NCBI RefSeq assembly: GCF_014522205.1
Contig: NZ_CP046884.1
Span: 806,001-870,000 of the forward strand
DNA: 64,000 nt
Reading direction: 5' to 3'
Origin: Corynebacterium poyangense
Lineage (GTDB): Bacteria > Actinomycetota > Actinomycetes > Mycobacteriales > Mycobacteriaceae
Positions 1 through 64,000 of the stretch are shown here, piece by piece. The notes below the pieces were generated by a model. The model was not told where the DNA came from. It did not search any database and saw only the letters and a list, made by a program, of their open reading frames with translations. Each line of letters begins with the position of its first letter. Position 1 is the stretch's first letter. A program made the position numbers and the translations under genes.

Positions 1-52
1 TTATAAGAACAGTTTTTCTATTTCTCAGGAGAGGGCGGATAAGCGCACGCAT
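1..52 (-). CDS. Partial ABC transporter permease (N-terminus only)
   Basis: An ATG on the minus strand at 52-50 overlaps the stop codon of the upstream ATPase gene by one base (TAATG), and the frame stays open to the window edge. The 17 visible codons (beginning [13 protein letters not shown]) look like the basic cytoplasmic start of a MacB/FtsX-type permease. Position after a LolD/MacB-type ATPase supports this. Most of the gene lies outside the window, so the family is inferred from context. Confidence 0.6.
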   Translation of the reverse strand, partial: MRALIRPLLRNRKTVLI

Positions 53-747
53 TAGGCACCCTCTTCCCAGAGTTGGCCGTCGCGCATTCGGACGGTACGG
101 TCTGCCCAGGCTGCCAGGCGCGGTTCATGAGTGACTAATAATCCGGCTGCTCCCTGATCTATTCGTTTCCTGAGGACGCGAAGGACTTCATCGCTCGTAG
201 CAGTGTCAAGGGCACCGGTGGGTTCGTCAGCTAACAGCACTGTGCGTGGACCAATAAGCGCTCGTGCGATGGCTGCTCGTTGTACTTGGCCCCCAGAGAC
301 CTCATCCGGGTATCGTTCGCCTAAACCATCCAAACCCACTTCAGCTAATGCTTCTTCGGCTTGGCTTAAAGCCGCTCGGGTAGGGGAGCCGTCGAGTTCT
401 AGGGGAAGTGCCACGTTTTCTCTCAGGGTGAGAGTATTGATCATGTTGTAGTGCTGAAAAACAAAACCGAGATGGGTTCTACGAAGCTCAGTGGCTTTGT
501 TTTTGTTGAGATTTTCCGCAGCGATCCCCGCAATGAAAACATGTCCTGTGGTGGGCGGTAGTAAGAGACCAGCGACATTAAGAAGAGTGGATTTTCCGGA
601 GCCAGATGGCCCCATAACAGCGACGAATTCCCCAAGCTCCACGGTCAAGTTCACCTGACTGAGTGCCTTGACTGTTCGTGCGCCACTTCCTAGCACGGCG
701 CTGACATCCTGCAGGCGCAACGCAGCAGGCTTCGGCAATGTAGTCAT
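52..747 (-). CDS. ABC transporter ATP-binding protein, MacB/LolD type
   Basis: A 231-aa ABC ATPase of the class that energises FtsX-like permeases, which act in lipoprotein or antimicrobial-peptide handling. Walker A is GPSGSGKST at residues 46-54, a Q-loop lies near residue 98, the signature SGGQVQR is at 151-157, and Walker B LLADEP is at 171-176, followed by the D-loop. The length is normal for the family. It overlaps the end of the PadR gene by four bases and overlaps the permease gene after it, so the three form one translationally coupled operon, probably controlled by the PadR protein. The substrate cannot be told from the sequence. Confidence 0.93.
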
Positions 748-1259
748 AATCCTAATTCCTCCACGCGGTCAAGCCATCGCATTTCGGCCTCTAACTCAAA
801 AATTCTTCTTTCCCTTTGCAGCTGGGTCGCAGACATGAAGGCGGGTTCCTCCCGCATGTGCCGATTTAATTGACGCAATTGCTTAATCACATGACTGCGT
901 TGGCGATCCACGATGCTCAGCACGGAGACCTCAGCACTATTGATTGCGAGAATGATCTTGATAATCAGCTCGTCACGGTCCTGGTAGGAGCGTTCCACTG
1001 GATGTGCCCACCACTGATTTAGTTCGGTGCGGCCATCATCAGTGATCTGCCATTCAGTTGAGCTTCGCCCATTGGTCGCTCGTAGCTCACCATGAGCGAT
1101 GATGTAGTTATCTCTTTCGAGCCTGATGAGAGCCTGAGAAACCTGTCCCATATTAAGTCGATCTAGGGTGGCAATCTCAGTTTCTAGTTGTCTTCGTATT
1201 GTTGACGGAGTTGCTGGACCTCTTGCCAACACGGCAAGGATTGAATGGGAAAATGACAT
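744..1259 (-). CDS. PadR family transcriptional regulator
   Basis: A 171-aa protein with an N-terminal winged helix (residues 1-80, with the PadR-typical phrase VSQALIRLERDNYI before a beta-wing) and a helical C-terminal dimerisation region rich in Glu, Arg and Leu. PadR proteins repress adjacent transporter or stress genes and are often released by small hydrophobic ligands. It is the first gene of an operon with an ABC ATPase and permease. A perfect palindrome 34 bp upstream of its start is the likely autoregulatory operator. The ligand is unknown. Confidence 0.9.
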   Translation of the reverse strand: MSFSHSILAVLARGPATPSTIRRQLETEIATLDRLNMGQVSQALIRLERDNYIIAHGELRATNGRSSTEWQITDDGRTELNQWWAHPVERSYQDRDELIIKIILAINSAEVSVLSIVDRQRSHVIKQLRQLNRHMREEPAFMSATQLQRERRIFELEAEMRWLDRVEELGL

Positions 1260-1292
1260 CCTTGCACCTTCTTTCTCGAGCGATCCTCACCT

Positions 1293-1315
1293 CAATAGTT
1301 ACCTAGTAACTATTG
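1293..1315. promoter_or_regulatory. Palindromic operator, probable PadR site
   Basis: Perfect inverted repeat with 10-bp arms (CAATAGTTAC and GTAACTATTG) around a 3-bp centre CTA, just upstream of the padR-ABC operon. PadR regulators typically bind such dyads overlapping their own promoter. The symmetry is visible; assignment to this regulator is inference from position. Confidence 0.7.
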
Positions 1316-1356
1316 GAAGTCAATAGGTTGTTCGCGGAGGGAAGGGGCAAGAAAAA

Positions 1357-1377
1357 CGCTAAGGGGAAACCTTAGCG
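1357..1377 (-). terminator. Rho-independent terminator of the M23 peptidase gene
   Basis: Perfect 8-bp stem (CGCTAAGG/CCTTAGCG) with a 5-base loop. Read on the minus strand it is followed by TTTTTC. It sits just after the M23 peptidase stop codon at 1397. Confidence 0.85.
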
Positions 1378-1396
1378 TCTGGTGAGAAATGAGGCT

Positions 1397-2164
1397 CTAG
1401 GAGCTAATAAAAATTCCGTGTTCTTGGAACCAGGCAACAGGGTCGACGGCTGCTTGTCCGCCCGGATGAATTTCAAAGTGCAAATGTGGACCGGTGGAAA
1501 AACCGCGGTTACCCATGCCGGCGATCTTTTGGCCAGCGACGACGCGTTGTCCGACGGTGACGTCGATGGTCTCAATGTGTCCGTACACGGAGATGGAGCC
1601 GTCGTCGTGTTGTACTCGAATCCATTGGCCGAATCCAGAAGCGGGGCCGGCATCGATCACCGTACCGTCCATGACCGAGTAAATCGGAGTTCCGATGCTA
1701 TTGGCTAGGTCAATGCCGGGGTGAAGAACGCCCCACCTCATGCCGAAAGGAGAGGTTAGGGTTCCAACTGTCGGAAGGACAACTCCTCCTGGCTTCTCGG
1801 AAATGTGCTTGGCTGCTTCGGCGGCAGCAGCAATGCGCTCGTCATTTTCAGCCTTAATCCGCTGAGCGTTGGACTCGATGGCTTTGGTGAGCTGCTCCTG
1901 GAGGTTAGCCATCGGTTGATTTTCAGTGATGGCTAGGATCTGCGGGGAAGTCCCCTGGTTAATATCGCTTGATTCAGCCACCATTTGGTAGTTGACGGCG
2001 GAGTGATTGCTGGACGCTTGGGCAGCGGCGGCGCCACCCATGCCGGCTGTAGAGACACCCGCAGCAGCGATTGTCATGACCGCGACGCGACTCTGAATTG
2101 ACGAGGTAGTCGAAACCTTACGATGCTTACCGAAAGTGGCTCGCCGCGCCTGCTGTTGCGTCAA
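1397..2164 (-). CDS. Secreted M23-family metallopeptidase
   Basis: A 255-aa protein with a basic N-terminus and an Ala/Gly-rich hydrophobic segment (about residues 25-50) that acts as a signal peptide or anchor. A helical linker (about 90-120) precedes a C-terminal LytM/M23 domain (about 130-250). Zinc-binding motifs are visible: HPGIDLA (His and Asp) and GPHLHFE (HxH). M23 enzymes cleave peptidoglycan cross-bridges, or activate amidases when degenerate; the metal ligands are intact here. It is monocistronic, with its own terminator. A role in cell-wall remodelling is inferred from the family. Confidence 0.9.
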   Translation of the reverse strand: MTQQQARRATFGKHRKVSTTSSIQSRVAVMTIAAAGVSTAGMGGAAAAQASSNHSAVNYQMVAESSDINQGTSPQILAITENQPMANLQEQLTKAIESNAQRIKAENDERIAAAAEAAKHISEKPGGVVLPTVGTLTSPFGMRWGVLHPGIDLANSIGTPIYSVMDGTVIDAGPASGFGQWIRVQHDDGSISVYGHIETIDVTVGQRVVAGQKIAGMGNRGFSTGPHLHFEIHPGGQAAVDPVAWFQEHGIFISS

Positions 2165-2344
2165 TTTCGACTCCCCAATATCCGTTTGGTCACCAATTCG
2201 TGATCTTCTTGTTACTTACCTCGGGTAACGATAGCGCTTTGGCTAAGCTTCCTGCAAGCTCCACGCCGAAAATTTTTCAGCAATCTTTTCTTGGTTGCCG
2301 GATTGTCGTTTCCTCATTGGAGGCGAAGGCGTGGCACAGTGGTG

Positions 2345-3850
2345 ATGATGAGTAATCAAGACAGCCCCCGCACCCGGCCAGGGAGTCGGCGTCCGCACAC
2401 GATAAAAAGACGCGGCCTCCGTTTCGGTTCCACCAAGAAACGCAGGGAAAACACCGTTGTTCCGACGACTTTTAAGGCTCGGCTGCTTCATTACCTACCT
2501 ACCGTCGCCATTCCAAATGTGACGATGGTGCTCATTATTATTGCAATTTCTTTATTAATTCTCATGCTGAGCGGAACTACATTGGTTGCGCTTCCAGCAA
2601 CCATCGCCATCGGTTGGTTAGTGACTAATCTCATACCGGTGAGCGCGGGGGGTGTTAGTTTTGGAGTACTACCATTAGTCCCAGCATTAACATTTGTCAC
2701 ATTGCTGTCCCGTCAAATTCATCGGGCGGTCAAACATCGGGTGTCCATCGCCGATCTCGGTGTCATTACCGGCCTCGTTATTGTGGTGCCTTTGCTTCTC
2801 ACGGGAATCGCGTCGCTCATGCTCTTAAGCGCATCAGCAGTGTTCGACGTCAACCTCCCCCCACTATTCCCGACTCTGAGCCGAGTGGTGGTGCTGCACT
2901 TATGCGCACTGATAATGGGAATGGGAACGAGGCTATGGCGGGCGCTCTTTCGTCGCTACGGCATCCCAGAAACCGTGGCAGATGATATTCGCACCGCGCG
3001 GCACTTCCTGGCTCGACTAGCCAGCATTGCGTTCCTTGTTTATCTCCTTTTCTTTATCCTCGGTTTGTCTCGTCAAACAGATATCCTGGCGGCCTATCAC
3101 GAACCAGGTGCTCTCGATATTGCAGGCCTGGTAATTATCAGTCTGTGCTATCTCCCCCAAGCCGTCCTAGCTGTTGCAGCCGCTCTCGTGGGTGGGGAAT
3201 ACCACGTGGGAGATGCCTCCTTAAGTTTGTTTAATATCCACTTGGTGCCGCTTCCCCCGTTGCCCCTTTTCGGCGCCATGCCAAACACAGCGGCAAGCTG
3301 GGCGCCACTATTTCTCATCATCCCCGCCGGCCTCGCATTGCTCAGCGTATGGCGGCATCGGCCTACCTGGCGATCCGCCGTCATTTCCGGGAGCTGCGCC
3401 TTTATTATCGCCCTCATCGTCGGTTGGCTATCGAGCGGAAACCTCGCCGCTTATGGGCAGACCGGGCCACTTTTATTCCTGAGTGCAGGTTTGGTTTTCC
3501 TATGGCTCGGAGGCATTGGTTTACTTGGCGCTTTATTCTCTGGCATTCAGGATTGGTGGACACGGCGCCAACAACAGCAGTGGGTAGACCATGAGCCAGA
3601 ACCTCAACCGGATATTCCTTCGGAAGAACCTGCAGGAAGCGTCGAACCTGAACCTCAAGCGGAAGAGGAACGAGGCAACCTCGATGAAGAGGATCTGGAA
3701 GAAGAAGATACGACGCCTGACCTTGATGTTGAAGAGACTTCAGCAGAAAAACAAACCCTGGCTGATACCGAAGCTGAAGCAGAGATAACAGGAGAAGATT
3801 CTAAGGAGCAGACTGCACCCAAGGATGAGTCCACGGAGTTGAACGACTAG
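2345..3850 (+). CDS. DUF6350-type polytopic membrane protein
   Basis: About 500 aa with roughly ten hydrophobic membrane segments, starting near residue 50, and a long acidic Glu/Asp-rich C-terminal tail (last about 90 residues). This pattern and its position immediately before purN match the actinobacterial DUF6350 family, whose function is unknown. Several starts are possible: a TTG at 2291, tandem GTG codons at 2339 and 2342, and tandem ATG codons at 2345 and 2348. I chose the ATG pair because the following sequence is normal coding. Only about 10 bp separate it from purN, so co-transcription with purine genes is likely. Confidence 0.75.
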   Translation: MMSNQDSPRTRPGSRRPHTIKRRGLRFGSTKKRRENTVVPTTFKARLLHYLPTVAIPNVTMVLIIIAISLLILMLSGTTLVALPATIAIGWLVTNLIPVSAGGVSFGVLPLVPALTFVTLLSRQIHRAVKHRVSIADLGVITGLVIVVPLLLTGIASLMLLSASAVFDVNLPPLFPTLSRVVVLHLCALIMGMGTRLWRALFRRYGIPETVADDIRTARHFLARLASIAFLVYLLFFILGLSRQTDILAAYHEPGALDIAGLVIISLCYLPQAVLAVAAALVGGEYHVGDASLSLFNIHLVPLPPLPLFGAMPNTAASWAPLFLIIPAGLALLSVWRHRPTWRSAVISGSCAFIIALIVGWLSSGNLAAYGQTGPLLFLSAGLVFLWLGGIGLLGALFSGIQDWWTRRQQQQWVDHEPEPQPDIPSEEPAGSVEPEPQAEEERGNLDEEDLEEEDTTPDLDVEETSAEKQTLADTEAEAEITGEDSKEQTAPKDESTELND

Positions 3851-3860
3851 CATTATCCAG

Positions 3861-4469
3861 GTGTCATCCTCGGAATCGATTAGTGTTGTTGTCCTTGTCT
3901 CAGGTAGCGGAACCTTGCTCCAAGCCATCTTGGATCATCAGGATGAAAGCTATCGGGTCAAGAAAGTCGTGGCAGATACGCCATGTCAAGCCCTAGACCG
4001 AGCATCCCAGGCTGGAATTACTACTGAAGTAGTAGCGTTAGGGAAAGACCGTGCGGAATGGAATATCCGGTTAGCTGAGGCTGTTGCCCAAGCTCAACCG
4101 GATATTGTTGTATCTGCCGGTTTTATGCGGATCCTGGGATCTGAATTTTTGGAACGCTATAGCGGGCGCATTATCAACACTCATCCTGCTTTACTGCCTA
4201 GTTTCCCCGGTGCTCACGGAGTACGTGACGCGTTGGCCTATGGAGTAAAGGTGACCGGTTCCACTGTTCACTTCGTTGATGAAGGGGTGGATACCGGCCC
4301 CATCATCGCCCAAGAGGCGGTCAGCATACAGCCCGATGACACCGAAGATTCGCTTCATGAGCGGATAAAGAAAGTTGAACGCCGACTTATCGTCTCACTA
4401 CTGCGCCGCGCTCAGATTGACGGCCAAACTGGAGAGGTTCACTTCAAGAATGACGAAAAAAGCCATTAA
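3861..4469 (+). CDS. purN: Phosphoribosylglycinamide formyltransferase
   Basis: A 202-aa GAR transformylase that moves a formyl group from 10-formyl-THF to GAR in purine synthesis. The N-terminal phosphate loop reads SGSGTLLQ. The catalytic stretch [16 protein letters not shown] carries the conserved Asn and His, and the catalytic Asp lies in [11 protein letters not shown]. Length is standard. The start is GTG at 3861. Its 3' end overlaps purH by 20 bases, so the two are translationally coupled, as in other corynebacteria. Confidence 0.96.
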
Positions 4470-5997
4470 ACGAGCTCTGATTAGTGTTTATGACAAGACC
4501 GGCCTAGAGGAGCTAGCCTCGGCCTTAGCGGAAGCCGGCGTAGAGATTGTGTCTACCGGATCAACTGCCCAGCGCATTTCCGACGCAGGGGTTGCCGTGA
4601 CACCGGTAGAAAACCTCACGGGATTCCCGGAGTGTCTAGAGGGCCGGGTCAAGACTCTTCATCCGAAGGTTCATGCGGGGATTTTGGCCGATACCAGGAA
4701 AGAAGATCACCTCACCCAGCTATCCGAGCTCGGGGTAGAACCTTTCCAACTCGTTGTTGTTAATCTCTATCCATTTAGTGAAACAGTTGCTTCGGGAGCA
4801 GATCGAGATGCTTGTATTGAGCAGATCGATATCGGAGGCCCCTCAATGGTGCGGGCGGCGGCAAAAAACCACCCCTCTGTGGCGGTGGTGGTGGACCCAG
4901 CTCGATATGGCGAAGTAATCGATGCCGTCAAGACGGGTGGCTTTAGTCTTGAGCAGCGCACCGAATTAGCTGTGGATGCTTTCCGGCACACGGCATCCTA
5001 TGATGTAGCAGTTGCCTCGTGGCTTGGTGCATCACAGGAGGCAGAGTTTCCGGCTTGGATTGGGGCCACCTACCAACGAGCACAGACTTTAAGATATGGG
5101 GAAAACCCGCATCAGCGGGCAGCGTTATATGTCGACGAACACCGTACCGGTGGGGTAGCTCAGGCTCAACAATTCCACGGCAAGGACATGAGCTACAACA
5201 ACTACACCGACACCGATGCCGCATGGCGGGCAGCGTGGGATCACGAACGCCCGTGTGTTGCCATCATTAAGCACGCTAATCCTTGTGGAATTGCCGTATC
5301 TGATGAGTCTATTGCTGCTGCCCACCGCAATGCCCACGCCTGTGACTCCACTTCAGCGTACGGGGGTGTTATTGCTGCGAACCGGGAAGTAAGTGTAGAG
5401 ATGGCGGAGCAGGTTAAAGAAATCTTTACCGAGGTCATCATTGCTCCGGGGTACGAAGACGGCGCTATTGATCTTTTGTCTCAGAAGAAAAATATTCGCA
5501 TCTTGCAGGCTATCCCTCCGCAGAGAGAGGGATGCGAGTATCGCGAAGTATCGGGAGGCATGTTACTTCAAGAAAAAGACACCCTTCATGCCAGCGGAGA
5601 TGATCCGGCGCAGTGGCAGTTGGTGGCTGGCGAAGCTGCGGATGATCGCACCTTGCAGGATTTAGCCTTTGCGTGGACTACTATTCGTGCAGTTAAGTCC
5701 AACGCCATTTTGTTAGCTCGTGATGGCGCTACCGTAGGGGTAGGGATGGGGCAGGTTAATCGGGTAGATTCTGCTCGGCTAGCCGTTCAGCGCGCAGGGG
5801 CTGAGCGGGCGTCGGGTTCAGTTGCCGCTTCGGATGCCTTCTTCCCCTTTGCTGATGGTTTCGAGGTGCTGGCCAAAGCCGGCGTACGGGCGGTGGTCCA
5901 GCCGGGTGGCTCCATCCGAGACAATGAAGTAATTGAAGCCGCTAAAAAAGCAGGTGTCACCATGTATCTCACCGGGGCGCGACATTTTGCTCACTAG
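4450..5997 (+). CDS. purH: Bifunctional AICAR transformylase/IMP cyclohydrolase
   Basis: A 515-aa enzyme for the last two steps of IMP synthesis. Residues 1-140 form the MGS-like IMP cyclohydrolase domain ([40 protein letters not shown]). The rest is the AICAR formyltransferase domain with the motif [10 protein letters not shown] and the C-terminal [11 protein letters not shown]. The start is the ATG at 4450 ([10 protein letters not shown]), inside the purN end; the longer upstream frame is not conserved-looking. It is expected to be expressed as one unit with purN. Confidence 0.96.
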
Positions 5998-6086
5998 CCC
6001 CACTCAGGTGGAGTGCCGTGAATCGCCGATAAGATACTTTCCAAACCAATTTGCTATCTAGCTGTGATTCACGGAGGATCTGCTCA

Positions 6087-6692
6087 ATGAGCAACCAAGA
6101 TTGGGGTTATCAGCCCCAGCACACACAGCAATTTCCTCAAGGTCAATTCCAGGATCAATGGGATAACCAATGGAGTGAAGACGCAGAAGATACATCGTCG
6201 TCATCGAATCGGGGATTAATTATTGGTCTTGGGGTCATTGCTGTCCTGCTCTTTCTTTTTATTCTGGGTTCTGCAGCCTACTTATTTATGGGCACCTTCT
6301 CACAAAGCCAGGACAACGCTTCTTCTGCTAGCTCCAGCAGCACGAGTTCCACCAACAACGCATTGGAAACGGTAACAACCCAGAAGTCCACGGGCCGCCC
6401 CCAGCACCCTTCAATTCCGGCAGGATCCCGAGCAGTAAATGACGCCGCCCGGAATAATGAGCCAGCCGGGAATTTCAATAATGTTTATGCCGGTACTAAT
6501 GTGACATCGGATCCTTTTGCGCTAGCAGTGAGAGATGCCTATGCCCAGAACTTTACTGAGCACCACCAATATGACGCTGTCCTCAACGTCAGGAGTTCAG
6601 TAACTGGAGTAACCTACCGAATGGATTGTCACGATAATGGCCAATACGTCACCTGCACGGGTGGCGACAATGCCGTGGTATATATCTCATGA
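6087..6692 (+). CDS. Single-span membrane protein with low-complexity linker
   Basis: A 201-aa protein starting at the ATG at 6087, preceded by GGAGG. The N-terminal 45 residues are Gln/Trp/Asp-rich and cytoplasmic-looking. One strong membrane helix follows (about residues 47-72), then a Ser/Thr-rich linker, then an extracytoplasmic domain of about 110 residues with two cysteines near the end that could pair. No catalytic motif is recognised. It overlaps the following lipoprotein gene by 4 bases, so the two products probably work together at the cell surface. Confidence 0.75.
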   Translation: MSNQDWGYQPQHTQQFPQGQFQDQWDNQWSEDAEDTSSSSNRGLIIGLGVIAVLLFLFILGSAAYLFMGTFSQSQDNASSASSSSTSSTNNALETVTTQKSTGRPQHPSIPAGSRAVNDAARNNEPAGNFNNVYAGTNVTSDPFALAVRDAYAQNFTEHHQYDAVLNVRSSVTGVTYRMDCHDNGQYVTCTGGDNAVVYIS

Positions 6693-7546
6693 ATGTAAAA
6701 AATACGTTTTTAACTGGAGTTTTCTCCATAGTGGCGTTGACCGCCTGCACGATTCCAGGAACGATGGATAATCACGAAACTGAAAATTCCAACCCGTCCC
6801 CGACAATCAGCACAACAGCTAAAACTGAATCTGAATTTCCTCAACTTGATTTGAGATCCATCATGAGCAAGGTGCACTCTCGATATCCCGGTCAGGTTGG
6901 TATTGCGATATCAGATGGGCGTACCGATCAAGAAGCTGGTGCCACCGATGCTGTTCCTGCCTGGTCTACATCAAAAGTGCCCTTAGCGATAGCAGCACTA
7001 CGGAAAGATCCGTCATTAAAGGACACAGTGACTGCGGCTATTACTCGCTCAGATAATTCTTCAGCAGAAAAACTGTGGAGCGCGCTGGGGACACCGCAGT
7101 CCGCAGCGACGGCTGTCTCCCAGGTATTAAGCGAAGGGGGAGTAACTGCCCTGGTACAAAGCTCGGTGGTTCGGCCAGGTTTTAGCAGCTTTGGCCAAAC
7201 CATGCTCAGCCCAGCTCAGGAGGCACATTTTGCGGCAAATCTGCATTGCATCCAGGGGGCAGAGACGGTTATTGGGTTGATGGGCCAGGTCGAATCGGAT
7301 CAAGCCTACGGGATGGGGACCCTAGCTGGCGCCAAATTCAAAGGGGGTTGGGGGCCTACTCCCGAGGGTGGATATGAAGCTCGGCAATTCGGCACCGTAG
7401 AAGTAGCCGGATCACCGGTTGCCCTAGCGTTATGGGTGCGCCCAGACGCTGGCGATTATGGCACAGCTCAACAAGCCCTGAACTTATTAGCTAAGGAATT
7501 AGAGCCGGTTCTTCAACAAGCACCACGGGTGTCCCAGAAGTGTTAA
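6689..7546 (+). CDS. Lipoprotein with class A beta-lactamase-like fold
   Basis: A 285-aa lipoprotein: signal peptide with lipobox LTAC (Cys20), then a Ser/Thr/Pro-rich linker. The body carries serine-hydrolase motifs of the penicillin-recognising family: SxxK as STSK (93-96), SDN (121-123) and KGG (218-220) in place of KTG. The order and spacing match class A beta-lactamase-like proteins. Whether it hydrolyses beta-lactams, acts on peptidoglycan, or is only structural is open; the omega-loop glutamate is not obvious. It is co-translated with the membrane protein upstream. Confidence 0.8.
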   Translation: MNVKNTFLTGVFSIVALTACTIPGTMDNHETENSNPSPTISTTAKTESEFPQLDLRSIMSKVHSRYPGQVGIAISDGRTDQEAGATDAVPAWSTSKVPLAIAALRKDPSLKDTVTAAITRSDNSSAEKLWSALGTPQSAATAVSQVLSEGGVTALVQSSVVRPGFSSFGQTMLSPAQEAHFAANLHCIQGAETVIGLMGQVESDQAYGMGTLAGAKFKGGWGPTPEGGYEARQFGTVEVAGSPVALALWVRPDAGDYGTAQQALNLLAKELEPVLQQAPRVSQKC

Positions 7547-8211
7547 GACTCAAGCGAGTTCAAAAGCTCCAAGGTACGCTCTTCGCGATTCTCAGGCAGA
7601 GGCGCATGGAGCACCGCTAAGGCTGCATCTGCCAGCATAATAGCGGTCTCAGGAAGCTGTTGACCGAACTCTGGGGCAGGGGCAGTACCGTTGTTATCCC
7701 GCATTTCGATAACAGACATAGCAATGTGGAAAGGCAGTCGCGCCCGGGGATCATTCTCACCAACTATCTTCTCCGCCAAGTCACGGAAAATCGCTTCCAG
7801 ATCACTACGTTGCTGGTGATATTCGGCGAACTCTGAAGAATGCGCTACCGGGAGTTGATAAAGCCGGCCCACATTCCACCGAGAAGCTAAAAGCTGGCTT
7901 GCCTCGGCGGCGACTAAGGACCATAACCGTTGCGCAGCGGATACGTCCGACTCACCCAAGGCTTCAGCAAGTTTCACTGATGGTTCAATAGTGGACTTCA
8001 GGAGGGTTAAGAAGATCTCCGTTTTGGAGGGAAAGTGGTAGTACAAGGAGGCTTGACGAATTCCCACGGCGTCCGCTATCTGGTGGGTAGATGTGGTAGC
8101 AAACCCTTGAGTGGTAAATAACTCTGAGGCTGCATCAAGGATTTCTTCTCGAGCATTGCGCCCGCGGCGGCGCGGACTGTGTTTGCGGGGTCGCCCCACT
8201 GCTCCTGCCAC
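7543..8211 (-). CDS. amtR: AmtR, TetR-family nitrogen regulator
   Basis: A 222-aa TetR-family repressor closely resembling Corynebacterium glutamicum AmtR. Its N-terminus MAGAVGRPRK is followed by the helix-turn-helix ending SLYYHFPSKTEIF. The GTG at 8211 is chosen because it gives the known N-terminus and length; an upstream start at 8232 is also open. In C. glutamicum, AmtR represses amt, glnA, gltBD and urease genes and is released by adenylylated GlnK under nitrogen limitation. The gene overlaps the convergent lipoprotein gene by 4 bases. Confidence 0.95.
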   Translation of the reverse strand: MAGAVGRPRKHSPRRRGRNAREEILDAASELFTTQGFATTSTHQIADAVGIRQASLYYHFPSKTEIFLTLLKSTIEPSVKLAEALGESDVSAAQRLWSLVAAEASQLLASRWNVGRLYQLPVAHSSEFAEYHQQRSDLEAIFRDLAEKIVGENDPRARLPFHIAMSVIEMRDNNGTAPAPEFGQQLPETAIMLADAALAVLHAPLPENREERTLELLNSLES

Positions 8212-8297
8212 GTGTACTCTCCTGTCGATCAACCGAAATTATAAATTATTTTAACCAGGTTTCCTTGTTTAGGCCTGAACCGGGGAGGGTGAGAAAC

Positions 8298-9137
8298 CTA
8301 AGAAAAACGGGAGTGGATAGCCCGAAAAATTTGGCTTAGATCACGTGATGCGGCACCAAATTCGGAACGCTGTAACGCAGGAAGCGTTTCTGCGGTGACT
8401 TCATGATCATAGACTCCGTCAAGCCAGCGCTGTAATTGCAGCCGCACACCGGAGTGGAAGCCTTGGATAAGAAGGGCAGCTTCGGGTTCTCGGAGCACTC
8501 CTGCTTGAGCTGCTGCACTGAGGCGACGTGGAGTTGAGAGTTCAGAAGAACCGGCTTCGGCGGCTGCCCACCTGGCAATCCGGACCACAGGTACGAGTAG
8601 ATTCTTCCGGATGGAAACTACGGTTCCTCGGTCCGGTAAACCATTACTGACTTTGATAGCTGGTGGATGAAGGGCCAATGCCTCAGTCAGTAAATCCTGG
8701 CGCTGGTGCGGGCTCAGCGTCGATATCTGAGAAGGATGAGTAGTTATCGCCGCATCAAGAAGAAACCGCGGGTCTAGGTCGGATTTTTCAATCGGAACGT
8801 GGGTGCCGTGGAAAAGCTGAAAAATAGTTTCTGGGTGTTTAGCGCTGAGAGATCCGTTTTTCTCTAGCAGCCAGGAAATAGGAGAGTCCGGTAAGGCTTC
8901 ACCTCGTCCCACCGCTCCACTAGGAACGATCCGATAGCCAGCAAGGCTCACCGCGGGACAACGAAGTAAGCTGGTGATGATGTCGGAATACCACGACGTT
9001 AGGGCTTCTGGTTTAACGTCGTGAGCTAAAGCATTGCGGAATAACTGGTGCGATTCCACTACGACGCCACGCGCGGTGGCTAGATCCTGACAGCGAGGGG
9101 CTTGCTCTGCCAATTCGATCAGGGAAGGGTGTAGCAC
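8298..9137 (-). CDS. Putative degenerate nucleotidyltransferase (DUF294-like)
   Basis: A 279-aa mainly helical protein encoded just upstream of amtR on the same strand. The central stretch VPSGAVGRGEALPDSP resembles the GlnD/DUF294 nucleotidyltransferase loop (GSxGRxE followed by DxD). However, the metal-binding aspartate pair is not evident, so catalysis is doubtful. The C-terminal half, rich in Leu/Ala helices, fits the substrate-binding-like domain of the same family. Proximity to amtR hints at a nitrogen-signalling link, but this is inference. The family call is tentative. Confidence 0.55.
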   Translation of the reverse strand: MLHPSLIELAEQAPRCQDLATARGVVVESHQLFRNALAHDVKPEALTSWYSDIITSLLRCPAVSLAGYRIVPSGAVGRGEALPDSPISWLLEKNGSLSAKHPETIFQLFHGTHVPIEKSDLDPRFLLDAAITTHPSQISTLSPHQRQDLLTEALALHPPAIKVSNGLPDRGTVVSIRKNLLVPVVRIARWAAAEAGSSELSTPRRLSAAAQAGVLREPEAALLIQGFHSGVRLQLQRWLDGVYDHEVTAETLPALQRSEFGAASRDLSQIFRAIHSRFS

Positions 9138-9210
9138 GCCCGGTTTCCTTTCAGCTTGAGGGTTTACTGAGTGTTAAGCCTACTTCCTCAGGTGTGGTGA
9201 GATACAACAA

Positions 9211-9235
9211 GGCCCATCCCGGAGGGGATGGGCCT
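9211..9235 (-). terminator. Terminator of the rpmB-rpmG-rpsN-rpsR operon
   Basis: Perfect 10-bp stem (GGCCCATCCC/GGGATGGGCC) with a 4-base loop. On the minus strand it is followed by a T-rich run TTGTTGTAT. It lies about 60 bp past the rpsR stop codon. Confidence 0.8.
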
Positions 9236-9293
9236 TAAACTTTTACCGTGTCACGAACTACAGCGGCAAAAGGGCGCTGTTGTGTTACCCGAT

Positions 9294-9542
9294 TTAGCGG
9301 GTAGTGAACGGCAGGAGAGCCATTTCGCGTGCGTTCTTCACAGCGGTAGCAACTTCGCGCTGTTGCTTCGGAGTTAACCCGGTGACGCGACGGGAACGGA
9401 TCTTGTGTCGATCAGAGATGAACAAACGAAGGGTTTTGATGTCCTTGTAGTCTACCTTCTCAATGCCCTCCATTTTGAGGGGGTTCTTCTTCGGGCGGTG
9501 GGATTGTTCCATCCGCGCCTTACGATGATTATTGCGCTTCAT
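9294..9542 (-). CDS. rpsR: 30S ribosomal protein S18, cysteine-free form
   Basis: An 82-aa S18 with the core [20 protein letters not shown] and the C-terminal [13 protein letters not shown]. It has no cysteines, unlike the zinc-binding S18 with a CxxC near the N-terminus; it corresponds to the C-minus paralogue (mycobacterial rpsR2 type). It is the last gene of a four-gene ribosomal operon ending at the terminator near 9211. Confidence 0.96.
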
Positions 9543-9554
9543 GAATTATCTCCC

Positions 9555-9860
9555 TTACCAGCTTGACTTCCGGACACCGGGCAGCTCACCACGGTGTGCC
9601 ATCTCACGCATACGAACACGGGACAGGCCGAACTTACGCAGATAGCCGCGAGGGCGGCCATCGTGAGAGTCGCGGTTGCGCACCCGAATAGGGGAGGCGT
9701 CACGCGGCTGGCGGTTTAGTTCAAACTGTGCATCCAGACGCTCGTCATCGGTGCTGTTCGGGTTCTTGATAATAGCCTTGAGCTCGTTACGGCGCTCCGC
9801 ATAGCGGGCGACGATTTCCTTACGCTGCTCATTCTTGGCGATCTTGGACTTCTTCGCCAT
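9555..9860 (-). CDS. rpsN: 30S ribosomal protein S14, long cysteine-free form
   Basis: A 101-aa S14 starting [17 protein letters not shown] and ending [11 protein letters not shown]. This is the long type that lacks the CxxC-CxxC zinc ribbon of the short S14. The start at 9860 is the conserved one; the frame is open further upstream but overlaps rpmG. It lies 4 bases after the rpmG stop. Confidence 0.97.
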
Positions 9861-9864
9861 ACTT

Positions 9865-10029
9865 CTATCGCTCCTCGCGGAATTCGACGTGCTTGCGGAC
9901 GACCGGATCATATTTCTTGATGGTGATCCGGTCAGGGGTATTGCGCTTGTTCTTGCGGGTGACATAGGTGTACCCAGTACCCGCAGTGGACTTCAGCTTG
10001 ATAATTGGGCGTACGTCATTGCGAGCCAT
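9865..10029 (-). CDS. rpmG: 50S ribosomal protein L33, cysteine-free form
   Basis: A 54-aa L33 ([20 protein letters not shown] at the start, ending HVEFREER). None of the four zinc-binding cysteines of the C-plus form are present. It sits between rpmB (2-bp gap) and rpsN in the operon. Confidence 0.96.
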
Positions 10030-10031
10030 AT

Positions 10032-10268
10032 TTAGATCTTCTCCCCACGTGCCCGGATGCGAGCCACGACAGCTTCAATTCCATCGCGGTCAATTACTTT
10101 CAGGCCCTTCGTCGAAACGTTCAGGGTGATAGTGCGCCCTTCAGAGGGCAGATAGAACCGACGGCGCTGAATGTTGGGATTCCAACGGCGCGACGTACGG
10201 CGGTGCGAGTGCGAGACAGACTTGCCGAAACCCGGCTTGCGTCCCGTTACCTGGCAAATAGCCGACAT
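10032..10268 (-). CDS. rpmB: 50S ribosomal protein L28
   Basis: A 78-aa L28: [20 protein letters not shown] at the start, then the conserved region with [15 protein letters not shown], ending [10 protein letters not shown]. It has a single cysteine (residue 5), so no zinc site. It is the first gene of the leftward ribosomal operon. The start at 10268 is the conserved one. Confidence 0.96.
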
Positions 10269-10719
10269 GGACTTCCTTCTCCTAGCCGCCCACGTACAAC
10301 TTGGGGCGCGCCGCACCGAGCATATATGCAGGTCGGGGCGCAGCCGCTACCAGCTGACGGGGCGAAAACGAATATTTTCGACAACAGCAAGAGGGAATCA
10401 TACTAGAAATATGGCTCAGTGCCTAATTCGCTCCACAGCTGACCGTCAGTAATCGATTCTTTTCCATATATATTAGAGCGTTAACCGTAGAATAAGGCGC
10501 AATTTTCAATTTCTTGGGGGATCGGGTACTGTGGTTCAAGTTGTCATCATTTGGGCAGGTTTAGACCTGCCTTGCTAAGAATGATGCCGCGCATAGTTCA
10601 AGTTTTACGAGCCCAACTCAGGCACGATCTTTAGCGGAACTCTGTCCGGTGAGCTGACATCCGGTGAGTTTCTGCTAAGGAACCGACCTGAAGTTCAACC
10701 CTGAGGGAATCGAGAATAT
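10269..10719. promoter_or_regulatory. Divergent promoter/leader region of two ribosomal operons
   Basis: About 450 bp without a gene, between rpmB (leftward) and rpmE (rightward). Visible elements are: an inverted repeat CGAAAA-6 bp-TTTTCG at 10363-10380 on the rpmB side; a 7-bp perfect hairpin GGCAGGT/ACCTGCC at 10554-10571, enclosed by an outer pairing ATCATT/AATGAT (10546-10551 and 10580-10585) on the rpmE side; and a direct repeat TCCGGTGAG at 10645-10653 and 10660-10668. These may serve regulator binding or autoregulation by a ribosomal protein, but neither is shown. Confidence 0.55.
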
Positions 10720-10989
10720 ATGAAGAAGGACATTCACCCGGATTACCATCCGGTCGTTTTCCAGGATGCGAGTACTGGGCATAAGTTCCTTACTCGCTCC
10801 ACTGTGACTTCCCCTCGCACCATTGAGTGGGAGGATGGCAATGAGTACCCGTTGATCGTGGCTGATGTCACCAGCGAATCTCACCCGTTCTGGACTGGTG
10901 CCCAGCGTGTCATGGATACGGCTGGTCGGGTCGAGAAGTTCCAGCGTCGTTTCGGTGGGATGGCCCGCCGTAAGAAGAAGAACTCTTAA
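10720..10989 (+). CDS. rpmE2: 50S ribosomal protein L31 type B
   Basis: An 89-aa type B L31 ([20 protein letters not shown] at the start, basic C-terminus ending RKKKNS). It lacks the zinc-binding cysteines of type A L31. It is followed 21 bp downstream by rpmF. Type B L31 commonly replaces the zinc form under zinc limitation. Confidence 0.97.
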
Positions 10990-11010
10990 GGTTCAGAGGG
11001 GAGAGAAACC

Positions 11011-11184
11011 ATGGCAGTACCAAAGCGCCGTATGTCCCGTGCGAACACCCGCACTCGTCGGTCCCAGTGGAAGGCTGATAATGTCGCCCTCCACGAGGTG
11101 AAGATCGACGGTCAAACCGTGCGGATCCCTCGCCGGTTGGTGAAGGCCGCCAAGCTTGGCCTCGTTGACGTTGAACAATTCTAA
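11011..11184 (+). CDS. rpmF: 50S ribosomal protein L32, cysteine-free form
   Basis: A 57-aa protein starting [20 protein letters not shown], with a GGGGAGAG ribosome-binding site upstream. No CxxC pairs are present, so it is the zinc-independent form. Co-transcribed with rpmE2 and ends before the strong terminator at 11227. Confidence 0.95.
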
Positions 11185-11226
11185 GCCTGTCCTCAAGGCG
11201 GAACCTGCAACGTTTGTCATTTAATA

Positions 11227-11262
11227 AACAGCCCCCGGAGCTCAACCCGGGGGCTGTTTTCT
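11227..11262 (+). terminator. Strong terminator after rpmE2-rpmF
   Basis: A 12-bp perfect stem (AACAGCCCCCGG/CCGGGGGCTGTT) with an 8-base loop, followed by a T-rich run on the plus strand. It also separates this operon from the convergent rtcB gene. Confidence 0.9.
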
Positions 11263-11290
11263 TGTCCCTATCGTGTTCGGGCCTATTCCT

Positions 11291-12439
11291 CTAGGTCCCC
11301 TTAATATTTAGCACCTGGTGGAGGGTATGCCGCACCTTGACTAGTTGTGCTGATGCGGCAATAACCTCATCAATGTCCTTGTAGGCATCAGGGATTTCAT
11401 CTACAAATTCCTCCCCAGGGCGGTAGACAATACCACTCATTCGCGCATCAAGGTCTGCGGCATTAAACCGCTTCTTAGCTTCCCTGCGGCTAAGGAGCCG
11501 TCCAGCTCCATGCGGTGCAGAATGTAAAGCTGGCGGGTATCCTAAGCCTTCAACAACATAGGAAGCTGTTCCCATAGATCCCGGGATAAGAGCCGAAGTC
11601 CCAGCTTCTGCTCGGATGGCTCCTTTCCGGGTTATCCACACCTTCTTTCCATAGTGGACTTCTTTTGTTGTGTAGTTGTGGTGGCAGTTGATGCGCTCTT
11701 CTTCACGTACCGGGCTATCCATGAAGTCAGTTAATGCATCGGCAAAGCGGTCCATCATTTCTTCCCGGTTCATCCACGCGAAAGTCTGCGCCCAGTGGAG
11801 GTCCCGCAGATAGGCGTCGAATTCTTCGGTGCCCTCTACCAGGTAGGCCAAATCTCGATGAGGAAGATCGATATACCACTTTGCGCATAACCTTTGAGCT
11901 ACAGCGATGTGCTTGCGGGCTATCTTATTTCCGACGCCACGAGAACCTGAATGCAGGAACATCCATACTCGCTCAGTTTCATCAAGACAGAGTTCGATGA
12001 AGTGGTTTCCTCCGCCCAAACTACCTAGTTGCTGCCGCCACTTGGGGGAGTGGGACAAATCCACCTCGGTGTCAAGTGCTAACTGATGCAGTTCTCGACA
12101 GCGGTGGTCCGCGCTTTCTCGCAGTTGCCATGAGTTGTAGTTTCCGGGGGATAACGGAATAGTGGCTTCGATGGCGCTTCTTAATTTCTCAAGGTTTCTT
12201 CCCTTGAGATCTGAGGCAGAAAAACCAGTTCGAACACCGATCATCCCGCACCCAATGTCTACTCCCACGGCACTGGGGATGACTGCTTGAAGCGTGCCAA
12301 ACACGGTGCCGATAGAGGAACCTAACCCATAGTGAGCGTCGGGCATGAGGGCGACATGCGGATGGATGAAAGGCATAGCTTCCAGTTGTTTCGCCTGCTC
12401 AAGAACATTGTCGTCGAGCTTGGTGGCGAAGATTTCCAT
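11291..12439 (-). CDS. rtcB: RtcB-family RNA ligase
   Basis: A 382-aa RtcB-family protein. RtcB joins 2',3'-cyclic phosphate or 3'-phosphate RNA ends to 5'-OH ends using GTP and Mn2+. Metal-site motifs are visible: PDAHYGLG (33-40), GVDIGCGM with Cys64, GGGNHF, and HSGSRGVGN. The C-terminal PHGAGR contains the histidine that is guanylylated in characterised RtcB proteins. The length is that of the shorter bacterial branch. No archease, rtcA or Rsr gene is adjacent. The approximately 400-bp upstream leader is unusually structured. Confidence 0.93.
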   Translation of the reverse strand: MEIFATKLDDNVLEQAKQLEAMPFIHPHVALMPDAHYGLGSSIGTVFGTLQAVIPSAVGVDIGCGMIGVRTGFSASDLKGRNLEKLRSAIEATIPLSPGNYNSWQLRESADHRCRELHQLALDTEVDLSHSPKWRQQLGSLGGGNHFIELCLDETERVWMFLHSGSRGVGNKIARKHIAVAQRLCAKWYIDLPHRDLAYLVEGTEEFDAYLRDLHWAQTFAWMNREEMMDRFADALTDFMDSPVREEERINCHHNYTTKEVHYGKKVWITRKGAIRAEAGTSALIPGSMGTASYVVEGLGYPPALHSAPHGAGRLLSRREAKKRFNAADLDARMSGIVYRPGEEFVDEIPDAYKDIDEVIAASAQLVKVRHTLHQVLNIKGT

Positions 12440-12857
12440 GATTCCTTTCCTTCGTATATTTGGCGGAGGTCTCGGGTTAGAGGAGCAGAACTCTTATTGC
12501 GGGTGCGCGCATAAAATATCCCGCGGCGTCTGGTCCCAACCAAAGACGTACCGCGGGTGTACAAAAAGCATTGCCTTAAGAGAAGCTGTGCAGTGTCCTC
12601 CTGCGGAGCGTCTTGATTTCGCGTTGCAGCTGCGCTGATTGATGTTTTTGGAACGCCAGATGTAACACGGAGACACTCCTTTCTCAACTTCTCGATCATC
12701 GGCAACCTAGGGTGCCGGAAACAATGCTTTATTTAACGTGCCATAGAATTCAGGTAAAAGCAACCGGTTGGGGCACAGTTATTCCCACAAGAGCAATTGA
12801 ATTCACAGAATTCACACATCCGACAGACAGATAGTCTTTATCGCTATAGCGCATAAT
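12440..12857 (-). promoter_or_regulatory. Structured rtcB leader and divergent mprA promoter region
   Basis: About 420 bp without a convincing gene between rtcB (leftward) and mprA (rightward). The rtcB-proximal part holds a long interrupted hairpin (12520-12557): CCCGCGG/CCGCGGG, CGTCT/AGACG and GGT/ACC around a CCCA loop. It overlaps a competing hairpin (12499-12524, GCGGG/CCCGC). The two cannot form together. The rtcB ribosome-binding site (GAAGGAAAGG on the minus strand) lies next to this region. It could be a noncoding RNA or a switching leader; function is inferred only from structure. Confidence 0.5.
12746..12851 (+). promoter_or_regulatory. mprA promoter with GAATTCACA direct repeats
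   Basis: Two tandem 9-bp copies of GAATTCACA (12799-12807 and 12808-12816) and a near copy GAATTCAGG (12746-12754) precede mprA, together with a palindrome CGCTATAGCG (12842-12851) and a TATA-like CATAAT next to the start. OmpR-family regulators bind tandem direct repeats, so these are candidate MprA sites for autoregulation. Confidence 0.5.
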
Positions 12858-12863
12858 AGGTTT

Positions 12864-13553
12864 ATGCGAATTCTTGTGGTTGATGATGAACAAGCTGTGC
12901 GAGAGTCTCTCCGACGCTCTCTGAGCTTTAATGGGTATGAAGTAAGTCTGGCTGAAGATGGGGTAGAGGCCCTACAAACAATCTCGCAACAGCATCCTGA
13001 TTTGGTGATTTTGGATGTCATGATGCCGCGCATGGATGGATTGGAGGTATGCCGAACCCTCCGTAGCACCGGATATGATCGGCCTATTCTAATCCTCACC
13101 GCCCGTGACGGTGTGTCGGAACGCGTGGCGGGGCTGGATGCCGGTGCCGATGACTATTTGCCGAAGCCTTTCGCCCTGGAGGAGTTGCTGGCTCGGGTCC
13201 GCTCCTTGTTGCGTCGAGCCGCTGCTGATGCGGTCGAGGAAAATAAAGAAGAATTGGTTTTTGAGGACCTTCGACTCAATCCAGAAACCCGCGATGTTTT
13301 CCGGGGAGACCGAGCAATTAGTTTGACTCGAACTGAGTTCACTCTTTTAGAACTGCTTATGCAAAATCCCCGTCGAGTTCTGCCCCGTTCTACTCTTCTT
13401 GAGGAAGTCTGGGGGTATGATTTCCCGACGTCCGGTAATGCCCTTGAAGTTTATGTCGGATATCTGCGACGTAAAACCGAGGCTGAGAATGAATCCCGCC
13501 TTATTCATACCGTCCGCGGTGTAGGCTACGTGCTCAGGGAGAACGCTCTGTGA
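12864..13553 (+). CDS. mprA: OmpR-family response regulator MprA
   Basis: A 229-aa response regulator. The receiver domain (1-120) has acidic residues DDE at 8-10, the phosphoacceptor in [12 protein letters not shown] and the conserved Lys in [10 protein letters not shown]. The C-terminal OmpR winged helix (about 130-229) includes [12 protein letters not shown] and the ending [11 protein letters not shown]. The gene order with a histidine kinase, HtrA-like protease and MoaB matches the mycobacterial mprA-mprB-pepD-moaB2 envelope-stress locus. Its stop overlaps the kinase start by 4 bases. Confidence 0.92.
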
Positions 13554-15091
13554 TTCTCAGGAAGACGCTCCGGGTCCCTCACTCACTTTCTGAGGGGCCC
13601 TCAACTGTTGCTCAACAGCACCGGTGGGGTTCCCGGACTTCTTCTCTGCGGTGGCGACTGTCTATGTTGTCCGCGGCAATGGTTGCCGTAGCAGTCATTC
13701 TCATGACGTTAGTTGCCTTTTTAACGGTTTTTACTTCTCTATCAAGTACTGTTGATCGAGATTTAGATGAGCGTGCTACCTCTTTATTGGAAAACACTAT
13801 GGATCCACTTTATGTTATGCGGCTCAATGAAGAGGTTAAACAATTTCGGATATATAATCCGGACACGAGAATTTCAATTTCACCACCTGGTTGGGCGGTG
13901 AGCGTTGGCGACCCCATCTATACGCGTTCTACTGCAAAAGGTGAGGAAAAAGATGGGGTAACGACGACAATCGAAACAGTCGGGCGAGAGCGGATTTTAA
14001 CTAAAACTAACGCTTATAATGCGCGTGTCACTCTGGCTCGAGAAATGACGTCACCTCAGCAGGTTTTAAGCTCTTTAGCTGTGGTTTTGATTTCCATTTC
14101 GGCAATGGGGGTAGTGGTGTCTATTGGCGTCGGCATGATTATTGCCAATACCGGATTAAAGCCTTTGGCTCGGTTACAGAGAGCTGTAGAATATGTGACC
14201 CGAACAGATAAGCTAAAACCTATTGAAGTTTCTGGTCATGATGAGTTAGCCCATTTAACTCGAAGCTTTAATGACATGATGGAGGCTCTTCAGCGATCGA
14301 GAGTAAGGCAGACGCAATTAGTAGCAGATGCGGGGCATGAGTTAAAAACTCCATTGACCTCAATGCGCACCAATATAGAGCTATTGATGATGGTGAATCG
14401 GGCGGATTCTACGGCGACTATTCCCCCGGAAGATCGCGCTGCTTTAGAAAAAGATGTCTTAGCGCAAATGGAGGAACTTTCCACGTTGGTCGGAGACCTT
14501 GTGGACTTGGCGCGCGAAGATGCGCCGCAGCAAATGGTTGAGGATGCCGATCTGGCTGACATTATGGATACCTCTTTAGAGCGGGTCCGACGTCGTCGCC
14601 CCGATGTCACCTTTGATGCTCAGGTGGAATCCTGGATTGTCCAAGGTGATTCTTTTGCGTTGGGTCGCGCCATGCTTAACCTCCTGGATAATGCCGCTAA
14701 ATGGTCTCCGGCAGAAGGCACTGTCAGAATAAGAATGACACGGGTTGATGAGCACACCCTAGGAATAACTATTGCTGATGAAGGGCCGGGGATTCCGCCT
14801 GAAGACCGGGAGCGCGTATTCGAGCGGTTCTACCGTTCCGCGGAGTCTCGGTCCATGCCAGGATCTGGTTTAGGATTAGCCATTGTTCGCCAAGTGATTG
14901 AACGCCACGGTGGCTCCATCGTGACGGATGAAGCTCCCAGCGGAGGCGCGATGATGAGAGTGACTTTACCGGGGAGAGCGAATTATGATGATGAATCTGA
15001 CGTGCGGCCACCTCAGGACAGTGGGGAAGAAGCAGGTAAGGAACACCGTAAAGCTTTTGCCGAGCGGTGGTTTAAGCGCCGAAGCGAGTAG
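13550..15091 (+). CDS. mprB: Sensor histidine kinase MprB
   Basis: A 513-aa membrane kinase starting at GTG 13550, which overlaps the mprA stop. Membrane helices lie at about residues 37-63 and 180-203 and flank a periplasmic-side sensor domain of about 115 residues. Then come HAMP, HisKA with the phospho-His in [12 protein letters not shown], and HATPase_c with N box ([10 protein letters not shown]), G1 (DEGPGIP) and G2 (GSGLGLAI). The C-terminal tail is charged. By synteny it senses envelope stress and is modulated by the neighbouring protease. Confidence 0.92.
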
Positions 15092-15184
15092 CGTGAGAGG
15101 ATCCAGGTAATACACAGGAACTCTGGGAGGGATACCCAGACATTCGGCAGTTTGGTGTCAGGTAGAAAGACGATACTACAAAAC

Positions 15185-16423
15185 ATGAAAGAACAAGATC
15201 AGCAGCAGCCGGATCCCCGCTGGGGCCAAAACTATTTTGGGGTTCCGGCAGGGGATCGTCCCGCGAGCTTTGACCAAGAATTTGGCACCCACAGCCAGTC
15301 AGATAACGACCGACTCGCACAGCCAGAACAAGCAGCAAACGCGGCGGTAGAAACGCGTCGAGCCCCAAAAAAAATCGGTTTGGGAAGCGCCCTGGCATTG
15401 ATGCTGGTGGGGTCGATTGTCACCGGCGGCGTCGTGGGAATTGGAGCTACTCAGCTAACAAAGAGTTCCAATGTTGTTAGCACTTTGGAGCAGCCGAGTG
15501 TCCCCAGCCAAAATAATGCTGATCAAGCTGGTTCAGTGGAGCATGTGGCAGCGGCGGTACTCCCGGCCGTGGTAAGTATTCAAACTGCTAACGCAGAAGG
15601 ATCTGGTTCCATCATCTCCTCAGACGGCTTAGTGCTAACCAATCACCATGTGGCGGCGCCAGGAGAACGTTCAGGACTGCAGGTGACTTTGAATGACGGT
15701 TCCACCCATCCGGCCGATTTTGTCGCTTCAGATGCGGCAACCGACATTGCGATCATTAAGATTCGTGACGTCTCCAACCTGCCTGTGCTGGAATTTGGGG
15801 ATTCTTCTTCCTTGGTTGTCGGGCAGGAAGTGGTAGCCGTAGGCGCGCCCCTAGGATTAAATTCCACCGTGACCAGCGGAATTGTCTCAGCGATGAACCG
15901 GCCGGTCCGGGCTTCCCAGGACGGAGGGGAATCCTCCTTGATTGATGGGATTCAGACTGACGCAGCAATTAACCCTGGTAACTCCGGCGGTCCTCTAGTA
16001 GATATGCAAGGACATTTGGTGGGGATGAATTCAGTTATTGCCTCACTTTCTCAAAATAGTTCTAGCCAATCTGGGTCCATCGGCTTGGGCTTTGCTATTC
16101 CTTCGAATTTCGCCAAGCGGGTAGCTGATCAATTGGTCAAGACCGGGAAAGCGTCACAGCCGATGCTTGCTGTCAGCGTGAGTTACCAGTCGCCCGTACA
16201 AGGTGCCCTTATTGCAGGAGTACAAAAGGGTGGCGCCGGAGATCGTGCGGGTCTGAAAGCCGGGGACGTGGTAACCCAACTGGATGATCGTCGGATCGAC
16301 AGTGCCGACGCCTTGATCGCGGCGGTGCGGTCCCATAATTTTGGTGAAACCATTACCCTGAAAGTCACCGACGAACGCGGGCAAAATGAAAGAACAGTGG
16401 AGGCAACCCTGTCTAATGACTAA
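15185..16423 (+). CDS. pepD: HtrA-like membrane serine protease PepD
   Basis: A 412-aa S1C protease starting at the ATG at 15185; a frame open from 15152 is less likely. A cytoplasmic Pro/Gln-rich N-terminus (about 70 residues) precedes one membrane helix. The trypsin-like domain has the catalytic triad His (NHHVAAP), Asp (AATDIAII) and Ser (NPGNSGGPL). A single C-terminal PDZ domain follows (GDRAGLKAGDVV). In mycobacteria PepD degrades misfolded envelope proteins and feeds back on MprAB. The short gap after mprB suggests one regulon. Confidence 0.93.
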   Translation: MKEQDQQQPDPRWGQNYFGVPAGDRPASFDQEFGTHSQSDNDRLAQPEQAANAAVETRRAPKKIGLGSALALMLVGSIVTGGVVGIGATQLTKSSNVVSTLEQPSVPSQNNADQAGSVEHVAAAVLPAVVSIQTANAEGSGSIISSDGLVLTNHHVAAPGERSGLQVTLNDGSTHPADFVASDAATDIAIIKIRDVSNLPVLEFGDSSSLVVGQEVVAVGAPLGLNSTVTSGIVSAMNRPVRASQDGGESSLIDGIQTDAAINPGNSGGPLVDMQGHLVGMNSVIASLSQNSSSQSGSIGLGFAIPSNFAKRVADQLVKTGKASQPMLAVSVSYQSPVQGALIAGVQKGGAGDRAGLKAGDVVTQLDDRRIDSADALIAAVRSHNFGETITLKVTDERGQNERTVEATLSND

Positions 16424-16516
16424 GTTAAGGACAGCAGGGTACAGGGCATCGCTTTAGGCGTGAACTAGCCTGAGGATCCTGACCCCGGACCAGACGAGTT
16501 AAGGAAGACGGTTTAT

Positions 16517-17083
16517 ATGCAGAATCCCCCCCAGCAACATAGTGATTTGCTTGATGTTTCTGAGCCGGACGCGGGTTACCTCATAGCTCGTGAACGTGAG
16601 GGGGAAAGCCCTGCTCGACGTCGAGCTTTAGTGGTGATGATCGAAGACCACCCGGAACGTCGTGATCCTGGACTTGAAAACCTGGTGGCAGAACTTTTAA
16701 CCGAGGCTAATTTCCTGGTTGCTGGATCAGTGCAGGTTCCCTCGGAACAATCCCGGATCCGCGAGGCGATTGAAACCGCTGTGGTTGGCGGGGTAGATCT
16801 GGTGGTGACTGTGGGCGGTACCGGGGTTGGGCCTCGAGATGTTGCGCCAGATGCAACCGAACTTGTTTCTGATCGAGTTGTTCCAGGGATTGCAGAAACT
16901 ATGCGCGCAGCTGGTTGCCGGGCACAGATTCCTGAAGCCGTCACCTCTCGGGGGTTTGCCGGAGTATCCGGTTCAACTGCGGTCATTAATGTGGCTGGAA
17001 CTCGACCTGCCGTGCGGTGCAGTATTGCGGTGAGTGTTCCGCTCGTGCACCACCTTATTGATCAGCTGTCAGAGGAGCTTTAA
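16517..17083 (+). CDS. moaB2: MoaB/Mog-family molybdopterin biosynthesis protein
   Basis: A 188-aa protein of the MoCF-binding family. The characteristic loop VVTVGGTGVGPRDVAPDAT binds molybdopterin in adenylyltransferases, and GFAGVSGSTAVINVAGTR is the second conserved part. The N-terminal about 35 residues are extra. It follows pepD, as in the mycobacterial mprAB-pepD-moaB2 locus. The next gene starts on the base after its stop codon. Confidence 0.92.
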   Translation: MQNPPQQHSDLLDVSEPDAGYLIAREREGESPARRRALVVMIEDHPERRDPGLENLVAELLTEANFLVAGSVQVPSEQSRIREAIETAVVGGVDLVVTVGGTGVGPRDVAPDATELVSDRVVPGIAETMRAAGCRAQIPEAVTSRGFAGVSGSTAVINVAGTRPAVRCSIAVSVPLVHHLIDQLSEEL

Positions 17084-17326
17084 GTGGAGCATGCAGCACC
17101 CCAGGGAAAACACCACCCCAATAACCCCCGGGTGCGACGTCGGGTAGTGCGGCTGAGCCCGGCTGAAGATTATGACCGAAAGGCGGATCAACCCACCCAC
17201 GCTTTTCATGATGGTCACTACCATCATGATGCGGAGCGGGAAGTGCTATTAGACCTAGATTCTGAGGAATCTCTGAGTGGTGAGGACTTCTGGAAAGCAG
17301 AAAAGCCGCCACATTATGGCGGCTAG
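17084..17326 (+). CDS. Small His-rich conserved hypothetical protein
   Basis: An 80-aa protein starting at GTG directly after the moaB2 stop. It is highly charged with many histidines (clusters near residues 10-11 and 40-48, including HDGHYHHD), no membrane segment and no recognised domain. Tight coupling to moaB2 supports that it is real. Its last six codons form one arm of the terminator of the convergent mscL gene. Metal binding is possible but unproven. Confidence 0.65.
   Translation: MEHAAPQGKHHPNNPRVRRRVVRLSPAEDYDRKADQPTHAFHDGHYHHDAEREVLLDLDSEESLSGEDFWKAEKPPHYGG
17305..17323 (-). terminator. mscL terminator
   Basis: Stem GCCGCC/GGCGGC with a 7-base loop, followed on the minus strand by TTTTCTGC. 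It lies just past the mscL stop and inside the 3' end of the convergent small gene. Confidence 0.75.
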
Positions 17327-17335
17327 AGGGAAACC

Positions 17336-17749
17336 CTAGTTGTTTTGCTGGTGGGCTTTGAGTAGATCCCGAATTTCTTCGAGCAGGTGAGTTTCTAGCG
17401 AAGCGCTATCTTCTTCTTTCTTCTCCTCAATACCGCGGCGACGCTTTTGGATTTCCGAAAGCTTATTCATGGGCACGATCAAGACGAAGTACACCACTGC
17501 TGCAATAATGAGGAAGTTCAATATCGCAGTAATCACTGCGCCGAAGTTCATAAAAGTGTTGGGATTAGCAGCGACAATCTGGAATCCGAAGCCAGGGACC
17601 TCGGCTCCACCGATGGTGGCGATCAGCGGATCAATGAGGTTCTTGGTAAACGCAGTAATAATCGCGGTAAACGCGGAACCAATCACAAACGCAACCGCTA
17701 ATTCAACAACATTGCCGCGGAGAATGAATTCTTTAAATCCTTGGAGCAT
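17336..17749 (-). CDS. mscL: Large-conductance mechanosensitive channel
   Basis: A 137-aa MscL that forms a pentameric pore and releases solutes on osmotic downshock. TM1 begins FKEFILRGNVVELAVAFVIG, TM2 lies around residues 70-95, and the C-terminal amphipathic helix carries RRRGIEEKKEE. The ATG at 17749 (MLQGFKEF) is chosen; an upstream start at 17806 would add 19 residues that the family lacks. It is convergent with the mprAB-pepD-moaB2 cluster, as in mycobacteria. Confidence 0.94.
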   Translation of the reverse strand: MLQGFKEFILRGNVVELAVAFVIGSAFTAIITAFTKNLIDPLIATIGGAEVPGFGFQIVAANPNTFMNFGAVITAILNFLIIAAVVYFVLIVPMNKLSEIQKRRRGIEEKKEEDSASLETHLLEEIRDLLKAHQQNN

Positions 17750-17822
17750 GTTCAGCTTTTCGATATTTTCCTTTGGGAGATCAGACAACCTGACAAAGCA
17801 TGCCATAAACCATCGGATTTGC

Positions 17823-18452
17823 CTATTTTCTCTTTCCCCCGCGCGGTCCTGTCACTATCACAGCTAGGGGAGAACGCAGAGCAGCGGTAGCTACCGCGGT
17901 GGCCTGTGAATCCTCTAAAGCTATCAATACGCTGGAAGAATGTTCATCCGGCGGAGTAGCTACCACCCGTGCTCCCTCAGCAACAACAACCGGTTTTTCA
18001 TCGACTGTGTTTATCGTCACCACGGACACCGTGTCTCCCTGAACTAGTAAGCTAGCCAGATCCGGATCAGCTAATTTGAGTGGCACCATGGTCCCCCCTG
18101 GGCTCAGTGAGTTAATAAGCTCAGGGCCCACTAAAAGGTTGCTATGAAGAATCTCCCCAGCCACTCCCGAAGAAGCCAGTATTTTCCCTGCCACCTCGTC
18201 TTTGTCTGTTCCAAGAATGACTTTATCCGGGTGCTTATCTGAGCTAAGGCGGCGTATTCCTAGGTGTTCTGGTTCTAAAATAGTGCCAGCCGCTACCGGT
18301 TGATTAAGAACCACCACGGTGGGGTCCTGGTGGGTGAAGGAAAGTACCCCTAGAGTGCATGCCGCTAATCCTAGACCCGCAGCCAGCAAGCGACGTAGCA
18401 GCAACATGCGGCGCCATCCGGGGGCTCGGTGAAAAAGAGAAGTGAGACTCAC
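17823..18452 (-). CDS. SAF-domain membrane protein
   Basis: A 209-aa protein with a basic N-terminus, one membrane anchor (about residues 18-42), a SAF domain (about 45-110, with the phrase NQPVAAGTILEPEHLGIRR) and a CpaB/RcpC-like C-terminal part with LLVQGDTVSVV. SAF proteins of this type are linked to pilus assembly, but no pilus genes are nearby, so the role is unknown. It follows the cyclo-ligase gene by 3 bp and is probably co-transcribed. Confidence 0.82.
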   Translation of the reverse strand: MSLTSLFHRAPGWRRMLLLRRLLAAGLGLAACTLGVLSFTHQDPTVVVLNQPVAAGTILEPEHLGIRRLSSDKHPDKVILGTDKDEVAGKILASSGVAGEILHSNLLVGPELINSLSPGGTMVPLKLADPDLASLLVQGDTVSVVTINTVDEKPVVVAEGARVVATPPDEHSSSVLIALEDSQATAVATAALRSPLAVIVTGPRGGKRK

Positions 18453-18455
18453 ATG

Positions 18456-19061
18456 TTAAACAGACTCGATTGGCATCGGGATGGTTCCCTTGGCCGTGAG
18501 AATGCACTGAACTGGCTGATCATGTGGCTCTATCGGGACCTTGGTGGAGATTTCCCCAGGGTGTAACAGGGCAACGGTGAGTGGCGGATGGGAACGCTGC
18601 GACAAATAACTAAGAGCGCGATCATAATAACCTGCTCCTTGGCCTAGTCGGACTCCCGTGGGATGGCACGCTAGAGCTGGAATGAAAAACACATCACAGT
18701 GCTGGAGCTGCTCAGTAGATATTCGAGGGCCAGTAGGTTCCATGATCCCTAATTTTCCGGGGCGTAGTAGCTCCGAGGGATCATAGTGGGCCCATTCCAA
18801 GACACCGCGAGGTTGTGAAATAGGTAACCAAATCTCCGAAACCTCATGACGCAAAAAATCTAAGAGTACGTCACCGCCGGGTTCTACGACAGTGGGGCTA
18901 TAAGCTGCAACCGCCTTGCAGCGGTGATCATCAAGGAAGGATGCAAGCTGCTCGCACAGTTCTTTATTTAATTGTTCTAAAAGTTCTGGATGTGTAGAAA
19001 GCTCAATTCTTTTTTGCTGACATTGACGGCGTAACTGTTTTTTGGCCTCAGAGCTATTCAT
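18456..19061 (-). CDS. 5-formyltetrahydrofolate cyclo-ligase
   Basis: A 201-aa enzyme that converts 5-formyl-THF to 5,10-methenyl-THF with ATP. Family features: the N-terminal basic helix KKQLRRQCQQKR, an IWLPIS-type central strand, the substrate/ATP motif GVRLGQGAGYYDRALSYL, and C-terminal IEPHDQPVQCILTAKGTI. It is divergent from galU with a short shared promoter region, an arrangement also found in mycobacteria. Confidence 0.94.
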   Translation of the reverse strand: MNSSEAKKQLRRQCQQKRIELSTHPELLEQLNKELCEQLASFLDDHRCKAVAAYSPTVVEPGGDVLLDFLRHEVSEIWLPISQPRGVLEWAHYDPSELLRPGKLGIMEPTGPRISTEQLQHCDVFFIPALACHPTGVRLGQGAGYYDRALSYLSQRSHPPLTVALLHPGEISTKVPIEPHDQPVQCILTAKGTIPMPIESV

Positions 19062-19136
19062 ATCTCCTAAAGATAGTGAGATCCAGCCGGCCCCGCCTTG
19101 TCAAAGGAACAGAAGCCGGAAGGTAGGCTAGATGCC

Positions 19137-20057
19137 ATGACTCAGCAGAGCAGGAGTAGTGTGCGGACTGTGATAGTCCCGGCAGCAGGTATGGGTACCC
19201 GTTTCTTACCCGCAACAAAGACGGTCCCAAAGGAATTGTTGCCAGTGGTTGATACTCCCGGTATCGAATTGATTGCCGAGGAAGCTGCTCAAGCTGGGGC
19301 TGAGAAATTAGCAGTTATTACTGCGCCCAATAAACAGGAGATTATGGAGTATTTCCAAAGTTTTCCTGGCCTGGAGAAAACTCTGGAAGAGCGTGGACGC
19401 TTTGAACAGTTGCACAAGGTGCGCCATGCGGCAGAACTCATTCACCCCGTCGCCATTGAACAGGATCAACCCCTGGGACTAGGCCATGCCGTAAGCCTGG
19501 CGGAACAAGCACTTGCTGAGGATGAAGAATTCTTCGGGGTCATGCTTCCGGATGATTTGGTGCTGCCTTCGGGAGTTATGGAAAGAATGTCACAGGTGCG
19601 TGCTCGCTATGGCGGCTCAGTGTTGTGTGCCTTTGAAGTTCCCGAGGATGAAGTAAGTAATTACGGGGTTTTTGATGTCTATGACCCTGAACCCGGCGAC
19701 CCTGAGGATGTTCGACGTGTGAAGGGGATGGTAGAAAAACCAGAACCTGCTGAAGCTCCGTCGAATTTTGTTGCCACTGGAAGGTATCTACTGGACCGTG
19801 AGGTGTTCACCGCCTTGCGCAAGATCACTCCCGGAAAAGGGGGAGAACTGCAACTAACCGATGCTATTGAGTTGCTGATCCAGGAGGGACATCCGGTACA
19901 TATTGTTATTCATAGGGGAAAACGCCATGACCTGGGAAACCCTGGCGGGTATATTCCAGCATGTGTGGATTTTGGGCTCAGCCACCCAGTCTACGGTCCG
20001 CTTCTGCGTCGAACCCTAAGTCGGATCCTTGCTGAGCACGAGTCCGATACTGCTTAG
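19137..20057 (+). CDS. galU: UTP-glucose-1-phosphate uridylyltransferase
   Basis: A 306-aa enzyme that makes UDP-glucose for cell-wall polysaccharide and glycolipid synthesis. The nucleotidyltransferase motif is PAAGMGTRFLPATKTVPKEL, followed by EEAAQAGAEK, GLGHAV and VEKPEPAEAPSN. The start is the ATG at 19137 (MTQQSRSSVRT); a TTG at 19098 is open but weak. It heads the galU-glp-rimJ-glpR cluster conserved in corynebacteria and mycobacteria. Confidence 0.95.
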   Translation: MTQQSRSSVRTVIVPAAGMGTRFLPATKTVPKELLPVVDTPGIELIAEEAAQAGAEKLAVITAPNKQEIMEYFQSFPGLEKTLEERGRFEQLHKVRHAAELIHPVAIEQDQPLGLGHAVSLAEQALAEDEEFFGVMLPDDLVLPSGVMERMSQVRARYGGSVLCAFEVPEDEVSNYGVFDVYDPEPGDPEDVRRVKGMVEKPEPAEAPSNFVATGRYLLDREVFTALRKITPGKGGELQLTDAIELLIQEGHPVHIVIHRGKRHDLGNPGGYIPACVDFGLSHPVYGPLLRRTLSRILAEHESDTA

Positions 20058-20114
20058 ACTGAGATGGCTACCGAGTAACCCACCCTTGAGTTGAAGGGAG
20101 AAGTGAGGCCAGTC

Positions 20115-21368
20115 GTGCGTTCCGTTGAAGAGCAGCTCGCCCGAGTGACTGAAGCCGCCGTCACACCCAAGCCGGTGCGGATAGCAATTGCTGATGCGCT
20201 GGGTTTAATGTGTGCCGAAGAAGTTCAAGCAACTGATCCGCTGCCCGGCTTTCCTCAAGCCGTGGTCGATGGGTACGCGGTACGCGCTGTAGACGTGGGC
20301 GGGGAGCGAGGTTTAGGCCGAAGCGCGGCTACCCCTGAATCATCTTTACCTGTTGTGGGTGAAGTTCAGGCTGGATCTCAGCGCCCCTTGCGACTCCAGC
20401 CTAAGCAAGCCGTTCGAGTGTATGCCGGAGCTCCGCTTCCCACGCTGGCTGATGCCGTGCTTCCGCTGGAGTGGAGCAACCGTGGTAAAAAACGGGTGGT
20501 TGCGGAAAAATCAGTGCGGTCAGGTGATTTTGTCCGACGTCAAGGAGCCGACATTCACCCTGGCGATGTGGCAGTTAGCGAAGGCGCCGTTTTAGGGCCA
20601 GCACAGATCGGGCTTCTGGCGGCCGTCGGTCGCTCAAAAGTACTGGTGTATCCGAAACCCAGGCTGTCAATAATTTCTTTAGGGCGAGAGCTTGTCGATA
20701 TTGACCGGGACCCAGGTCTAGGCCAGGTTTTTGACGTTAACTCCTACGCCCTGGCAGCAGCAGCGAAAGAAGCTGGTGCGGACGTGCACCGCCATGGAAT
20801 AGCCGTGGGGGAACCGCGACGATTGAAAGACATCATCGAAGGGCAGATGATGCGTAATGAGATTATTGTTATCTCCGGCGCAGTGGGAGGAGCCGCAGGG
20901 GAGGGATTACGCAAAATTTTGGCTGAATTAGGCGGGGTAGATACTACCCGCGTAGCCATGCACCCAGGATCAGTCCAGGGGTTCGGACTCTTAGGTGAAG
21001 ACCGCACACCAGTATTCTTGGTTCCCTCGAATACTGTGTCAGCCCTCGTGATTTTTGAAGTGTTTATTAGACCTCTAGTGCGGTTGAGTCTCGGGAAAAG
21101 AAACGCGAACCGACGTGTCATTCGGGCTCGGGCTCTTAACCATGTGAACTCCCGTGAAGGGCGACAAGGTTTTGTTCGGGCTCGCCTCATGCGCGATGTC
21201 GAAACTCAAGATTATTTGGTGGAAGGTATTGGTGGCGCAACCGGGGCGCCAGCTCATTTATTGGCTGGACTTTCAGAAGCTAATGCCATGATCAAGATTC
21301 CCGAAGCGGTTACTGAAATTCGTCCGGGAGATGTAGTGGAAGTATTGTTCCTTTCTCAAAACGGATAA
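20115..21368 (+). CDS. glp: Glp, gephyrin/MoeA-like divisome protein
   Basis: A 417-aa MoeA/gephyrin-family protein. Domains run MoeA_N (ending near DGYAVRAVDV and PLEWS), the MoCF-like domain (SIISLGRELVDI; SGAVGGAAGEG where MoeA has a GGxSxG-type loop) and the C-terminal beta domain. GTG at 20115 gives the N-terminus MRSVEEQLARV. By position between galU and rimJ-glpR this is the protein shown in C. glutamicum to bind FtsZ and the receptor GlpR and to coordinate division. A molybdenum-cofactor role is possible but less likely. Its stop overlaps the rimJ start by one base. Confidence 0.88.
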   Translation: MRSVEEQLARVTEAAVTPKPVRIAIADALGLMCAEEVQATDPLPGFPQAVVDGYAVRAVDVGGERGLGRSAATPESSLPVVGEVQAGSQRPLRLQPKQAVRVYAGAPLPTLADAVLPLEWSNRGKKRVVAEKSVRSGDFVRRQGADIHPGDVAVSEGAVLGPAQIGLLAAVGRSKVLVYPKPRLSIISLGRELVDIDRDPGLGQVFDVNSYALAAAAKEAGADVHRHGIAVGEPRRLKDIIEGQMMRNEIIVISGAVGGAAGEGLRKILAELGGVDTTRVAMHPGSVQGFGLLGEDRTPVFLVPSNTVSALVIFEVFIRPLVRLSLGKRNANRRVIRARALNHVNSREGRQGFVRARLMRDVETQDYLVEGIGGATGAPAHLLAGLSEANAMIKIPEAVTEIRPGDVVEVLFLSQNG

Positions 21369-22030
21369 TGATTCTTCCTTTCACCCTGAGACATTCCTTC
21401 CCCAACCACCTCGGTTGGCCGGAACCTACGCCGACGGTGCAGCTGCCAGACGGCGGGAAAGTACGCCTGCGCCCGTTACGCTTCAACGATGCCACCGACT
21501 GGTGTCAACAGCGTCTTCTTGATGAAGCCCAGCTCAAACCAGTAGAAACCACAGTCCCAGAAGGCTGGGCCGAAGCACACAGCACCCACGCCTGGTGGAC
21601 CATGTTCTTCCGGATCCGGAAACTAGCCCGCGCCGGAAGCGTTATCCCCCTAGTCATCGAAGTCGATGGGAAATTTGCCGGACAAACCACCCTCGGAGGA
21701 ATCCAACACGGAACAAGTTCCGACTGCTGGATTGGGTACTGGGTGTTTTCTCAATACCAAAGACGCGGAGTTGCTACCGCAGCGTGTGCTCTAGGAACTG
21801 ACCATGCCTTTTATCGAGTCGGGCTCCACCGGGTTGCGGCCACCTACCTGCCCTCGAATAAGGCCTCTGAGCGTGTTCTTCACAGTTGTGGTTTCCGCAA
21901 AGAGGGATATCTTCGCAGCAACCTCCACATTAACGGACAGTGGCGTGACCATTACCTTGTGGCACTCACCCATGGGGAACTCCGAGGAACTTGTGTTCGA
22001 CGCCTCAAAGAACAAGGCAAATTACGTTAA
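21368..22030 (+). CDS. rimJ: RimJ-like GNAT N-acetyltransferase
   Basis: A 220-aa GNAT acetyltransferase. The N-terminal strand VRLRPLRFNDATDW, the acetyl-CoA loop region YWVFSQYQRRGVATAA (QxxGxA type) and the final YLRSNLHINGQWRDHYLVAL match the RimJ/RimL branch that acetylates protein N-termini. The ATG overlaps the glp stop. It lies between glp and glpR in a conserved operon, so a link to division proteins has been considered; the substrate is unknown. Confidence 0.88.
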   Translation: MILPFTLRHSFPNHLGWPEPTPTVQLPDGGKVRLRPLRFNDATDWCQQRLLDEAQLKPVETTVPEGWAEAHSTHAWWTMFFRIRKLARAGSVIPLVIEVDGKFAGQTTLGGIQHGTSSDCWIGYWVFSQYQRRGVATAACALGTDHAFYRVGLHRVAATYLPSNKASERVLHSCGFRKEGYLRSNLHINGQWRDHYLVALTHGELRGTCVRRLKEQGKLR

Positions 22031-22154
22031 GCGATTTACACATAGCTTTTCTTCCTCACCACGGCGCGCCGCCATCCTGTTACTCCTGTGACGACTTATC
22101 ATCGGAAAGAACTTATCTATTTGCAATAATCCCGGTGAGGAAGGCGGACATTCC

Positions 22155-23264
22155 ATGCCCGGTGGCGTCGCCATCATTTTGATGATCGTGCTCTGGCTGT
22201 TTGTGCTGGCACCACTACTATTGCGCGGCCAAAAACCCATTCGCAAAGCTGGCGAAGCCTTTGATGAGACGCGGGTGGTGTTTGAAGGGGATTCGGGAGA
22301 ATTGCCAGCTACTCGGCGTCGCCCGCGCTTGAGTTCCTCCGATGTGCGAGTGCATCATGATGACCAGGATCAAGACCTAGAAGTGGTCGATTCTGAAGAA
22401 GTAGTTATTGAAGACTCCACTCCTAATTCCCGCATCGGCCGGCTGTTTAGCCAAGCCTTCCGACGTGGAGAGACCAGCGAGAACGCAGAACACACCGCAG
22501 AGTTAGAGCCAGAATATATCGACGGTGATGTGGTTCATGAGCTAGAACCTGCCGCCGATTCCCAGGAGGACGGACCGGCTGAGGAAGAAATCAGCCAGGT
22601 TGGCCTGGAAGAAGATCCAGAAGAATCCACCACCTACGCTTATGATGATGCCTACACCGGTCCGGCTGATCTCCTAGACCCGCGTGCTGCCGTGGACAAC
22701 ACTGAGGATCCGCATAGCGAAGAACTACCCGAAGAACACGAGACCACGAATGACGACCTCACTGCAGAAGAATTAGAGTTTGCGCAGCGTCGGGCTCGCC
22801 GAGGAGGTTGGGATCCAGAAGCCGCAGCACAAATCTCTGCCAGCCGCTACCAGCGTCGTCAACGCACCCTTATTGGTTTAGGAGTGTTACTGATCCTCGG
22901 GATTGTCGGAGGTATCGTCCTCGGTAGTTGGGTATGGGCACTTCCCCTGGTTATAGGTGCCATCGCTACAGCATACTTAGCAGCTTTAAGGAACCAGGTA
23001 AGAGCTGAAGAAGCATTGCGGGCTCGACGTATCCGGCAATTGCGGCGGGCACGATTGGGTGTGCGCAACACTGCAGACGATGATCTTCCCTTGCCTCGTC
23101 AATTGCGCAGGCCGGGAGCAGTGGTGCTGGAAGCTGATGATGAAAGCCCTGACTTTGTGCAATTGGACACCGTCTATGCGGAGGATATTCTCGGTCCTGA
23201 GCACGAAGACTCAGACTCTGCCCGGCCGCGTTTTCGAGTCCGTGATGGCTTAAAAGCCGGATAA
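22155..23264 (+). CDS. glpR: GlpR, membrane receptor of Glp
   Basis: A 369-aa protein. An N-terminal membrane helix (about residues 5-23) is followed by a long acidic Glu/Asp-rich region (about 35-215), a basic stretch, a hydrophobic hairpin of two helices (about 235-277) and a charged tail. Architecture and location downstream of galU-glp-rimJ match GlpR, the cognate membrane partner of the gephyrin-like Glp in C. glutamicum division and polar growth (Rv0996-like in mycobacteria). The acidic linker is a plausible Glp-binding platform, but the contact cannot be seen here. Confidence 0.82.
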   Translation: MPGGVAIILMIVLWLFVLAPLLLRGQKPIRKAGEAFDETRVVFEGDSGELPATRRRPRLSSSDVRVHHDDQDQDLEVVDSEEVVIEDSTPNSRIGRLFSQAFRRGETSENAEHTAELEPEYIDGDVVHELEPAADSQEDGPAEEEISQVGLEEDPEESTTYAYDDAYTGPADLLDPRAAVDNTEDPHSEELPEEHETTNDDLTAEELEFAQRRARRGGWDPEAAAQISASRYQRRQRTLIGLGVLLILGIVGGIVLGSWVWALPLVIGAIATAYLAALRNQVRAEEALRARRIRQLRRARLGVRNTADDDLPLPRQLRRPGAVVLEADDESPDFVQLDTVYAEDILGPEHEDSDSARPRFRVRDGLKAG

Positions 23265-23331
23265 AAACTCTCGCCAAGAGCTGGGGATTTTCCAAAATCC
23301 GCAAGGGAGGAGTAACCTCAGTGGCGACAGC

Positions 23332-23404
23332 GGGGCTATAGCTCAGTTGGTAGAGCGTCGCGTTCGCAATGCGAAGGTCAGGGGTTCGATTCCCCTTAGC
23401 TCCA
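23332..23404 (+). tRNA. tRNA-Ala (CGC)
   Basis: Cloverleaf built by hand: acceptor GGGGCTA pairs with TAGCTCC (one G-T), the D arm contains AGCTCAGTTGGTAGAGC, the anticodon loop TTCGCAA gives anticodon CGC (Ala), the T arm is built from GGGGTTCGATTCCCC, and the discriminator base is A. CCA is not encoded. An accessory region begins immediately downstream, so this tRNA is a likely insertion hotspot. Confidence 0.95.
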
Positions 23405-23408
23405 CAAA

Positions 23409-23499
23409 GTACCCGCTCATTCTGATAGACAGCCCGGCATGGTTGGGTGGTAGTCAGGATGGGCGTTTTGTTTGTTGGTGCAGGTTTCAGGGGGTTTGC
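23409..23499 (+). repeat. Long direct repeat, copy A
   Basis: Begins five bases after tRNA-Ala. It shares long identical blocks with copy B at 28923-29034, for example TTCTGATAGACAG, CCGGCATGGTTGGGTGG, GATGGGCGTTTTGTTT and GTGCAGGTTTCAGGGGGTT. The two copies differ by scattered substitutions and one insertion. It may be the end of an insertion element or of the integrated unit. Confidence 0.8.
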
Positions 23500-24124
23500 C
23501 TGTGATTATGCCGCATAATCCCGGAGGGAATTGGCCGGCGATTGTGCCCCAACGGCGAGCGTTCAAACACGTCAACCTCACGAGCCTGGGGAGCGTATAT
23601 TTCTTGTAAGGAGAGAAGGTTATGGGTAACCGGATTTCATTGATCAGACCATCTGCCTAAAACACGGGCATCACGATCCTTAGCTCCTGCAGGCCGGTCT
23701 GTGATCCGGCTACCTATCGGGGTGATAGACATACTTCAGTTGCAGGCGGGAGTCGTCGAATAAGGGTTACAGCCGGTGCGTGTTGACCGCAAGGTTGGGA
23801 CAGTTGCTGTTTCGTAGCGAAATATCACACTGGACGTAGCCACCGCATAGCCTGTGCAGTCGCTTCGGTATGAGTTAAATTTGTGGCCTCCCCGAACGCG
23901 TCAGCACGCAAAATCTGGTCTGTCAAGACCCGCTTTTTATGGCCAAGAAGCTTGTCCTAGAGATCTTGGTAGGCAAGCGGTACCAGCGCGGATACGGTCG
24001 CGGCTTTCGACAATCGCATGGTTCCAAAAACGGGTGCACGCCACTCCTAAGCCACGAAGGCAGCTCAACTTGAGTGCATGTGAAACTGTGGTGAACTAGA
24101 AAGAGGACCATTAGCATAGTATTG
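23500..24124. other. Gene-poor stretch with a 17-bp palindrome
   Basis: No convincing coding sequence. Short frames around 23854-24099 show no recognisable family. A perfect palindrome (GATTATGC-C-GCATAATC, 23504-23520) directly follows repeat copy A and may be a recombination or regulatory site. The rest looks like degraded mobile-element DNA. Confidence 0.5.
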
Positions 24125-24253
24125 ATGCTAAAAACCGAAGGTAATATTACGGCCACGCCTAATATTGGCTCTGGCGTAATCTTATCAGTTAGACAAATGC
24201 GTAATTCGTCCAAGGGACTCGATTACTCTCTATTTAATCCTTTTTGGGGGTAG
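24125..24253 (+). CDS. Possible 42-aa precursor peptide
   Basis: A short open frame starting at the ATG at 24125 (MLKTEGNITATPNIGSG at the start) and ending in the aromatic tail DYSLFNPFWG. It sits about 50 bp upstream of a flavin reductase, in front of M16 peptidase and MFS exporter genes. This is where a ribosomal-peptide precursor would lie. It has no cysteine. The ribosome-binding site is weak: AGAGG is about 18 bases upstream. Coding status rests on context and on the distinctive C-terminus, so it is uncertain. Confidence 0.35.
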   Translation: MLKTEGNITATPNIGSGVILSVRQMRNSSKGLDYSLFNPFWG

Positions 24254-24301
24254 CATCTTTTATTTAATTCTGTTGAGAATAGCATGAAAGGCATTTCTCC
24301 G

Positions 24302-24898
24302 ATGAACGAATTCTCCTCCAAAATCGGTGTAGGTGAATGTGGTGAGGCCCGACGGCCAATTATGATCTTGGCGGGAAGCCACCGCATAGGCTGGCACACC
24401 AGCGCGCTGGCTGCGGAAGCGGCAAGACAACTTAGAGAAAAAGGGCATAGTGTTGATTTTGTCGAGGTCAGTGCTTTAGATTTGCCGATGCACAATCCCG
24501 AAGATCACCAGAATCCCCACGCATCAGGCGACTCAAGAGTGCGTGGCTTCGCCGATCGAATTCAGGCTGCAAGCGCTTTCATATTTGTAACTCCGATATA
24601 TCATGGATCCTATTCCTCTTGGCTAAAACGAGTGATCGACCACTTTACTATTTCCCTGGTGCACGATAAACCGATGGCGATCATGGTTCACGGGGGCGGT
24701 CGTTTCAGCGGTTCTGCCATTGAGCATCTTCGCTCTATTTGTGTCAACTTACATGGTCGTTTAATCAATACTGCCGTAGCGACAAACGTCGGAGACTTTT
24801 CTGCTGACAATGGAACTTTGAGGGTTTCAAACGATATTATTGTCGGCAGGGTGGAGCGGGTAGTCGAACAAATAAACGCCGAAAACATTCGATCCTGA
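24302..24898 (+). CDS. NADPH-dependent FMN reductase family protein
   Basis: About 198 aa with the flavodoxin-like fold. The N-terminal FMN loop LAGSHRIGWHTSALA and the motif TPIYHGSYSSWLKRVIDHF are typical of NADPH-dependent FMN reductases and related quinone reductases. Starts at 24284 and 24302 are both open; the second is preceded by AAAGG. This is the only plainly intact enzyme of the island. Its stop overlaps the next start (TGATG), so it was translationally coupled to the broken M16 peptidase. It may supply reduced flavin, or itself oxidise a peptide substrate. Confidence 0.85.
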   Translation: MNEFSSKIGVGECGEARRPIMILAGSHRIGWHTSALAAEAARQLREKGHSVDFVEVSALDLPMHNPEDHQNPHASGDSRVRGFADRIQAASAFIFVTPIYHGSYSSWLKRVIDHFTISLVHDKPMAIMVHGGGRFSGSAIEHLRSICVNLHGRLINTAVATNVGDFSADNGTLRVSNDIIVGRVERVVEQINAENIRS

Positions 24899-25899
24899 TG
24901 TATTCAGCAAGACTTTCTGAATATTCGGTTGCTAAGGAGAGAACGCCCGTTTTGGTCGCGGCGGTTCCAGAAGAACGGAATCAGATACCGTAGGTTTGAT
25001 AGTACATATAGTTGAACATCTGCTTTGGAACCGGCTTGTTAACAGTAATTCTGGTATTAGCTTTAGTGGCCCTACCATCAAAAACCTAACCCTCTATGAG
25101 TGTGTTTGCCCTAGTGAGCAATTTCAGGACGATGAAAGCACCCTGAGGGAAGCTCTGTTAACGCCACTTTATTTCACGCAAAAAGAATTAGACTCGGGGT
25201 TGAGCGTGGTCCAGGTTGAACAGCACAGTCAAATTAGTTGTTCTTCTATTCTTAGAATGGTAGAAGGGAACCGATCTATAACCTCTGATGACATTTTAGT
25301 GTTTCATCAGACTTACTACGCGACTAGTAATATTCGCGTTTAAAGTCCCGGTCGCTACTAGCAGAACAGCTGATGAATGTTGTAATGAAGCAGAAGCGTA
25401 TCGCATTTTTGCGGGGAGGGGGATGTTTTACCAGATTAAAAGGGTAACGAAACTAGTTTAGTTTTTCCAACCGGCAACTTCGGTCGCTGGCGTTGTCTTA
25501 ATTCTTGACCTAGCTCGCCAGGTACATACCGGAATAGGATTAAGGTTTAATGTTCCTGTCAAGCAGCTATCGTATGTCGTTGGGACTGTGCAAGATGTTA
25601 ACTCTAAGGTGCAAGTATTTGTTTATCGCGGTCGATTAGCTTATTTCATCGCTTTTACGCCAGAATCGTCTTGGCCAGTAATCGCCGAATGGCTTCGTTC
25701 ACATCTAAAACACCGGTGTGCGTTCGATTGCTATCGGTTTCTAGATCTTGTTAAAGAGATCTGTTGGCAAGTGTTTTGGGAGGTTCTTATTAATGGAGGC
25801 TATAAGCAGTTGGACCTGGCGTTAAAGTCACGAAAGCTAGGCCGCTGGTGTGAATCAGATTTTCTCGATACCGATGGTTTACGATTATTAGGATACTGA
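24898..25899 (+). pseudogene. M16 (insulinase-like) metallopeptidase, frameshifted
   Basis: Reading begins at the ATG at 24898, moves to a second frame near 24960, and returns to the first near 25335; an in-frame TAG near 25457 also interrupts it. The middle part shows the inverted zinc motif HIVEH (HxxEH) with the downstream zinc-ligand Glu in VVQVE, about 67 residues after the second His. The family pattern SITSDDILVFHQTYYATSN follows, and a C-terminal M16-like half reaches 25899. M16 peptidases clear or mature small peptides, and paired M16B subunits remove leaders in several peptide pathways. As it stands the gene cannot make a full product. Confidence 0.72.
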
Positions 25900-26389
25900 A
25901 GTATTTGAATCGATCGTCATTTTACTTGATACCCTCGCTGGGTCCTTTTATGATATCCCTGCGGAAAACAATGATCCATGCGGAACTCTGGCTCTTGCTA
26001 GTTGATCCTCGATATGGATAATCTCGCACGCGCAACTTTTATACGGTTTTTCATCTGTCAGTGTCGATTCAAGAGTGGCTTTTAAGCGTGGAGTTCTTGG
26101 TGTAATCGCCGTTCCTCTAATAGAAGATGACCCTTGAATCTTTGACCGAGTTTGAAAGGCGTGCGTATTCCCTATCGACACCGATAGCCACATACGCATC
26201 TATGAAGATCGGCTTTTGCACGAGGCGTTGTTTTTGCCTCCGTTTGTTTCTGACGCAAGCGGTTCCGGGACCAGTTATCGCCGTAAGCGATAATTGGTTC
26301 TCTGTCGATTCTCTAACTATGGTGTTTGGTTCGTGGGAGCATCAAACTTCTAAAAGGACTTTCTAGAAAGTACTCTACGGCCGAACGTC
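25900..26389 (+). other. Degraded coding DNA, unassigned
   Basis: About 490 bp with short fragments in all three plus frames and many stops, lying between two M16-like segments. It is probably the decayed N-terminal half of the second M16-like gene, but no zinc motif is visible, so I do not assign it. Confidence 0.35.
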
Positions 26390-26727
26390 CAATCTTTGGG
26401 TCAGCGTGATTGTTTTTGCCTCTCTAGTCAAGTTAGCATTTGGCTGTCCCCGCTCCTGTCAGAGACAATGAGTTTTACAGAAGCGCTTACTTGCATCGTA
26501 TTTCTCTTCCGTTTCGCGTTCCCTCTCTATTTCTGCTTCGCGGGAAATATTCAGCAGTATATGGCGTCTCCTGTGGTTTTAGGTCTAAACTGGGTGCTGG
26601 TTGGCTCCATTGTGAGATAGTCGTTGATGTCGGTGGATGTCCGAGTCCGATTGTTCTTTTCCCAGATGAACTGAGACGTCTACGGAAATTCGAGATACCG
26701 GACAGTGACTTACATCGCTTGGTTTAA
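26390..26727 (+). pseudogene. Remnant of a second M16-like protein (C-terminal domain)
   Basis: The open frame from 26440 to 26727 contains RISLPFRVPSLFLLRGKYSA followed by VYGVSCGFRSKLGAGW and an acidic beta-strand stretch. This resembles the C-terminal M16 pattern in which an LRE..G..Y segment precedes alternating strands. No HxxEH is seen, which would fit the non-catalytic partner of an M16B pair, but upstream decay makes that uncertain. It lies between the first M16 pseudogene and the MFS gene. Confidence 0.45.
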
Positions 26728-26942
26728 TTAACCCTTGTTCGAATTATTTGATCCCTTTCGGATAACAGGGAGAGATGCACCAATGTCGTTTTCAGTGTGT
26801 TGTTTAAATTACCCTTGAATCAACACTTAACCATAGAGGATAGGTTTCGCTCTATCTCTGCTATCGATGTACAACCTGCGGCTAGTTGTTTCGATATCAC
26901 CAGAATTGTTTCTGTTTTCCAGGACGTTGGAGGTGCCTAAAG

Positions 26943-27812
26943 ATGGGAATACAACAGATCAGTGTACTGAAGCATAATGGATTCGGTTTGCTCGCGGGAA
27001 GCGCTCTGCTGTCGCGATTGGGCGATATCGTGGCTGGGCTCGGATTTATCTACCTCGCATATCGGCTCACGCAGTCTCAAACAGCGCCTACAGGGGTTGC
27101 CTTGGCGGAGGTTGTACCGTACCTCCTATTTGGTTTGATTGGTGGAATTATTAGTGATTCTCTTCCCAAACTTCGAGTCATGACCGTGGCCAACTGGTGT
27201 CGTGCTGCAGTAGAGGGAACCGTGGTAATTGCCCTGCTTCTTGACGTGTTTCCTGTGTGGATGTGATTGTAGCTCCATTTCTTTTGCAGCTCGGTGGGGT
27301 TATATATAACCCGTGCAGCCGCGCGACGATAGTGCATATCGTGGAGTCGGATCGCCGTGTAGCAGCCAATTCTGTCATGTCGCTAATTGAAAATGTTACG
27401 TCTATAATTGCACCTTTTCTTGCCAGCGCGATCTTGCTATTTGATGAGTTTCTGTGGATGTTCTTTGCTTTTGACGGGTTGAGTTTCGTTCTGAGCGCCG
27501 TTTTGTTATCCAGGTTGGGCAGTTCAGCGCGGTCGGATGAACTGCTAACTTCGCCCCCGGTAGCCGACGAGTCGTCGAGTGTGATAAGGACTGCGGTATT
27601 TCGAGTTAAGGTATTCTGGAGCGGTGTTGGAACCAGTAATACTCTAATTTTAATCTTCATCTCCACGTTCTTTGCTGTGCTTTGCGGAACGTGGGCCTGG
27701 CGCATGGGTACCCTGTTTATTAGTGTTCCTAATCCTGATAGTCCCACCTGGTTTTATTCTTTGTTGTTGGCTATATATGCAATAGCTGGAATACTCACCG
27801 GTTATTATCGTC
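26943..27812 (+). pseudogene. MFS exporter, frameshifted and 3'-truncated
   Basis: Starts at the ATG at 26943 after a good GGAGG. The first frame codes about 108 residues with the MFS pattern GSALLSRLGDIVAGLGFIYLA and GLIGGIISDSLPKLR. A one-base shift near 27258 moves the reading frame, which continues with ATIVHIVESDRRVAANSVMS and further helices to about 27800. There the sequence switches abruptly to an IS3-family fragment. About 290 of an expected roughly 400 residues remain. The type resembles DHA3 drug or siderophore exporters, which would fit export of a small peptide product. Confidence 0.8.
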
Positions 27813-28085
27813 CACTCCGACCGTGGCGGACAGTTCAAGTCCAATAGATACCTGCGCTTACCAAAAGATCACGGCCTGGTCGGATCCATGGAAAGAGTCG
27901 TGTCTACCGGTGACACCGCTGCGATGGAGTCGTTTTCCCTCCACTGCAACTTGGGTGTGCTCAACACCAAGAGATGGGCGAGTGGTGAGGAATTGGGTAT
28001 TGCGGTCATCACCTGGGTCGAGCGTTGCGACCATCACCGTCGCTGACAAAAACACCTCGGTCAACACACCCCAATCGAATAGGTA
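27801..28085 (+). mobile_element. IS3-family transposase C-terminal remnant
   Basis: A continuous frame from about 27801 reads VHSDRGGQFKSNRYLRL, then STGDTAAMESF, and after a degenerate stretch LGVLNTKRWASGEELGIAV and TPIE. These are hallmarks of the integrase core and C-terminus of IS3 OrfB. The N-terminal two thirds and the left end are missing, so it is not mobile. Its left edge is fused to the truncated MFS gene. Confidence 0.82.
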
Positions 28086-28199
28086 GCAATCAATAAAGAG
28101 CAGCCCTCCATGCTGTATAGAACTGACACCTAGATCTGCAGAAGACTGCCCCAGTAGTGGTTAAGATCCGCGAAAACCACCAGGTACCCCGAGAGCGGT

Positions 28200-28910
28200 G
28201 GTCTGGAGCGCAAACAAAGTCCAGCCTACGCCTGCATCTCAACCGAAGCCGAAGAATAAGCCTCCTCCTACGAAGCGCAGATCAACTACTACACTGCCGA
28301 TATTCACGGACGGGCTGAGTAGAAGTTCGCTGGCAGGTACGCAAATGGAGGCATCACTGGCACCTCCACGAAACACTATGAGGGATTCAAAACCATGATC
28401 GCCGGCGCTTTAGATGGAAAAACCGATCTTATCCTCATCAAAAGTGTCTCCCGTTTCGCTCGAAACACTGTCGACCCGCTCACGTATGTGCGCCAGTCAA
28501 AGATGCAGGCATCGAGGTGTACTTCGAAAAAAAGAAGACATCTGGATCCTGGACTTCAAACGCGAACTGCTCATTACCATCTTGAGCTCTCTGGCCCAAG
28601 AAGAATCGTGCTCTATCAGTGAAAACGTCACCTGAGGGCACCGCAAACGTTTCGCCGCTTGCAAGTTCATGGTGGCCTACACCTCACTGCTTGGATACAG
28701 CAGGGCAGAAGACGGCAATCTCGCTGTTGATCAAGGACAAGTCGTGATCGTGTGGCACGTATACGCTTGATTCTTCACAGACGCCACTCCACACACCATC
28801 GCCAATGAGCTCACCGCAGATGCCATCCCACCCCATGCACCCGCCACAGCTGTCCTGCATCCAAGAAGCGTCCCATGCAACCAAAATCTGCGTTGTATCA
28901 ATATGAGCGT
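28200..28910 (+). pseudogene. Large serine recombinase pseudogene
   Basis: Pieces in three frames together match a large serine recombinase of conjugative or mobilisable elements. The N-terminal part begins YACISTEAEE (first stop near 28257), then SYEAQINYYT and NGGITGTSTKHYEGFKTMIA. The core LILIKSVSRFARNTVD is followed after a shift by GIEVYFEKK, and after another shift by LITILSSLAQEESCSISENV. A further part includes TPHTIANELTADAIP. At least two frameshifts and three stops are present, and the C-terminus is lost. It is a relic of the element that once integrated here. Confidence 0.82.
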
Positions 28911-28922
28911 TTAAAAAACAAT

Positions 28923-29034
28923 GTACCGACCAATTCTGATAGACAGACCGGCATGGTTGGGTGGCTGTCATGATGGGCGTTTTGTTTCTCAGGATGGGCG
29001 GTTTGCTTGTCAGTGCAGGTTTCAGGGGGTTCGC
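28923..29034 (+). repeat. Long direct repeat, copy B
   Basis: Second copy of the repeat at 23409-23499, following the recombinase relic. It carries an extra segment of about 20 bp that is a tandem, slightly diverged duplication of GATGGGCGTTTTGTTT. The pair brackets about 5.4 kb of the island. Confidence 0.8.
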
Positions 29035-29658
29035 AGTTTTTGAACTCGCAGTTTGACGGGGGGCGAGCGAGGCAGCTCTGGGTGCTGCTATGAAGAGCCC
29101 ACTAGCTGCCGAGGTGACCACTGGGGCGGTATCCGCTAAAAAATTCGGCAATCACATTAAAGATAAGAGGTTCATATCCAGTATCCGATTGGATACAAGT
29201 CTGTACGGGGTACTGCAATGACGACCGTGACGGGCATACCTAGCGCGAGAGAAACAGCCCCTTCAGAGTGCTTCGGAAGATAGTGTTTGCGGTCTGCAAG
29301 TGTTCCTATATTTGCGAGATTGTTAGCCGACTGTTGTGCCGCGGTGTGAGAATGGAGTGTGCTACCAGCACAATGTACACCCGCGATGTATCGCAAAATC
29401 CATTACGTAAATACCAAAGGATTGGTAGTGCATGGTCAGTGTAGCAGCTATTTTTCGTGTTATGACCCATAGCTAGGGGTCGTAACACATCAGTACGCCG
29501 GCACGAGGACAACGGCAGAAGATGTGGGAGCGAGCGCCGTCAGGCACCAGTGTCGCGTGCGACGAACGTTTATGAAAATGCACTGCAATAAATTTAAGTC
29601 TTGCGAGCCTGAAAGTCCTCGGATTACTATGTGACGTGAGACTAGTGAGGAGGGGAGA
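29035..29658. other. Gene-poor stretch after repeat copy B
   Basis: No gene could be supported. A 74-codon minus-strand frame (29172-29396) includes LALGMPVTVVIAVPRT but has no clear family or ribosome-binding site. The DNA looks like old element debris. Confidence 0.4.
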
Positions 29659-29868
29659 ATGCAATTAGAGAACAATCTCAGTAAACATACCAACGCTTCG
29701 GTCAAGGGACAGTCGACAACTTCTGCCGTCATGGTCGTCGCAATAGTGCTTGGTCTGATCTTTATGGCTGTTGGCCTGCCACCCGTGGGGGGTGTGTGCT
29801 TTATAGTTGCGCTAATCTGCGCACTCACTATCGTGGTCAAAGCGTTAGATCAAAAGCTTCATAAATGA
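29659..29868 (+). CDS. Small two-helix membrane protein
   Basis: A 69-aa frame with a strong ribosome-binding site (GAGGAGGGGAG just before the ATG). A polar N-terminus (about 20 residues) is followed by two hydrophobic segments (about 22-40 and 43-60, with PPVGG between) and a basic end KALDQKLHK. No family is recognised. It lies between island debris and an ABC ATPase remnant, so it may have belonged to a transporter or immunity unit. Confidence 0.55.
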   Translation: MQLENNLSKHTNASVKGQSTTSAVMVVAIVLGLIFMAVGLPPVGGVCFIVALICALTIVVKALDQKLHK

Positions 29869-29887
29869 ACCATCGCTGGAGCCTCAG

Positions 29888-30257
29888 AACCTGACTAAAG
29901 CCTTTGGCGGTTTTATTGCTAGGACCAGTTAATGTTGAATAACCTAAAGACAAAGCAACTGTTATTTTTGTTCTAAAAGGTGCAGGAAAAGGTACGCTAA
30001 TCGCTCTTTTAATGGGGATAGCGGAAAAGATGAGGGTGAGGTGTTTAATAACCGCCTATTCACATGGGGTGGAGTATTCGAATAACCACTTTATCCTCCT
30101 CGCACTGGGGTTAAAGGTCAAAGTCGAGGCACTCCGTATTGTATCTAGCATAGCCCGTAATTCTGTGACTGAATTATTGATGAATACATTTTACATCAAT
30201 GCTGCACTCATACATTTGCGAAGTTGTCAACCGGAAATAAACAGTACCTTTCGCTAG
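29888..30257 (+). pseudogene. ABC transporter ATPase remnant
   Basis: Degenerate but recognisable: NLTKAFGGFIA, then after a stop a Walker A-like LKGAGKGTLIALLMGIAEK, a one-base shift to DEGEVFNN, and a further frame containing LLALGLKVKVEALRIV. The order corresponds to the first half of a single-subunit ABC-2 type ATPase. Signature and Walker B regions are missing. Together with the small membrane protein upstream it suggests a lost exporter or resistance transporter. Confidence 0.6.
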
Positions 30258-30400
30258 GTGAAGGTCAAAAGGGGTAAAACTCCGGAGTGAACCCATTGGG
30301 TATAAATGTGCTTTCCTGGATTTTGTGTGAGCATTTGAAGTATGGCGATTTACAAAATAGTCGGTTATCTATTGGATATCTCGCCTAGTATGTGAAACTC

Positions 30401-30423
30401 TAGTGATTATTTACGGATCACTA
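30401..30423. terminator. Weak hairpin terminator at the island's right edge
   Basis: Stem TAGTGAT/ATCACTA with a 9-base loop, followed by TTTCTTATC on the plus strand. It lies just past the stop of the minus-strand kinase gene. Confidence 0.45.
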
Positions 30424-30442
30424 TTTCTTATCTAAAGAGAAT

Positions 30443-31017
30443 TTAGAGCGGATGACTTCTTAGTTCTTTGATGAGAGCCGTAAAATCACCTGGCTTGTTG
30501 ATAATAATAGTTGGTGGGGAGTCGGGGTCTTTTGCCCATGATCTCATAGTTTTCCGGCGTCGGGAGAAAGTTGTGGCATGCCATAGCAAAATGGAATCGG
30601 GGGAGAAAAAGGTGCCATGAACGGTCTCGATATTTCCATTACAACATGGGGTGCGGTAAATAATCCTGCGCGTAGTTCTTGTGAGTAGTCGATAAAAAGA
30701 TAATGCGCGGTGATAGTCCAACCCCACTATGACGTCGCACCTTTTGAGGACGTACGGTCTCCAACTGCTGTAGGCGCCGTCGATAATCCATCGAGGAGAT
30801 TGGCAAATTTCTTGAGCAATAACTTGTTGCTCAGCTGGGGTGCGATTTCTCCAAGGGGCTTGATGGCGGGAACAAACCCGATTTCCTCATCCACATTGTG
30901 GACCGGAATCTTAAGAATTACTCCTAGCTGCTGGGCGGCGCTGGTTTTTCCGCACCCAGAAACCCCAAAAACCAGGATTCGATGGGCATCGCGAAGATGA
31001 GATATGTGTGCTTCCAT
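30443..31017 (-). pseudogene. P-loop kinase of the adenylate-kinase/FlaR type, frameshifted
   Basis: The N-terminal part (ATG at 31017; an ATG at 31071 is also open) has Walker A VFGVSGCGKTSAA. Near 30797 one base appears to be missing: after KKFANLL the family motif WIIDGAYSSWRP continues in another frame, followed by CDVIVGLDYHRALSFYRLL and TRTPC-like sequence, to 30443. The combined length (about 190 residues) is right for topology-modulation-like kinases. One clean lesion suggests recent inactivation or a sequencing error. Confidence 0.72.
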
Positions 31018-31046
31018 GGTGCTGGTGTGCTCAGCCTGAGGTGGAG

Positions 31047-31844
31047 CTAGGGGATGCGCACCGTCAAACACTGAGCCATTACCCCAAAGGGCCCGTGTTT
31101 GTCGTGGAGGAAATTATGGGTTAGCCCTAAACCGGTGGGGCCGAAGTTAGCTCTAATATCGTGACCTAGCCAATCAGAGAATCCGTTTTCAACTTCATGA
31201 AAGTCAGGAACCCGAAAGAAGTGCGCGCTAAGGTCTACGTTGGGGAACATAACTTCTTTAGGGTTGGCTCTCAATGCCATGCCGTTGGCAATATCAAACA
31301 TGCTGGCGGCGAGGGAAAAAGGGCTAGCTGGCTGGTCATCAACTAAAAGTGTGTTGGTGCGTACCCACATGTGGGCGCGGCCGGTGTCAAGTTCGGTGCG
31401 GAAACCTTCAAGAGTTTCTAAAAAGTCTCCTTGCCAATCTTGGACGGGGGCGAACGGTTGCATCTGGGAACGAGGGGTAATGGATTCTATAGCCGTCCCG
31501 GCAACTGCTTGGGTATCGCTGGACACCATAAACCAAATGTGAGCCTGAACAATTGTTCTTCCTTCGTGGAGTAACCGAACTTCCACGAGCTCAATGGTTT
31601 TACCTTTCCGAATGACCTCAACTTGGTAGTCATAAACATCAATAGGAACGACACCGTAGATTTCGTAAGTTACTCGGCCGATGCTGAGATGATCCGTCCG
31701 GCGGACCGCAAAATCTGTTTCGGCAATGTGGAGAATTAATCCTAAAGAAGGAGCTATATGCTGTTCTGACGTATTCCACGCCCCGGTTGTAGCCGAGGTA
31801 GCAGTGTATTGTTGAGCTCCTGTCCGGATGAAATAAGAATCCAT
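31047..31844 (-). CDS. Acyl-CoA thioesterase-family protein
   Basis: A 265-aa protein resembling double-hotdog thioesterases (TesB-like/4HBT_3). The N-terminal half includes SIGRVTYEIYGVVPIDVYDY and QAHIWFMVS, and the second hotdog includes GRAHMWVRTNTLLVDDQPAS and ASMFDIANGM. These enzymes hydrolyse acyl-CoA thioesters; the acyl chain cannot be inferred. Its 3' end meets the P-loop kinase gene, possibly in one operon. Confidence 0.8.
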   Translation of the reverse strand: MDSYFIRTGAQQYTATSATTGAWNTSEQHIAPSLGLILHIAETDFAVRRTDHLSIGRVTYEIYGVVPIDVYDYQVEVIRKGKTIELVEVRLLHEGRTIVQAHIWFMVSSDTQAVAGTAIESITPRSQMQPFAPVQDWQGDFLETLEGFRTELDTGRAHMWVRTNTLLVDDQPASPFSLAASMFDIANGMALRANPKEVMFPNVDLSAHFFRVPDFHEVENGFSDWLGHDIRANFGPTGLGLTHNFLHDKHGPFGVMAQCLTVRIP

Positions 31845-32033
31845 GAGGACACTGTAATATGCTCGGGCCTTACTTGGGCAGCAATAAACTCATAATTCGC
31901 TTGTGCCTTGCCACAAAATTCCCCGCACCCCAGCTACCAACAGGGTCTGTGGTGAAGATAAAAAACGACGTCCACCTGGCAGTGACCACTCTCGGAAGGT
32001 GCGCCACCACCTGTGGCGTGTAATCTATAGGCC

Positions 32034-32456
32034 ATGGATAAACCGGTGGTGAGAGATGCAGCCCTCCTCTTTTTTCGGGTAATTGTTGGACTCATCTTCA
32101 TTGTCCACGGTTGGCACAAACTCATGATCAGTGGAATCACTAAAACCACAGGGCAGTTTTCTGCCTGGGGAGTGCCTCAGCCGAAACTGTCGGCCTGGGT
32201 TTCAGGATTAGCTGAAACCGTCGGCGGAGCCATGCTTGTCATCGGAATCTTGGCTACCTTTGCAGCTACTGGACTAGCTTTACTCATGGCAGCAGCAATT
32301 TACTTTGTGCACCTTGGTGCTGCCGGATTTACCCAACTGGGAGTGGAAGGCGGAAATAGTATTGAATTCCCCTTACTTCTCCTGATCAGCCTTGCCATGA
32401 TTGTGGTTTTTGGTCCAGGCCGAGCTAGCGTTGACGGGGTGCTATCTCGTGCTTGA
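32034..32456 (+). CDS. DoxX family membrane protein
   Basis: A 140-aa protein with four membrane helices. It has the DoxX features LLFFRVIVGLIFIVHGWHKL, a GxxEtvGG-like stretch (AETVGGAMLVIGI) and a C-terminal helix. DoxX proteins contribute to redox or thiol homeostasis in mycobacteria in complex with SodA and SseA, but those partners are not here. It overlaps the zinc-finger protein gene by 8 bases. Confidence 0.88.
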   Translation: MDKPVVRDAALLFFRVIVGLIFIVHGWHKLMISGITKTTGQFSAWGVPQPKLSAWVSGLAETVGGAMLVIGILATFAATGLALLMAAAIYFVHLGAAGFTQLGVEGGNSIEFPLLLLISLAMIVVFGPGRASVDGVLSRA

Positions 32457-33132
32457 TTGTGAGCAAATTCAGGCGGCAATCTCTGCCCGCTTAGACGGCG
32501 AACCCACCGGGATCCCAGACGATGTTATTGACGCACATGTTGCCGCTTGTCCGGAATGCCGTGCTTATCAGGAAAAAATTCTTCTATTGCATGAGAAATT
32601 CTCGTTTAAGGAAGATCCTGTGGCATTAGCGGTTTCCCAGGGGCCACGGCCCGACTTGGCGGACAGCATTCTTGCTGATGCAGAACCACAACTTCGGAAG
32701 CGGGCAACAACTCGAGCTTTAGGACTAGCACTGACTCGAGTGGCCTTATGTATTCTCGCCATCGCCTACGTGGGGTGGGCAGTCACCCTCTTGGCGCGTT
32801 CTACCAACTTGTCCCCAGAGGATCCCAACAATGCGTTTGTTGTTGAAGCAGCAGCGTTAAGAGTTGCGCTGGCCGTCGGACTCATCTTCGGAGCTTGGTG
32901 GCCTCGCCTTGTTGTTGGAATGCTTCCAGTTATCGGTACGTTTTTTATGTTCAGCGCTGGTCTAGGGATGAGGGACTTTGTGCTTGGCCAAGCCAGCGAG
33001 GAACAGTGGTTACAGCTAGTGATGCTGTTTATTAGTTTGCTGGTTTTGTTGTGGAGTTGGCTGAATAATTACGGGCTCGACGCTTTCCGACGCTACTGGC
33101 TCACACTAGGGTCCGGTAGTGCCGGCCCGTGA
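32449..33132 (+). CDS. Zinc-finger (HC2) multi-span membrane protein
   Basis: About 227 aa starting at GTG 32449. The N-terminal 45 residues hold an anti-sigma-like zinc finger (CEQIQAAISARLDGE, then HVAACPECRAY). A basic linker and about four membrane helices follow (from residue 85 onward). The architecture is that of membrane-bound zinc-finger anti-sigma-like proteins, but no sigma factor gene is adjacent. It is coupled to doxX. Confidence 0.8.
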   Translation: MLDCEQIQAAISARLDGEPTGIPDDVIDAHVAACPECRAYQEKILLLHEKFSFKEDPVALAVSQGPRPDLADSILADAEPQLRKRATTRALGLALTRVALCILAIAYVGWAVTLLARSTNLSPEDPNNAFVVEAAALRVALAVGLIFGAWWPRLVVGMLPVIGTFFMFSAGLGMRDFVLGQASEEQWLQLVMLFISLLVLLWSWLNNYGLDAFRRYWLTLGSGSAGP

Positions 33133-33166
33133 TGATCATGAACGGGTTTTTAAGCAGTGCGTGGAT

Positions 33167-34726
33167 CTATTGCCAGCTTGGAAGCCACATCAAAGATTGA
33201 TACCACGAATTCGGGATAGGTAGTCCGTAGAGAATAGGGCTGAAATATATAAACATCGCTGCTACTAGCGCTAGATACAAAGCCACCGCTAAACCACCAG
33301 CGGTGAGAAATTGGGGGGAACCAGACTTATTGACCCCGTTGACTATCGCTGGGCCAGTGTGAGCCAGATGCCAGCATGCCAGTGCTATAAGACAGATTGT
33401 GAATGGTACTAGCGCGGTGGCGTAGAAGAAATACATCTGGCGATCATAAGCAGCTAGCCAGGGGAGAAATCCAGCAGCGAAGCCCATGAGCGGAACACCG
33501 TAGGAGCGTTGCCGTCGGATCAGGAAAAACCACAGTCCCCATAACAATGCTGGGACAGTAGCCCACCAGATAGCTGGCGTGCCGAACAGGAAAATTGCGT
33601 GGTGGCAGGCTTTTTCACCAGCCCAACAGTTTTGCTCTGAGGCTGAGGAGTAAAGAATCGGTCGCACGGCGGCTAGCCAGGCCCAGGGTTTCGAATCCCA
33701 CGGGTGGTGGTGTCCTGAGGAACTTGTCAAGGAGCTATGGAATTCCAAAACGGACAAATGGTAATACAGCCAAGAACCAAGGGACTCCGGGAAATAGTGG
33801 AGCCAAGATTCTTCGGGAACTGTTCCATTACTGAGAGCGTGGCGGTAGACGGATGTCTCTGAGGAAAACCAGGCTCGCCAACTCCAGAGATACAGGGCGG
33901 CTGGAAGTACCACCAGGGAGGCCAAGGCAGCGGGAACATCACGGATTAAGGTTCCCGCTGTGGGGGCACTCACCCCGGCTTTGGCGCGAAGTCGAAGATC
34001 TCCGATAACACTCAGAAGTCCGAAGAATGCGATGTAGTAGAGGCCGGACCATTTTACTGAGAGGGAAAGACCTAGCATCACTCCAGCGAGAAAGCGCCAC
34101 CAGCGAAATCCTAGACGTGGGCCGAAAAACCCCCACCGCACTGGAGGATGAGACCAGGCGTGGAAGATCCGGGCGGCGCATTGGCGGTGATCTTTCACTA
34201 ATGCCCAGGCGGCAGTGACGATGAAGAAGACTTGGAAAATATCGAGCATGCCGAATCGGGAGCCAATTAGCAGCACGCCATCGCAGACAGCGAGGAAGCC
34301 GGCAATGGCTCCGACTTGCCATGAAGAACTTAATTGCCGGGCCAGTGCCATGGTGATGAGCACCGTCGCGCATCCAAAAAGTGCTACCATTACCCGCCAA
34401 CCTGCGGGGGTGTAGCCGAATACTTCTTCGCCGAGGGCAATAAGTTGTTTAGCAAGGGGTGGGTGGACGACGAGTCCATACCCAGGGTTGGATTCAATTC
34501 CCCCGATAAGCGGATTGTGTTGGGATTCCACCATGTCCCAGGCTTGGGGGACATAGTGTTTCTCATCGAAAATCGGGGTTCCGGCGGACGTAGTTGCGGT
34601 AAGACCGGCGAAACGAGTGATAAATGCGAGAACACCAATGATGATGGTTGTTATCTGCTCTGGGCGCCCCCAAGGAGGAAGAGGAGTTAGGCGCACTGGA
34701 CGATCAGGGACAGAAAAAGTTCTCAC
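33167..34726 (-). CDS. pmt: Protein O-mannosyltransferase
   Basis: About 519 aa, a GT39-family enzyme that transfers mannose from polyprenyl-phosphate-mannose to secreted proteins. It has about ten membrane helices. The first loop carries the catalytic acidic pair FDEKHYVPQAW, then NPGYGLVVHPPLAKQLI. The GTG at 34726 is chosen because a start at 34768 would leave 8 bp to the divergent rsmI. It is divergent from rsmI, as in other corynebacteria. Confidence 0.93.
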   Translation of the reverse strand: MRTFSVPDRPVRLTPLPPWGRPEQITTIIIGVLAFITRFAGLTATTSAGTPIFDEKHYVPQAWDMVESQHNPLIGGIESNPGYGLVVHPPLAKQLIALGEEVFGYTPAGWRVMVALFGCATVLITMALARQLSSSWQVGAIAGFLAVCDGVLLIGSRFGMLDIFQVFFIVTAAWALVKDHRQCAARIFHAWSHPPVRWGFFGPRLGFRWWRFLAGVMLGLSLSVKWSGLYYIAFFGLLSVIGDLRLRAKAGVSAPTAGTLIRDVPAALASLVVLPAALYLWSWRAWFSSETSVYRHALSNGTVPEESWLHYFPESLGSWLYYHLSVLEFHSSLTSSSGHHHPWDSKPWAWLAAVRPILYSSASEQNCWAGEKACHHAIFLFGTPAIWWATVPALLWGLWFFLIRRQRSYGVPLMGFAAGFLPWLAAYDRQMYFFYATALVPFTICLIALACWHLAHTGPAIVNGVNKSGSPQFLTAGGLAVALYLALVAAMFIYFSPILYGLPIPNSWYQSLMWLPSWQ

Positions 34727-34776
34727 TCGGGTTATGCTACCGAACCGTGAGGAAGACTCGTGGCACACTAGAGGAC

Positions 34777-35616
34777 ATGGCTACGCTTCCTCATGGTGTA
34801 TTAATTGCGGCAACGCCGTTGGGAAATCTTGCTGATGCCTCACCGCGACTGCGTGAAGCTTTGGAGAATGCCCAGGTAATTGCTTCTGAAGATACCCGCC
34901 GTACCCGCGCTTTGGCCCACGCTTTGGGGGTGGAGATACGAGGGAGGTTGGTGTCTCACTTTGATCACAATGAAAAATCTCGACTTCCTGGTTTATTGGA
35001 AGCGGCACGGACGTCGACTGTTTTGGTGGTAAGTGACGCGGGGATGCCGGTGGTGTCAGATCCAGGTTTATCGCTAGTAAATGCCGCCCATGAAGCGGGT
35101 ATCCCAGTGAGTTGTCTGCCAGGCCCCTCAGCCGTTCCTACCGCCCTGGCACTGTCAGGCCTACGGGTGGGAAGGTTCATTTTTGATGGCTTTGCTCCGC
35201 GCAAGTCGGGGGCGCGTCGAGAATGGTTAGAATCCCTAAAAACTGAGCAGCGAGCTGTATGTTTCTTTGAATCTCCGCACCGTATTGCGGATACGTTAGC
35301 CGCTGCCCGTGAGGTGCTAGGGTCGCAGCGTCGCGCTGCTATTTGTCGTGAGCTTACGAAACTTCACGAAGAAGTTCGACGCGGCACCTTGGCGGAACTC
35401 AGCCAGTGGGCGTCTGCTGAACCGGTGCGAGGAGAAATCACGGTGGTCATTGACGGGGCGTCCCCTGAGCGTCAGGAAGTAACAGAGCTCGTGGCGCAGG
35501 TGCGAACTCGGGTTGATCAAGGAGAGCGGCAAAAGACGGTGTGTCGGGAATTGGCCGCACGCTACGGGGTTTCTAGCCGCGAGCTGTATGATGCGGTGCT
35601 TCAGTCTCAGCGATAA
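34777..35616 (+). CDS. rsmI: 16S rRNA 2'-O-methyltransferase RsmI
   Basis: A 279-aa tetrapyrrole-methylase-fold enzyme that methylates C1402 of 16S rRNA. Motifs are GVLIAATPLGNLADASPRL, SEDTRRTRALA, VVSDAGMPVVSDPG, PGPSAVPTALALSG and FESPHRI. The ATG at 34777 (MATLPHG) is the family start; the longer frame from 34648 overlaps the divergent pmt gene. The promoter shared with pmt includes a TATGCT box. Confidence 0.95.
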   Translation: MATLPHGVLIAATPLGNLADASPRLREALENAQVIASEDTRRTRALAHALGVEIRGRLVSHFDHNEKSRLPGLLEAARTSTVLVVSDAGMPVVSDPGLSLVNAAHEAGIPVSCLPGPSAVPTALALSGLRVGRFIFDGFAPRKSGARREWLESLKTEQRAVCFFESPHRIADTLAAAREVLGSQRRAAICRELTKLHEEVRRGTLAELSQWASAEPVRGEITVVIDGASPERQEVTELVAQVRTRVDQGERQKTVCRELAARYGVSSRELYDAVLQSQR

Positions 35617-35690
35617 GTGGTGCTGAGGGGACAACCAGGCCCAACTGACGGTTAGTAATTCTCAGCTTGATATTAAGAAAAGTTTGTTAC

Positions 35691-37451
35691 ATGGTGTCCA
35701 CCATGGCTACAAGTGACCATATTGGAGAACAGGAAAACTATTCAGCCACTGAAGAATTAGCTGGGATGCTTCAAGCTGAACCCGTTAAAGTTGAAGAAGA
35801 AAAGATTCGGCTTCAGTCAGATAACGAGGATGCTCGCCTTAACTGGCCCGTGGTGGCTCCAGCTGCGCTTATTGCCATAGCCTTCGTGGTGTGGGGACTC
35901 GCCGGGGGAGAGAGCTTCGCGCACTTCGCGAAACTAGCGCTACATTTTGTGGTGCAAAATTTTGGTTGGGCCTTTGTACTCTGCGGGACAATTTTTGTGA
36001 TCTTTGTCCTCGTCATAGCGCTCTCTAAGTTCGGATCAATCAAGCTCGGGCATAGTGACGAAGGCCCGGAGTTCAACACCATCTCATGGATCTCCATGAT
36101 GTTTGCCGCAGGCATGGGGATCGGTTTGATGTTCTATGGCGCTTCAGAACCTTTGACCTACTATCGGGACGGTATTCCCGGGCATTCTCCCTTAGAAGTG
36201 GGGACATCCATGTCCACCGCCTTATTTCACTGGACACTTCACCCCTGGGCGGTATATGCCATTGTTGGTCTTGCTATCGCTTATTCCACCTATCGGGTGG
36301 GGAGGCCGCAGCTTATTTCTTCGGCCTTCGTGCCGTTAATCGGAGAAAAAGGAAGCCGCGGTATCGTCGGTCGGATCATCGACATTCTTTCGATTATTGC
36401 CACCGTCTTCGGCACCGCATGTTCGCTTGGGCTCGGCGCGCTGCAAATCGGTGCTGGCTTGAAAGCCGCCGGAATCATCAACAACCCGAGTACATGGTTA
36501 ATTATTGGGATTGTCTCAGTGCTTACCCTCGCTTTCGTTTTTTCGGCGCTCAGCGGGGTCGCTCGGGGTGTTCAATACTTGTCCAACGCCAATATGATCC
36601 TTGCCGCAGTGTTGGCCATTTTCGTCTTTGTCTTTGGCCCTACAGTATCTATTCTGAACTTGATCCCTGGGTCCATTGGCAACTACTTATCTAATTTCTT
36701 CGACATGGCGGCTCGTACCGCAGAATCGGCCAATGGAACTGCCGGTGAATGGCTAAGCACCTGGACTATCTTCTATTGGGCTTGGTGGATTTCCTGGAGC
36801 CCCTTTGTCGGGATGTTTATTGCTCGGATTTCTCGGGGACGAACCATCCGAGAATTCTGCCTAGGCGTCCTTCTTGCCCCAGCCGCCGTGTCAATACTCT
36901 GGTTCGCTATTTTTGGTGGCACCGCTATTAGCCTGGAACAACACGGTAAATCCATTTGGGGAAATGGAGATGCGGAAAGCCAGCTATTTGACCTTCTGCA
37001 TACCCTACCGGCAGGCACAATTTTTGGGGTTGTAGCGATGGTCTTGTTGGCCACATTTTTTGTGACCTCGGCAGACTCTGCGTCAACGGTTATGGGTTCG
37101 CTGTCTCAACGAGGCCGCCAAAATGCAACCCCGTGGGTGTCTGCCACCTGGGGTATTATCACCGCCCTCATCGGACTGACTCTCTTGGTCTCCGGCGGCG
37201 ACGAAGCATTAAGCAACCTACAGAATGTCACTATCATTGCTGCGAGCCCCTTTTTAATCGTGGTCTTTTGCTTGATGTTTGCGATTGTCAAAGACCTCAG
37301 AAATGACGTGATTTATCAGGATTACCGAGAACAGCAACGTTTTGCTGCCCGGCTGGCTCGCGAGCGCAGATTGTATAACCAACGGCGTCATCGAGAAGAG
37401 CTACGACGCCGTCGCGCGGAGCGAATTCATCGCGCAGAACATCACCATTAA
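35691..37451 (+). CDS. betP: BetP-like glycine betaine BCCT transporter
   Basis: About 586 aa with 12 membrane helices. It is a Na+-coupled betaine carrier of the BCCT family. The glycine-rich TM1' stretch [20 protein letters not shown] and the tryptophan-rich [20 protein letters not shown] form the substrate and Na+ sites. The N-terminal tail is acidic (about 55 residues) and the C-terminal tail strongly basic, the parts that sense osmotic state in C. glutamicum BetP. Starts at 35691 and 35703 are possible. It is located before metG, as betP is in C. glutamicum. Confidence 0.92.
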
Positions 37452-37531
37452 GGGCGCCAGGACATTATGATTCCTCATCGATGAGGTGGTTAGTTCAGGC
37501 TTTGTGCAAGGTATCCGATATGGTAAGGAAC

Positions 37532-39370
37532 ATGCCCAAATCTGTGCTCGTCAACGTTGCTTGGCCGTATGCTAACGGCCCCCGTCACATCGGCCACGTC
37601 GCTGGTTTTGGAGTTCCCTCCGATGTTTTCGCTCGATACCAACGAATGTCCGGAAACACGGTGCTCATGGTCTCGGGCACTGACGAGCACGGCACTCCAC
37701 TGTTGGTCCAAGCGGATAAAGAAGGCGTATCCGTCAAGGAGTTAGCTGACCGCTACAACCGTCAAATTGTGGAAGATCTGGCCGGGCTGGGATTATCCTA
37801 TGACCTGTTTACTCGGACCACCACCCGAAACCACTATGCCGTAGTTCAAGAGTTGTTCCGGGGTCTCTATGACAACGGCTACATGATTAAACAGGTCACG
37901 AAGGGTGCGGTTTCCCCGTCTACCGGTCGGACTCTTCCGGACCGCTATATCGAAGGTATTTGTCCGATATGCGGTGCATCGGGCGCTCGAGGAGACCAGT
38001 GCGATAACTGCGGAAACCAACTTGATCCGGCAGATTTAATTAACCCAGTTAGCAAAATCAATGGGGAAACACCGGAATTTCGCGACACGGAACACTTCTT
38101 ATTAGATCTCCCGGCGCTTGCTCAAGCATTAGGGGATTGGCTAAGAACGAGGGACTCCTGGCGACCCAATGTTTTAAAATTCTCTCTTAATCTTTTGGAA
38201 GATCTACGCCCCCGCGCGATGAGCCGTGATATTGATTGGGGTATCCCCATCCCGGTAGAAGGGTGGGAAGACAATAACGCGAAGAAATTATATGTCTGGT
38301 TTGACGCCGTCGTGGGTTATTTATCTGCTTCGATGGAGTGGGCTTATCGCCAGGGAGACCCGGAGGCATGGCGCGCATTTTGGACTGACCCTGACGTCGC
38401 ATCTTATTACTTCATGGGGAAAGATAACATTACTTTCCACTCCCAGATATGGCCGGCTGAGCTATTAGGCTACGCCGGAGCCGGAACTAAGGGGGGTAGC
38501 GCCGGGGAATTAGGCACCCTAAATCTCCCGACAGAAGTGGTTTCCTCTGAATTCTTGACCATGTCTGGATCTAAGTTTTCCTCTTCTAAAGGCGTGGTTA
38601 TCTATGTCAAGGACTTTTTGGCGGAGTTCGGGCCTGACCCCTTACGCTATTTCATCGCGGTAGCCGGGCCGGAAACCACAGACACGGACTTCACCTGGGA
38701 TGAGTTTGTTCGACGCATCAATAATGAGTTGGCGAACGGGTGGGGTAATTTGGTGAACCGAACGGTTTCTATGGCCTATAAGAATTTTGGTGAAGTTCCT
38801 AGGCCTGGGAAGCTTCAAGAATCTGACGAGGCGTTATTGGGCTTAGCTCAGAAGACCTTTGAGGTGGTAGCGCAATCTATTGAAGCCTCTAAGTTCCGTA
38901 ATGGAATTAATGCTGTTATGCACGTGGTGGGGGAGGCTAATGCGTATTTAGCTGAGCAAGAACCCTGGAAGTTGGCCAAAGAGGAAACACAGCGGGAGCG
39001 TCTAGCAACGGTGTTGTGGACTGCTCTACAGGTAGTGTCAGACTGCAACGTGATGCTGACTCCTTATTTGCCCCACATCGCTCAGCAGGTTCATGAAACC
39101 TTGGGTCGCGATGGTATCTGGGCTGCGCGTCCGCGCATCGTGGAAGTTCGTGATGAATCTCCTCGCGATCCGGTTGGGGTGGGTTTGCCAGAAAAGGGGC
39201 AGCGTTATCCGGTCATTATGGGTGACTATGAATCTCAGCAAGCTAAGTGGGCTCGGGTTGATGTTATCCCTGGTACGGTGTTAAAGAAACCGAAACCTTT
39301 GGTGCAAAAACTAGATCCTGATTTAGCGATCACTGGGCCAGAGTGGGCCCCGGTGCAGCCTCAGGAATAG
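37532..39370 (+). CDS. metG: Methionyl-tRNA synthetase
   Basis: A 612-aa class I synthetase. The HIGH motif is [11 protein letters not shown], the zinc knuckle is [18 protein letters not shown], the KMSKS equivalent is KFSSSKG, and an anticodon-binding helical domain follows from about residue 400. It lacks the C-terminal EMAP-like dimerisation domain, as in many actinobacteria. The ATG at 37532 follows AAGGA; upstream starts at 37481 and 37520 are open but less likely. Confidence 0.95.
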
Positions 39371-39398
39371 GGTCTGTCCTAGCTATTTTTGGAAAGCA

Positions 39399-39442
39399 AG
39401 CACCCCTTGCGCGGATAAGAATATTCGACGCAAGTGGGTGCT
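39399..39442 (+). terminator. Hairpin between metG and the MFS gene
   Basis: A 13-bp stem with one bulge (AGCACCC plus CTTGCG pairing with CGCAAG plus GGGTGCT) and a 17-base loop, followed by CCCTTT. It ends 10 bp before the ATG of the next gene, so besides terminating metG it could influence translation of the MFS carrier. Confidence 0.6.
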
Positions 39443-39452
39443 CCCTTTACTC

Positions 39453-40694
39453 ATGGAGAAAGATATTCGCGTGCCTCAGAAGAAAGTTGTTCCCGCAGCG
39501 TTAGCTTTTCTCGCTGTCTTTAGTGCTGCCATTAATCTACGAGCAGGTATCGCTTCGCTCGGCCCGGTTTTGAGTCAAACTCTATCCGCTTTCCATGCCT
39601 CCGGCTCTCTAGCCGGAGTACTGACCGCCATGCCAGGACTATTTTTCGCCCTCATGGGAATCCTGGCGGTGTCTCTAGCCTTCCGATTCGGTATATCACG
39701 AACCCTCACCTTCGGAATGGGGCTTACGCTTCTTGGCTTAGTAGTGCGTCCCCTGGTCGGCAGCATCAGCATCTTCTTAGTCATGACGGCCCTAGTCGTC
39801 AGCGGAATAGCCCTATCCAATGTGCTCCTACCTGCCTGGATTAAAGCCCACGGTGGGAGGAACGTCGTTGCCCTCATGACAATCCATGGTTCAGTACTTG
39901 GACTTTCCGGGGCATTGGGCCCACTAAGCGCACTGCTTTTCGAGTGGCAAGGCGCCCTCTTAGTATGGGCTTTACCCGCGTTACTTCAATTTCTAGTGTG
40001 GCTTTGGGTCCTCTTTTTCTCACCCCACGACTCACCCAAACACCAGACGGACTCCGCGTCGGACCACTCACCATCTTCTGGAGAAAACATCTCTCTCTGG
40101 CGTTCTCGCACCGCCGTCTTTTTGATGCTCTTTTTCGGACTCCAGTCCATGACCGCCTATATCCAGATGGGTTGGCTTCCACAAATGTACACCGACGCCG
40201 GAATCAGCGCTCAGCTAGCGAGCATAGCCATTGCCTTAGTCGGCGGCATGAACGTCATCGGCGGTTTGGTCATGCCAACCATCATCGATCGGGCCCCCAC
40301 CTTAGCGCCATTGCCGCTTGCCTTCGGGATTTTCACAGCTCTCGGCTATCTGGGGATACTATTCGTTCCACAAACTGCCCCTTTGCTATGGGCTTTATTG
40401 CTCGGAATCGGTGGTTTCTGTTTCCCCACAGCACTAGCTTTAATTCCCGCTCGGACCCGCAGCCCCCTAGTGACGGCACGGCTGTCCGGCTTTGTACAAC
40501 CCCTCGGTTACATCGTCGCAGCTCTCGGGCCATTATTGGTGGGGATTTTTTATCAACATGCCGGAACCTGGACAGGTATTCTGTGGGCCTTAATCCTATG
40601 CGCTGTGGCCATGAGCGCAGTGGGATTAAGAGCTAGCCGATCAGTGTATATCGACGATGAACTAGCTGCCGCCAAGCAAAAATTATTGGCTTAA
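39453..40694 (+). CDS. MFS transporter, CynX/NimT type
   Basis: About 413 aa, 12 membrane helices. Family phrases: FSAAINLRAGIASLGPVLSQ, AMPGLFFALMGILA, LPAWIKAHGG, and a central loop rich in His/Ser (residues about 195-215). CynX/NimT carriers move small anions or nitroimidazole-like compounds; the substrate here is unknown. The ATG at 39453 is preceded by a large hairpin; 39438 is an alternative start inside it. Confidence 0.82.
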   Translation: MEKDIRVPQKKVVPAALAFLAVFSAAINLRAGIASLGPVLSQTLSAFHASGSLAGVLTAMPGLFFALMGILAVSLAFRFGISRTLTFGMGLTLLGLVVRPLVGSISIFLVMTALVVSGIALSNVLLPAWIKAHGGRNVVALMTIHGSVLGLSGALGPLSALLFEWQGALLVWALPALLQFLVWLWVLFFSPHDSPKHQTDSASDHSPSSGENISLWRSRTAVFLMLFFGLQSMTAYIQMGWLPQMYTDAGISAQLASIAIALVGGMNVIGGLVMPTIIDRAPTLAPLPLAFGIFTALGYLGILFVPQTAPLLWALLLGIGGFCFPTALALIPARTRSPLVTARLSGFVQPLGYIVAALGPLLVGIFYQHAGTWTGILWALILCAVAMSAVGLRASRSVYIDDELAAAKQKLLA

Positions 40695-40733
40695 AACATG
40701 CAAAATTCACTATAAGTTCCTAAGCTAGGGTGG

Positions 40734-41483
40734 ATGATCGAGTTCCGCGATGTTTCGAAGCACTTTGGGGACACCAAAGTGGTTGACAACTTCAGCATAG
40801 AAATTCCCTCACACTCTTCCTTAGCTCTTGTTGGTTCTTCTGGTTGCGGAAAAACTACCTTGTTGCGCATGGTGAATAGGATGGTGGAGCCTGACTCTGG
40901 GAGTGTGTGCATCGACGGTGAAGATGTTGCCGGCGTCAACCCCGTCTTGCTGCGTCGCAGTATCGGCTACGTCATCCAGGGTGGGGGCCTACTTCCGCAT
41001 CGCACCGTGCTCGATAATGTGGCAACTGTTGGCTACTTGTTGAAATGGGATCGGGGTAAAGCTCGACGTCGGGCCCGGTCGCTATTACAGAAAGTAGGTT
41101 TAGATAGCCAGTTGGAAGGAAGGTATCCAGCGGAGCTATCGGGAGGGCAGCAACAAAGAGTTGGAGTGGCCCGGGCGCTGTTGACTGATCCGAATATCTT
41201 ATTGATGGATGAGCCTTTTGGGGCAGTCGATCCGATTGTTCGATATGAGCTCCAACGGAAGTTATTAGCGCTGCAACAGGATTTAGGGAAAACCATCATT
41301 CTGGTCACCCATGACATTGCTGAAGCATTTTATTTAGCAGATAAAGTTGCTGTTTTGGAACCGGGAGCACGTATCGCTCAATGGGGAACGCCTCAAGACA
41401 TTAAACAAAACCCGCAGAGCGATTTCGTCCGTGCGATGATTCGCGCAGTTCAATTCGAGGACACCCATGACGTGGCTGATTAA
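40734..41483 (+). CDS. Osmoprotectant ABC transporter ATPase (OpuCA type)
   Basis: A 249-aa ATPase. Walker A is GSSGCGKTT (34-42), the signature LSGGQQQRVGVARAL and Walker B ILLMDEPFGAVDPI. The betaine/choline-type phrase VIQGGGLLPHRTV follows the Q-loop. No CBS domains are present, unlike longer OpuCA forms. First gene of a four-gene operon (ATPase, two permeases, binding protein) for quaternary amine uptake. Overlaps the next gene by 17 bases. Confidence 0.9.
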   Translation: MIEFRDVSKHFGDTKVVDNFSIEIPSHSSLALVGSSGCGKTTLLRMVNRMVEPDSGSVCIDGEDVAGVNPVLLRRSIGYVIQGGGLLPHRTVLDNVATVGYLLKWDRGKARRRARSLLQKVGLDSQLEGRYPAELSGGQQQRVGVARALLTDPNILLMDEPFGAVDPIVRYELQRKLLALQQDLGKTIILVTHDIAEAFYLADKVAVLEPGARIAQWGTPQDIKQNPQSDFVRAMIRAVQFEDTHDVAD

Positions 41484-42120
41484 TAATTCTCCCTATTTCC
41501 TGCACGTCTTTCTTTATCATCTTGGTTTGGTCATTCCGGCGCTGATTATTAGTGCAGTGATTTCTCTCCCGCTGGGCTGGTTGGCCTATAAGTATCCCAC
41601 GGGGGGAGCGGTGATCCTGCAAATTCTTCAACTTGCCTACGTTGTGCCGGTCCTCGCTCTTTTAGTGCTGTTTCCAGCAATTGTGGGATTACCCATGCGC
41701 TCCCCAATAACCTTGGTTCTCACACTGAGTATCTATGGTGTTGCCTTGTTATTGAGAAACACCACCTCAGCTTTCGCGTCGGTTGACAAAGAAAACCTTG
41801 ACATTGCCCATGCGTGCGGATACTCACCCCAGCAGTGCTTTTTTCGGGTACACCTGCCTTTGGCTTTGCCAGTAATTCTGGCGGGATTCCGGGTTGCTGC
41901 TATGTCAACCATTGCGATGGCCTCCACGGGGGCCCTGGTGGGAATTCCTAGTCTGGGAAGCCTATTAACCGATGGTTTTCAACGCGGCCTAGTTGGTGAA
42001 GTACTCGTCGGTATCATCGCCATCCTCATTCTGGCTGTCGTCATTGATGTAGCGTTGTTCCTGGTGGGCTCACTTCTTCTACCGTGGAGCCGGGTGCAGA
42101 AAGCGAGTAGTCAACTATGA
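41467..42120 (+). CDS. Osmoprotectant ABC permease (OpuCB type)
   Basis: A 217-aa permease with about five to six membrane helices. The binding-protein-dependent transport motif region DIAHACGYSPQQCFFRVHLPLALPVI is the EAA loop that contacts the ATPase. Overlaps the ATPase and second permease genes, which supports operonic assembly. Confidence 0.9.
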   Translation: MTWLINNSPYFLHVFLYHLGLVIPALIISAVISLPLGWLAYKYPTGGAVILQILQLAYVVPVLALLVLFPAIVGLPMRSPITLVLTLSIYGVALLLRNTTSAFASVDKENLDIAHACGYSPQQCFFRVHLPLALPVILAGFRVAAMSTIAMASTGALVGIPSLGSLLTDGFQRGLVGEVLVGIIAILILAVVIDVALFLVGSLLLPWSRVQKASSQL

Positions 42121-42776
42121 ATTTCTTAGTGCGTGCTGCTCAGATCCTCAGCGATTCAGCGCAATGGGGTGGAGAAGGTGGATTTGCAATCCGAATCTTG
42201 GAGCACGGGCTGTTAAGCCTGTGTGCCGTAGTAGTTGCGGTTCTCGTCGGGCTACCCCTGGGAGTGATTTCTGCCCATATTCCCGGAGGCTCGCTTTTTG
42301 TGGGAACCTTAAGCGGGGCAGCCAGGGCCTTGCCGGTTCTTGGCCTCGTTGTCATTGCCGGTTTGTGGTTTGGCGTAGGTCTTCTGGCGCCGTGCGTAGT
42401 TTTGGTGGTGCTGGCTTTACCTTCCATCATTAACGCAGGGTATTCAGCCGTAGAAGCTACTCCCCGAGAGATTCGTTCCGCAGCCACCGCTATCGGATTT
42501 AGCCGACGTCAACTAATACTTCACGTGATCTTCCCCTATTCCGGAGGGATAATCTGGGGCGGAATCCGCACCGCATCCTTACAAGTATTTGCGACCGCCA
42601 CCTTGGTTGCCTATACCGCCGATATCGGGCTTGGTTCTCCTATTTTTATGGGGTTAAAGACCAGAAACTACCCCTTAATGCTCGCGGCTGCGATTGTGAT
42701 GATCCTACTTACTTGGGGCATTGATGTGGTTCTGGCGCATATCCAAAAACGCAATAGTTTTAGTAGTAGGGGGTGA
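42117..42776 (+). CDS. Osmoprotectant ABC permease (OpuCD type)
   Basis: A 219-aa second permease, about six helices. The EAA-type loop is EIRSAATAIGFSRRQLILHVIFPYSG. It pairs with the first permease to form the pore. The start overlaps the preceding stop by 4 bases (ATGA). Confidence 0.9.
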   Translation: MNFLVRAAQILSDSAQWGGEGGFAIRILEHGLLSLCAVVVAVLVGLPLGVISAHIPGGSLFVGTLSGAARALPVLGLVVIAGLWFGVGLLAPCVVLVVLALPSIINAGYSAVEATPREIRSAATAIGFSRRQLILHVIFPYSGGIIWGGIRTASLQVFATATLVAYTADIGLGSPIFMGLKTRNYPLMLAAAIVMILLTWGIDVVLAHIQKRNSFSSRG

Positions 42777-42782
42777 GAGCCG

Positions 42783-43709
42783 GTGCGAAAACATCCTTTT
42801 CTTTCTGCTTTCTGCTTGTTGCTATCTCTTGTCTTGAGTAGCTGTTCTTCCGCTCATCCCTTTTCCGGGTCTGTCACTAATTCCAACGCTATCGTTGTCG
42901 GCTCCCAAGACTATTTCTCTAATGAGATTATCGCCGAAATTTTTGCTCAATCCTTGGAAAACGCTGGATATAGCGTTGATCGTGATTTCCGTATTGGTCA
43001 GCGGGAAGCCTACCTTCCGGAAATTGAAGCGGGAAATATCGATCTGTTTCCGGAATATAGTGGAAACCTTTTGCAATACTGGGATCCGACGGCCTCGGTC
43101 GGGGATGCACAAGAGGTCAATAATCAACTTCGTCGTCGAACTCCAGCGGGGATATCTATTTTGAATCAGGCTGAGGCTACCGATGAAGATGTCTATGTGA
43201 TGACTCGACATCATGCCGAGGAACTTGGTGTGAAGAGTTTGGCTGATCTGGCGCGCCTTCCGCGGACCTGGCACCTAGGAGGCCCTTATGAGCTTAAAGA
43301 ACGAGATTATGGCCCGCAGGGTTTAGCCAGTGTTTATCATGCTCAGGTGGAACTGAGTCCGATTGAGGATGCTGGTGGTCCGCTCACCATTAAAGCCCTC
43401 AGCGATGGAACGGTAGATATTGCCCGGATGTCCTCAAGCTCACCGGCAATTGCCGATAATGATCTTCTAGTTTTGGCAGATCCGGAGCGGTTACTTCCCG
43501 CTTCACATGTAGTTCCTTTAGTCTCGGACAAGGTTGATCCCCGAGCGCGAGAAATCATCAATGACCTGATGGCGCGTTTTCATCAAGAAGACATAGTGGC
43601 CTTAAACCGGGCTAGCGTGGAGCAACAAAAGGCGGCGGCTACCATCGCCCAACAATGGTTAGCTGGCCAGATTACCTCCGGTGCTGAGGAGAAGAACCGT
43701 ACCTCTTAG
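42783..43709 (+). CDS. Osmoprotectant-binding lipoprotein (OpuCC/OsmF type)
   Basis: A 308-aa substrate-binding protein with lipobox LSSC (about residue 21). The mature start IVVGSQDYFSNEIIAEIFAQ and EAGNIDLFPEYSGNLLQYW are typical of quaternary-amine binding proteins (OpuAC-like domain). It delivers betaine, choline or related solutes to the permeases encoded just upstream. Start GTG at 42783. Confidence 0.9.
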   Translation: MRKHPFLSAFCLLLSLVLSSCSSAHPFSGSVTNSNAIVVGSQDYFSNEIIAEIFAQSLENAGYSVDRDFRIGQREAYLPEIEAGNIDLFPEYSGNLLQYWDPTASVGDAQEVNNQLRRRTPAGISILNQAEATDEDVYVMTRHHAEELGVKSLADLARLPRTWHLGGPYELKERDYGPQGLASVYHAQVELSPIEDAGGPLTIKALSDGTVDIARMSSSSPAIADNDLLVLADPERLLPASHVVPLVSDKVDPRAREIINDLMARFHQEDIVALNRASVEQQKAAATIAQQWLAGQITSGAEEKNRTS

Positions 43710-43720
43710 AATGATCAGCT

Positions 43721-44578
43721 ATGTCTTCGAAGAAGCCTCGTCCCGTTCCTCAGCCTGCTGATCTTATTCCCGGTCTTTGCGATGCCCATACTCATCTTCA
43801 GGCCACCAGCCATCATCGTGGTGCTCCGGATGCCCCGGCCACTGTGGCGGATTTAATAACTCGGGCACAGTCGGCAGGGGTAAATCAGATATGCACCGTG
43901 GGAGATGGTCTTGATGAGGCTGCGGAAGCGGTACGGATTGCTCAAACACATCCCCAGGTGTGGGCAGCCTGCGCCATTCATCCGACAAGGGCACATGAAC
44001 TCGATGACAATGCTCGACGTGCACTTGTGGATTTAGTCCATAATCCTCGATGCGTTGCGGTCGGGGAAACGGGGATTGATACCTACTGGATTAGTCACGC
44101 TCCGGATCGCACTGCGTCTTTAGAGCAGCAGGAAGAGGCGTTTCGCTGGCACATTGATCTTGCCGTATCAAGCGGAAAAGCACTCATGATTCACAACCGC
44201 GATGCCGATGAACACGTGCTCCGCATCCTCGCTGATTCGCCCCGCCCCAAAGACGTGATCTTGCACTGTTTTTCTTCTCCCGCTCCGGTGGCCGAGGAAG
44301 CCCTGAACCGCGGCTATGTCCTTAGCTTTTGCGGTAACACCACCTTCAAGCGAAATTCAGAATCACGCGATATTGCCGCGAGAACACCGTCGGACCTCTA
44401 TCTCATCGAAACCGACGCTCCCTACATGACTCCGGAACCTTATCGCGGCACGCGCAACGAGTCGGCCTTTATCGGACACACCGCCCGCTGCATAGCCGAG
44501 GCTCGAGGGGTGGATGTGGCGCGTGTGGCGCATGAAACGTCAGCGAATTTCCATCGAGTGTACGGGCTGGACAACTAG
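43721..44578 (+). CDS. TatD-family metal-dependent hydrolase
   Basis: A 285-aa TIM-barrel hydrolase. Metal ligands are visible in LCDAHTHL (HxH), VAVGETGID (Glu), MIHNRDAD (His), VILHCFSS (His) and LIETDAPYM (Asp). TatD proteins are 3'-5' exonucleases or deoxyribonucleases. It lies upstream of rpf2, a neighbourhood conserved in mycobacteria and corynebacteria (tatD-rpfB-ksgA-ispE). Confidence 0.93.
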   Translation: MSSKKPRPVPQPADLIPGLCDAHTHLQATSHHRGAPDAPATVADLITRAQSAGVNQICTVGDGLDEAAEAVRIAQTHPQVWAACAIHPTRAHELDDNARRALVDLVHNPRCVAVGETGIDTYWISHAPDRTASLEQQEEAFRWHIDLAVSSGKALMIHNRDADEHVLRILADSPRPKDVILHCFSSPAPVAEEALNRGYVLSFCGNTTFKRNSESRDIAARTPSDLYLIETDAPYMTPEPYRGTRNESAFIGHTARCIAEARGVDVARVAHETSANFHRVYGLDN

Positions 44579-44658
44579 GGTTTGTTATCGTATCGTGACA
44601 TGAGGATGAGATCGCGATAGCGCATACAACCCGGAGCAGAAAGTAAGGAAGTTTTTAG

Positions 44659-45789
<1,131 letters not shown>

Positions 45790-45844
45790 CATTTCAATAT
45801 TGTTCCCTTGGTTCCCGAAGCCATGAAAAGGTAGTGAATTGAAT

Positions 45845-46699
45845 ATGGCTCAGCTATTAGGCCCCGCTGATATTCGTCGGCTAGCTGCGGAACTGGATAT
45901 CTCACCTACTAAAAAGCTGGGTCAGAATTTTGTCCATGACCCAAATTCCGTACGCAGGATCGTCGCTGCAGCGGATGTTGGAAACCAGGACCATGTGCTT
46001 GAGGTTGGGCCGGGCCTTGGTTCCTTGACCCTTGGTCTATTAGGTGCGGTGGATTGTCTGAGCGCGGTGGAAATCGACCCTCGCTTAGCTTCTCGACTAA
46101 CTGAGACAGTCACCGATTACGCTCCAGAGTTTATCTCTCGACTTCGCGTCATCAACAAAGATGCCCTGCACCTTGAGAGCGGTGATTTATCACCAACTGC
46201 CGTCGTCGCTAATCTTCCTTATAACGTGGCGGTACCGGTACTTCTTCATGTCCTCGCCACCTTCCCGACTATTCGACGCGTCCTGGTTATGGTTCAAGCG
46301 GAAGTTGCTGATCGGTTAGCAGCGCAACCTGGATCAAAGATCTACGGAGTCCCCAGCGTTAAAGCTTCCTACTACGGTCAGGTTCGTCGAGCTGGTTCCA
46401 TCGGAAAGAATATTTTTTGGCCAGCTCCAAACGTTGATTCCGGGCTGGTGAGAATTGATTGTTATAGGAAAGACGAGGCTCCGTGGGAGATAAGTACCGC
46501 GCAGCGAAGCCAGCTCTTCCCGCTAATCGACGCAGCTTTTGCTCAGCGAAGAAAGACTCTCCGGGCAGCCTTAACTGGTTTCTTTGGTTCGGGGGCAGCT
46601 GCCGAGGAGGCGCTGAAGCTAGCCGGAATTGATCCAAAGGAACGCGGCGAGAAACTCACTGTTGCTGATTTTATTCGGCTCGCGGAGGTGAGTAAGTGA
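45845..46699 (+). CDS. ksgA: 16S rRNA dimethyladenosine transferase KsgA
   Basis: A 284-aa rRNA adenine dimethylase (RsmA) that methylates two adjacent adenines near the 3' end of 16S rRNA. N-terminal [17 protein letters not shown] motif [16 protein letters not shown] and catalytic [11 protein letters not shown] are all present. The ATG at 45845 is preferred to a TTG at 45839. The end overlaps ispE by 4 bases. Confidence 0.95.
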
Positions 46700-47649
46700 A
46701 GCTCCGAGCTCAGGCTTATTCCAAAGTAAATCTTTTCCTCGGCGTTGGTCCGCGCCGAGATGATGGATTTCATGAATTGAGCACCATTTTCCAATCGCTG
46801 AGCCTTAACGACGAGGTGACGTTGCGCACTGAGGGTTCGCAGCCCCACACCGGCGCGTGGGTAAAAGGCCTTAAGGTTCGCGGGCTAGCTCACAACGAGG
46901 TTCCAGAAGATCAGTCAAATCTGGCGTGGAAAGCGGTAACCGCCGTGGTCAACGCATACAGTTCAGAAGGATATGTCCCTCATCAGACAGTTCATTTGGA
47001 CATCAGGAAAGGGATCCCCGTCGCCGGAGGTATGGCAGGTGGTTCGGCTGATGCTGCTGCTGCGCTTTTGCTTGCTGACCGGTGGTTAAGCACAGTTCAC
47101 CAAGTACCTGGTTTAGGAGAAGAAAGATTACTCGCCATCGCTGCTGAGTTAGGTTCCGATGTGCCGTTTAGTCTCCTAGGTGGCACTCAGCGAGGGGAAG
47201 GACGAGGTGAAAAGCTCAGCGCTGTTGCAAATTCGACGCGCTGGTGGTGGGTCATTGCGCTATCCAGAATAGGACTATCTACCCCAAAGGTTTTTCATAC
47301 GCTTGATCATTTGCGCGACACCCAACAGATAGCACCACCTCAACTAGATTGCTCAGGGATCATCGCTGCTTTAGCCAGCGGTGATCCTCTGAAGTTAGCC
47401 GCTGAACTGCATAATGATCTCGCGGCTCCGGCACTGGCCCTTCAGCCTGCTTTGCGTCGAACCCTCGAGGCTGGAACTGAGGCAGGGGCTCTAAGCGGGA
47501 TCATCTCAGGATCCGGTCCTACCTGTGCATTTTTATGCCACGACCGAACCCACGCTGATGCTGTTGCTGCTCGTCTCCGTGATTCTCAAGTCGCCGATAC
47601 GATAGTGACCGCCTATGGTCCAGCCGGTGGTGCTGAGATCCTCGAATGA
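46696..47649 (+). CDS. ispE: 4-diphosphocytidyl-2-C-methyl-D-erythritol kinase
   Basis: A 317-aa GHMP kinase of the MEP isoprenoid pathway. N-terminal [20 protein letters not shown], the phosphate loop [18 protein letters not shown] and the C-terminal [13 protein letters not shown] are typical. GTG start overlapping the ksgA stop. Confidence 0.95.
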
Positions 47650-47685
47650 ACATGAACGCTGGGCTGAACTACAAGGAGATGATTG

Positions 47686-49473
47686 ATGGCAACTCCACTG
47701 TTGGGTGCTGAAACTATTCGAGTCGAGTATCCCACGCGCGTGGTCTTTGATTCGGTGAGCGTGGCAGTAGAAGAAGGAGACCGCATTGGGGTGGTCGGAC
47801 GCAACGGTGACGGTAAAACAACTCTCCTTGGTGTACTCGCCGGAACCGTTGATTACCAAGCGGGACGGGTAACTCAACGCAAAGACCTTCGATTCGGAGT
47901 CCTCAGTCAGCGTGATAATTTCCCAGATGATATGCCGGTTTCTACTGCTATTGTGGGGCAGCGAGAAGAATATGAGTGGGCCAGTGATCCAAAAATTCGA
48001 GACATTATCAGTGGCCTCGTTGCCGATATTTCCTGGGATAAGAAGATCGGAGAATTATCCGGCGGGCAACGTCGGCGAGTAGCTCTCGCTGCCCTCTTGA
48101 TTGAGGAATGGGACCTGATAGCTCTTGATGAGCCAACTAATCACCTTGATGTGGAAGGGATCGCCTGGCTAGCTGACCACCTGAAGAAACGATGGGCACA
48201 GGGGCAGGGTGGTTTGGTGGTCATCACTCATGATCGGTGGTTCTTAGATGAAGTGTGCACTGAGACGTGGGAGGTTCATGATGGAGTCGTCGAACCTTTT
48301 GAAGGTGGCTATGCCGCTTATGTGCTGCAACGAGTAGAACGAGACAGGATTGCGGCTCAAGCGGAACAAAAACGGCAGAATCTTCTCCGGAAAGAGCTAG
48401 CATGGCTTCGGCGCGGAGCCCCGGCGCGCACCTCGAAACCGAAATTCCGAATTGAGGCCGCAAATAGGCTGATTGAGGATGTTCCTCCGGTTCGGAATAC
48501 TCTTCAGCTGCAACGATTGGCGGTGGAGAGGTTAGGGAAGAAAGTTGTAGACCTAGAAAACGTAACCGTGCGTTACGGGCAGCGAGAGATCCTCAAGAAT
48601 ATTACGTGGCGGATCGCACCTGGCGAGCGGACTGCCATTTTGGGGGCAAACGGGGCGGGGAAATCAACCCTGTTGGGGTTGATTTGCGGCGCTATTACTC
48701 CTGACGAAGGGCACGTTAAACACGGGAAAACAGTGAAAATTGGTATCCTTGACCAACAATTTTCGCAGCTTTCGGCGATTGGAGATGACCGAGTCCGAGA
48801 AGTCCTGGGGCGGACAAAAACCACCTTTAACGTTGGAGGCAAAGAACTCACCCCGGCTCAGCTCTTGGAGCGACTGGGGTTCCTTCGGGAGCATCTTTCT
48901 GCCCGGGTCAATGACCTTTCTGGCGGACAGAAGCGTCGTTTGCAGTTACTCATGCTGCTTCTGAGCGAACCGAATGTGTTGGCTTTAGATGAGCCAACTA
49001 ATGACGTTGATGCTGATATGCTCGCTGCCCTGGAGGATCTTTTAGATTCCTGGCCAGGAACGTTATTAGTCGTTAGTCATGATCGCTATTTGGTAGAACG
49101 AGTGACAGATCAGCAATACGCGATCTTTGATGGTACCTTGCGCCATGTTCCTGGTGGCGTCGATGAGTATCTGAGGTTGGCAAAGCAGAAACGCGATGAC
49201 GCTGATGGTGAGGAGAGGAAGTCTCCGCAGCCGTCTCACCGTACTCAACTATCGGGTGCGCAGCGGCGGACAGTCGAGAAGGAAATGACTTCTCTCGAAC
49301 GGCGACTCGACAAGTTGGGGGAGGCTGTAGCACGCATTCATCAGGATATGGCAGCGCATGATCCCAGTGATTACCAGGGGCTCCAGGAGAAGATGGAGGA
49401 GATCCGGCGGCTCGAGAATGAGGCCGCGGAGCTTGAGGAACGCTGGTTGGAATTAAGCGAAATAGTCTCTTAA
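47686..49473 (+). CDS. ABC-F family ATPase (Uup-like)
   Basis: About 595 aa with two ABC domains in one chain and no membrane segment. Walker A motifs are GRNGDGKTT and GANGAGKST; signatures are LSGGQRRRVALAALL and LSGGQKRRLQLLMLL. The interdomain linker is basic and the C-terminal coiled coil (last about 80 residues) is of the Uup type. ABC-F proteins act on the ribosome in translation quality control or antibiotic protection. The ATG at 47686 has AAGGAG 8 bases upstream. Confidence 0.93.
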   Translation: MATPLLGAETIRVEYPTRVVFDSVSVAVEEGDRIGVVGRNGDGKTTLLGVLAGTVDYQAGRVTQRKDLRFGVLSQRDNFPDDMPVSTAIVGQREEYEWASDPKIRDIISGLVADISWDKKIGELSGGQRRRVALAALLIEEWDLIALDEPTNHLDVEGIAWLADHLKKRWAQGQGGLVVITHDRWFLDEVCTETWEVHDGVVEPFEGGYAAYVLQRVERDRIAAQAEQKRQNLLRKELAWLRRGAPARTSKPKFRIEAANRLIEDVPPVRNTLQLQRLAVERLGKKVVDLENVTVRYGQREILKNITWRIAPGERTAILGANGAGKSTLLGLICGAITPDEGHVKHGKTVKIGILDQQFSQLSAIGDDRVREVLGRTKTTFNVGGKELTPAQLLERLGFLREHLSARVNDLSGGQKRRLQLLMLLLSEPNVLALDEPTNDVDADMLAALEDLLDSWPGTLLVVSHDRYLVERVTDQQYAIFDGTLRHVPGGVDEYLRLAKQKRDDADGEERKSPQPSHRTQLSGAQRRTVEKEMTSLERRLDKLGEAVARIHQDMAAHDPSDYQGLQEKMEEIRRLENEAAELEERWLELSEIVS

Positions 49474-49494
49474 GAAGAAATAGTCCCTTAAGAA

Positions 49495-49713
49495 TTAGAA
49501 AAGGGAGCGGCGGTCCTCTGAGCGTCGGCGGTTTCCGCGCCGTGCTCGGAACCGCTCACGAAGTTCAGGACGCCACAGGCTATAGCCGATCCAAAACAAT
49601 AAAGCGGCTGCTAACAGCAAAAGAATAGTTCCTATTTCCTGCCCAGCAATCCAGAGTCCAGCGCTTGCGAGCACGAAAAGCGAGGCCAGGGCCAAAAAGT
49701 GGCGACTACGCAT
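49495..49713 (-). CDS. Small membrane protein with basic tail
   Basis: About 72 aa: two hydrophobic helices (about 5-22 and 26-46) and a strongly basic C-terminus (RARRGNRRRSEDRR). The ATG at 49713 has GGAGAAAGG upstream. No family recognised. It is convergent with the ABC-F gene and divergent from the monooxygenase-like gene. Confidence 0.65.
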   Translation of the reverse strand: MRSRHFLALASLFVLASAGLWIAGQEIGTILLLLAAALLFWIGYSLWRPELRERFRARRGNRRRSEDRRSLF

Positions 49714-49972
49714 CGGGAGAAATCCTTTCTCCTTCGAACTGGGGCGGGCGACAACTGCCTGTGAATAGATCACAGTCGGGACAAGCTCATGGTGGATCTT
49801 TATCTTTGATAACCGTCAGATTTTTGTATGTGGAAGTTTGTATGGCATCCACGTTGCCATAGGCGCCGTGAGTTCTTTGCACAGAGGTGACTTTTGTCTA
49901 CCCCCATGTGGTGGAGAAAGTCTCCTGGTGCTGCCGGCGCACTGCTTCAAGACAAGGCCTAAGGAGCCAGGT

Positions 49973-50308
49973 ATGGTGGTACGCATGATTTTGATTAACG
50001 TGCGTTTTCGTCCGAAACCGGAATATGTGGAGAATTTCCGAGAATTAATGGCCGAGTTTACCGAGACATCCCGTGCAGAAGCAGGGAATATTTTCTTTGA
50101 GTGGGCGCGGAATACTGATGATCCCCAGGAATATATTCTTCTAGAAGCTTTCCATGATGATGCCGCTGAGGCCCATGTCAATAGTGATCATTTCAAGAAG
50201 GCGACGGAAGAATTTCCGGCACTATTGACCGAAACCCCGCAAATTATCAACACTCTCATTGAAGGTAAAACTGAGTGGGACCGGATGGCCGAATTTAAAG
50301 TGGATTAA
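49973..50308 (+). CDS. ABM-domain (quinol monooxygenase-like) protein
   Basis: About 111 aa, a ferredoxin-like alpha-beta protein of the antibiotic biosynthesis monooxygenase family (YgiN-like). Typical phrases are MILINVRFRPKPEYVENFRE, RAEAGNIFFEWAR and YILLEAFHDDAAEAHVNS with the conserved His near HFKKA. The ATG at 49973 has AAGGAG 6 bases upstream; an ATG at 49985 is an alternative. Substrates of this family are diverse. Confidence 0.85.
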   Translation: MVVRMILINVRFRPKPEYVENFRELMAEFTETSRAEAGNIFFEWARNTDDPQEYILLEAFHDDAAEAHVNSDHFKKATEEFPALLTETPQIINTLIEGKTEWDRMAEFKVD

Positions 50309-50382
50309 TTCCACCCAGTCGGTGTTGAGCTAACCTACCTGCCGATTTTGGCACAGAGATTTATAGGGAGAACTCCACAGTC

Positions 50383-51042
50383 GTGATCCACGCAGCATCT
50401 TTTGCTCTCATTGATTCTGTCAATGTCCTCCTCATTGGAGTGGTCGTGGCGTTAGGGCTAATAATTCCGCCTCATGGCCCCTATCGAAAAACGGTCGCCT
50501 TATTAATCGGCGGCGACTGGTTCGGTGTTTTCCTTCTCGCGTTATTATCACTTCTTGTCTTTAATAATCTAGGTGGGCTGGTTATCTCTTTTACCGAATC
50601 AGTTGCCTTTGGAATAGTCATTATCCTGGCGGGGATACTCATCGCGGTGCTCACCGCACTCGGGGGAAGTAATGACGCCCTTATTCAAAGAATTCTGGTA
50701 CCGCTGAAAAATCCTGGAATTCTCACGGTGCTAACCGGTACCATTCTGGGCTTGGCGCAATCCATCACCTCGGCGCCGTTCTTTTTGGGTCTCATTGAGC
50801 TTAGTGCAACCCCTTTAGCCCCGACCTGGAAGTACAGTTGGGTGATACTTTACGCAACCTTGGCCTTGAGTTTGCCCATGCTGAGCGCCGTCCTCGTTGG
50901 GATAGTGCGTCGCTATCCCAACAGCGTTGCCGGTCATTTTTTTGACTGGATGCGCCAGCGGCCGCAAGCCATGACTCTTTTCGCTGGCTATGGTGTGGGT
51001 ATATTGCTCATCGTTATGGGAGTAGTTGAGTTGCTGACCTAA
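50383..51042 (+). CDS. GAP/LysE-like six-helix membrane protein
   Basis: A 219-aa protein with six hydrophobic helices and few charged residues. It starts with SFALIDSVNVLLIGVVVALG and ends FAGYGVGILLIVMGVVELL, a layout like actinobacterial GAP/Sap-type glycolipid-addressing proteins and LysE exporters. The start is GTG at 50383 after AGGGAGA. Substrate unknown. Confidence 0.7.
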   Translation: MIHAASFALIDSVNVLLIGVVVALGLIIPPHGPYRKTVALLIGGDWFGVFLLALLSLLVFNNLGGLVISFTESVAFGIVIILAGILIAVLTALGGSNDALIQRILVPLKNPGILTVLTGTILGLAQSITSAPFFLGLIELSATPLAPTWKYSWVILYATLALSLPMLSAVLVGIVRRYPNSVAGHFFDWMRQRPQAMTLFAGYGVGILLIVMGVVELLT

Positions 51043-51048
51043 AGAAAG

Positions 51049-51079
51049 CCTCGAGCTTCACTGGGAGTTCAGCTCAAGG
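51049..51079 (-). terminator. Terminator of the 39-codon ORF
   Basis: A 9-bp stem with one mismatch (CCTCGAGCT/AGCTCAAGG) with a smaller inner ACT/AGT pairing; on the minus strand it is followed by CTTTCTTT. It lies 20 bp past the stop of the small minus-strand ORF and just after the convergent membrane protein gene. Confidence 0.6.
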
Positions 51080-51099
51080 CCAGGGGCAGGAAACGCGAT

Positions 51100-51219
51100 C
51101 TATAGAGAGAGATCAGCAAGTGATCCTGCAGCGCTGAGGGAACTCTCTAAGGTGTTCCACAGCAATTCAATTGCGTTGTCCCACCACCCAAACGTAATGG
51201 ACAAAGCGAGGTCGGCCAT
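51100..51219 (-). CDS. Tiny porin-like protein (39 aa), candidate
   Basis: An ATG at 51219 is preceded on the minus strand by AAGGAG at an ideal 7-base spacing. The 39-residue product starts MADLALSITFGWWDNAIELL and ends SLADLSL. It is acidic and amphipathic, has no signal peptide, and is rich in Trp, Leu and Ser. These traits are those of corynebacterial PorA/PorH-type channel peptides (about 40-60 aa, signal-less, O-mycoloylated on Ser). A terminator follows it. Direct sequence identity with known porins is not apparent to me, so the function is inferred. Confidence 0.6.
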   Translation of the reverse strand: MADLALSITFGWWDNAIELLWNTLESSLSAAGSLADLSL

Positions 51220-51377
51220 TTCAATACTCCTTAATGCTAGCTATGACGGTAGCGATAATGACGATGAGTGGTTGGTAGTATTTATTCTAGTCTTATAGGT
51301 TCCTGAAGTTCCACTATGGGTCGTGTCACGGGGAGAGAAGATGAATAGCGAAGCGGTGGGTGGCTAGACTTTAAGCT

Positions 51378-52271
51378 ATGGCTAAAAGTAACTCCCAGAA
51401 AACTGAGAATGCAGGTGGACGTCCACCGAAATTGGCAAAGAAGGCGTATGAAAAGGAGCTGCGTCGCCTTCAAGCTGAATTGGTGGACATGCAGCAGTGG
51501 GTAGTAGAGACCGGGGCTCGGGTGGTCATCATCATGGAAGGCCGAGATGCTGCCGGGAAGGGGTCGGCCATCAAACGGATAACCCAGTATCTCAATCCAC
51601 GAACCTGTCGGATTGAAGCACTTCCGGCGCCGAACTCCCGTGAACAAGGGCAATGGTACTTCCAGCGCTATGTAGAACGGCTTCCTACGGCCGGAGAGAT
51701 CGTGATTTTTGACCGGTCATGGTACAACCGCGCCGGGGTCGAAAGAGTCATGGGTTTTTGCACCTCTCAGGAATACCGTCGATTCCTCCACCAAGCCCCC
51801 ATTTTTGAGCGTCTCTTGGTCGAGGACGGAATAATGCTGCGCAAATATTGGTTCTCGGTCTCTGATGAAGAACAAATCAATCGTTTTCGCTCTCGCCTTA
51901 ATGATCCTTTGCGCCGATGGAAATTGTCGCCCATGGATTTACAGTCCATCACTCGGTGGGAGGACTATTCCCGCGCGAAAGATGAAATGTTTGTGCACAC
52001 CGATATTCCGTCGGCACCGTGGTACACGGTGGAAAGCGAAGATAAGAAACGATCTCGCATTAATGTGATTAGCCATCTGCTTTCTACCATTCCCTATGAG
52101 AAGATTGATCGTCCGTTGCCGGAAATCCCGGAGCGGCCGGAGAGCACGGAAACGTATGAGCGCCCTCCACGAGAGGAGTTCCGTTATGTGCCGGATGTGG
52201 CTGAGAGCCTAGAGAAAAAGAGGGTAAAAGGCCATGGTCATAAGGGCAAAAAGAAGAAGAAAACTAAGTAG
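51378..52271 (+). CDS. ppk2: Polyphosphate kinase 2
   Basis: A 297-aa class I PPK2 that phosphorylates nucleoside diphosphates with polyphosphate, or the reverse. Walker A is IMEGRDAAGKGSAIKRI, the conserved region is EQGQWYFQRYVERLPTAGEI, and the lid/Walker B motif is FDRSWYNRAGVERVMGF. The C-terminal tail is very basic (KGKKKKKTK-like). Corresponds by position to the ppk2 gene located after the ispE-ABC-F locus in C. glutamicum. Confidence 0.94.
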   Translation: MAKSNSQKTENAGGRPPKLAKKAYEKELRRLQAELVDMQQWVVETGARVVIIMEGRDAAGKGSAIKRITQYLNPRTCRIEALPAPNSREQGQWYFQRYVERLPTAGEIVIFDRSWYNRAGVERVMGFCTSQEYRRFLHQAPIFERLLVEDGIMLRKYWFSVSDEEQINRFRSRLNDPLRRWKLSPMDLQSITRWEDYSRAKDEMFVHTDIPSAPWYTVESEDKKRSRINVISHLLSTIPYEKIDRPLPEIPERPESTETYERPPREEFRYVPDVAESLEKKRVKGHGHKGKKKKKTK

Positions 52272-52285
52272 TTCGGGGCCGACGC

Positions 52286-53113
52286 TTATAGCCCATAGTG
52301 GTTTTCTAGCACAGTCATCACACCGTAGTCTCTATTGGACGGTGCGGTGTGATCAGCTATTTCATGGATCCGCGGGTGGGCGTTGGCCATAGCCCACGCT
52401 GTTCCAGCCTCGATGAGCAATTCATAGTCATTGAGATAATCACCGAAGGCGATGGTGTCAGATTGTGCTATGCCGAGCTGCTCGCGAAGTTGGTGTAGCC
52501 CACGGCCTTTATTGGCCTTCGGATTCATCACATCAATCCAATGTTTTCCGCTGACAACGGCATGAAAATCCCCGGACGAGGAAGCACCCGCTGCGGCAGC
52601 ACGTCGGATCATATCAATATGTTTTTCTGCGTCATCCCGGGTATAGATCGCGACTTTAATAAGTTCGTGACTTATAGTCTCATGCAGATTATTACTAACA
52701 CCCAAGCTATGATAATATTTTTTGATTTCTTTCTCGCCCGCAAGATTTTTCCGACTATGGATAAAAGCCTTATGCGGTAAACACACAACAATATCTAAAT
52801 CATTTTTTCCAGACTCCCAGTGGTCCCCAATAGCACTTACCAAGGCATGTCCTACTGCCGGATTTAACGGAGTGGTAGAGATAATTTCTCCCTGGGAAAA
52901 CACCACGGCGCCATTTTCTGCTAAACAGCTCAACTCCGGGCCCAGATCGCTAAACATATCGTGCAAGGTTGCTAATTGACGTCCACTCGCAGGGGTAAAA
53001 ATAATTCCCTTGGCCTTGAGCCGTTGATGCAGATCCGGGAAACCGGGAGGTAAGTGTCCAGCAACATCCAACAGCGTGCCATCCATATCGCAGGAAATAA
53101 GGGCGGGATCCAT
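52286..53113 (-). CDS. HAD-superfamily Cof-type phosphatase
   Basis: About 275 aa. Motif I SCDMDGTLLD holds the nucleophile, motif II TPASGRQLATL, and the C2 cap occupies about residues 85-190. Motif III Lys is in PKANKGRGL and motif IV is FGDYLNDYELL. Cof-type HAD enzymes dephosphorylate sugar phosphates or cofactors. ATG at 53113 is chosen over 53131. Confidence 0.9.
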   Translation of the reverse strand: MDPALISCDMDGTLLDVAGHLPPGFPDLHQRLKAKGIIFTPASGRQLATLHDMFSDLGPELSCLAENGAVVFSQGEIISTTPLNPAVGHALVSAIGDHWESGKNDLDIVVCLPHKAFIHSRKNLAGEKEIKKYYHSLGVSNNLHETISHELIKVAIYTRDDAEKHIDMIRRAAAAGASSSGDFHAVVSGKHWIDVMNPKANKGRGLHQLREQLGIAQSDTIAFGDYLNDYELLIEAGTAWAMANAHPRIHEIADHTAPSNRDYGVMTVLENHYGL

Positions 53114-53184
53114 ATTCTCCTCAATCAACAATTGAATTTTAGCTTAGCTGACAGAAGTATTGAGCTTGTGCGATACTGGCATAC

Positions 53185-54246
53185 ATGAGTAATCACGATC
53201 ACACAAAAGATGATTCCTTGGTTAAGGTATCCGTTGAAAACACTACCGGAATCTTGGAGTTGAATCGTCCTCGAGCACTCAATAGCCTCAATGACGAGAT
53301 GATAAGGATTATTTTCGGAGCTTTAGAAAAGTGGAAAGACGACGATAATATTACTCAAGTCTTTATCTCTTCCACCCATGAAAAGGCATTTTGCGCCGGT
53401 GGAGATGTGCGTTTTGCTCGGGAAGGAATGGCCTCCAATAAAGCGTCGGAAATCTACACATTTTTTGCCGATGAATACCGTATGAATGCGTTGATCTCAG
53501 AGTATCCCAAGCCCTATATTTCTTTACTTGATGGGATAGCCATGGGAGGTGGACTAGGAGTTTCAGCTCATGGATCTCACCGAATAGTCACCGAAAAATT
53601 CCTAGCCGCGATGCCGGAAATGGCGATTGGCTACGTGACAGATGTAGGGATAAGTTGGTTTTTCCAACGCATGGTCGGGGCTCTTGGGCACCCCTCTCCG
53701 GCCCTGGCGGCGTTTCTAGGTCTCAGCGGCTATCGCCTTGACGCAGCAGACGCGATGTGGTCCGGGCTCGGTACTCACCTCATCTCTAGCGACAACACCG
53801 AGGCCTTCCGGAACCTGTTGATCTCCGACGGAGTAGACGCAGCTGTGGCGCAATACCAACTCAGCGACATCGGAGAAAGCACCTTGAGTCAGTGGTATCC
53901 CGCCATTGAACAGTGCTTTTCCTGTGGCAGCTGGGAGAAGATTTTTGAGGCGTTAAAAAATAGTGATAACGCAGAGTTTCGTGACCACACCATGGAATTG
54001 CTGGAATCAGCTAGCCCGACTTCACTTGTGGCAACCGCGGAAGTGTTTGTAGCCAATGAAGACGCAGCCGATATTCATCAGGGTTTGGCTCATGAGTGGA
54101 CGGTAGGAAAAGAACTACTTAGTTCCCATGACTTTATGGAGGGAGTTAGGGCGGTGTTAGTGGATAAGGATCGACGACCGTCGTTTAGTCCCGCTTCTAC
54201 AGCAGATGTCGACGTCCAGTATTGGCGAGAGAAACTACACAGCTAG
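53185..54246 (+). CDS. Enoyl-CoA hydratase/3-hydroxyisobutyryl-CoA hydrolase family
   Basis: A 353-aa crotonase-fold enzyme. The oxyanion-hole parts are FCAGGDVR and LDGIAMGGGLGVSAHG; the longer C-terminal half and the phrase MAIGYVTDVGISWFF point to the 3-hydroxyisobutyryl-CoA hydrolase branch (valine catabolism). It is convergent with a TetR regulator gene 3 bp away. Confidence 0.85.
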   Translation: MSNHDHTKDDSLVKVSVENTTGILELNRPRALNSLNDEMIRIIFGALEKWKDDDNITQVFISSTHEKAFCAGGDVRFAREGMASNKASEIYTFFADEYRMNALISEYPKPYISLLDGIAMGGGLGVSAHGSHRIVTEKFLAAMPEMAIGYVTDVGISWFFQRMVGALGHPSPALAAFLGLSGYRLDAADAMWSGLGTHLISSDNTEAFRNLLISDGVDAAVAQYQLSDIGESTLSQWYPAIEQCFSCGSWEKIFEALKNSDNAEFRDHTMELLESASPTSLVATAEVFVANEDAADIHQGLAHEWTVGKELLSSHDFMEGVRAVLVDKDRRPSFSPASTADVDVQYWREKLHS

Positions 54247-54249
54247 TGT

Positions 54250-54846
54250 CTATAGTCTTCTGATAACCCCGAGCGCATTGTGAATCATGTATTCCCCAAC
54301 CTCGGGGTCACGGGGGGCTGGCAATGATTCGTACCGCTGCAGCGCAAAGGCAATGGAGCGCGCCACAAGATGAACTGCCAGCACCAACTCATCTTTTTGG
54401 AACCCGAGAGTTGCTGCACGCGGTGCGAGGGCTTCGATAATGGGAGCCAAAATAATATCTGTATCCGACGCCCCGTAGCTTCGACCTGGTTCCTTCTCCC
54501 GCAACATTTCGCTCAACCGGAAAAGATGCGGCAAGCGGGCCGGACCATCTGCATCAAGAGTAATAATGGTGAGTTTTTCACTAATTTCGAGAAGCCCTAA
54601 GTTGGGCGGCAGATGTTGAACCTCATCCGCCAAAATTCGGACCTGCTCCACAATAAACTCCAGCAGCGCTTCTTCCCGCGAGGAGAAATAATTGTGAAAG
54701 GTTCGGGTAGAAACCCCAGCCCCGCTGGTAATTGCAGAAATAGTGAGGGCCGAGGTGCCGTGCTCTAAAGCAATTTCAGCTGCGGCAAGAGCCAGCGCGC
54801 TACGGGTTTTTGCTTTCCGCGCCTCCCTTAACCCAGGCATGGGCAT
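54250..54846 (-). CDS. TetR family transcriptional regulator
   Basis: A 198-aa regulator with an N-terminal TetR helix-turn-helix: ALAAAEIALEHGTSALTISA then GVSTRTFHNYFSSREEALLE. The C-terminal ligand domain is unassigned. Starts at 54846 and 54840 are both ATG. Target genes are unknown; the adjacent convergent enoyl-CoA hydratase-like gene is one candidate. Confidence 0.9.
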   Translation of the reverse strand: MPMPGLREARKAKTRSALALAAAEIALEHGTSALTISAITSGAGVSTRTFHNYFSSREEALLEFIVEQVRILADEVQHLPPNLGLLEISEKLTIITLDADGPARLPHLFRLSEMLREKEPGRSYGASDTDIILAPIIEALAPRAATLGFQKDELVLAVHLVARSIAFALQRYESLPAPRDPEVGEYMIHNALGVIRRL

Positions 54847-54994
54847 AACTCCTTCCTCAGCCTTCTAGCTCACCACAAGTCCATATTTTTTAGACTAAAA
54901 CGTACCATTAGTCGATGGTAGGAAAGAAACTAGCCCCACTTAGTATTTCATAAAAATAGGTGGAAACCCCTAGCGCTGAGAACCGCACTTTGGG

Positions 54995-56629
54995 TTAATC
55001 AGCAACCAAAGGTTCCAAGGTGAAATCTGGATTTTCTTTTTGGATAAACTGCAGCCGCCATTTATCACCAAAAAGGGCAATCAATTCCCCGTCAGTGCGG
55101 GTAAAAATTTCTACACCGCGTTGTCGGGCTAACTTCGGAGCAGTAGCCGCATCGGTTCGTCGGGCCACGGAATAAGGCACTGGATCGGTTTCGGTTTCTA
55201 CGTTGTATTCATTAGCCATTCGAGCTTGCATCACCTCAAATTGCATGGGGCCAACGGCTGCCATGACTGGGTTTGCGTCACCTCGGGCATCATTACGAAG
55301 AATTTGAACGACTCCCTCGGAGTCTAGCTGCTCCAAGGCTTTGCGGAACTGCTTATATTTCCCCAGAGACGTAGTTCGAAGAGTGCGAAAATGCTCCGGG
55401 GCGAATTGAGGCATGGGGGCAAACTGCACTTTTTTCCCGCTAAAAATAGTATCTCCCGGGGCCAAAGAACCCGCGTTTACTAGACCGACAATATCGCCCG
55501 GGAACGCGGTTTCGACGGTGGAACGGTTTCGGCCAAAGACAGTGAGCGCGTATTTTGTCGAAAAACTACGACCAGACTGGGCGTGGGTAACCTGCATACC
55601 TCGGTCAAATTCGCCGGACACGACCCGCATGAATGCGAGAGTATCGCGGTGTTTTCGATCCATACCAGCTTGGACTTTGAAAACCACTCCGGAGAAATCA
55701 TCGCCTGGGTTGCGTCGGGTATCTACCGCGCTAGTTGCCGTCTCGAGGACTGCTTTATCGCAGTCTCGGCCAGCGGGGGAGGGGGCGAGACGACATAGCG
55801 TGTCAAGGATTTGATGGACGCCGAAATTCAATATGGCGGAGGCGAAAATCACCGGGGAGGTTTCGCAGGCCTCAAAAAGCTCTTGATCGTGGAGGGCGCC
55901 ATCGGCACTGAGTAGTTCAGTTTCTTCTACAGCGGTGTCCCAGGCCGCACCCTCTCGTTCGGCAGCTTGGTCAGGGGTGTAGTGCTCTTCGGGCGCAATA
56001 GTAGAGCCGCCAGCAGTACGAATGAAGTGGATATATTCATCAGTTTCGCCTTCTGTGTTTATCCGGGCTAAGCCTCGGAAATCTCCCGCCGGCCCTACCG
56101 GCCAGAATAGTGGAGTGGGCTGAAGGCCAATCTCGGAAACAATTTCATCAACTAGCTCCAAAGGCTCCCGGCCCGGCCGGTCCCACTTATTGATGACGGT
56201 GATGATGGGTAAACCTCGAGCCTTACACACCCGGAAGAGTTTCAGAGTTTGAGGTTCTAGGCCTTTGGCGGCATCAATCAACATCACCGCAGCATCCACA
56301 GCGGTCAAGACGCGATAGGTGTCCTCGGAAAAATCAGCGTGGCCAGGTGTGTCTACTAAATTAATGACATAGGGGTGGTCCTCATGCCCTGCTGGTGCGT
56401 ACTCAAATTGCAAAGCTGATGACGCAATAGAGATACCCCGGTCTTTTTCCATTTCCATCCAGTCAGAAACGGTGGCTTTTCTTCCTGCTTTTCCGTGCAC
56501 CGCCCCGGCCTCGGAAATCACGTGAGCATGCAGAGCTAAGGCCTCAGTGAGAGTTGATTTACCGGCATCTGGGTGGGCAATAACAGCGAAAGTACGGCGG
56601 CGTGCTGCTTCCTGGATGGTTGAGCTCAT
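54995..56629 (-). CDS. prfC: Peptide chain release factor 3
   Basis: A 544-aa translational GTPase that recycles RF1/RF2. G1 is AHPDAGKSTLTEAL, G3 DTPGHADFSEDTYR and G4 NKWDRPGREPLEL, followed by domains II and III characteristic of RF3 (TVFGRNRSTVETAFPGDIVG; GPMQFEVMQARM). Full length. It is followed by pth on the same strand upstream. Confidence 0.95.
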   Translation of the reverse strand: MSSTIQEAARRRTFAVIAHPDAGKSTLTEALALHAHVISEAGAVHGKAGRKATVSDWMEMEKDRGISIASSALQFEYAPAGHEDHPYVINLVDTPGHADFSEDTYRVLTAVDAAVMLIDAAKGLEPQTLKLFRVCKARGLPIITVINKWDRPGREPLELVDEIVSEIGLQPTPLFWPVGPAGDFRGLARINTEGETDEYIHFIRTAGGSTIAPEEHYTPDQAAEREGAAWDTAVEETELLSADGALHDQELFEACETSPVIFASAILNFGVHQILDTLCRLAPSPAGRDCDKAVLETATSAVDTRRNPGDDFSGVVFKVQAGMDRKHRDTLAFMRVVSGEFDRGMQVTHAQSGRSFSTKYALTVFGRNRSTVETAFPGDIVGLVNAGSLAPGDTIFSGKKVQFAPMPQFAPEHFRTLRTTSLGKYKQFRKALEQLDSEGVVQILRNDARGDANPVMAAVGPMQFEVMQARMANEYNVETETDPVPYSVARRTDAATAPKLARQRGVEIFTRTDGELIALFGDKWRLQFIQKENPDFTLEPLVAD

Positions 56630-56653
56630 GGCTTACAGAATAAAGCCCTCACC

Positions 56654-57334
56654 CTATTTACTGTGAATCTGGTTCTGGGCTTGAACTAAACCCTGTTGCA
56701 CGATGAGCCGTGCGGCTTCAGCAGCGGTGCTTATGAGGGCATCAAAATCGGGGCCAGTGTCGACGGGGCCAAGAACATGATCAACCACCGACGTTCCCGG
56801 ATCAGGACGTCCAATTCCAATCCGGACCCTCAAATAATCACGGGTTCCTAGGGCCTGAGAGGTTGATTTTAAACCATTGTGTCCATTTTCATTTCCACCG
56901 TAGCGCAGCCGGATCTTGCCGGGTGCTAGATCTAATTCATCATGGAGAACCACTATCTGATCGGGAGAAATACCTAAGGCGTCGGCTACGGGAGCGATGG
57001 CGTCTCCAGAATTATTCATATATGTAGTAGGGCGCAGAATCATCACCGGTGTGTCACCCCACTGGACCAGGGCGCCGTGAGCTGGAACATTGCTTATGCG
57101 GGTCAGGATGTCACCGTTGTCTGCTAAAAGATCATCAACGGCCATATAACCGACGTTGTGTCGAGTAGCGGCATAGTCAGCTCCGGGGTTTCCCAATCCC
57201 ACAATCAACCATTGTGCAGATATATCAGAAAGATCAAGGTTGGGTTCAGACGCATTTCCAGGTGTAGGGGCGTTTTCCCGTGGTCTTAACCCAATTGCGG
57301 CAAGGATAGATGTCAACAAAGAGCGATGGCGCAT
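56654..57334 (-). CDS. pth: Peptidyl-tRNA hydrolase
   Basis: A 226-aa Pth that releases tRNA from stalled peptidyl-tRNA. The conserved core begins LIVGLGNPGADYAATRHNVG with the catalytic His, then RPTTYMNNSGDAI and HDELDLAPGKIRLRYGGNENGHNGLKS. About 40 extra N-terminal residues precede the core, so a later start cannot be excluded, but no better-placed start is evident. Confidence 0.94.
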   Translation of the reverse strand: MRHRSLLTSILAAIGLRPRENAPTPGNASEPNLDLSDISAQWLIVGLGNPGADYAATRHNVGYMAVDDLLADNGDILTRISNVPAHGALVQWGDTPVMILRPTTYMNNSGDAIAPVADALGISPDQIVVLHDELDLAPGKIRLRYGGNENGHNGLKSTSQALGTRDYLRVRIGIGRPDPGTSVVDHVLGPVDTGPDFDALISTAAEAARLIVQQGLVQAQNQIHSK

Positions 57335-57362
57335 CTACTTATTGTGACATAGTGTGTCTTTT

Positions 57363-58418
57363 ATGAGAGCTATTAAAGATTTGGCATACCACATTATCGC
57401 CGCCCCGATGGCCGGAGGCCCTTCTACTCCGGAACTTGCAGCTGCAGTTTCCCGCGCTGGTGGGTTAGGGTTTTTAGCTTTCGGCACCATGGCGTTGGAC
57501 GCGGTCGAAGACTCGTTAACACGCATGGCTGAATTGGCTAGCGATGTGCCCTATGGGGTCAATCTGTTTGCTCCTCAACGACAAGAAATCCCAGCCGCGA
57601 TGGCAGAACGTGTACGCGAGGAACTGAAAGCAGATTATGCCAGCTACGGGCTTGAGGTTCCTGATCTTCCAGACCCGGATTACAGCAATGGGTGGGAGGA
57701 AAAACTTCAGGCAGCACTGTCTGCTCCGCATCCTCCAGCGGTCATAAGTTCTACCTTTGGCTGCTTTTCTGCTGAGGAAATAGGGCGCATTCATGACCGC
57801 GGTATCTCCGCCTGGTGCACGGTGACCTCAGTGGAAGAAGCCCAGGCGGCGAACAACATTGGTGTTGACGCTCTGGTTGTTCAAGGCCCTGAGGCCGGTG
57901 GGCACCGGGGCACCTGGGATCTTCTTCGTCGTCCTGATACAGCTGAGTTAGCGAAGCTGCTCAGCCAGGTGCACCAGGCTTGCCCAGATCTTCCTCTAGT
58001 CGCTGCTGGCGGGCTAAGCACCCCTTCGGCGGTCGCCCAAGCTCAAGAATGGTCAGGAGTAGTAGCTGTGGCAGCAGGATCAGCTTTCCTGCTCACCCCA
58101 GAGGCGGGCACCTCTGAAGTTAACCGGGAATTTTTGGCCGAGGCAGCGAAAAAAGACGAGGCGACGCTGAGCACCCGCGCATTTTCCGGACGCTATGCCC
58201 GGGGCCTGAAGACGGCTTTTTGTCAGTCTCATCCTGATCCTGATTTCCCTCCCGTATACCCCTTTCTTAATCAGTTACTGGCCCCACTAAGAGCAGAGGC
58301 CGGACAGCACCGAGATTTTCGCTGGGCTTATTGTCTTGTCGGTCAAAATTGTGATGATCTCAAGCAGTGGCCAGCGGCAAAAGTTATGCGGTGGTTAGCG
58401 GGGGAGAATATCAACTAA
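57363..58418 (+). CDS. Nitronate monooxygenase-family FMN enzyme
   Basis: About 351 aa, TIM-barrel FMN protein. The N-terminus IIAAPMAGGPSTPELAAAVS, the central VQGPEAGGHRG and VAAGGLSTPSAVAQ with VAAGSAFLLTPEAG are hallmark sites of nitronate monooxygenase/2-nitropropane dioxygenase. ATG at 57363 is preferred to GTG at 57354. Divergent from pth with a very short promoter region. Confidence 0.9.
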   Translation: MRAIKDLAYHIIAAPMAGGPSTPELAAAVSRAGGLGFLAFGTMALDAVEDSLTRMAELASDVPYGVNLFAPQRQEIPAAMAERVREELKADYASYGLEVPDLPDPDYSNGWEEKLQAALSAPHPPAVISSTFGCFSAEEIGRIHDRGISAWCTVTSVEEAQAANNIGVDALVVQGPEAGGHRGTWDLLRRPDTAELAKLLSQVHQACPDLPLVAAGGLSTPSAVAQAQEWSGVVAVAAGSAFLLTPEAGTSEVNREFLAEAAKKDEATLSTRAFSGRYARGLKTAFCQSHPDPDFPPVYPFLNQLLAPLRAEAGQHRDFRWAYCLVGQNCDDLKQWPAAKVMRWLAGENIN

Positions 58419-58542
58419 GTGATTACCACCCCCGAAAGGTGGTTGGGAAGGCGGAGGCCACCAGAAAAATGTGGGGGCTGGGTTAGGCTAAGGGGTGGTT
58501 CCTTGTGCTGCCTAAAAGCCTTTACCAAAGGAGATTTTTCTC

Positions 58543-59988
58543 ATGGCTCAGCCCACCTCAGATTGGAATGACAAACTCACCCTCGCGGAGGCCATGCTGC
58601 CGCTGATCAGCAAACTTCACCGCGAAAGAAACGTCGTCACCTCCATTTTTGGCCGGCTCCTCTTGGATGTCACCGCTATCGACATCATCAAATCCCACCG
58701 CTACGCTCGCCGCATCACTGACTCCCCGCTGCCCATTGATCAAACCCTCCCTATTGTGGAGGAATTAGCAACCATGGATCTGGGGACCGCCAGTATTGAT
58801 ATCGGGCGTTTAGCTACCAACTTTCACCGTAATCCTGAAGAGAAGGACTTACGCGCCTACTTGGAGCGGCAATTAGAGCCAGTCATCGGCCGGAATAAGG
58901 AAGTAGAGTCCACTGATGTTGTTCTCTATGGATTCGGCCGGATAGGCCGGCTCCTCGCCCGTATCCTCATCGCCCGCGAAGCCGCTTATGGTGGCGTGCG
59001 GCTTCGAGCTATTGTGGTGCGCAACAAAGGGGAGGGAGACCTCATCAAGCGGGCTTCGTTGTTGCGTCGGGATTCAATTCACGGTGCTTTTGAAGGGACA
59101 ATCACCGTCGACGAAGAGAACAACACTATTTGGGCTAATGGCACACCCATCCGAGTGATTTATTCTGATGATCCGGGAAGTGTTGACTACACCTCATACG
59201 GGATTCATGACGCCATTGTGGTGGATAACACCGGGCGTTGGCGTGATCGAGAAGGACTAAGCCAACATCTGAAGTCTGCTGGGGTAGCTCGCGTAGTGCT
59301 CACAGCCCCCGGCAAGGGAGATCTGCGCAACGTTGTGTACGGAATCAATCACGGTGATATTACTGATGAAGACACCATCATTACGGCTGCTTCCTGCACG
59401 ACCAACGGTATCACTCCAGTGCTGAAGGTGATTAATGATCGTTATGGGGTGCGTCATGGGCACGTTGAAACGGTTCACTCTTTTACCAATGACCAAAACC
59501 TTATTGATAATTTCCATAAGGGACCGCGCCGTGGCCGTGCTGCAGGGTTGAATATGGTGCTGACTGAAACTGGGGCAGCGAAGGCAGTATCCAAGGCTTT
59601 GCCGGAATTCGAAGGAAAACTCACGGGTAATGCCATTCGAGTCCCTACTCCGGATGTGTCGATGGCGGTATTAAACCTGGATCTTGAAACCAACGTTGAA
59701 CGTGATGAAGTTAATAACTTCCTGCGTAAAGTTTCCCTCCATTCTGATCTGCGCCAGCAAATCAGCTATATAAATTCGCCCGACGTCGTCTCGACCGATT
59801 TCGTCGGATCTACTCACGCAGGTGTGGTTGATGGTTTAGCGACCATTGCTAGCGGCAACCACCTCATTCTTTATGTGTGGTACGACAATGAGTTTGGATA
59901 CTCTAACCAGGTTATTCGGATTGTTGAGGAAGTAGCAGGAGCTCGACCTATGGTGTTGCCGCGCCGGGAAAGTCCCTCGGAGTTGTGA
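58543..59988 (+). CDS. gapB: Glyceraldehyde-3-phosphate dehydrogenase GapB (long form)
   Basis: A 481-aa GAPDH. An N-terminal extension of about 125 residues precedes the Rossmann start VLYGFGRIGRLLAR; the catalytic Cys is in ITAASCTTNGITPVL and the C-terminal is WYDNEFGYSNQVIRI. The length and extension match C. glutamicum GapB, the NADP-preferring gluconeogenic enzyme. A well-spaced AAAGGAG precedes the ATG. Its stop overlaps the next gene by 4 bases. Confidence 0.93.
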   Translation: MAQPTSDWNDKLTLAEAMLPLISKLHRERNVVTSIFGRLLLDVTAIDIIKSHRYARRITDSPLPIDQTLPIVEELATMDLGTASIDIGRLATNFHRNPEEKDLRAYLERQLEPVIGRNKEVESTDVVLYGFGRIGRLLARILIAREAAYGGVRLRAIVVRNKGEGDLIKRASLLRRDSIHGAFEGTITVDEENNTIWANGTPIRVIYSDDPGSVDYTSYGIHDAIVVDNTGRWRDREGLSQHLKSAGVARVVLTAPGKGDLRNVVYGINHGDITDEDTIITAASCTTNGITPVLKVINDRYGVRHGHVETVHSFTNDQNLIDNFHKGPRRGRAAGLNMVLTETGAAKAVSKALPEFEGKLTGNAIRVPTPDVSMAVLNLDLETNVERDEVNNFLRKVSLHSDLRQQISYINSPDVVSTDFVGSTHAGVVDGLATIASGNHLILYVWYDNEFGYSNQVIRIVEEVAGARPMVLPRRESPSEL

Positions 59989-60182
59989 GTTCCTCACGGA
60001 AAAAGAGCAAGATCAAGGTGAAAGACAATCCCCTTGGTCTTAAGCTGAAAGCTACCTGTTGTCGTAAAAACCCGCGATGTATCAACTGCCCGGTGGTTTA
60101 TCAGCGCTTAGCTCGAAGTGGTGCGTGGGAAAGAGACGATGCCACGTTGCCGCGTGAATTGAAGAGAGCACGGCGCTGGTAA
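59985..60182 (+). CDS. Small Cys-motif conserved protein
   Basis: A 65-aa basic protein starting at GTG overlapping the gapB stop. It contains a compact cysteine cluster (ATCCRKNPRCINCPVV), likely a metal-binding knuckle, and ends in a basic helix. Tight coupling to gapB and the clear motif support a real gene. Function is unknown. Confidence 0.75.
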   Translation: MSSSRKKSKIKVKDNPLGLKLKATCCRKNPRCINCPVVYQRLARSGAWERDDATLPRELKRARRW

Positions 60183-60188
60183 AAGTGT

Positions 60189-60232
60189 GGGAGAGATATT
60201 AGAAAATATAGAGCTTACTGTGAATCTCTCCC
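60189..60232 (+). terminator. Inverted repeat after the gapB operon
   Basis: Perfect 9-bp arms GGGAGAGAT/ATCTCCCTC-type (GGGAGAGAT with ATCTCTCCC) separated by 26 bases; the loop is AT-rich. It is either a terminator of gapB and the small Cys protein or an operator for the following membrane protein. No T-run follows. Confidence 0.35.
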
Positions 60233-60274
60233 TCATTAAGACACTTAGGCCTTAAGCTATGGCAATCTAGATTT

Positions 60275-61243
60275 GTGAAAGGCAATCAAGACTACTGTGA
60301 ACTGACCGGAACAGAACAGCTACTGACCTTGAGATCTGTTCTCGATTTGCCTTTTGTTCATGAATATTCCCTGGATGCTATGGCTATTTGGCAAATCTCA
60401 CAGCTTAGCCGCTTGGGGGATATGTCGGCTAAGAATGTTGTGGTTGTTGATACGCTCAAGACCTTGGCACATACCACCCCGGAAAAATTCTTTGGGCTTG
60501 ATGATGTGGCCTGGTCATTGGCGCCAATGTTGCGTCAGGCGGCAAGCACTAGACAAGCGGTGTGGCTCTGCGATATCCCCAAGGGAGATTTGGGCCGAGT
60601 AACGGCAATTCTAGGTGAACACGTTGTTCACGAAGTGGGAATTGCCGAAGATCGTGAAGGGTCAGGAAATAATTTTATTCCCATCGCTTTATCGCCGATA
60701 GATTTAATAGCCCACTGGGCGCAAGGAACACCCGAACAACAATCTGCCTTACAGCAGTTAATGGAGGGTGCTGATACTTTAGTGATGAAAAGATCGGTTC
60801 TGGCCAATCTACGGGCTGTTGGGGCTAATATTATTGAGCGCAATATTGTTGGTAGAGTTCTTTCAAACCCTAAAGTCATTGCTTATCTCGTGGTGTTGAT
60901 TTATTCCTCCTTGCGTGCTCTTCCCGTGGTTTTTGTCCCCGGATTTCACGGCAAGGTGTGGGTTTTGTGGACCATAGATATTGTGACGGCCATACCCTAT
61001 ACCTGGGGGATTATCGAGATGTTTGCCGGAAAAAATATTATCCGAAGATTGATAGGGCTAGTTGTTACAATTATTACATTTGTATCGCCCTATATTTATT
61101 TCTGGTTTAATGGTCGCGATTATCCCAGCTGGGTACATGTCTTCGTGGGAATGATGATTCTGGGCGCGATACTTATTGAATACCTTCGTTGGCTCCGAGA
61201 TCGGATTATTGCGCGAGTGTTTTATCAACGTCCGCCCCGGTGA
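60275..61243 (+). CDS. Unknown protein with C-terminal membrane domain
   Basis: A 322-aa protein starting at GTG. Residues 1-205 are soluble and alpha-beta-like (VVVVDTLKTL, VWLCDIPKGDLGR) with no known motif. Residues about 208-305 contain four hydrophobic helices, and the end is basic. No family recognised. Its 3' end overlaps the convergent CDP-alcohol transferase gene by 38 bases. Confidence 0.7.
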   Translation: MKGNQDYCELTGTEQLLTLRSVLDLPFVHEYSLDAMAIWQISQLSRLGDMSAKNVVVVDTLKTLAHTTPEKFFGLDDVAWSLAPMLRQAASTRQAVWLCDIPKGDLGRVTAILGEHVVHEVGIAEDREGSGNNFIPIALSPIDLIAHWAQGTPEQQSALQQLMEGADTLVMKRSVLANLRAVGANIIERNIVGRVLSNPKVIAYLVVLIYSSLRALPVVFVPGFHGKVWVLWTIDIVTAIPYTWGIIEMFAGKNIIRRLIGLVVTIITFVSPYIYFWFNGRDYPSWVHVFVGMMILGAILIEYLRWLRDRIIARVFYQRPPR

Positions 61244-61973
61244 AAGTGCGACGGAAGCCAGGTAGTAAAAGCCAAGTGCCGGCAAGTACATTAATGCTGA
61301 TGAGCCCGATAATGATGTAGTCCGGTGCCAGGAGTGGAGGCTGAGGTGGTGTGAGAGTAATGAGCACGCCAGTGGTAGCGATCCAAATAAAGGTGAGCGC
61401 GATATTAAGAGAACGGCTCCGTTTCACTCGGAACGGATGGGTGTAATGTAACGGAACCAGCGTCAAAATGCTGAGCAGAATTATGCTAATAATGCATACA
61501 GCCATGGGGGCCTGCCAAACCCACAGCAGCACTGCAACGATATTCCAGGCGGCGGGAAACCCGACGAAATAATGGTCTGTTGATTTCGCTAGTTCATTGG
61601 CATAGCAAAAACACGATGAGATCAAAATTAACACCGCAAAGGCGATAGCTATGGGGCGAGGACCGAGCGGGAGATGAAGTGCAATAAAAAATGCCGGAAT
61701 TGCAGTCCAGGTAAGGAAGTCAACGACATGATCAACGATTGACCCATTAAACCACGGGATGATTTCTTTTACCCGGCATTTTCGGGCGAGAGAGCCGTCT
61801 ACGCCATCCACGATCAGAGAAATGCCGAGCCATAACCACATCATTCTGATTTGGCCGTCGATCAGGGCGAACATGGCAAGGGTTGCCCATAAGAGACCAC
61901 TAAGCGTTAAGGCGTGGACGCCCCACGCACGTAACCTCTCGTAACGGGTAGAGCTAGGCGACACAGTAACCAC
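61206..61973 (-). CDS. CDP-alcohol phosphatidyltransferase, Pcs-like
   Basis: A 255-aa membrane enzyme with about seven helices. The CDP-alcohol motif is present as DGVDGSLAR, then after 12 residues GSIVDHVVD; the longer spacing and the phrase IIPWFNGSIVDHVVDFLTW resemble phosphatidylcholine synthase (Pcs), which condenses CDP-diacylglycerol with choline. Nearby betaine/choline uptake genes (betP, opu) make a choline link attractive but unproven. Confidence 0.8.
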   Translation of the reverse strand: MVTVSPSSTRYERLRAWGVHALTLSGLLWATLAMFALIDGQIRMMWLWLGISLIVDGVDGSLARKCRVKEIIPWFNGSIVDHVVDFLTWTAIPAFFIALHLPLGPRPIAIAFAVLILISSCFCYANELAKSTDHYFVGFPAAWNIVAVLLWVWQAPMAVCIISIILLSILTLVPLHYTHPFRVKRSRSLNIALTFIWIATTGVLITLTPPQPPLLAPDYIIIGLISINVLAGTWLLLPGFRRTFTGADVDKTLAQ

Positions 61974-62176
61974 GGTGGTTCTTTCATCTCGGGGATTTGG
62001 TATGAAGGTGAATCTTACTAAACCGAGAGAAGGTGTAAAAGTCTATAGCTTCCTTAAGTGTTAGCCGTGACCGTGGAGAATTAGTGAATTAACAGGTAAT
62101 TCTCACAAGAATCTCTTAAAAAACTATGAAAAAGTTTTGCACTGTATGAGCGCTGAGGAATCGTGGGTGTGGGGAG
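61974..62176. other. Intergenic region, no gene seen
   Basis: About 200 bp, AT-rich near 62090-62150, between the Pcs-like gene start and the 3' end of the ABC permease gene. It presumably holds the promoter of the former; no other feature is recognised. Confidence 0.4.
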
Positions 62177-62974
62177 CTAGTCGAGGGGTAGTTCGGCGCG
62201 GGAGAAACTGTACAAGGAGGCGAAGATAAAGATGACAAGAAGGAGAAGGGAACTCACGATAGGAAGAAAGGAGGAATCGGTGGTGGTGTCTGTAGCGAGG
62301 TGATGGGCGATGTCGCTGAGCCCAAAGGGAGTGTGGGTCTTAGCCCATGTCCACATTCCGCCGAGTTGGAAGAGGAAATACAACCCGAGGCCGGTGATGA
62401 TATTGAGTCCTAGGGAACGTTTTATTCCGGTGGCGCAGTAGATAGCAGCACTGATGAGGCTGAAAATGAATCCCCATAGCATCGTCGCGCCCATGATTGG
62501 GAGGAGGGGAGAATTATCGAAGAATAGTGTGGTGATGACCCCGGCTAGGAAAGCACCGATCAGAAAAATTATGAGAAAGGTGATGGTCGATACGAGGAAA
62601 TGCGCGAGGGCAAAAGCAGGTCTGCTCAGGAAACGGCTCAGCAGAAAAGCTAAGGACCCGCTTCGGAAATCTCGTTGAGCGGATATCGATACCACAATCA
62701 CGCCGCCGAGAACCAGTATTTGGTTGAGGTTTTTCACCCACGCCGTGTAGCTTTCTGGCCACGAAGCTGTGGGCATCTGATCGGAAAGTGTGCTTGCTAG
62801 GGTTGGGTCTACCAGTGCAGACATAATTTCTTGACGATAGACCGTGGTGAGCACAGCGCTTAATGCCATCAGGAGAGCACAGCCGAGGAAGACATAAGTG
62901 CTGAGAGACCGGATTTGTTGGACGGTGATTATTCGAATGATCCGGTAAAAACCTGCGAAACGAGAGGTAGGCAC
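62177..62974 (-). CDS. ABC-2 type transporter permease
   Basis: About 265 aa with six hydrophobic helices and an N-terminal cytoplasmic stretch FYRIIRIITVQQIRSLSTYV. GTG at 62974 lies next to the ATPase stop with AGGAG 5 bases before it; a start at 63019 would overlap the ATPase by 44 bases. Forms an exporter with the ATPase upstream. Confidence 0.87.
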   Translation of the reverse strand: MPTSRFAGFYRIIRIITVQQIRSLSTYVFLGCALLMALSAVLTTVYRQEIMSALVDPTLASTLSDQMPTASWPESYTAWVKNLNQILVLGGVIVVSISAQRDFRSGSLAFLLSRFLSRPAFALAHFLVSTITFLIIFLIGAFLAGVITTLFFDNSPLLPIMGATMLWGFIFSLISAAIYCATGIKRSLGLNIITGLGLYFLFQLGGMWTWAKTHTPFGLSDIAHHLATDTTTDSSFLPIVSSLLLLVIFIFASLYSFSRAELPLD

Positions 62975-62975
62975 G

Positions 62976-63821
62976 CTAACTCCTGATGGTAGATGATGAA
63001 AGCTGGATTTGAGCTTCATAGACCTGTTCTAGATTCTGTGTCCGGTGAGAAATCTGTGCGTCGTAGCCGTGTTGGCGAAGAAGTGCGACGACTTCTGAAG
63101 CGCGGTGCGTATTGACGGTGGTTGTGACATGGGAGAGCTGCTGTGCGGAAGAATCGAGAATGTCGGGAAGACTGCCTTGGGTGAGAAGCCGCCCGTGATG
63201 GAGCATTCCGACGTGGGTGCATACTTGTTCGACATCCGATAAGAGGTGCGAAGAAAAAAGGATGGTTACTAATCCGTGTAGCTCGGAGATAACATCGAGA
63301 ACCATTTTCCGTCCTAGGGGATCTAAGGCACTGGTTGGTTCGTCGAGGATGAGCAGATCTGGGCTATCGACCAGGACGGCGGCAATTCCTAACCGCTGCT
63401 TCATGCCTCGGGAAAAACCACCTACTCTGCCCTGGGCATGGCGGAGACCAACGAGATCGAGGAGATCATGGGCGCGTTGAGCGGCGAGATCGTGAGGGAT
63501 ACCGCTGATGCTGGCTAAGGTGATTAATGCGTCGAGAGGACGAAGCCAAGGAAAAAGCTCCGGCACATCGGGGAGGAATCCCAGCCCTTTAATGGGGGTT
63601 GCGGGCAAAGTTCCCCGTGCGGTTCCTAGAACTTCGGCGCTGCCACTGGTGGCTGATAAAAAGCCCAGCAAGATATTGATGGTGGTGGTCTTCCCAGATC
63701 CATTAGCGCCGATGAACCCATAAATGCTGTGTCGGGGGACTGTGAGATTAAGGTCGTCGAGTACACGGTGTTGTCCAAATTCTTTCATCAAGCCGGTTGT
63801 GCTAATGACAGGTTGATCCAT
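62976..63821 (-). CDS. ABC-2 transporter ATP-binding protein
   Basis: A 281-aa ATPase (CcmA/NatA type). Walker A is GANGSGKTT (39-47), the signature is FSRGMKQRLGIAAVL and Walker B is LLILDEPTSALDPLG. The start lies 2 bp after the stop of the PLDc_N-like gene, so it is the middle gene of a PLDc_N-ATPase-permease operon, an arrangement linked to peptide or lipid export and resistance in Gram-positives. The substrate is unknown. Confidence 0.92.
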   Translation of the reverse strand: MDQPVISTTGLMKEFGQHRVLDDLNLTVPRHSIYGFIGANGSGKTTTINILLGFLSATSGSAEVLGTARGTLPATPIKGLGFLPDVPELFPWLRPLDALITLASISGIPHDLAAQRAHDLLDLVGLRHAQGRVGGFSRGMKQRLGIAAVLVDSPDLLILDEPTSALDPLGRKMVLDVISELHGLVTILFSSHLLSDVEQVCTHVGMLHHGRLLTQGSLPDILDSSAQQLSHVTTTVNTHRASEVVALLRQHGYDAQISHRTQNLEQVYEAQIQLSSSTIRS

Positions 63822-63823
63822 TG

Positions 63824-64000
63824 CTAATCCTGGGGATACAGAGAAGAAATTGTCGTATGCGTGGAACGAGAGTGCTGATATTGCCCGGCGTGTTGCTCAA
63901 AAACCTGGTTAGCGGACTCGTTATGCCTGTGTCTTTTGAGGCATACGAGGAAAATGATGGGGCCGGGAATCTGGCCGCACAGAATAATGATGAACCACAC
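63824..64000 (-). CDS. Partial PLDc_N-like membrane protein (C-terminus)
   Basis: The last 58 codons of a minus-strand gene that enters from the right edge. It begins VWFIIILCGQIPGPIIFLVC, a membrane hairpin half typical of small phospholipase-D N-terminal-domain (PLDc_N) proteins, followed by a polar tail rich in His, Ser and Gln. Coupled to the ABC ATPase gene by a 2-bp gap. Confidence 0.6.
   Translation of the reverse strand: MWFIIILCGQIPGPIIFLVCLKRHRHNESANQVFEQHAGQYQHSRSTHTTISSLYPQD

What the first reader, a model, noticed from the sequence alone, without database searches (positions are those of the whole stretch)
24125..27812. Decayed, apparently undescribed peptide-maturation cassette: short peptide, flavin reductase, two M16-like proteins, MFS exporter
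Seen: an operon-like run of a 42-codon frame, an intact NADPH-FMN reductase whose stop overlaps the next start, an M16 peptidase with HxxEH in pieces, a second M16-like C-terminus and an MFS exporter. Known: M16B pairs remove leaders from some lanthipeptides and act in subtilosin maturation (AlbE/AlbF). Inferred: the locus was a ribosomal-peptide (RiPP-like) pathway with a flavoenzyme as the only tailoring candidate. I know of no such pathway with this set and without a radical SAM or cyclodehydratase gene.
Basis: partly seen in the sequence, partly recalled or inferred. Interest (0 to 1): 0.78.

Follow-up and report, generated by a model that had tools for sequence, protein, structure and literature searches.

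The report
Decayed reductase-peptidase-exporter gene cassette
A small island next to a tRNA gene carries an intact flavin reductase followed by broken genes for a peptide-cutting enzyme and a drug-pump-like exporter, probably the leftovers of a peptide-making pathway, but a relative keeps the reductase and pump without the peptidases, so the idea is only partly supported.

Summary
The observation largely holds. Window 24284-24898 is an intact NADPH-FMN reductase. Behind it, 2 kb of frame-broken sequence holds an M16 catalytic piece (HIVEH), supported by profile alignment though not by Pfam. A weaker, probable second M16 C-terminus and a frame-broken, truncated MFS exporter follow. The 42-codon frame is no better than chance. 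The cassette lies between two 70-nt direct repeats found at no third place in the genome, beside tRNA-Ala and a decayed serine recombinase, so it is probably cargo of a dead integrated element.

Close reductase relatives occur in 2 of 241 other genomes of the genus. In G229 an intact homologous MFS follows directly, without M16. In G106 an MFS-like remnant follows. Neither shows a matching small frame (by eye). Yet M16 matches elsewhere in the genus (3 of 242) are M16B pairs near RiPP-type genes in two genomes and a remnant in the third, like LxmP1/LxmP2 of class V lanthipeptides. FMN-reductase-family enzymes (LanJB) are known lanthipeptide tailoring enzymes.

My reading: remnant of a RiPP-like maturation/export cassette (about 0.45). 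Main rival: a reductase-MFS detoxification pair with M16 genes added (about 0.35).

The parts
23332..23405 (+). tRNA-Ala (CGC); the island starts just behind it
   Evidence: ARAGORN; Rfam RF00005
23404..23473 (.). left 70-nt direct repeat, att-like flank of the island
   Evidence: a search of the own genome finds it at two places only, both here
24125..24253 (+). 42-codon frame upstream of the reductase (also readable from TTG 24122); no evidence that it is a gene
   Evidence: chance-compatible; no Pfam/NCBIfam match
24284..24898 (+). intact NADPH-dependent FMN reductase, 204 aa
   Evidence: PF03358 E 1.2e-28; relatives at 55% (G106) and 51% (G229)
24898..25899 (+). first M16 gene (M16a), frame-broken; limits approximate and inferred; piece 24996-25343 holds HIVEH (25005-25019) and the candidate distal zinc-ligand Glu (25218-25220)
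   Evidence: hhalign E 1.6e-4, probability 50%, 107 columns, 0 of 40 shuffles; repeated; residue coordinates counted by hand
25900..26940 (+). probable second M16 gene (M16b), frame-broken; limits approximate and inferred; piece 26440-26727 holds an R/Y-like pair (LRGKYSAVYG, R at 26539, Y at 26560)
   Evidence: PF05193 positions 116-177 of 181, E 0.061; only PF05193 match at E<=1 in the own genome; R/Y reading by eye; not significant
26943..27847 (+). MFS exporter, broken into two frames and lacking its last third
   Evidence: G229 homologue intact, 416 aa
27870..28042 (+). remnant of an IS3-family transposase right behind the point where the MFS homology ends; a possible cause of the truncation (strand of the element not worked out)
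   Evidence: 68% DNA identity, E 2e-6, to a Rhodococcus pyridinivorans plasmid IS3 transposase (second hit)
28224..28723 (+). decayed large serine recombinase fragment
   Evidence: 73% DNA identity to a recombinase of Corynebacterium atypicum phiCATYP2070I; Resolvase E 0.033, below cut-off
28918..28987 (.). right copy of the 70-nt direct repeat (87%)

Best explanation
The locus is the decayed cargo of an element that integrated beside tRNA-Ala. The cargo was an operon: FMN reductase, M16B catalytic subunit, M16B partner subunit, MFS exporter. Most likely it served the last steps of a ribosomal-peptide (lanthipeptide-like) pathway. The reductase would hydrogenate dehydro residues or otherwise tailor the peptide, the M16B heterodimer would cut off the leader, and the MFS protein would export the product. 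The precursor and the core modifying enzyme are gone, were never in this element, or were encoded elsewhere. Shown: the gene order, the intact reductase, the MFS homology, the decay and the flanking repeats. Well supported: the M16 catalytic piece. Probable: the second M16 subunit. Inferred: one operon, a peptide substrate, the role of the reductase, and the pathway type.
For: M16 catalytic piece. Tight spacing: the reductase stop overlaps the ATG at 24898; a frame ending at 26940 is followed by the MFS ATG at 26943. M16 is rare in the genus: PF00675 in 3 of 242 genomes. G067 has an M16 pair, and 5.7-6.5 kb upstream a methyltransferase and a HopA1-domain protein (PF17914 E 1.5e-33). G207 has an M16 pair (first gene frame-broken) with a flavoprotein whose best NCBIfam hit is the CypD RiPP peptide-cysteine decarboxylase (E 4.6e-32, below cut-off), a zinc dehydrogenase and an ABC exporter; G241 keeps dehydrogenase, ABC and M16 pieces (ABC named by eye). 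Published: LxmP1/LxmP2, inactive and active M16 proteins suggested to form a heterodimer, and Cao15 (PMC8068269, passages); M16B pairs as lanthipeptide proteases (PMC8960859, passages); [quoted passage not shown] FMN reductase genes in lantibiotic clusters (PMC3951391, passages). Flanking repeats and recombinase.
Against: In the one relative with an intact MFS (G229) no M16 gene or remnant is seen between reductase and MFS, and the MFS has its own ribosome-binding-like site (by eye). The second M16 is statistically weak, and PF05193 matches of its strength occur by chance in G229. The hhalign probability of the first M16 piece is only 50% or 38%. The small upstream frame is chance-compatible. 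The reductase belongs to a large family; its NCBIfam scores are far below every cut-off. The two plasmid relatives whose surroundings I opened, of 35 records, are not RiPP loci as annotated. The window piece does not match the G067/G207 first M16 proteins beyond a 13-column HxxEH segment.
Confidence: 0.45

Rival explanations
1. The functional unit is a two-gene reductase-MFS detoxification and efflux pair (quinone, azo or nitro compound reduction plus export). In the window an M16 pair was inserted between or recruited secondarily, so the locus was never a peptide pathway.
For: G229 has reductase then intact MFS with a 65-bp gap, a ribosome-binding-like site and no visible M16 trace. G106 has reductase then a remnant that NCBIfam matches to MFS C-termini, TIGR00900 among them. 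The solved relatives of the reductase are mostly azoreductases, quinone or FMN reductases (17 distinct sequences at E<=0.001). The G229 MFS is nearest to TIGR00900, H+ antiporter, below its cut-off.
Against: In the window the reductase stop overlaps the M16 start and the MFS ATG follows a putative M16 end by 2 nt, which looks like an old operon and not an insertion. The only relative with an intact MFS has a frame-broken reductase, so a working reductase-MFS pair alone has not been seen. The G106 fragment has no Pfam MFS match and no BLAST likeness to the G229 MFS.
Confidence: 0.35
2. The cassette is part of a pathway that makes a small molecule on or from a peptide scaffold (PQQ-like or pearlin-like), in which M16 peptidases release the product from the scaffold.
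For: PqqF is an M16 peptidase that accommodates PqqA (PMC12731061, passages); flavoenzymes and MFS exporters fit small-molecule products. The pearlin comparison is recalled only.
Against: No scaffold peptide, radical SAM or peptide aminoacyl-tRNA ligase was noticed among the frames of the island, though none was searched for by profile; two full-text searches, one with pearlin terms and one with M16/flavin reductase/RiPP/MFS terms, returned no paper.
Confidence: 0.08
3. A housekeeping-type M16 pair plus reductase, such as the EF-P 5-aminopentanol-associated YfmF type, unconnected with peptide natural products.
For: An NCBIfam family of this name exists and the G067 second M16 touches it weakly (E 0.024).
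Against: None of the window pieces given hits it; no PF00675 match in 239 of 242 genomes of the genus at E<=0.001 (the window's own broken copy is among the unseen), so it is not housekeeping here; the locus is on an island.
Confidence: 0.04

Closest known systems
Class V lanthipeptide (lanthidin) clusters: lexapeptide lxm, cacaoidin cao, pristinin spr
   Same: M16 peptidase(s) for leader removal; in lxm an inactive plus an active M16 protein (PMC8068269, passages); sprP an M16 protein (PMC7794033, passage); reductive tailoring of dehydro residues
   Different: No HopA1 or decarboxylase match in the island and no precursor shown; the reductase is PF03358, not F420/LLM type; exporter MFS, while cao has ABC transporters
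Lantibiotic clusters with an FMN reductase gene (Bacillus cereus SJ1 and VD045, C. bescii, Clostridium perfringens ATCC 3626); LanJB
   Same: An NADPH-dependent FMN reductase family gene inside a peptide cluster (PMC3951391, passages; PMC7794033, section 9)
   Different: VD045 and ATCC 3626 have LanM and LanT; the term M16 does not occur in PMC3951391; homology of the window reductase to LanJB was not tested
Heteromeric M16B lanthipeptide proteases PttP1/PttP2 and Bcn-gP1/gP2; AlbE/AlbF
   Same: HXXEH subunit plus R/Y-pair subunit (PMC8960859, passages); AlbF/AlbE (PMC12731061, passages)
   Different: PttP/Bcn proteases are encoded outside their clusters; the window genes are divergent and broken, the second only probable
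Reductase-MFS pair of G229 (same genus, unnamed)
   Same: 51% reductase, 57-64% MFS identity, same order
   Different: No M16 genes; MFS intact, reductase frame-broken

Membership tests
NADPH-dependent FMN reductase (PF03358) | flavodoxin-like domain over the Pfam cut-off | tested here: met
   100.1 bits against 24, E 1.2e-28
M16B heteromeric metallopeptidase | HXXEH motif in an M16 N-terminal domain with distal Glu | tested here: met
   hhalign E 1.6e-4, 107 columns, 0 of 40 shuffles, but probability 50% and no Pfam match; candidate Glu 25218-25220 lies in the aligned stretch; the gene is broken and an 11-residue gap follows the motif
M16B heteromeric metallopeptidase | second subunit with M16_C domain and R/Y pair | tested here: inconclusive
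   PF05193 E 0.061, below cut-off; only match at E<=1 in the own genome; hhalign 3 of 40 shuffles or worse, Smith-Waterman 21 of 500 at best
MFS exporter (TIGR00900-like) | full-length transporter | tested here: not met
   frame-broken; homology ends at residue 287 of 416 relative to G229
Class V lanthipeptide locus | HopA1-domain protein and phosphotransferase beside a precursor | tested here: inconclusive
   No match of the G067 HopA1 protein in window 23400-31100 (best E 0.85); the phosphotransferase was not searched; remnants too decayed to be found cannot be excluded
LanJB lanthipeptide hydrogenase | orthology to CrnJ/BsjJB | not tested
   No LanJB sequence was fetched; NCBIfam listed no model of that name for the reductase
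RiPP pathway in general | precursor peptide gene conserved upstream of the maturation genes | tested here: not met
   Small frames upstream of the reductases in the window, G229 and G106 share no likeness by eye; the window frame is chance-compatible; only two relatives were available

The most novel reading that the evidence does not exclude
A self-contained, mobile RiPP pathway without radical SAM, cyclodehydratase or lanthionine synthetase, in which an FMN reductase is the only tailoring enzyme on a short precursor, followed by M16B leader removal and MFS export.
Probability: 0.07. Interest if true: 0.7.

Novelty: new variant of a known kind. Interest (0 to 1): 0.3.

Why it matters
If an intact version exists, it would join three parts known separately (FMN reductase tailoring, M16B leader peptidase pair, MFS export) in one small mobile operon. 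It would also add to the sign seen here that peptide-maturation loci with M16B pairs occur sporadically in this genus and decay there. As it stands, the genes behind the reductase are dead, so the locus is mainly a pointer to intact relatives.

Tried and rejected
Close reductase relatives outside the genus: in 396 genomes of the phylum own is the only hit at E<=1e-30. On plasmids 35 of 72,556 records match, at most 35% identity among the 30 listed. None in viral contigs, one distant record in phages (29.7%), one distant match in genome contigs (26%). MFS relatives: 2 of 242 in the genus at E<=1e-40 (own and G229), 1 of 394 in the class at E<=1e-30 (own), none on plasmids at 1e-10 or in viral contigs. 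M16 pieces against plasmids: none, and one at E 0.4. The HIVEH piece against 242 genus genomes: own only. The genome sets hold one genome per species, class and phylum were sampled in part, and searches scored only the best few candidates of each genome, so an intact donor may be missed.

Pfam on the three raw frames of the M16 region found nothing. The two M16 pieces have no related solved structure by sequence (best E 0.57 and 1.1, unrelated). A first hhalign test was invalid because I took the wrong strand of most M16 loci; it is replaced. The G106 fragment behind the reductase is not detectably similar to the G229 MFS by BLAST and has no Pfam MFS match; only NCBIfam profiles of MFS C-termini match it, so calling it an orthologous remnant is an inference. 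Promoter-like sites upstream: 0 found, 1.6 expected by chance. Literature: eight searches of an open-licence library; only PMC7794033 held all of 'M16', 'leader peptide', 'RiPP' and 'FMN reductase'. I saw no report of this gene set in those listings, which says little beyond them. AlphaFold and fold search were not used: the M16 and MFS pieces are short and without a usable alignment.
Full report
WHAT IS THERE. The window lies in a 2.62-Mb genome (G000) that I take as Corynebacterium; the label rests on the finding and on the C. atypicum match, not on a taxonomy call. Behind tRNA-Ala (23332-23405) two 70-nt direct repeats, 23404-23473 and 28918-28987 (87% alike), bracket 5.5 kb. A search of the own genome finds this repeat at these two places only. 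The right part holds a remnant of an IS3-family transposase (27870-28042, 68%), just where the MFS homology ends, and a decayed serine recombinase, 73% identical in DNA to one of C. atypicum phiCATYP2070I. This is the anatomy of a dead integrated element. The repeat takes in only the last two bases of the tRNA gene, so a classical tRNA attachment site is not shown.

The reductase at 24284-24898 is intact (PF03358 E 1.2e-28). Its stop overlaps an ATG at 24898. The next 2.04 kb have 33, 33 and 40 stops in the three forward frames.

THE M16 PIECES. Pfam does not see M16 in the first piece. PF00675 gave 24 M16 matches in eight genomes of the same order. I aligned their proteins in three sets of eight and compared window pieces by hhalign with 40 shuffles each. 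The piece 24996-25340 aligns over 107 columns with one HxxEH-bearing set: E 1.6e-4, probability 50%, score 34.3, shuffle maximum 20.7, 0 of 40. With the other HxxEH-bearing set it aligns over 11 columns only (1 of 40), and with the set lacking the motif over 16 (2 of 40). With two Corynebacterium M16 proteins added to the first set: 0 of 40, probability 38%. Plain Smith-Waterman agrees for one protein, L023 (2 of 500 shuffles), less for L027 (14 of 500), and not for the other six tested (36 of 500 at best). The long alignment covers HIVEH, the SFSGPT stretch, the VVQVEQ stretch with a candidate distal Glu, and the YYATSN stretch. The other pieces are not significant. The nearest are 25588-25896 with 1 of 40 for one set, not repeated, and 26797-26937 with 2 of 40.

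For 26440-26724 there is a Pfam M16_C match at E 0.061, and it is the only PF05193 match at E<=1 in the own genome (E 0.35). A single best genome-wide match within 2 kb of the catalytic piece is unlikely by accident. But G229 has two PF05193 matches of like strength far from its reductase, so the domain is not proven. By eye it reads LRGKYSAVYG, with the same R-to-Y spacing as LRDVLGVVYQ in the second M16 of G067 (sequence).

THE EXPORTER. Two frames, 26943-27266 and 27257-27847, match the intact 416-aa MFS of G229 at 64% (a stretch with two stops) and 57%, ending at its residue 287.

THE SMALL FRAME. 24125-24253 has no family match. A frame at least that long starting with ATG occurs in 15.8% of 2000 shuffles of the 300 nt upstream, and in 33% when GTG and TTG count (mono-nucleotide shuffles). 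Small frames upstream of the G229 and G106 reductases show no likeness to it by eye.

RELATIVES OF THE REDUCTASE. Of 242 genus genomes three match at E<=1e-12: own, G106 (55%) and G229 (51%). An earlier call on 151 genomes at E<=1e-10 also listed two distant ones, G003 (35%) and G150 (28%). In 396 genomes of the phylum only own matched at E<=1e-30. In G229 the reductase (frame-broken near its N-terminus) is followed after 65 bp by the intact MFS, behind a tmRNA gene and smpB (named by eye). In G106 the reductase is intact and a 102-aa frame follows, whose only notable matches are NCBIfam profiles of MFS C-termini. So each of the three copies is damaged, each in another way, and M16 is found in one of three.

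M16 IN THE GENUS. PF00675 matches 3 of 242 genomes at E<=0.001: G067, G207 and G241. This search does not see the window piece itself, so it is not sensitive to divergent or broken copies. G067 has an intact pair, PF00675 and PF05193, overlapping by 4 nt, and about 6 kb upstream, beyond transposase-like genes (by eye), a HopA1-domain gene (E 1.5e-33) and a methyltransferase. G207 has a pair 65-78% identical to it, the first gene frame-broken, near a flavoprotein whose best NCBIfam model is the CypD RiPP cysteine decarboxylase (E 4.6e-32, below its cut-off), a zinc dehydrogenase and ABC exporter genes (by eye). G241 keeps pieces of dehydrogenase and M16 and the ABC genes. HopA1 protein, CypD-related protein and a zinc or S9 peptidase are shared by the class V (lanthidin) clusters of PMC8068269 (passages; see also PMC7794033 section 9); the phosphotransferase of those clusters was not looked for here. 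None of the three genomes shows the window's reductase at the threshold or its MFS at that. The island shows no match to 13 proteins of the G067 and G207 loci better than E 0.057.

HOW IT MOST LIKELY WORKED. Reductase, M16 pair and exporter in tight order fit a maturation and export module: reduce the modified peptide, cut the leader, export. The published parallels are LanJB, an FMN-reductase-family enzyme that reduces dehydro residues, the LxmP1/LxmP2 and PttP1/PttP2 M16 pairs, and FMN reductase genes in lantibiotic clusters. What is shown is homology and order. That the substrate is a peptide rests on the M16 genes and on their RiPP company elsewhere in the genus. The rival, a reductase-efflux pair with M16 genes added, rests on G229 and is nearly as good.

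VERDICT.

Noticed in passing
L048 (G067) 446-10519; L049 (G207) 997-9619; L050 (G241) about 3900-7900: Class V lanthipeptide-like loci with M16B pairs or remnants in three genomes of the genus: HopA1 protein and methyltransferase (G067), CypD-like decarboxylase, zinc dehydrogenase and ABC exporter (G207), decayed remnants (G241). Transposase-like genes (by eye) interrupt G067.
   Followed up: partly
23404-23473 and 28918-28987: 70-nt direct repeats, found at these two places only in the own genome, bracket the 5.5-kb island beside tRNA-Ala.
   Followed up: yes
27870-28042: IS3-family transposase remnant (68% DNA identity to a Rhodococcus plasmid copy) right behind the truncated MFS.
   Followed up: no
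L009 (G229) 6637-10240: The reductase-MFS pair lies behind smpB (by eye) and tmRNA, another usual integration site; its G+C equals that of its surroundings (0.572).
   Followed up: partly
29659-29868: Small intact frame of 69 aa with membrane-like stretches and a purine-rich GAGGAGGGGAGA before its ATG, among decayed DNA; only weak family matches.
   Followed up: partly
30440-31046: By eye, minus-strand remnants of a P-loop (GxSGCGKT-like) protein in several frames; not tested.
   Followed up: no
L003/L007 (G106), reductase at L007 8949-9518: The G106 reductase is divergent from a siderophore-binding-type ABC lipoprotein gene (by eye); G229 has a similar gene some 5 kb beyond its MFS. May be coincidence.
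   Followed up: no
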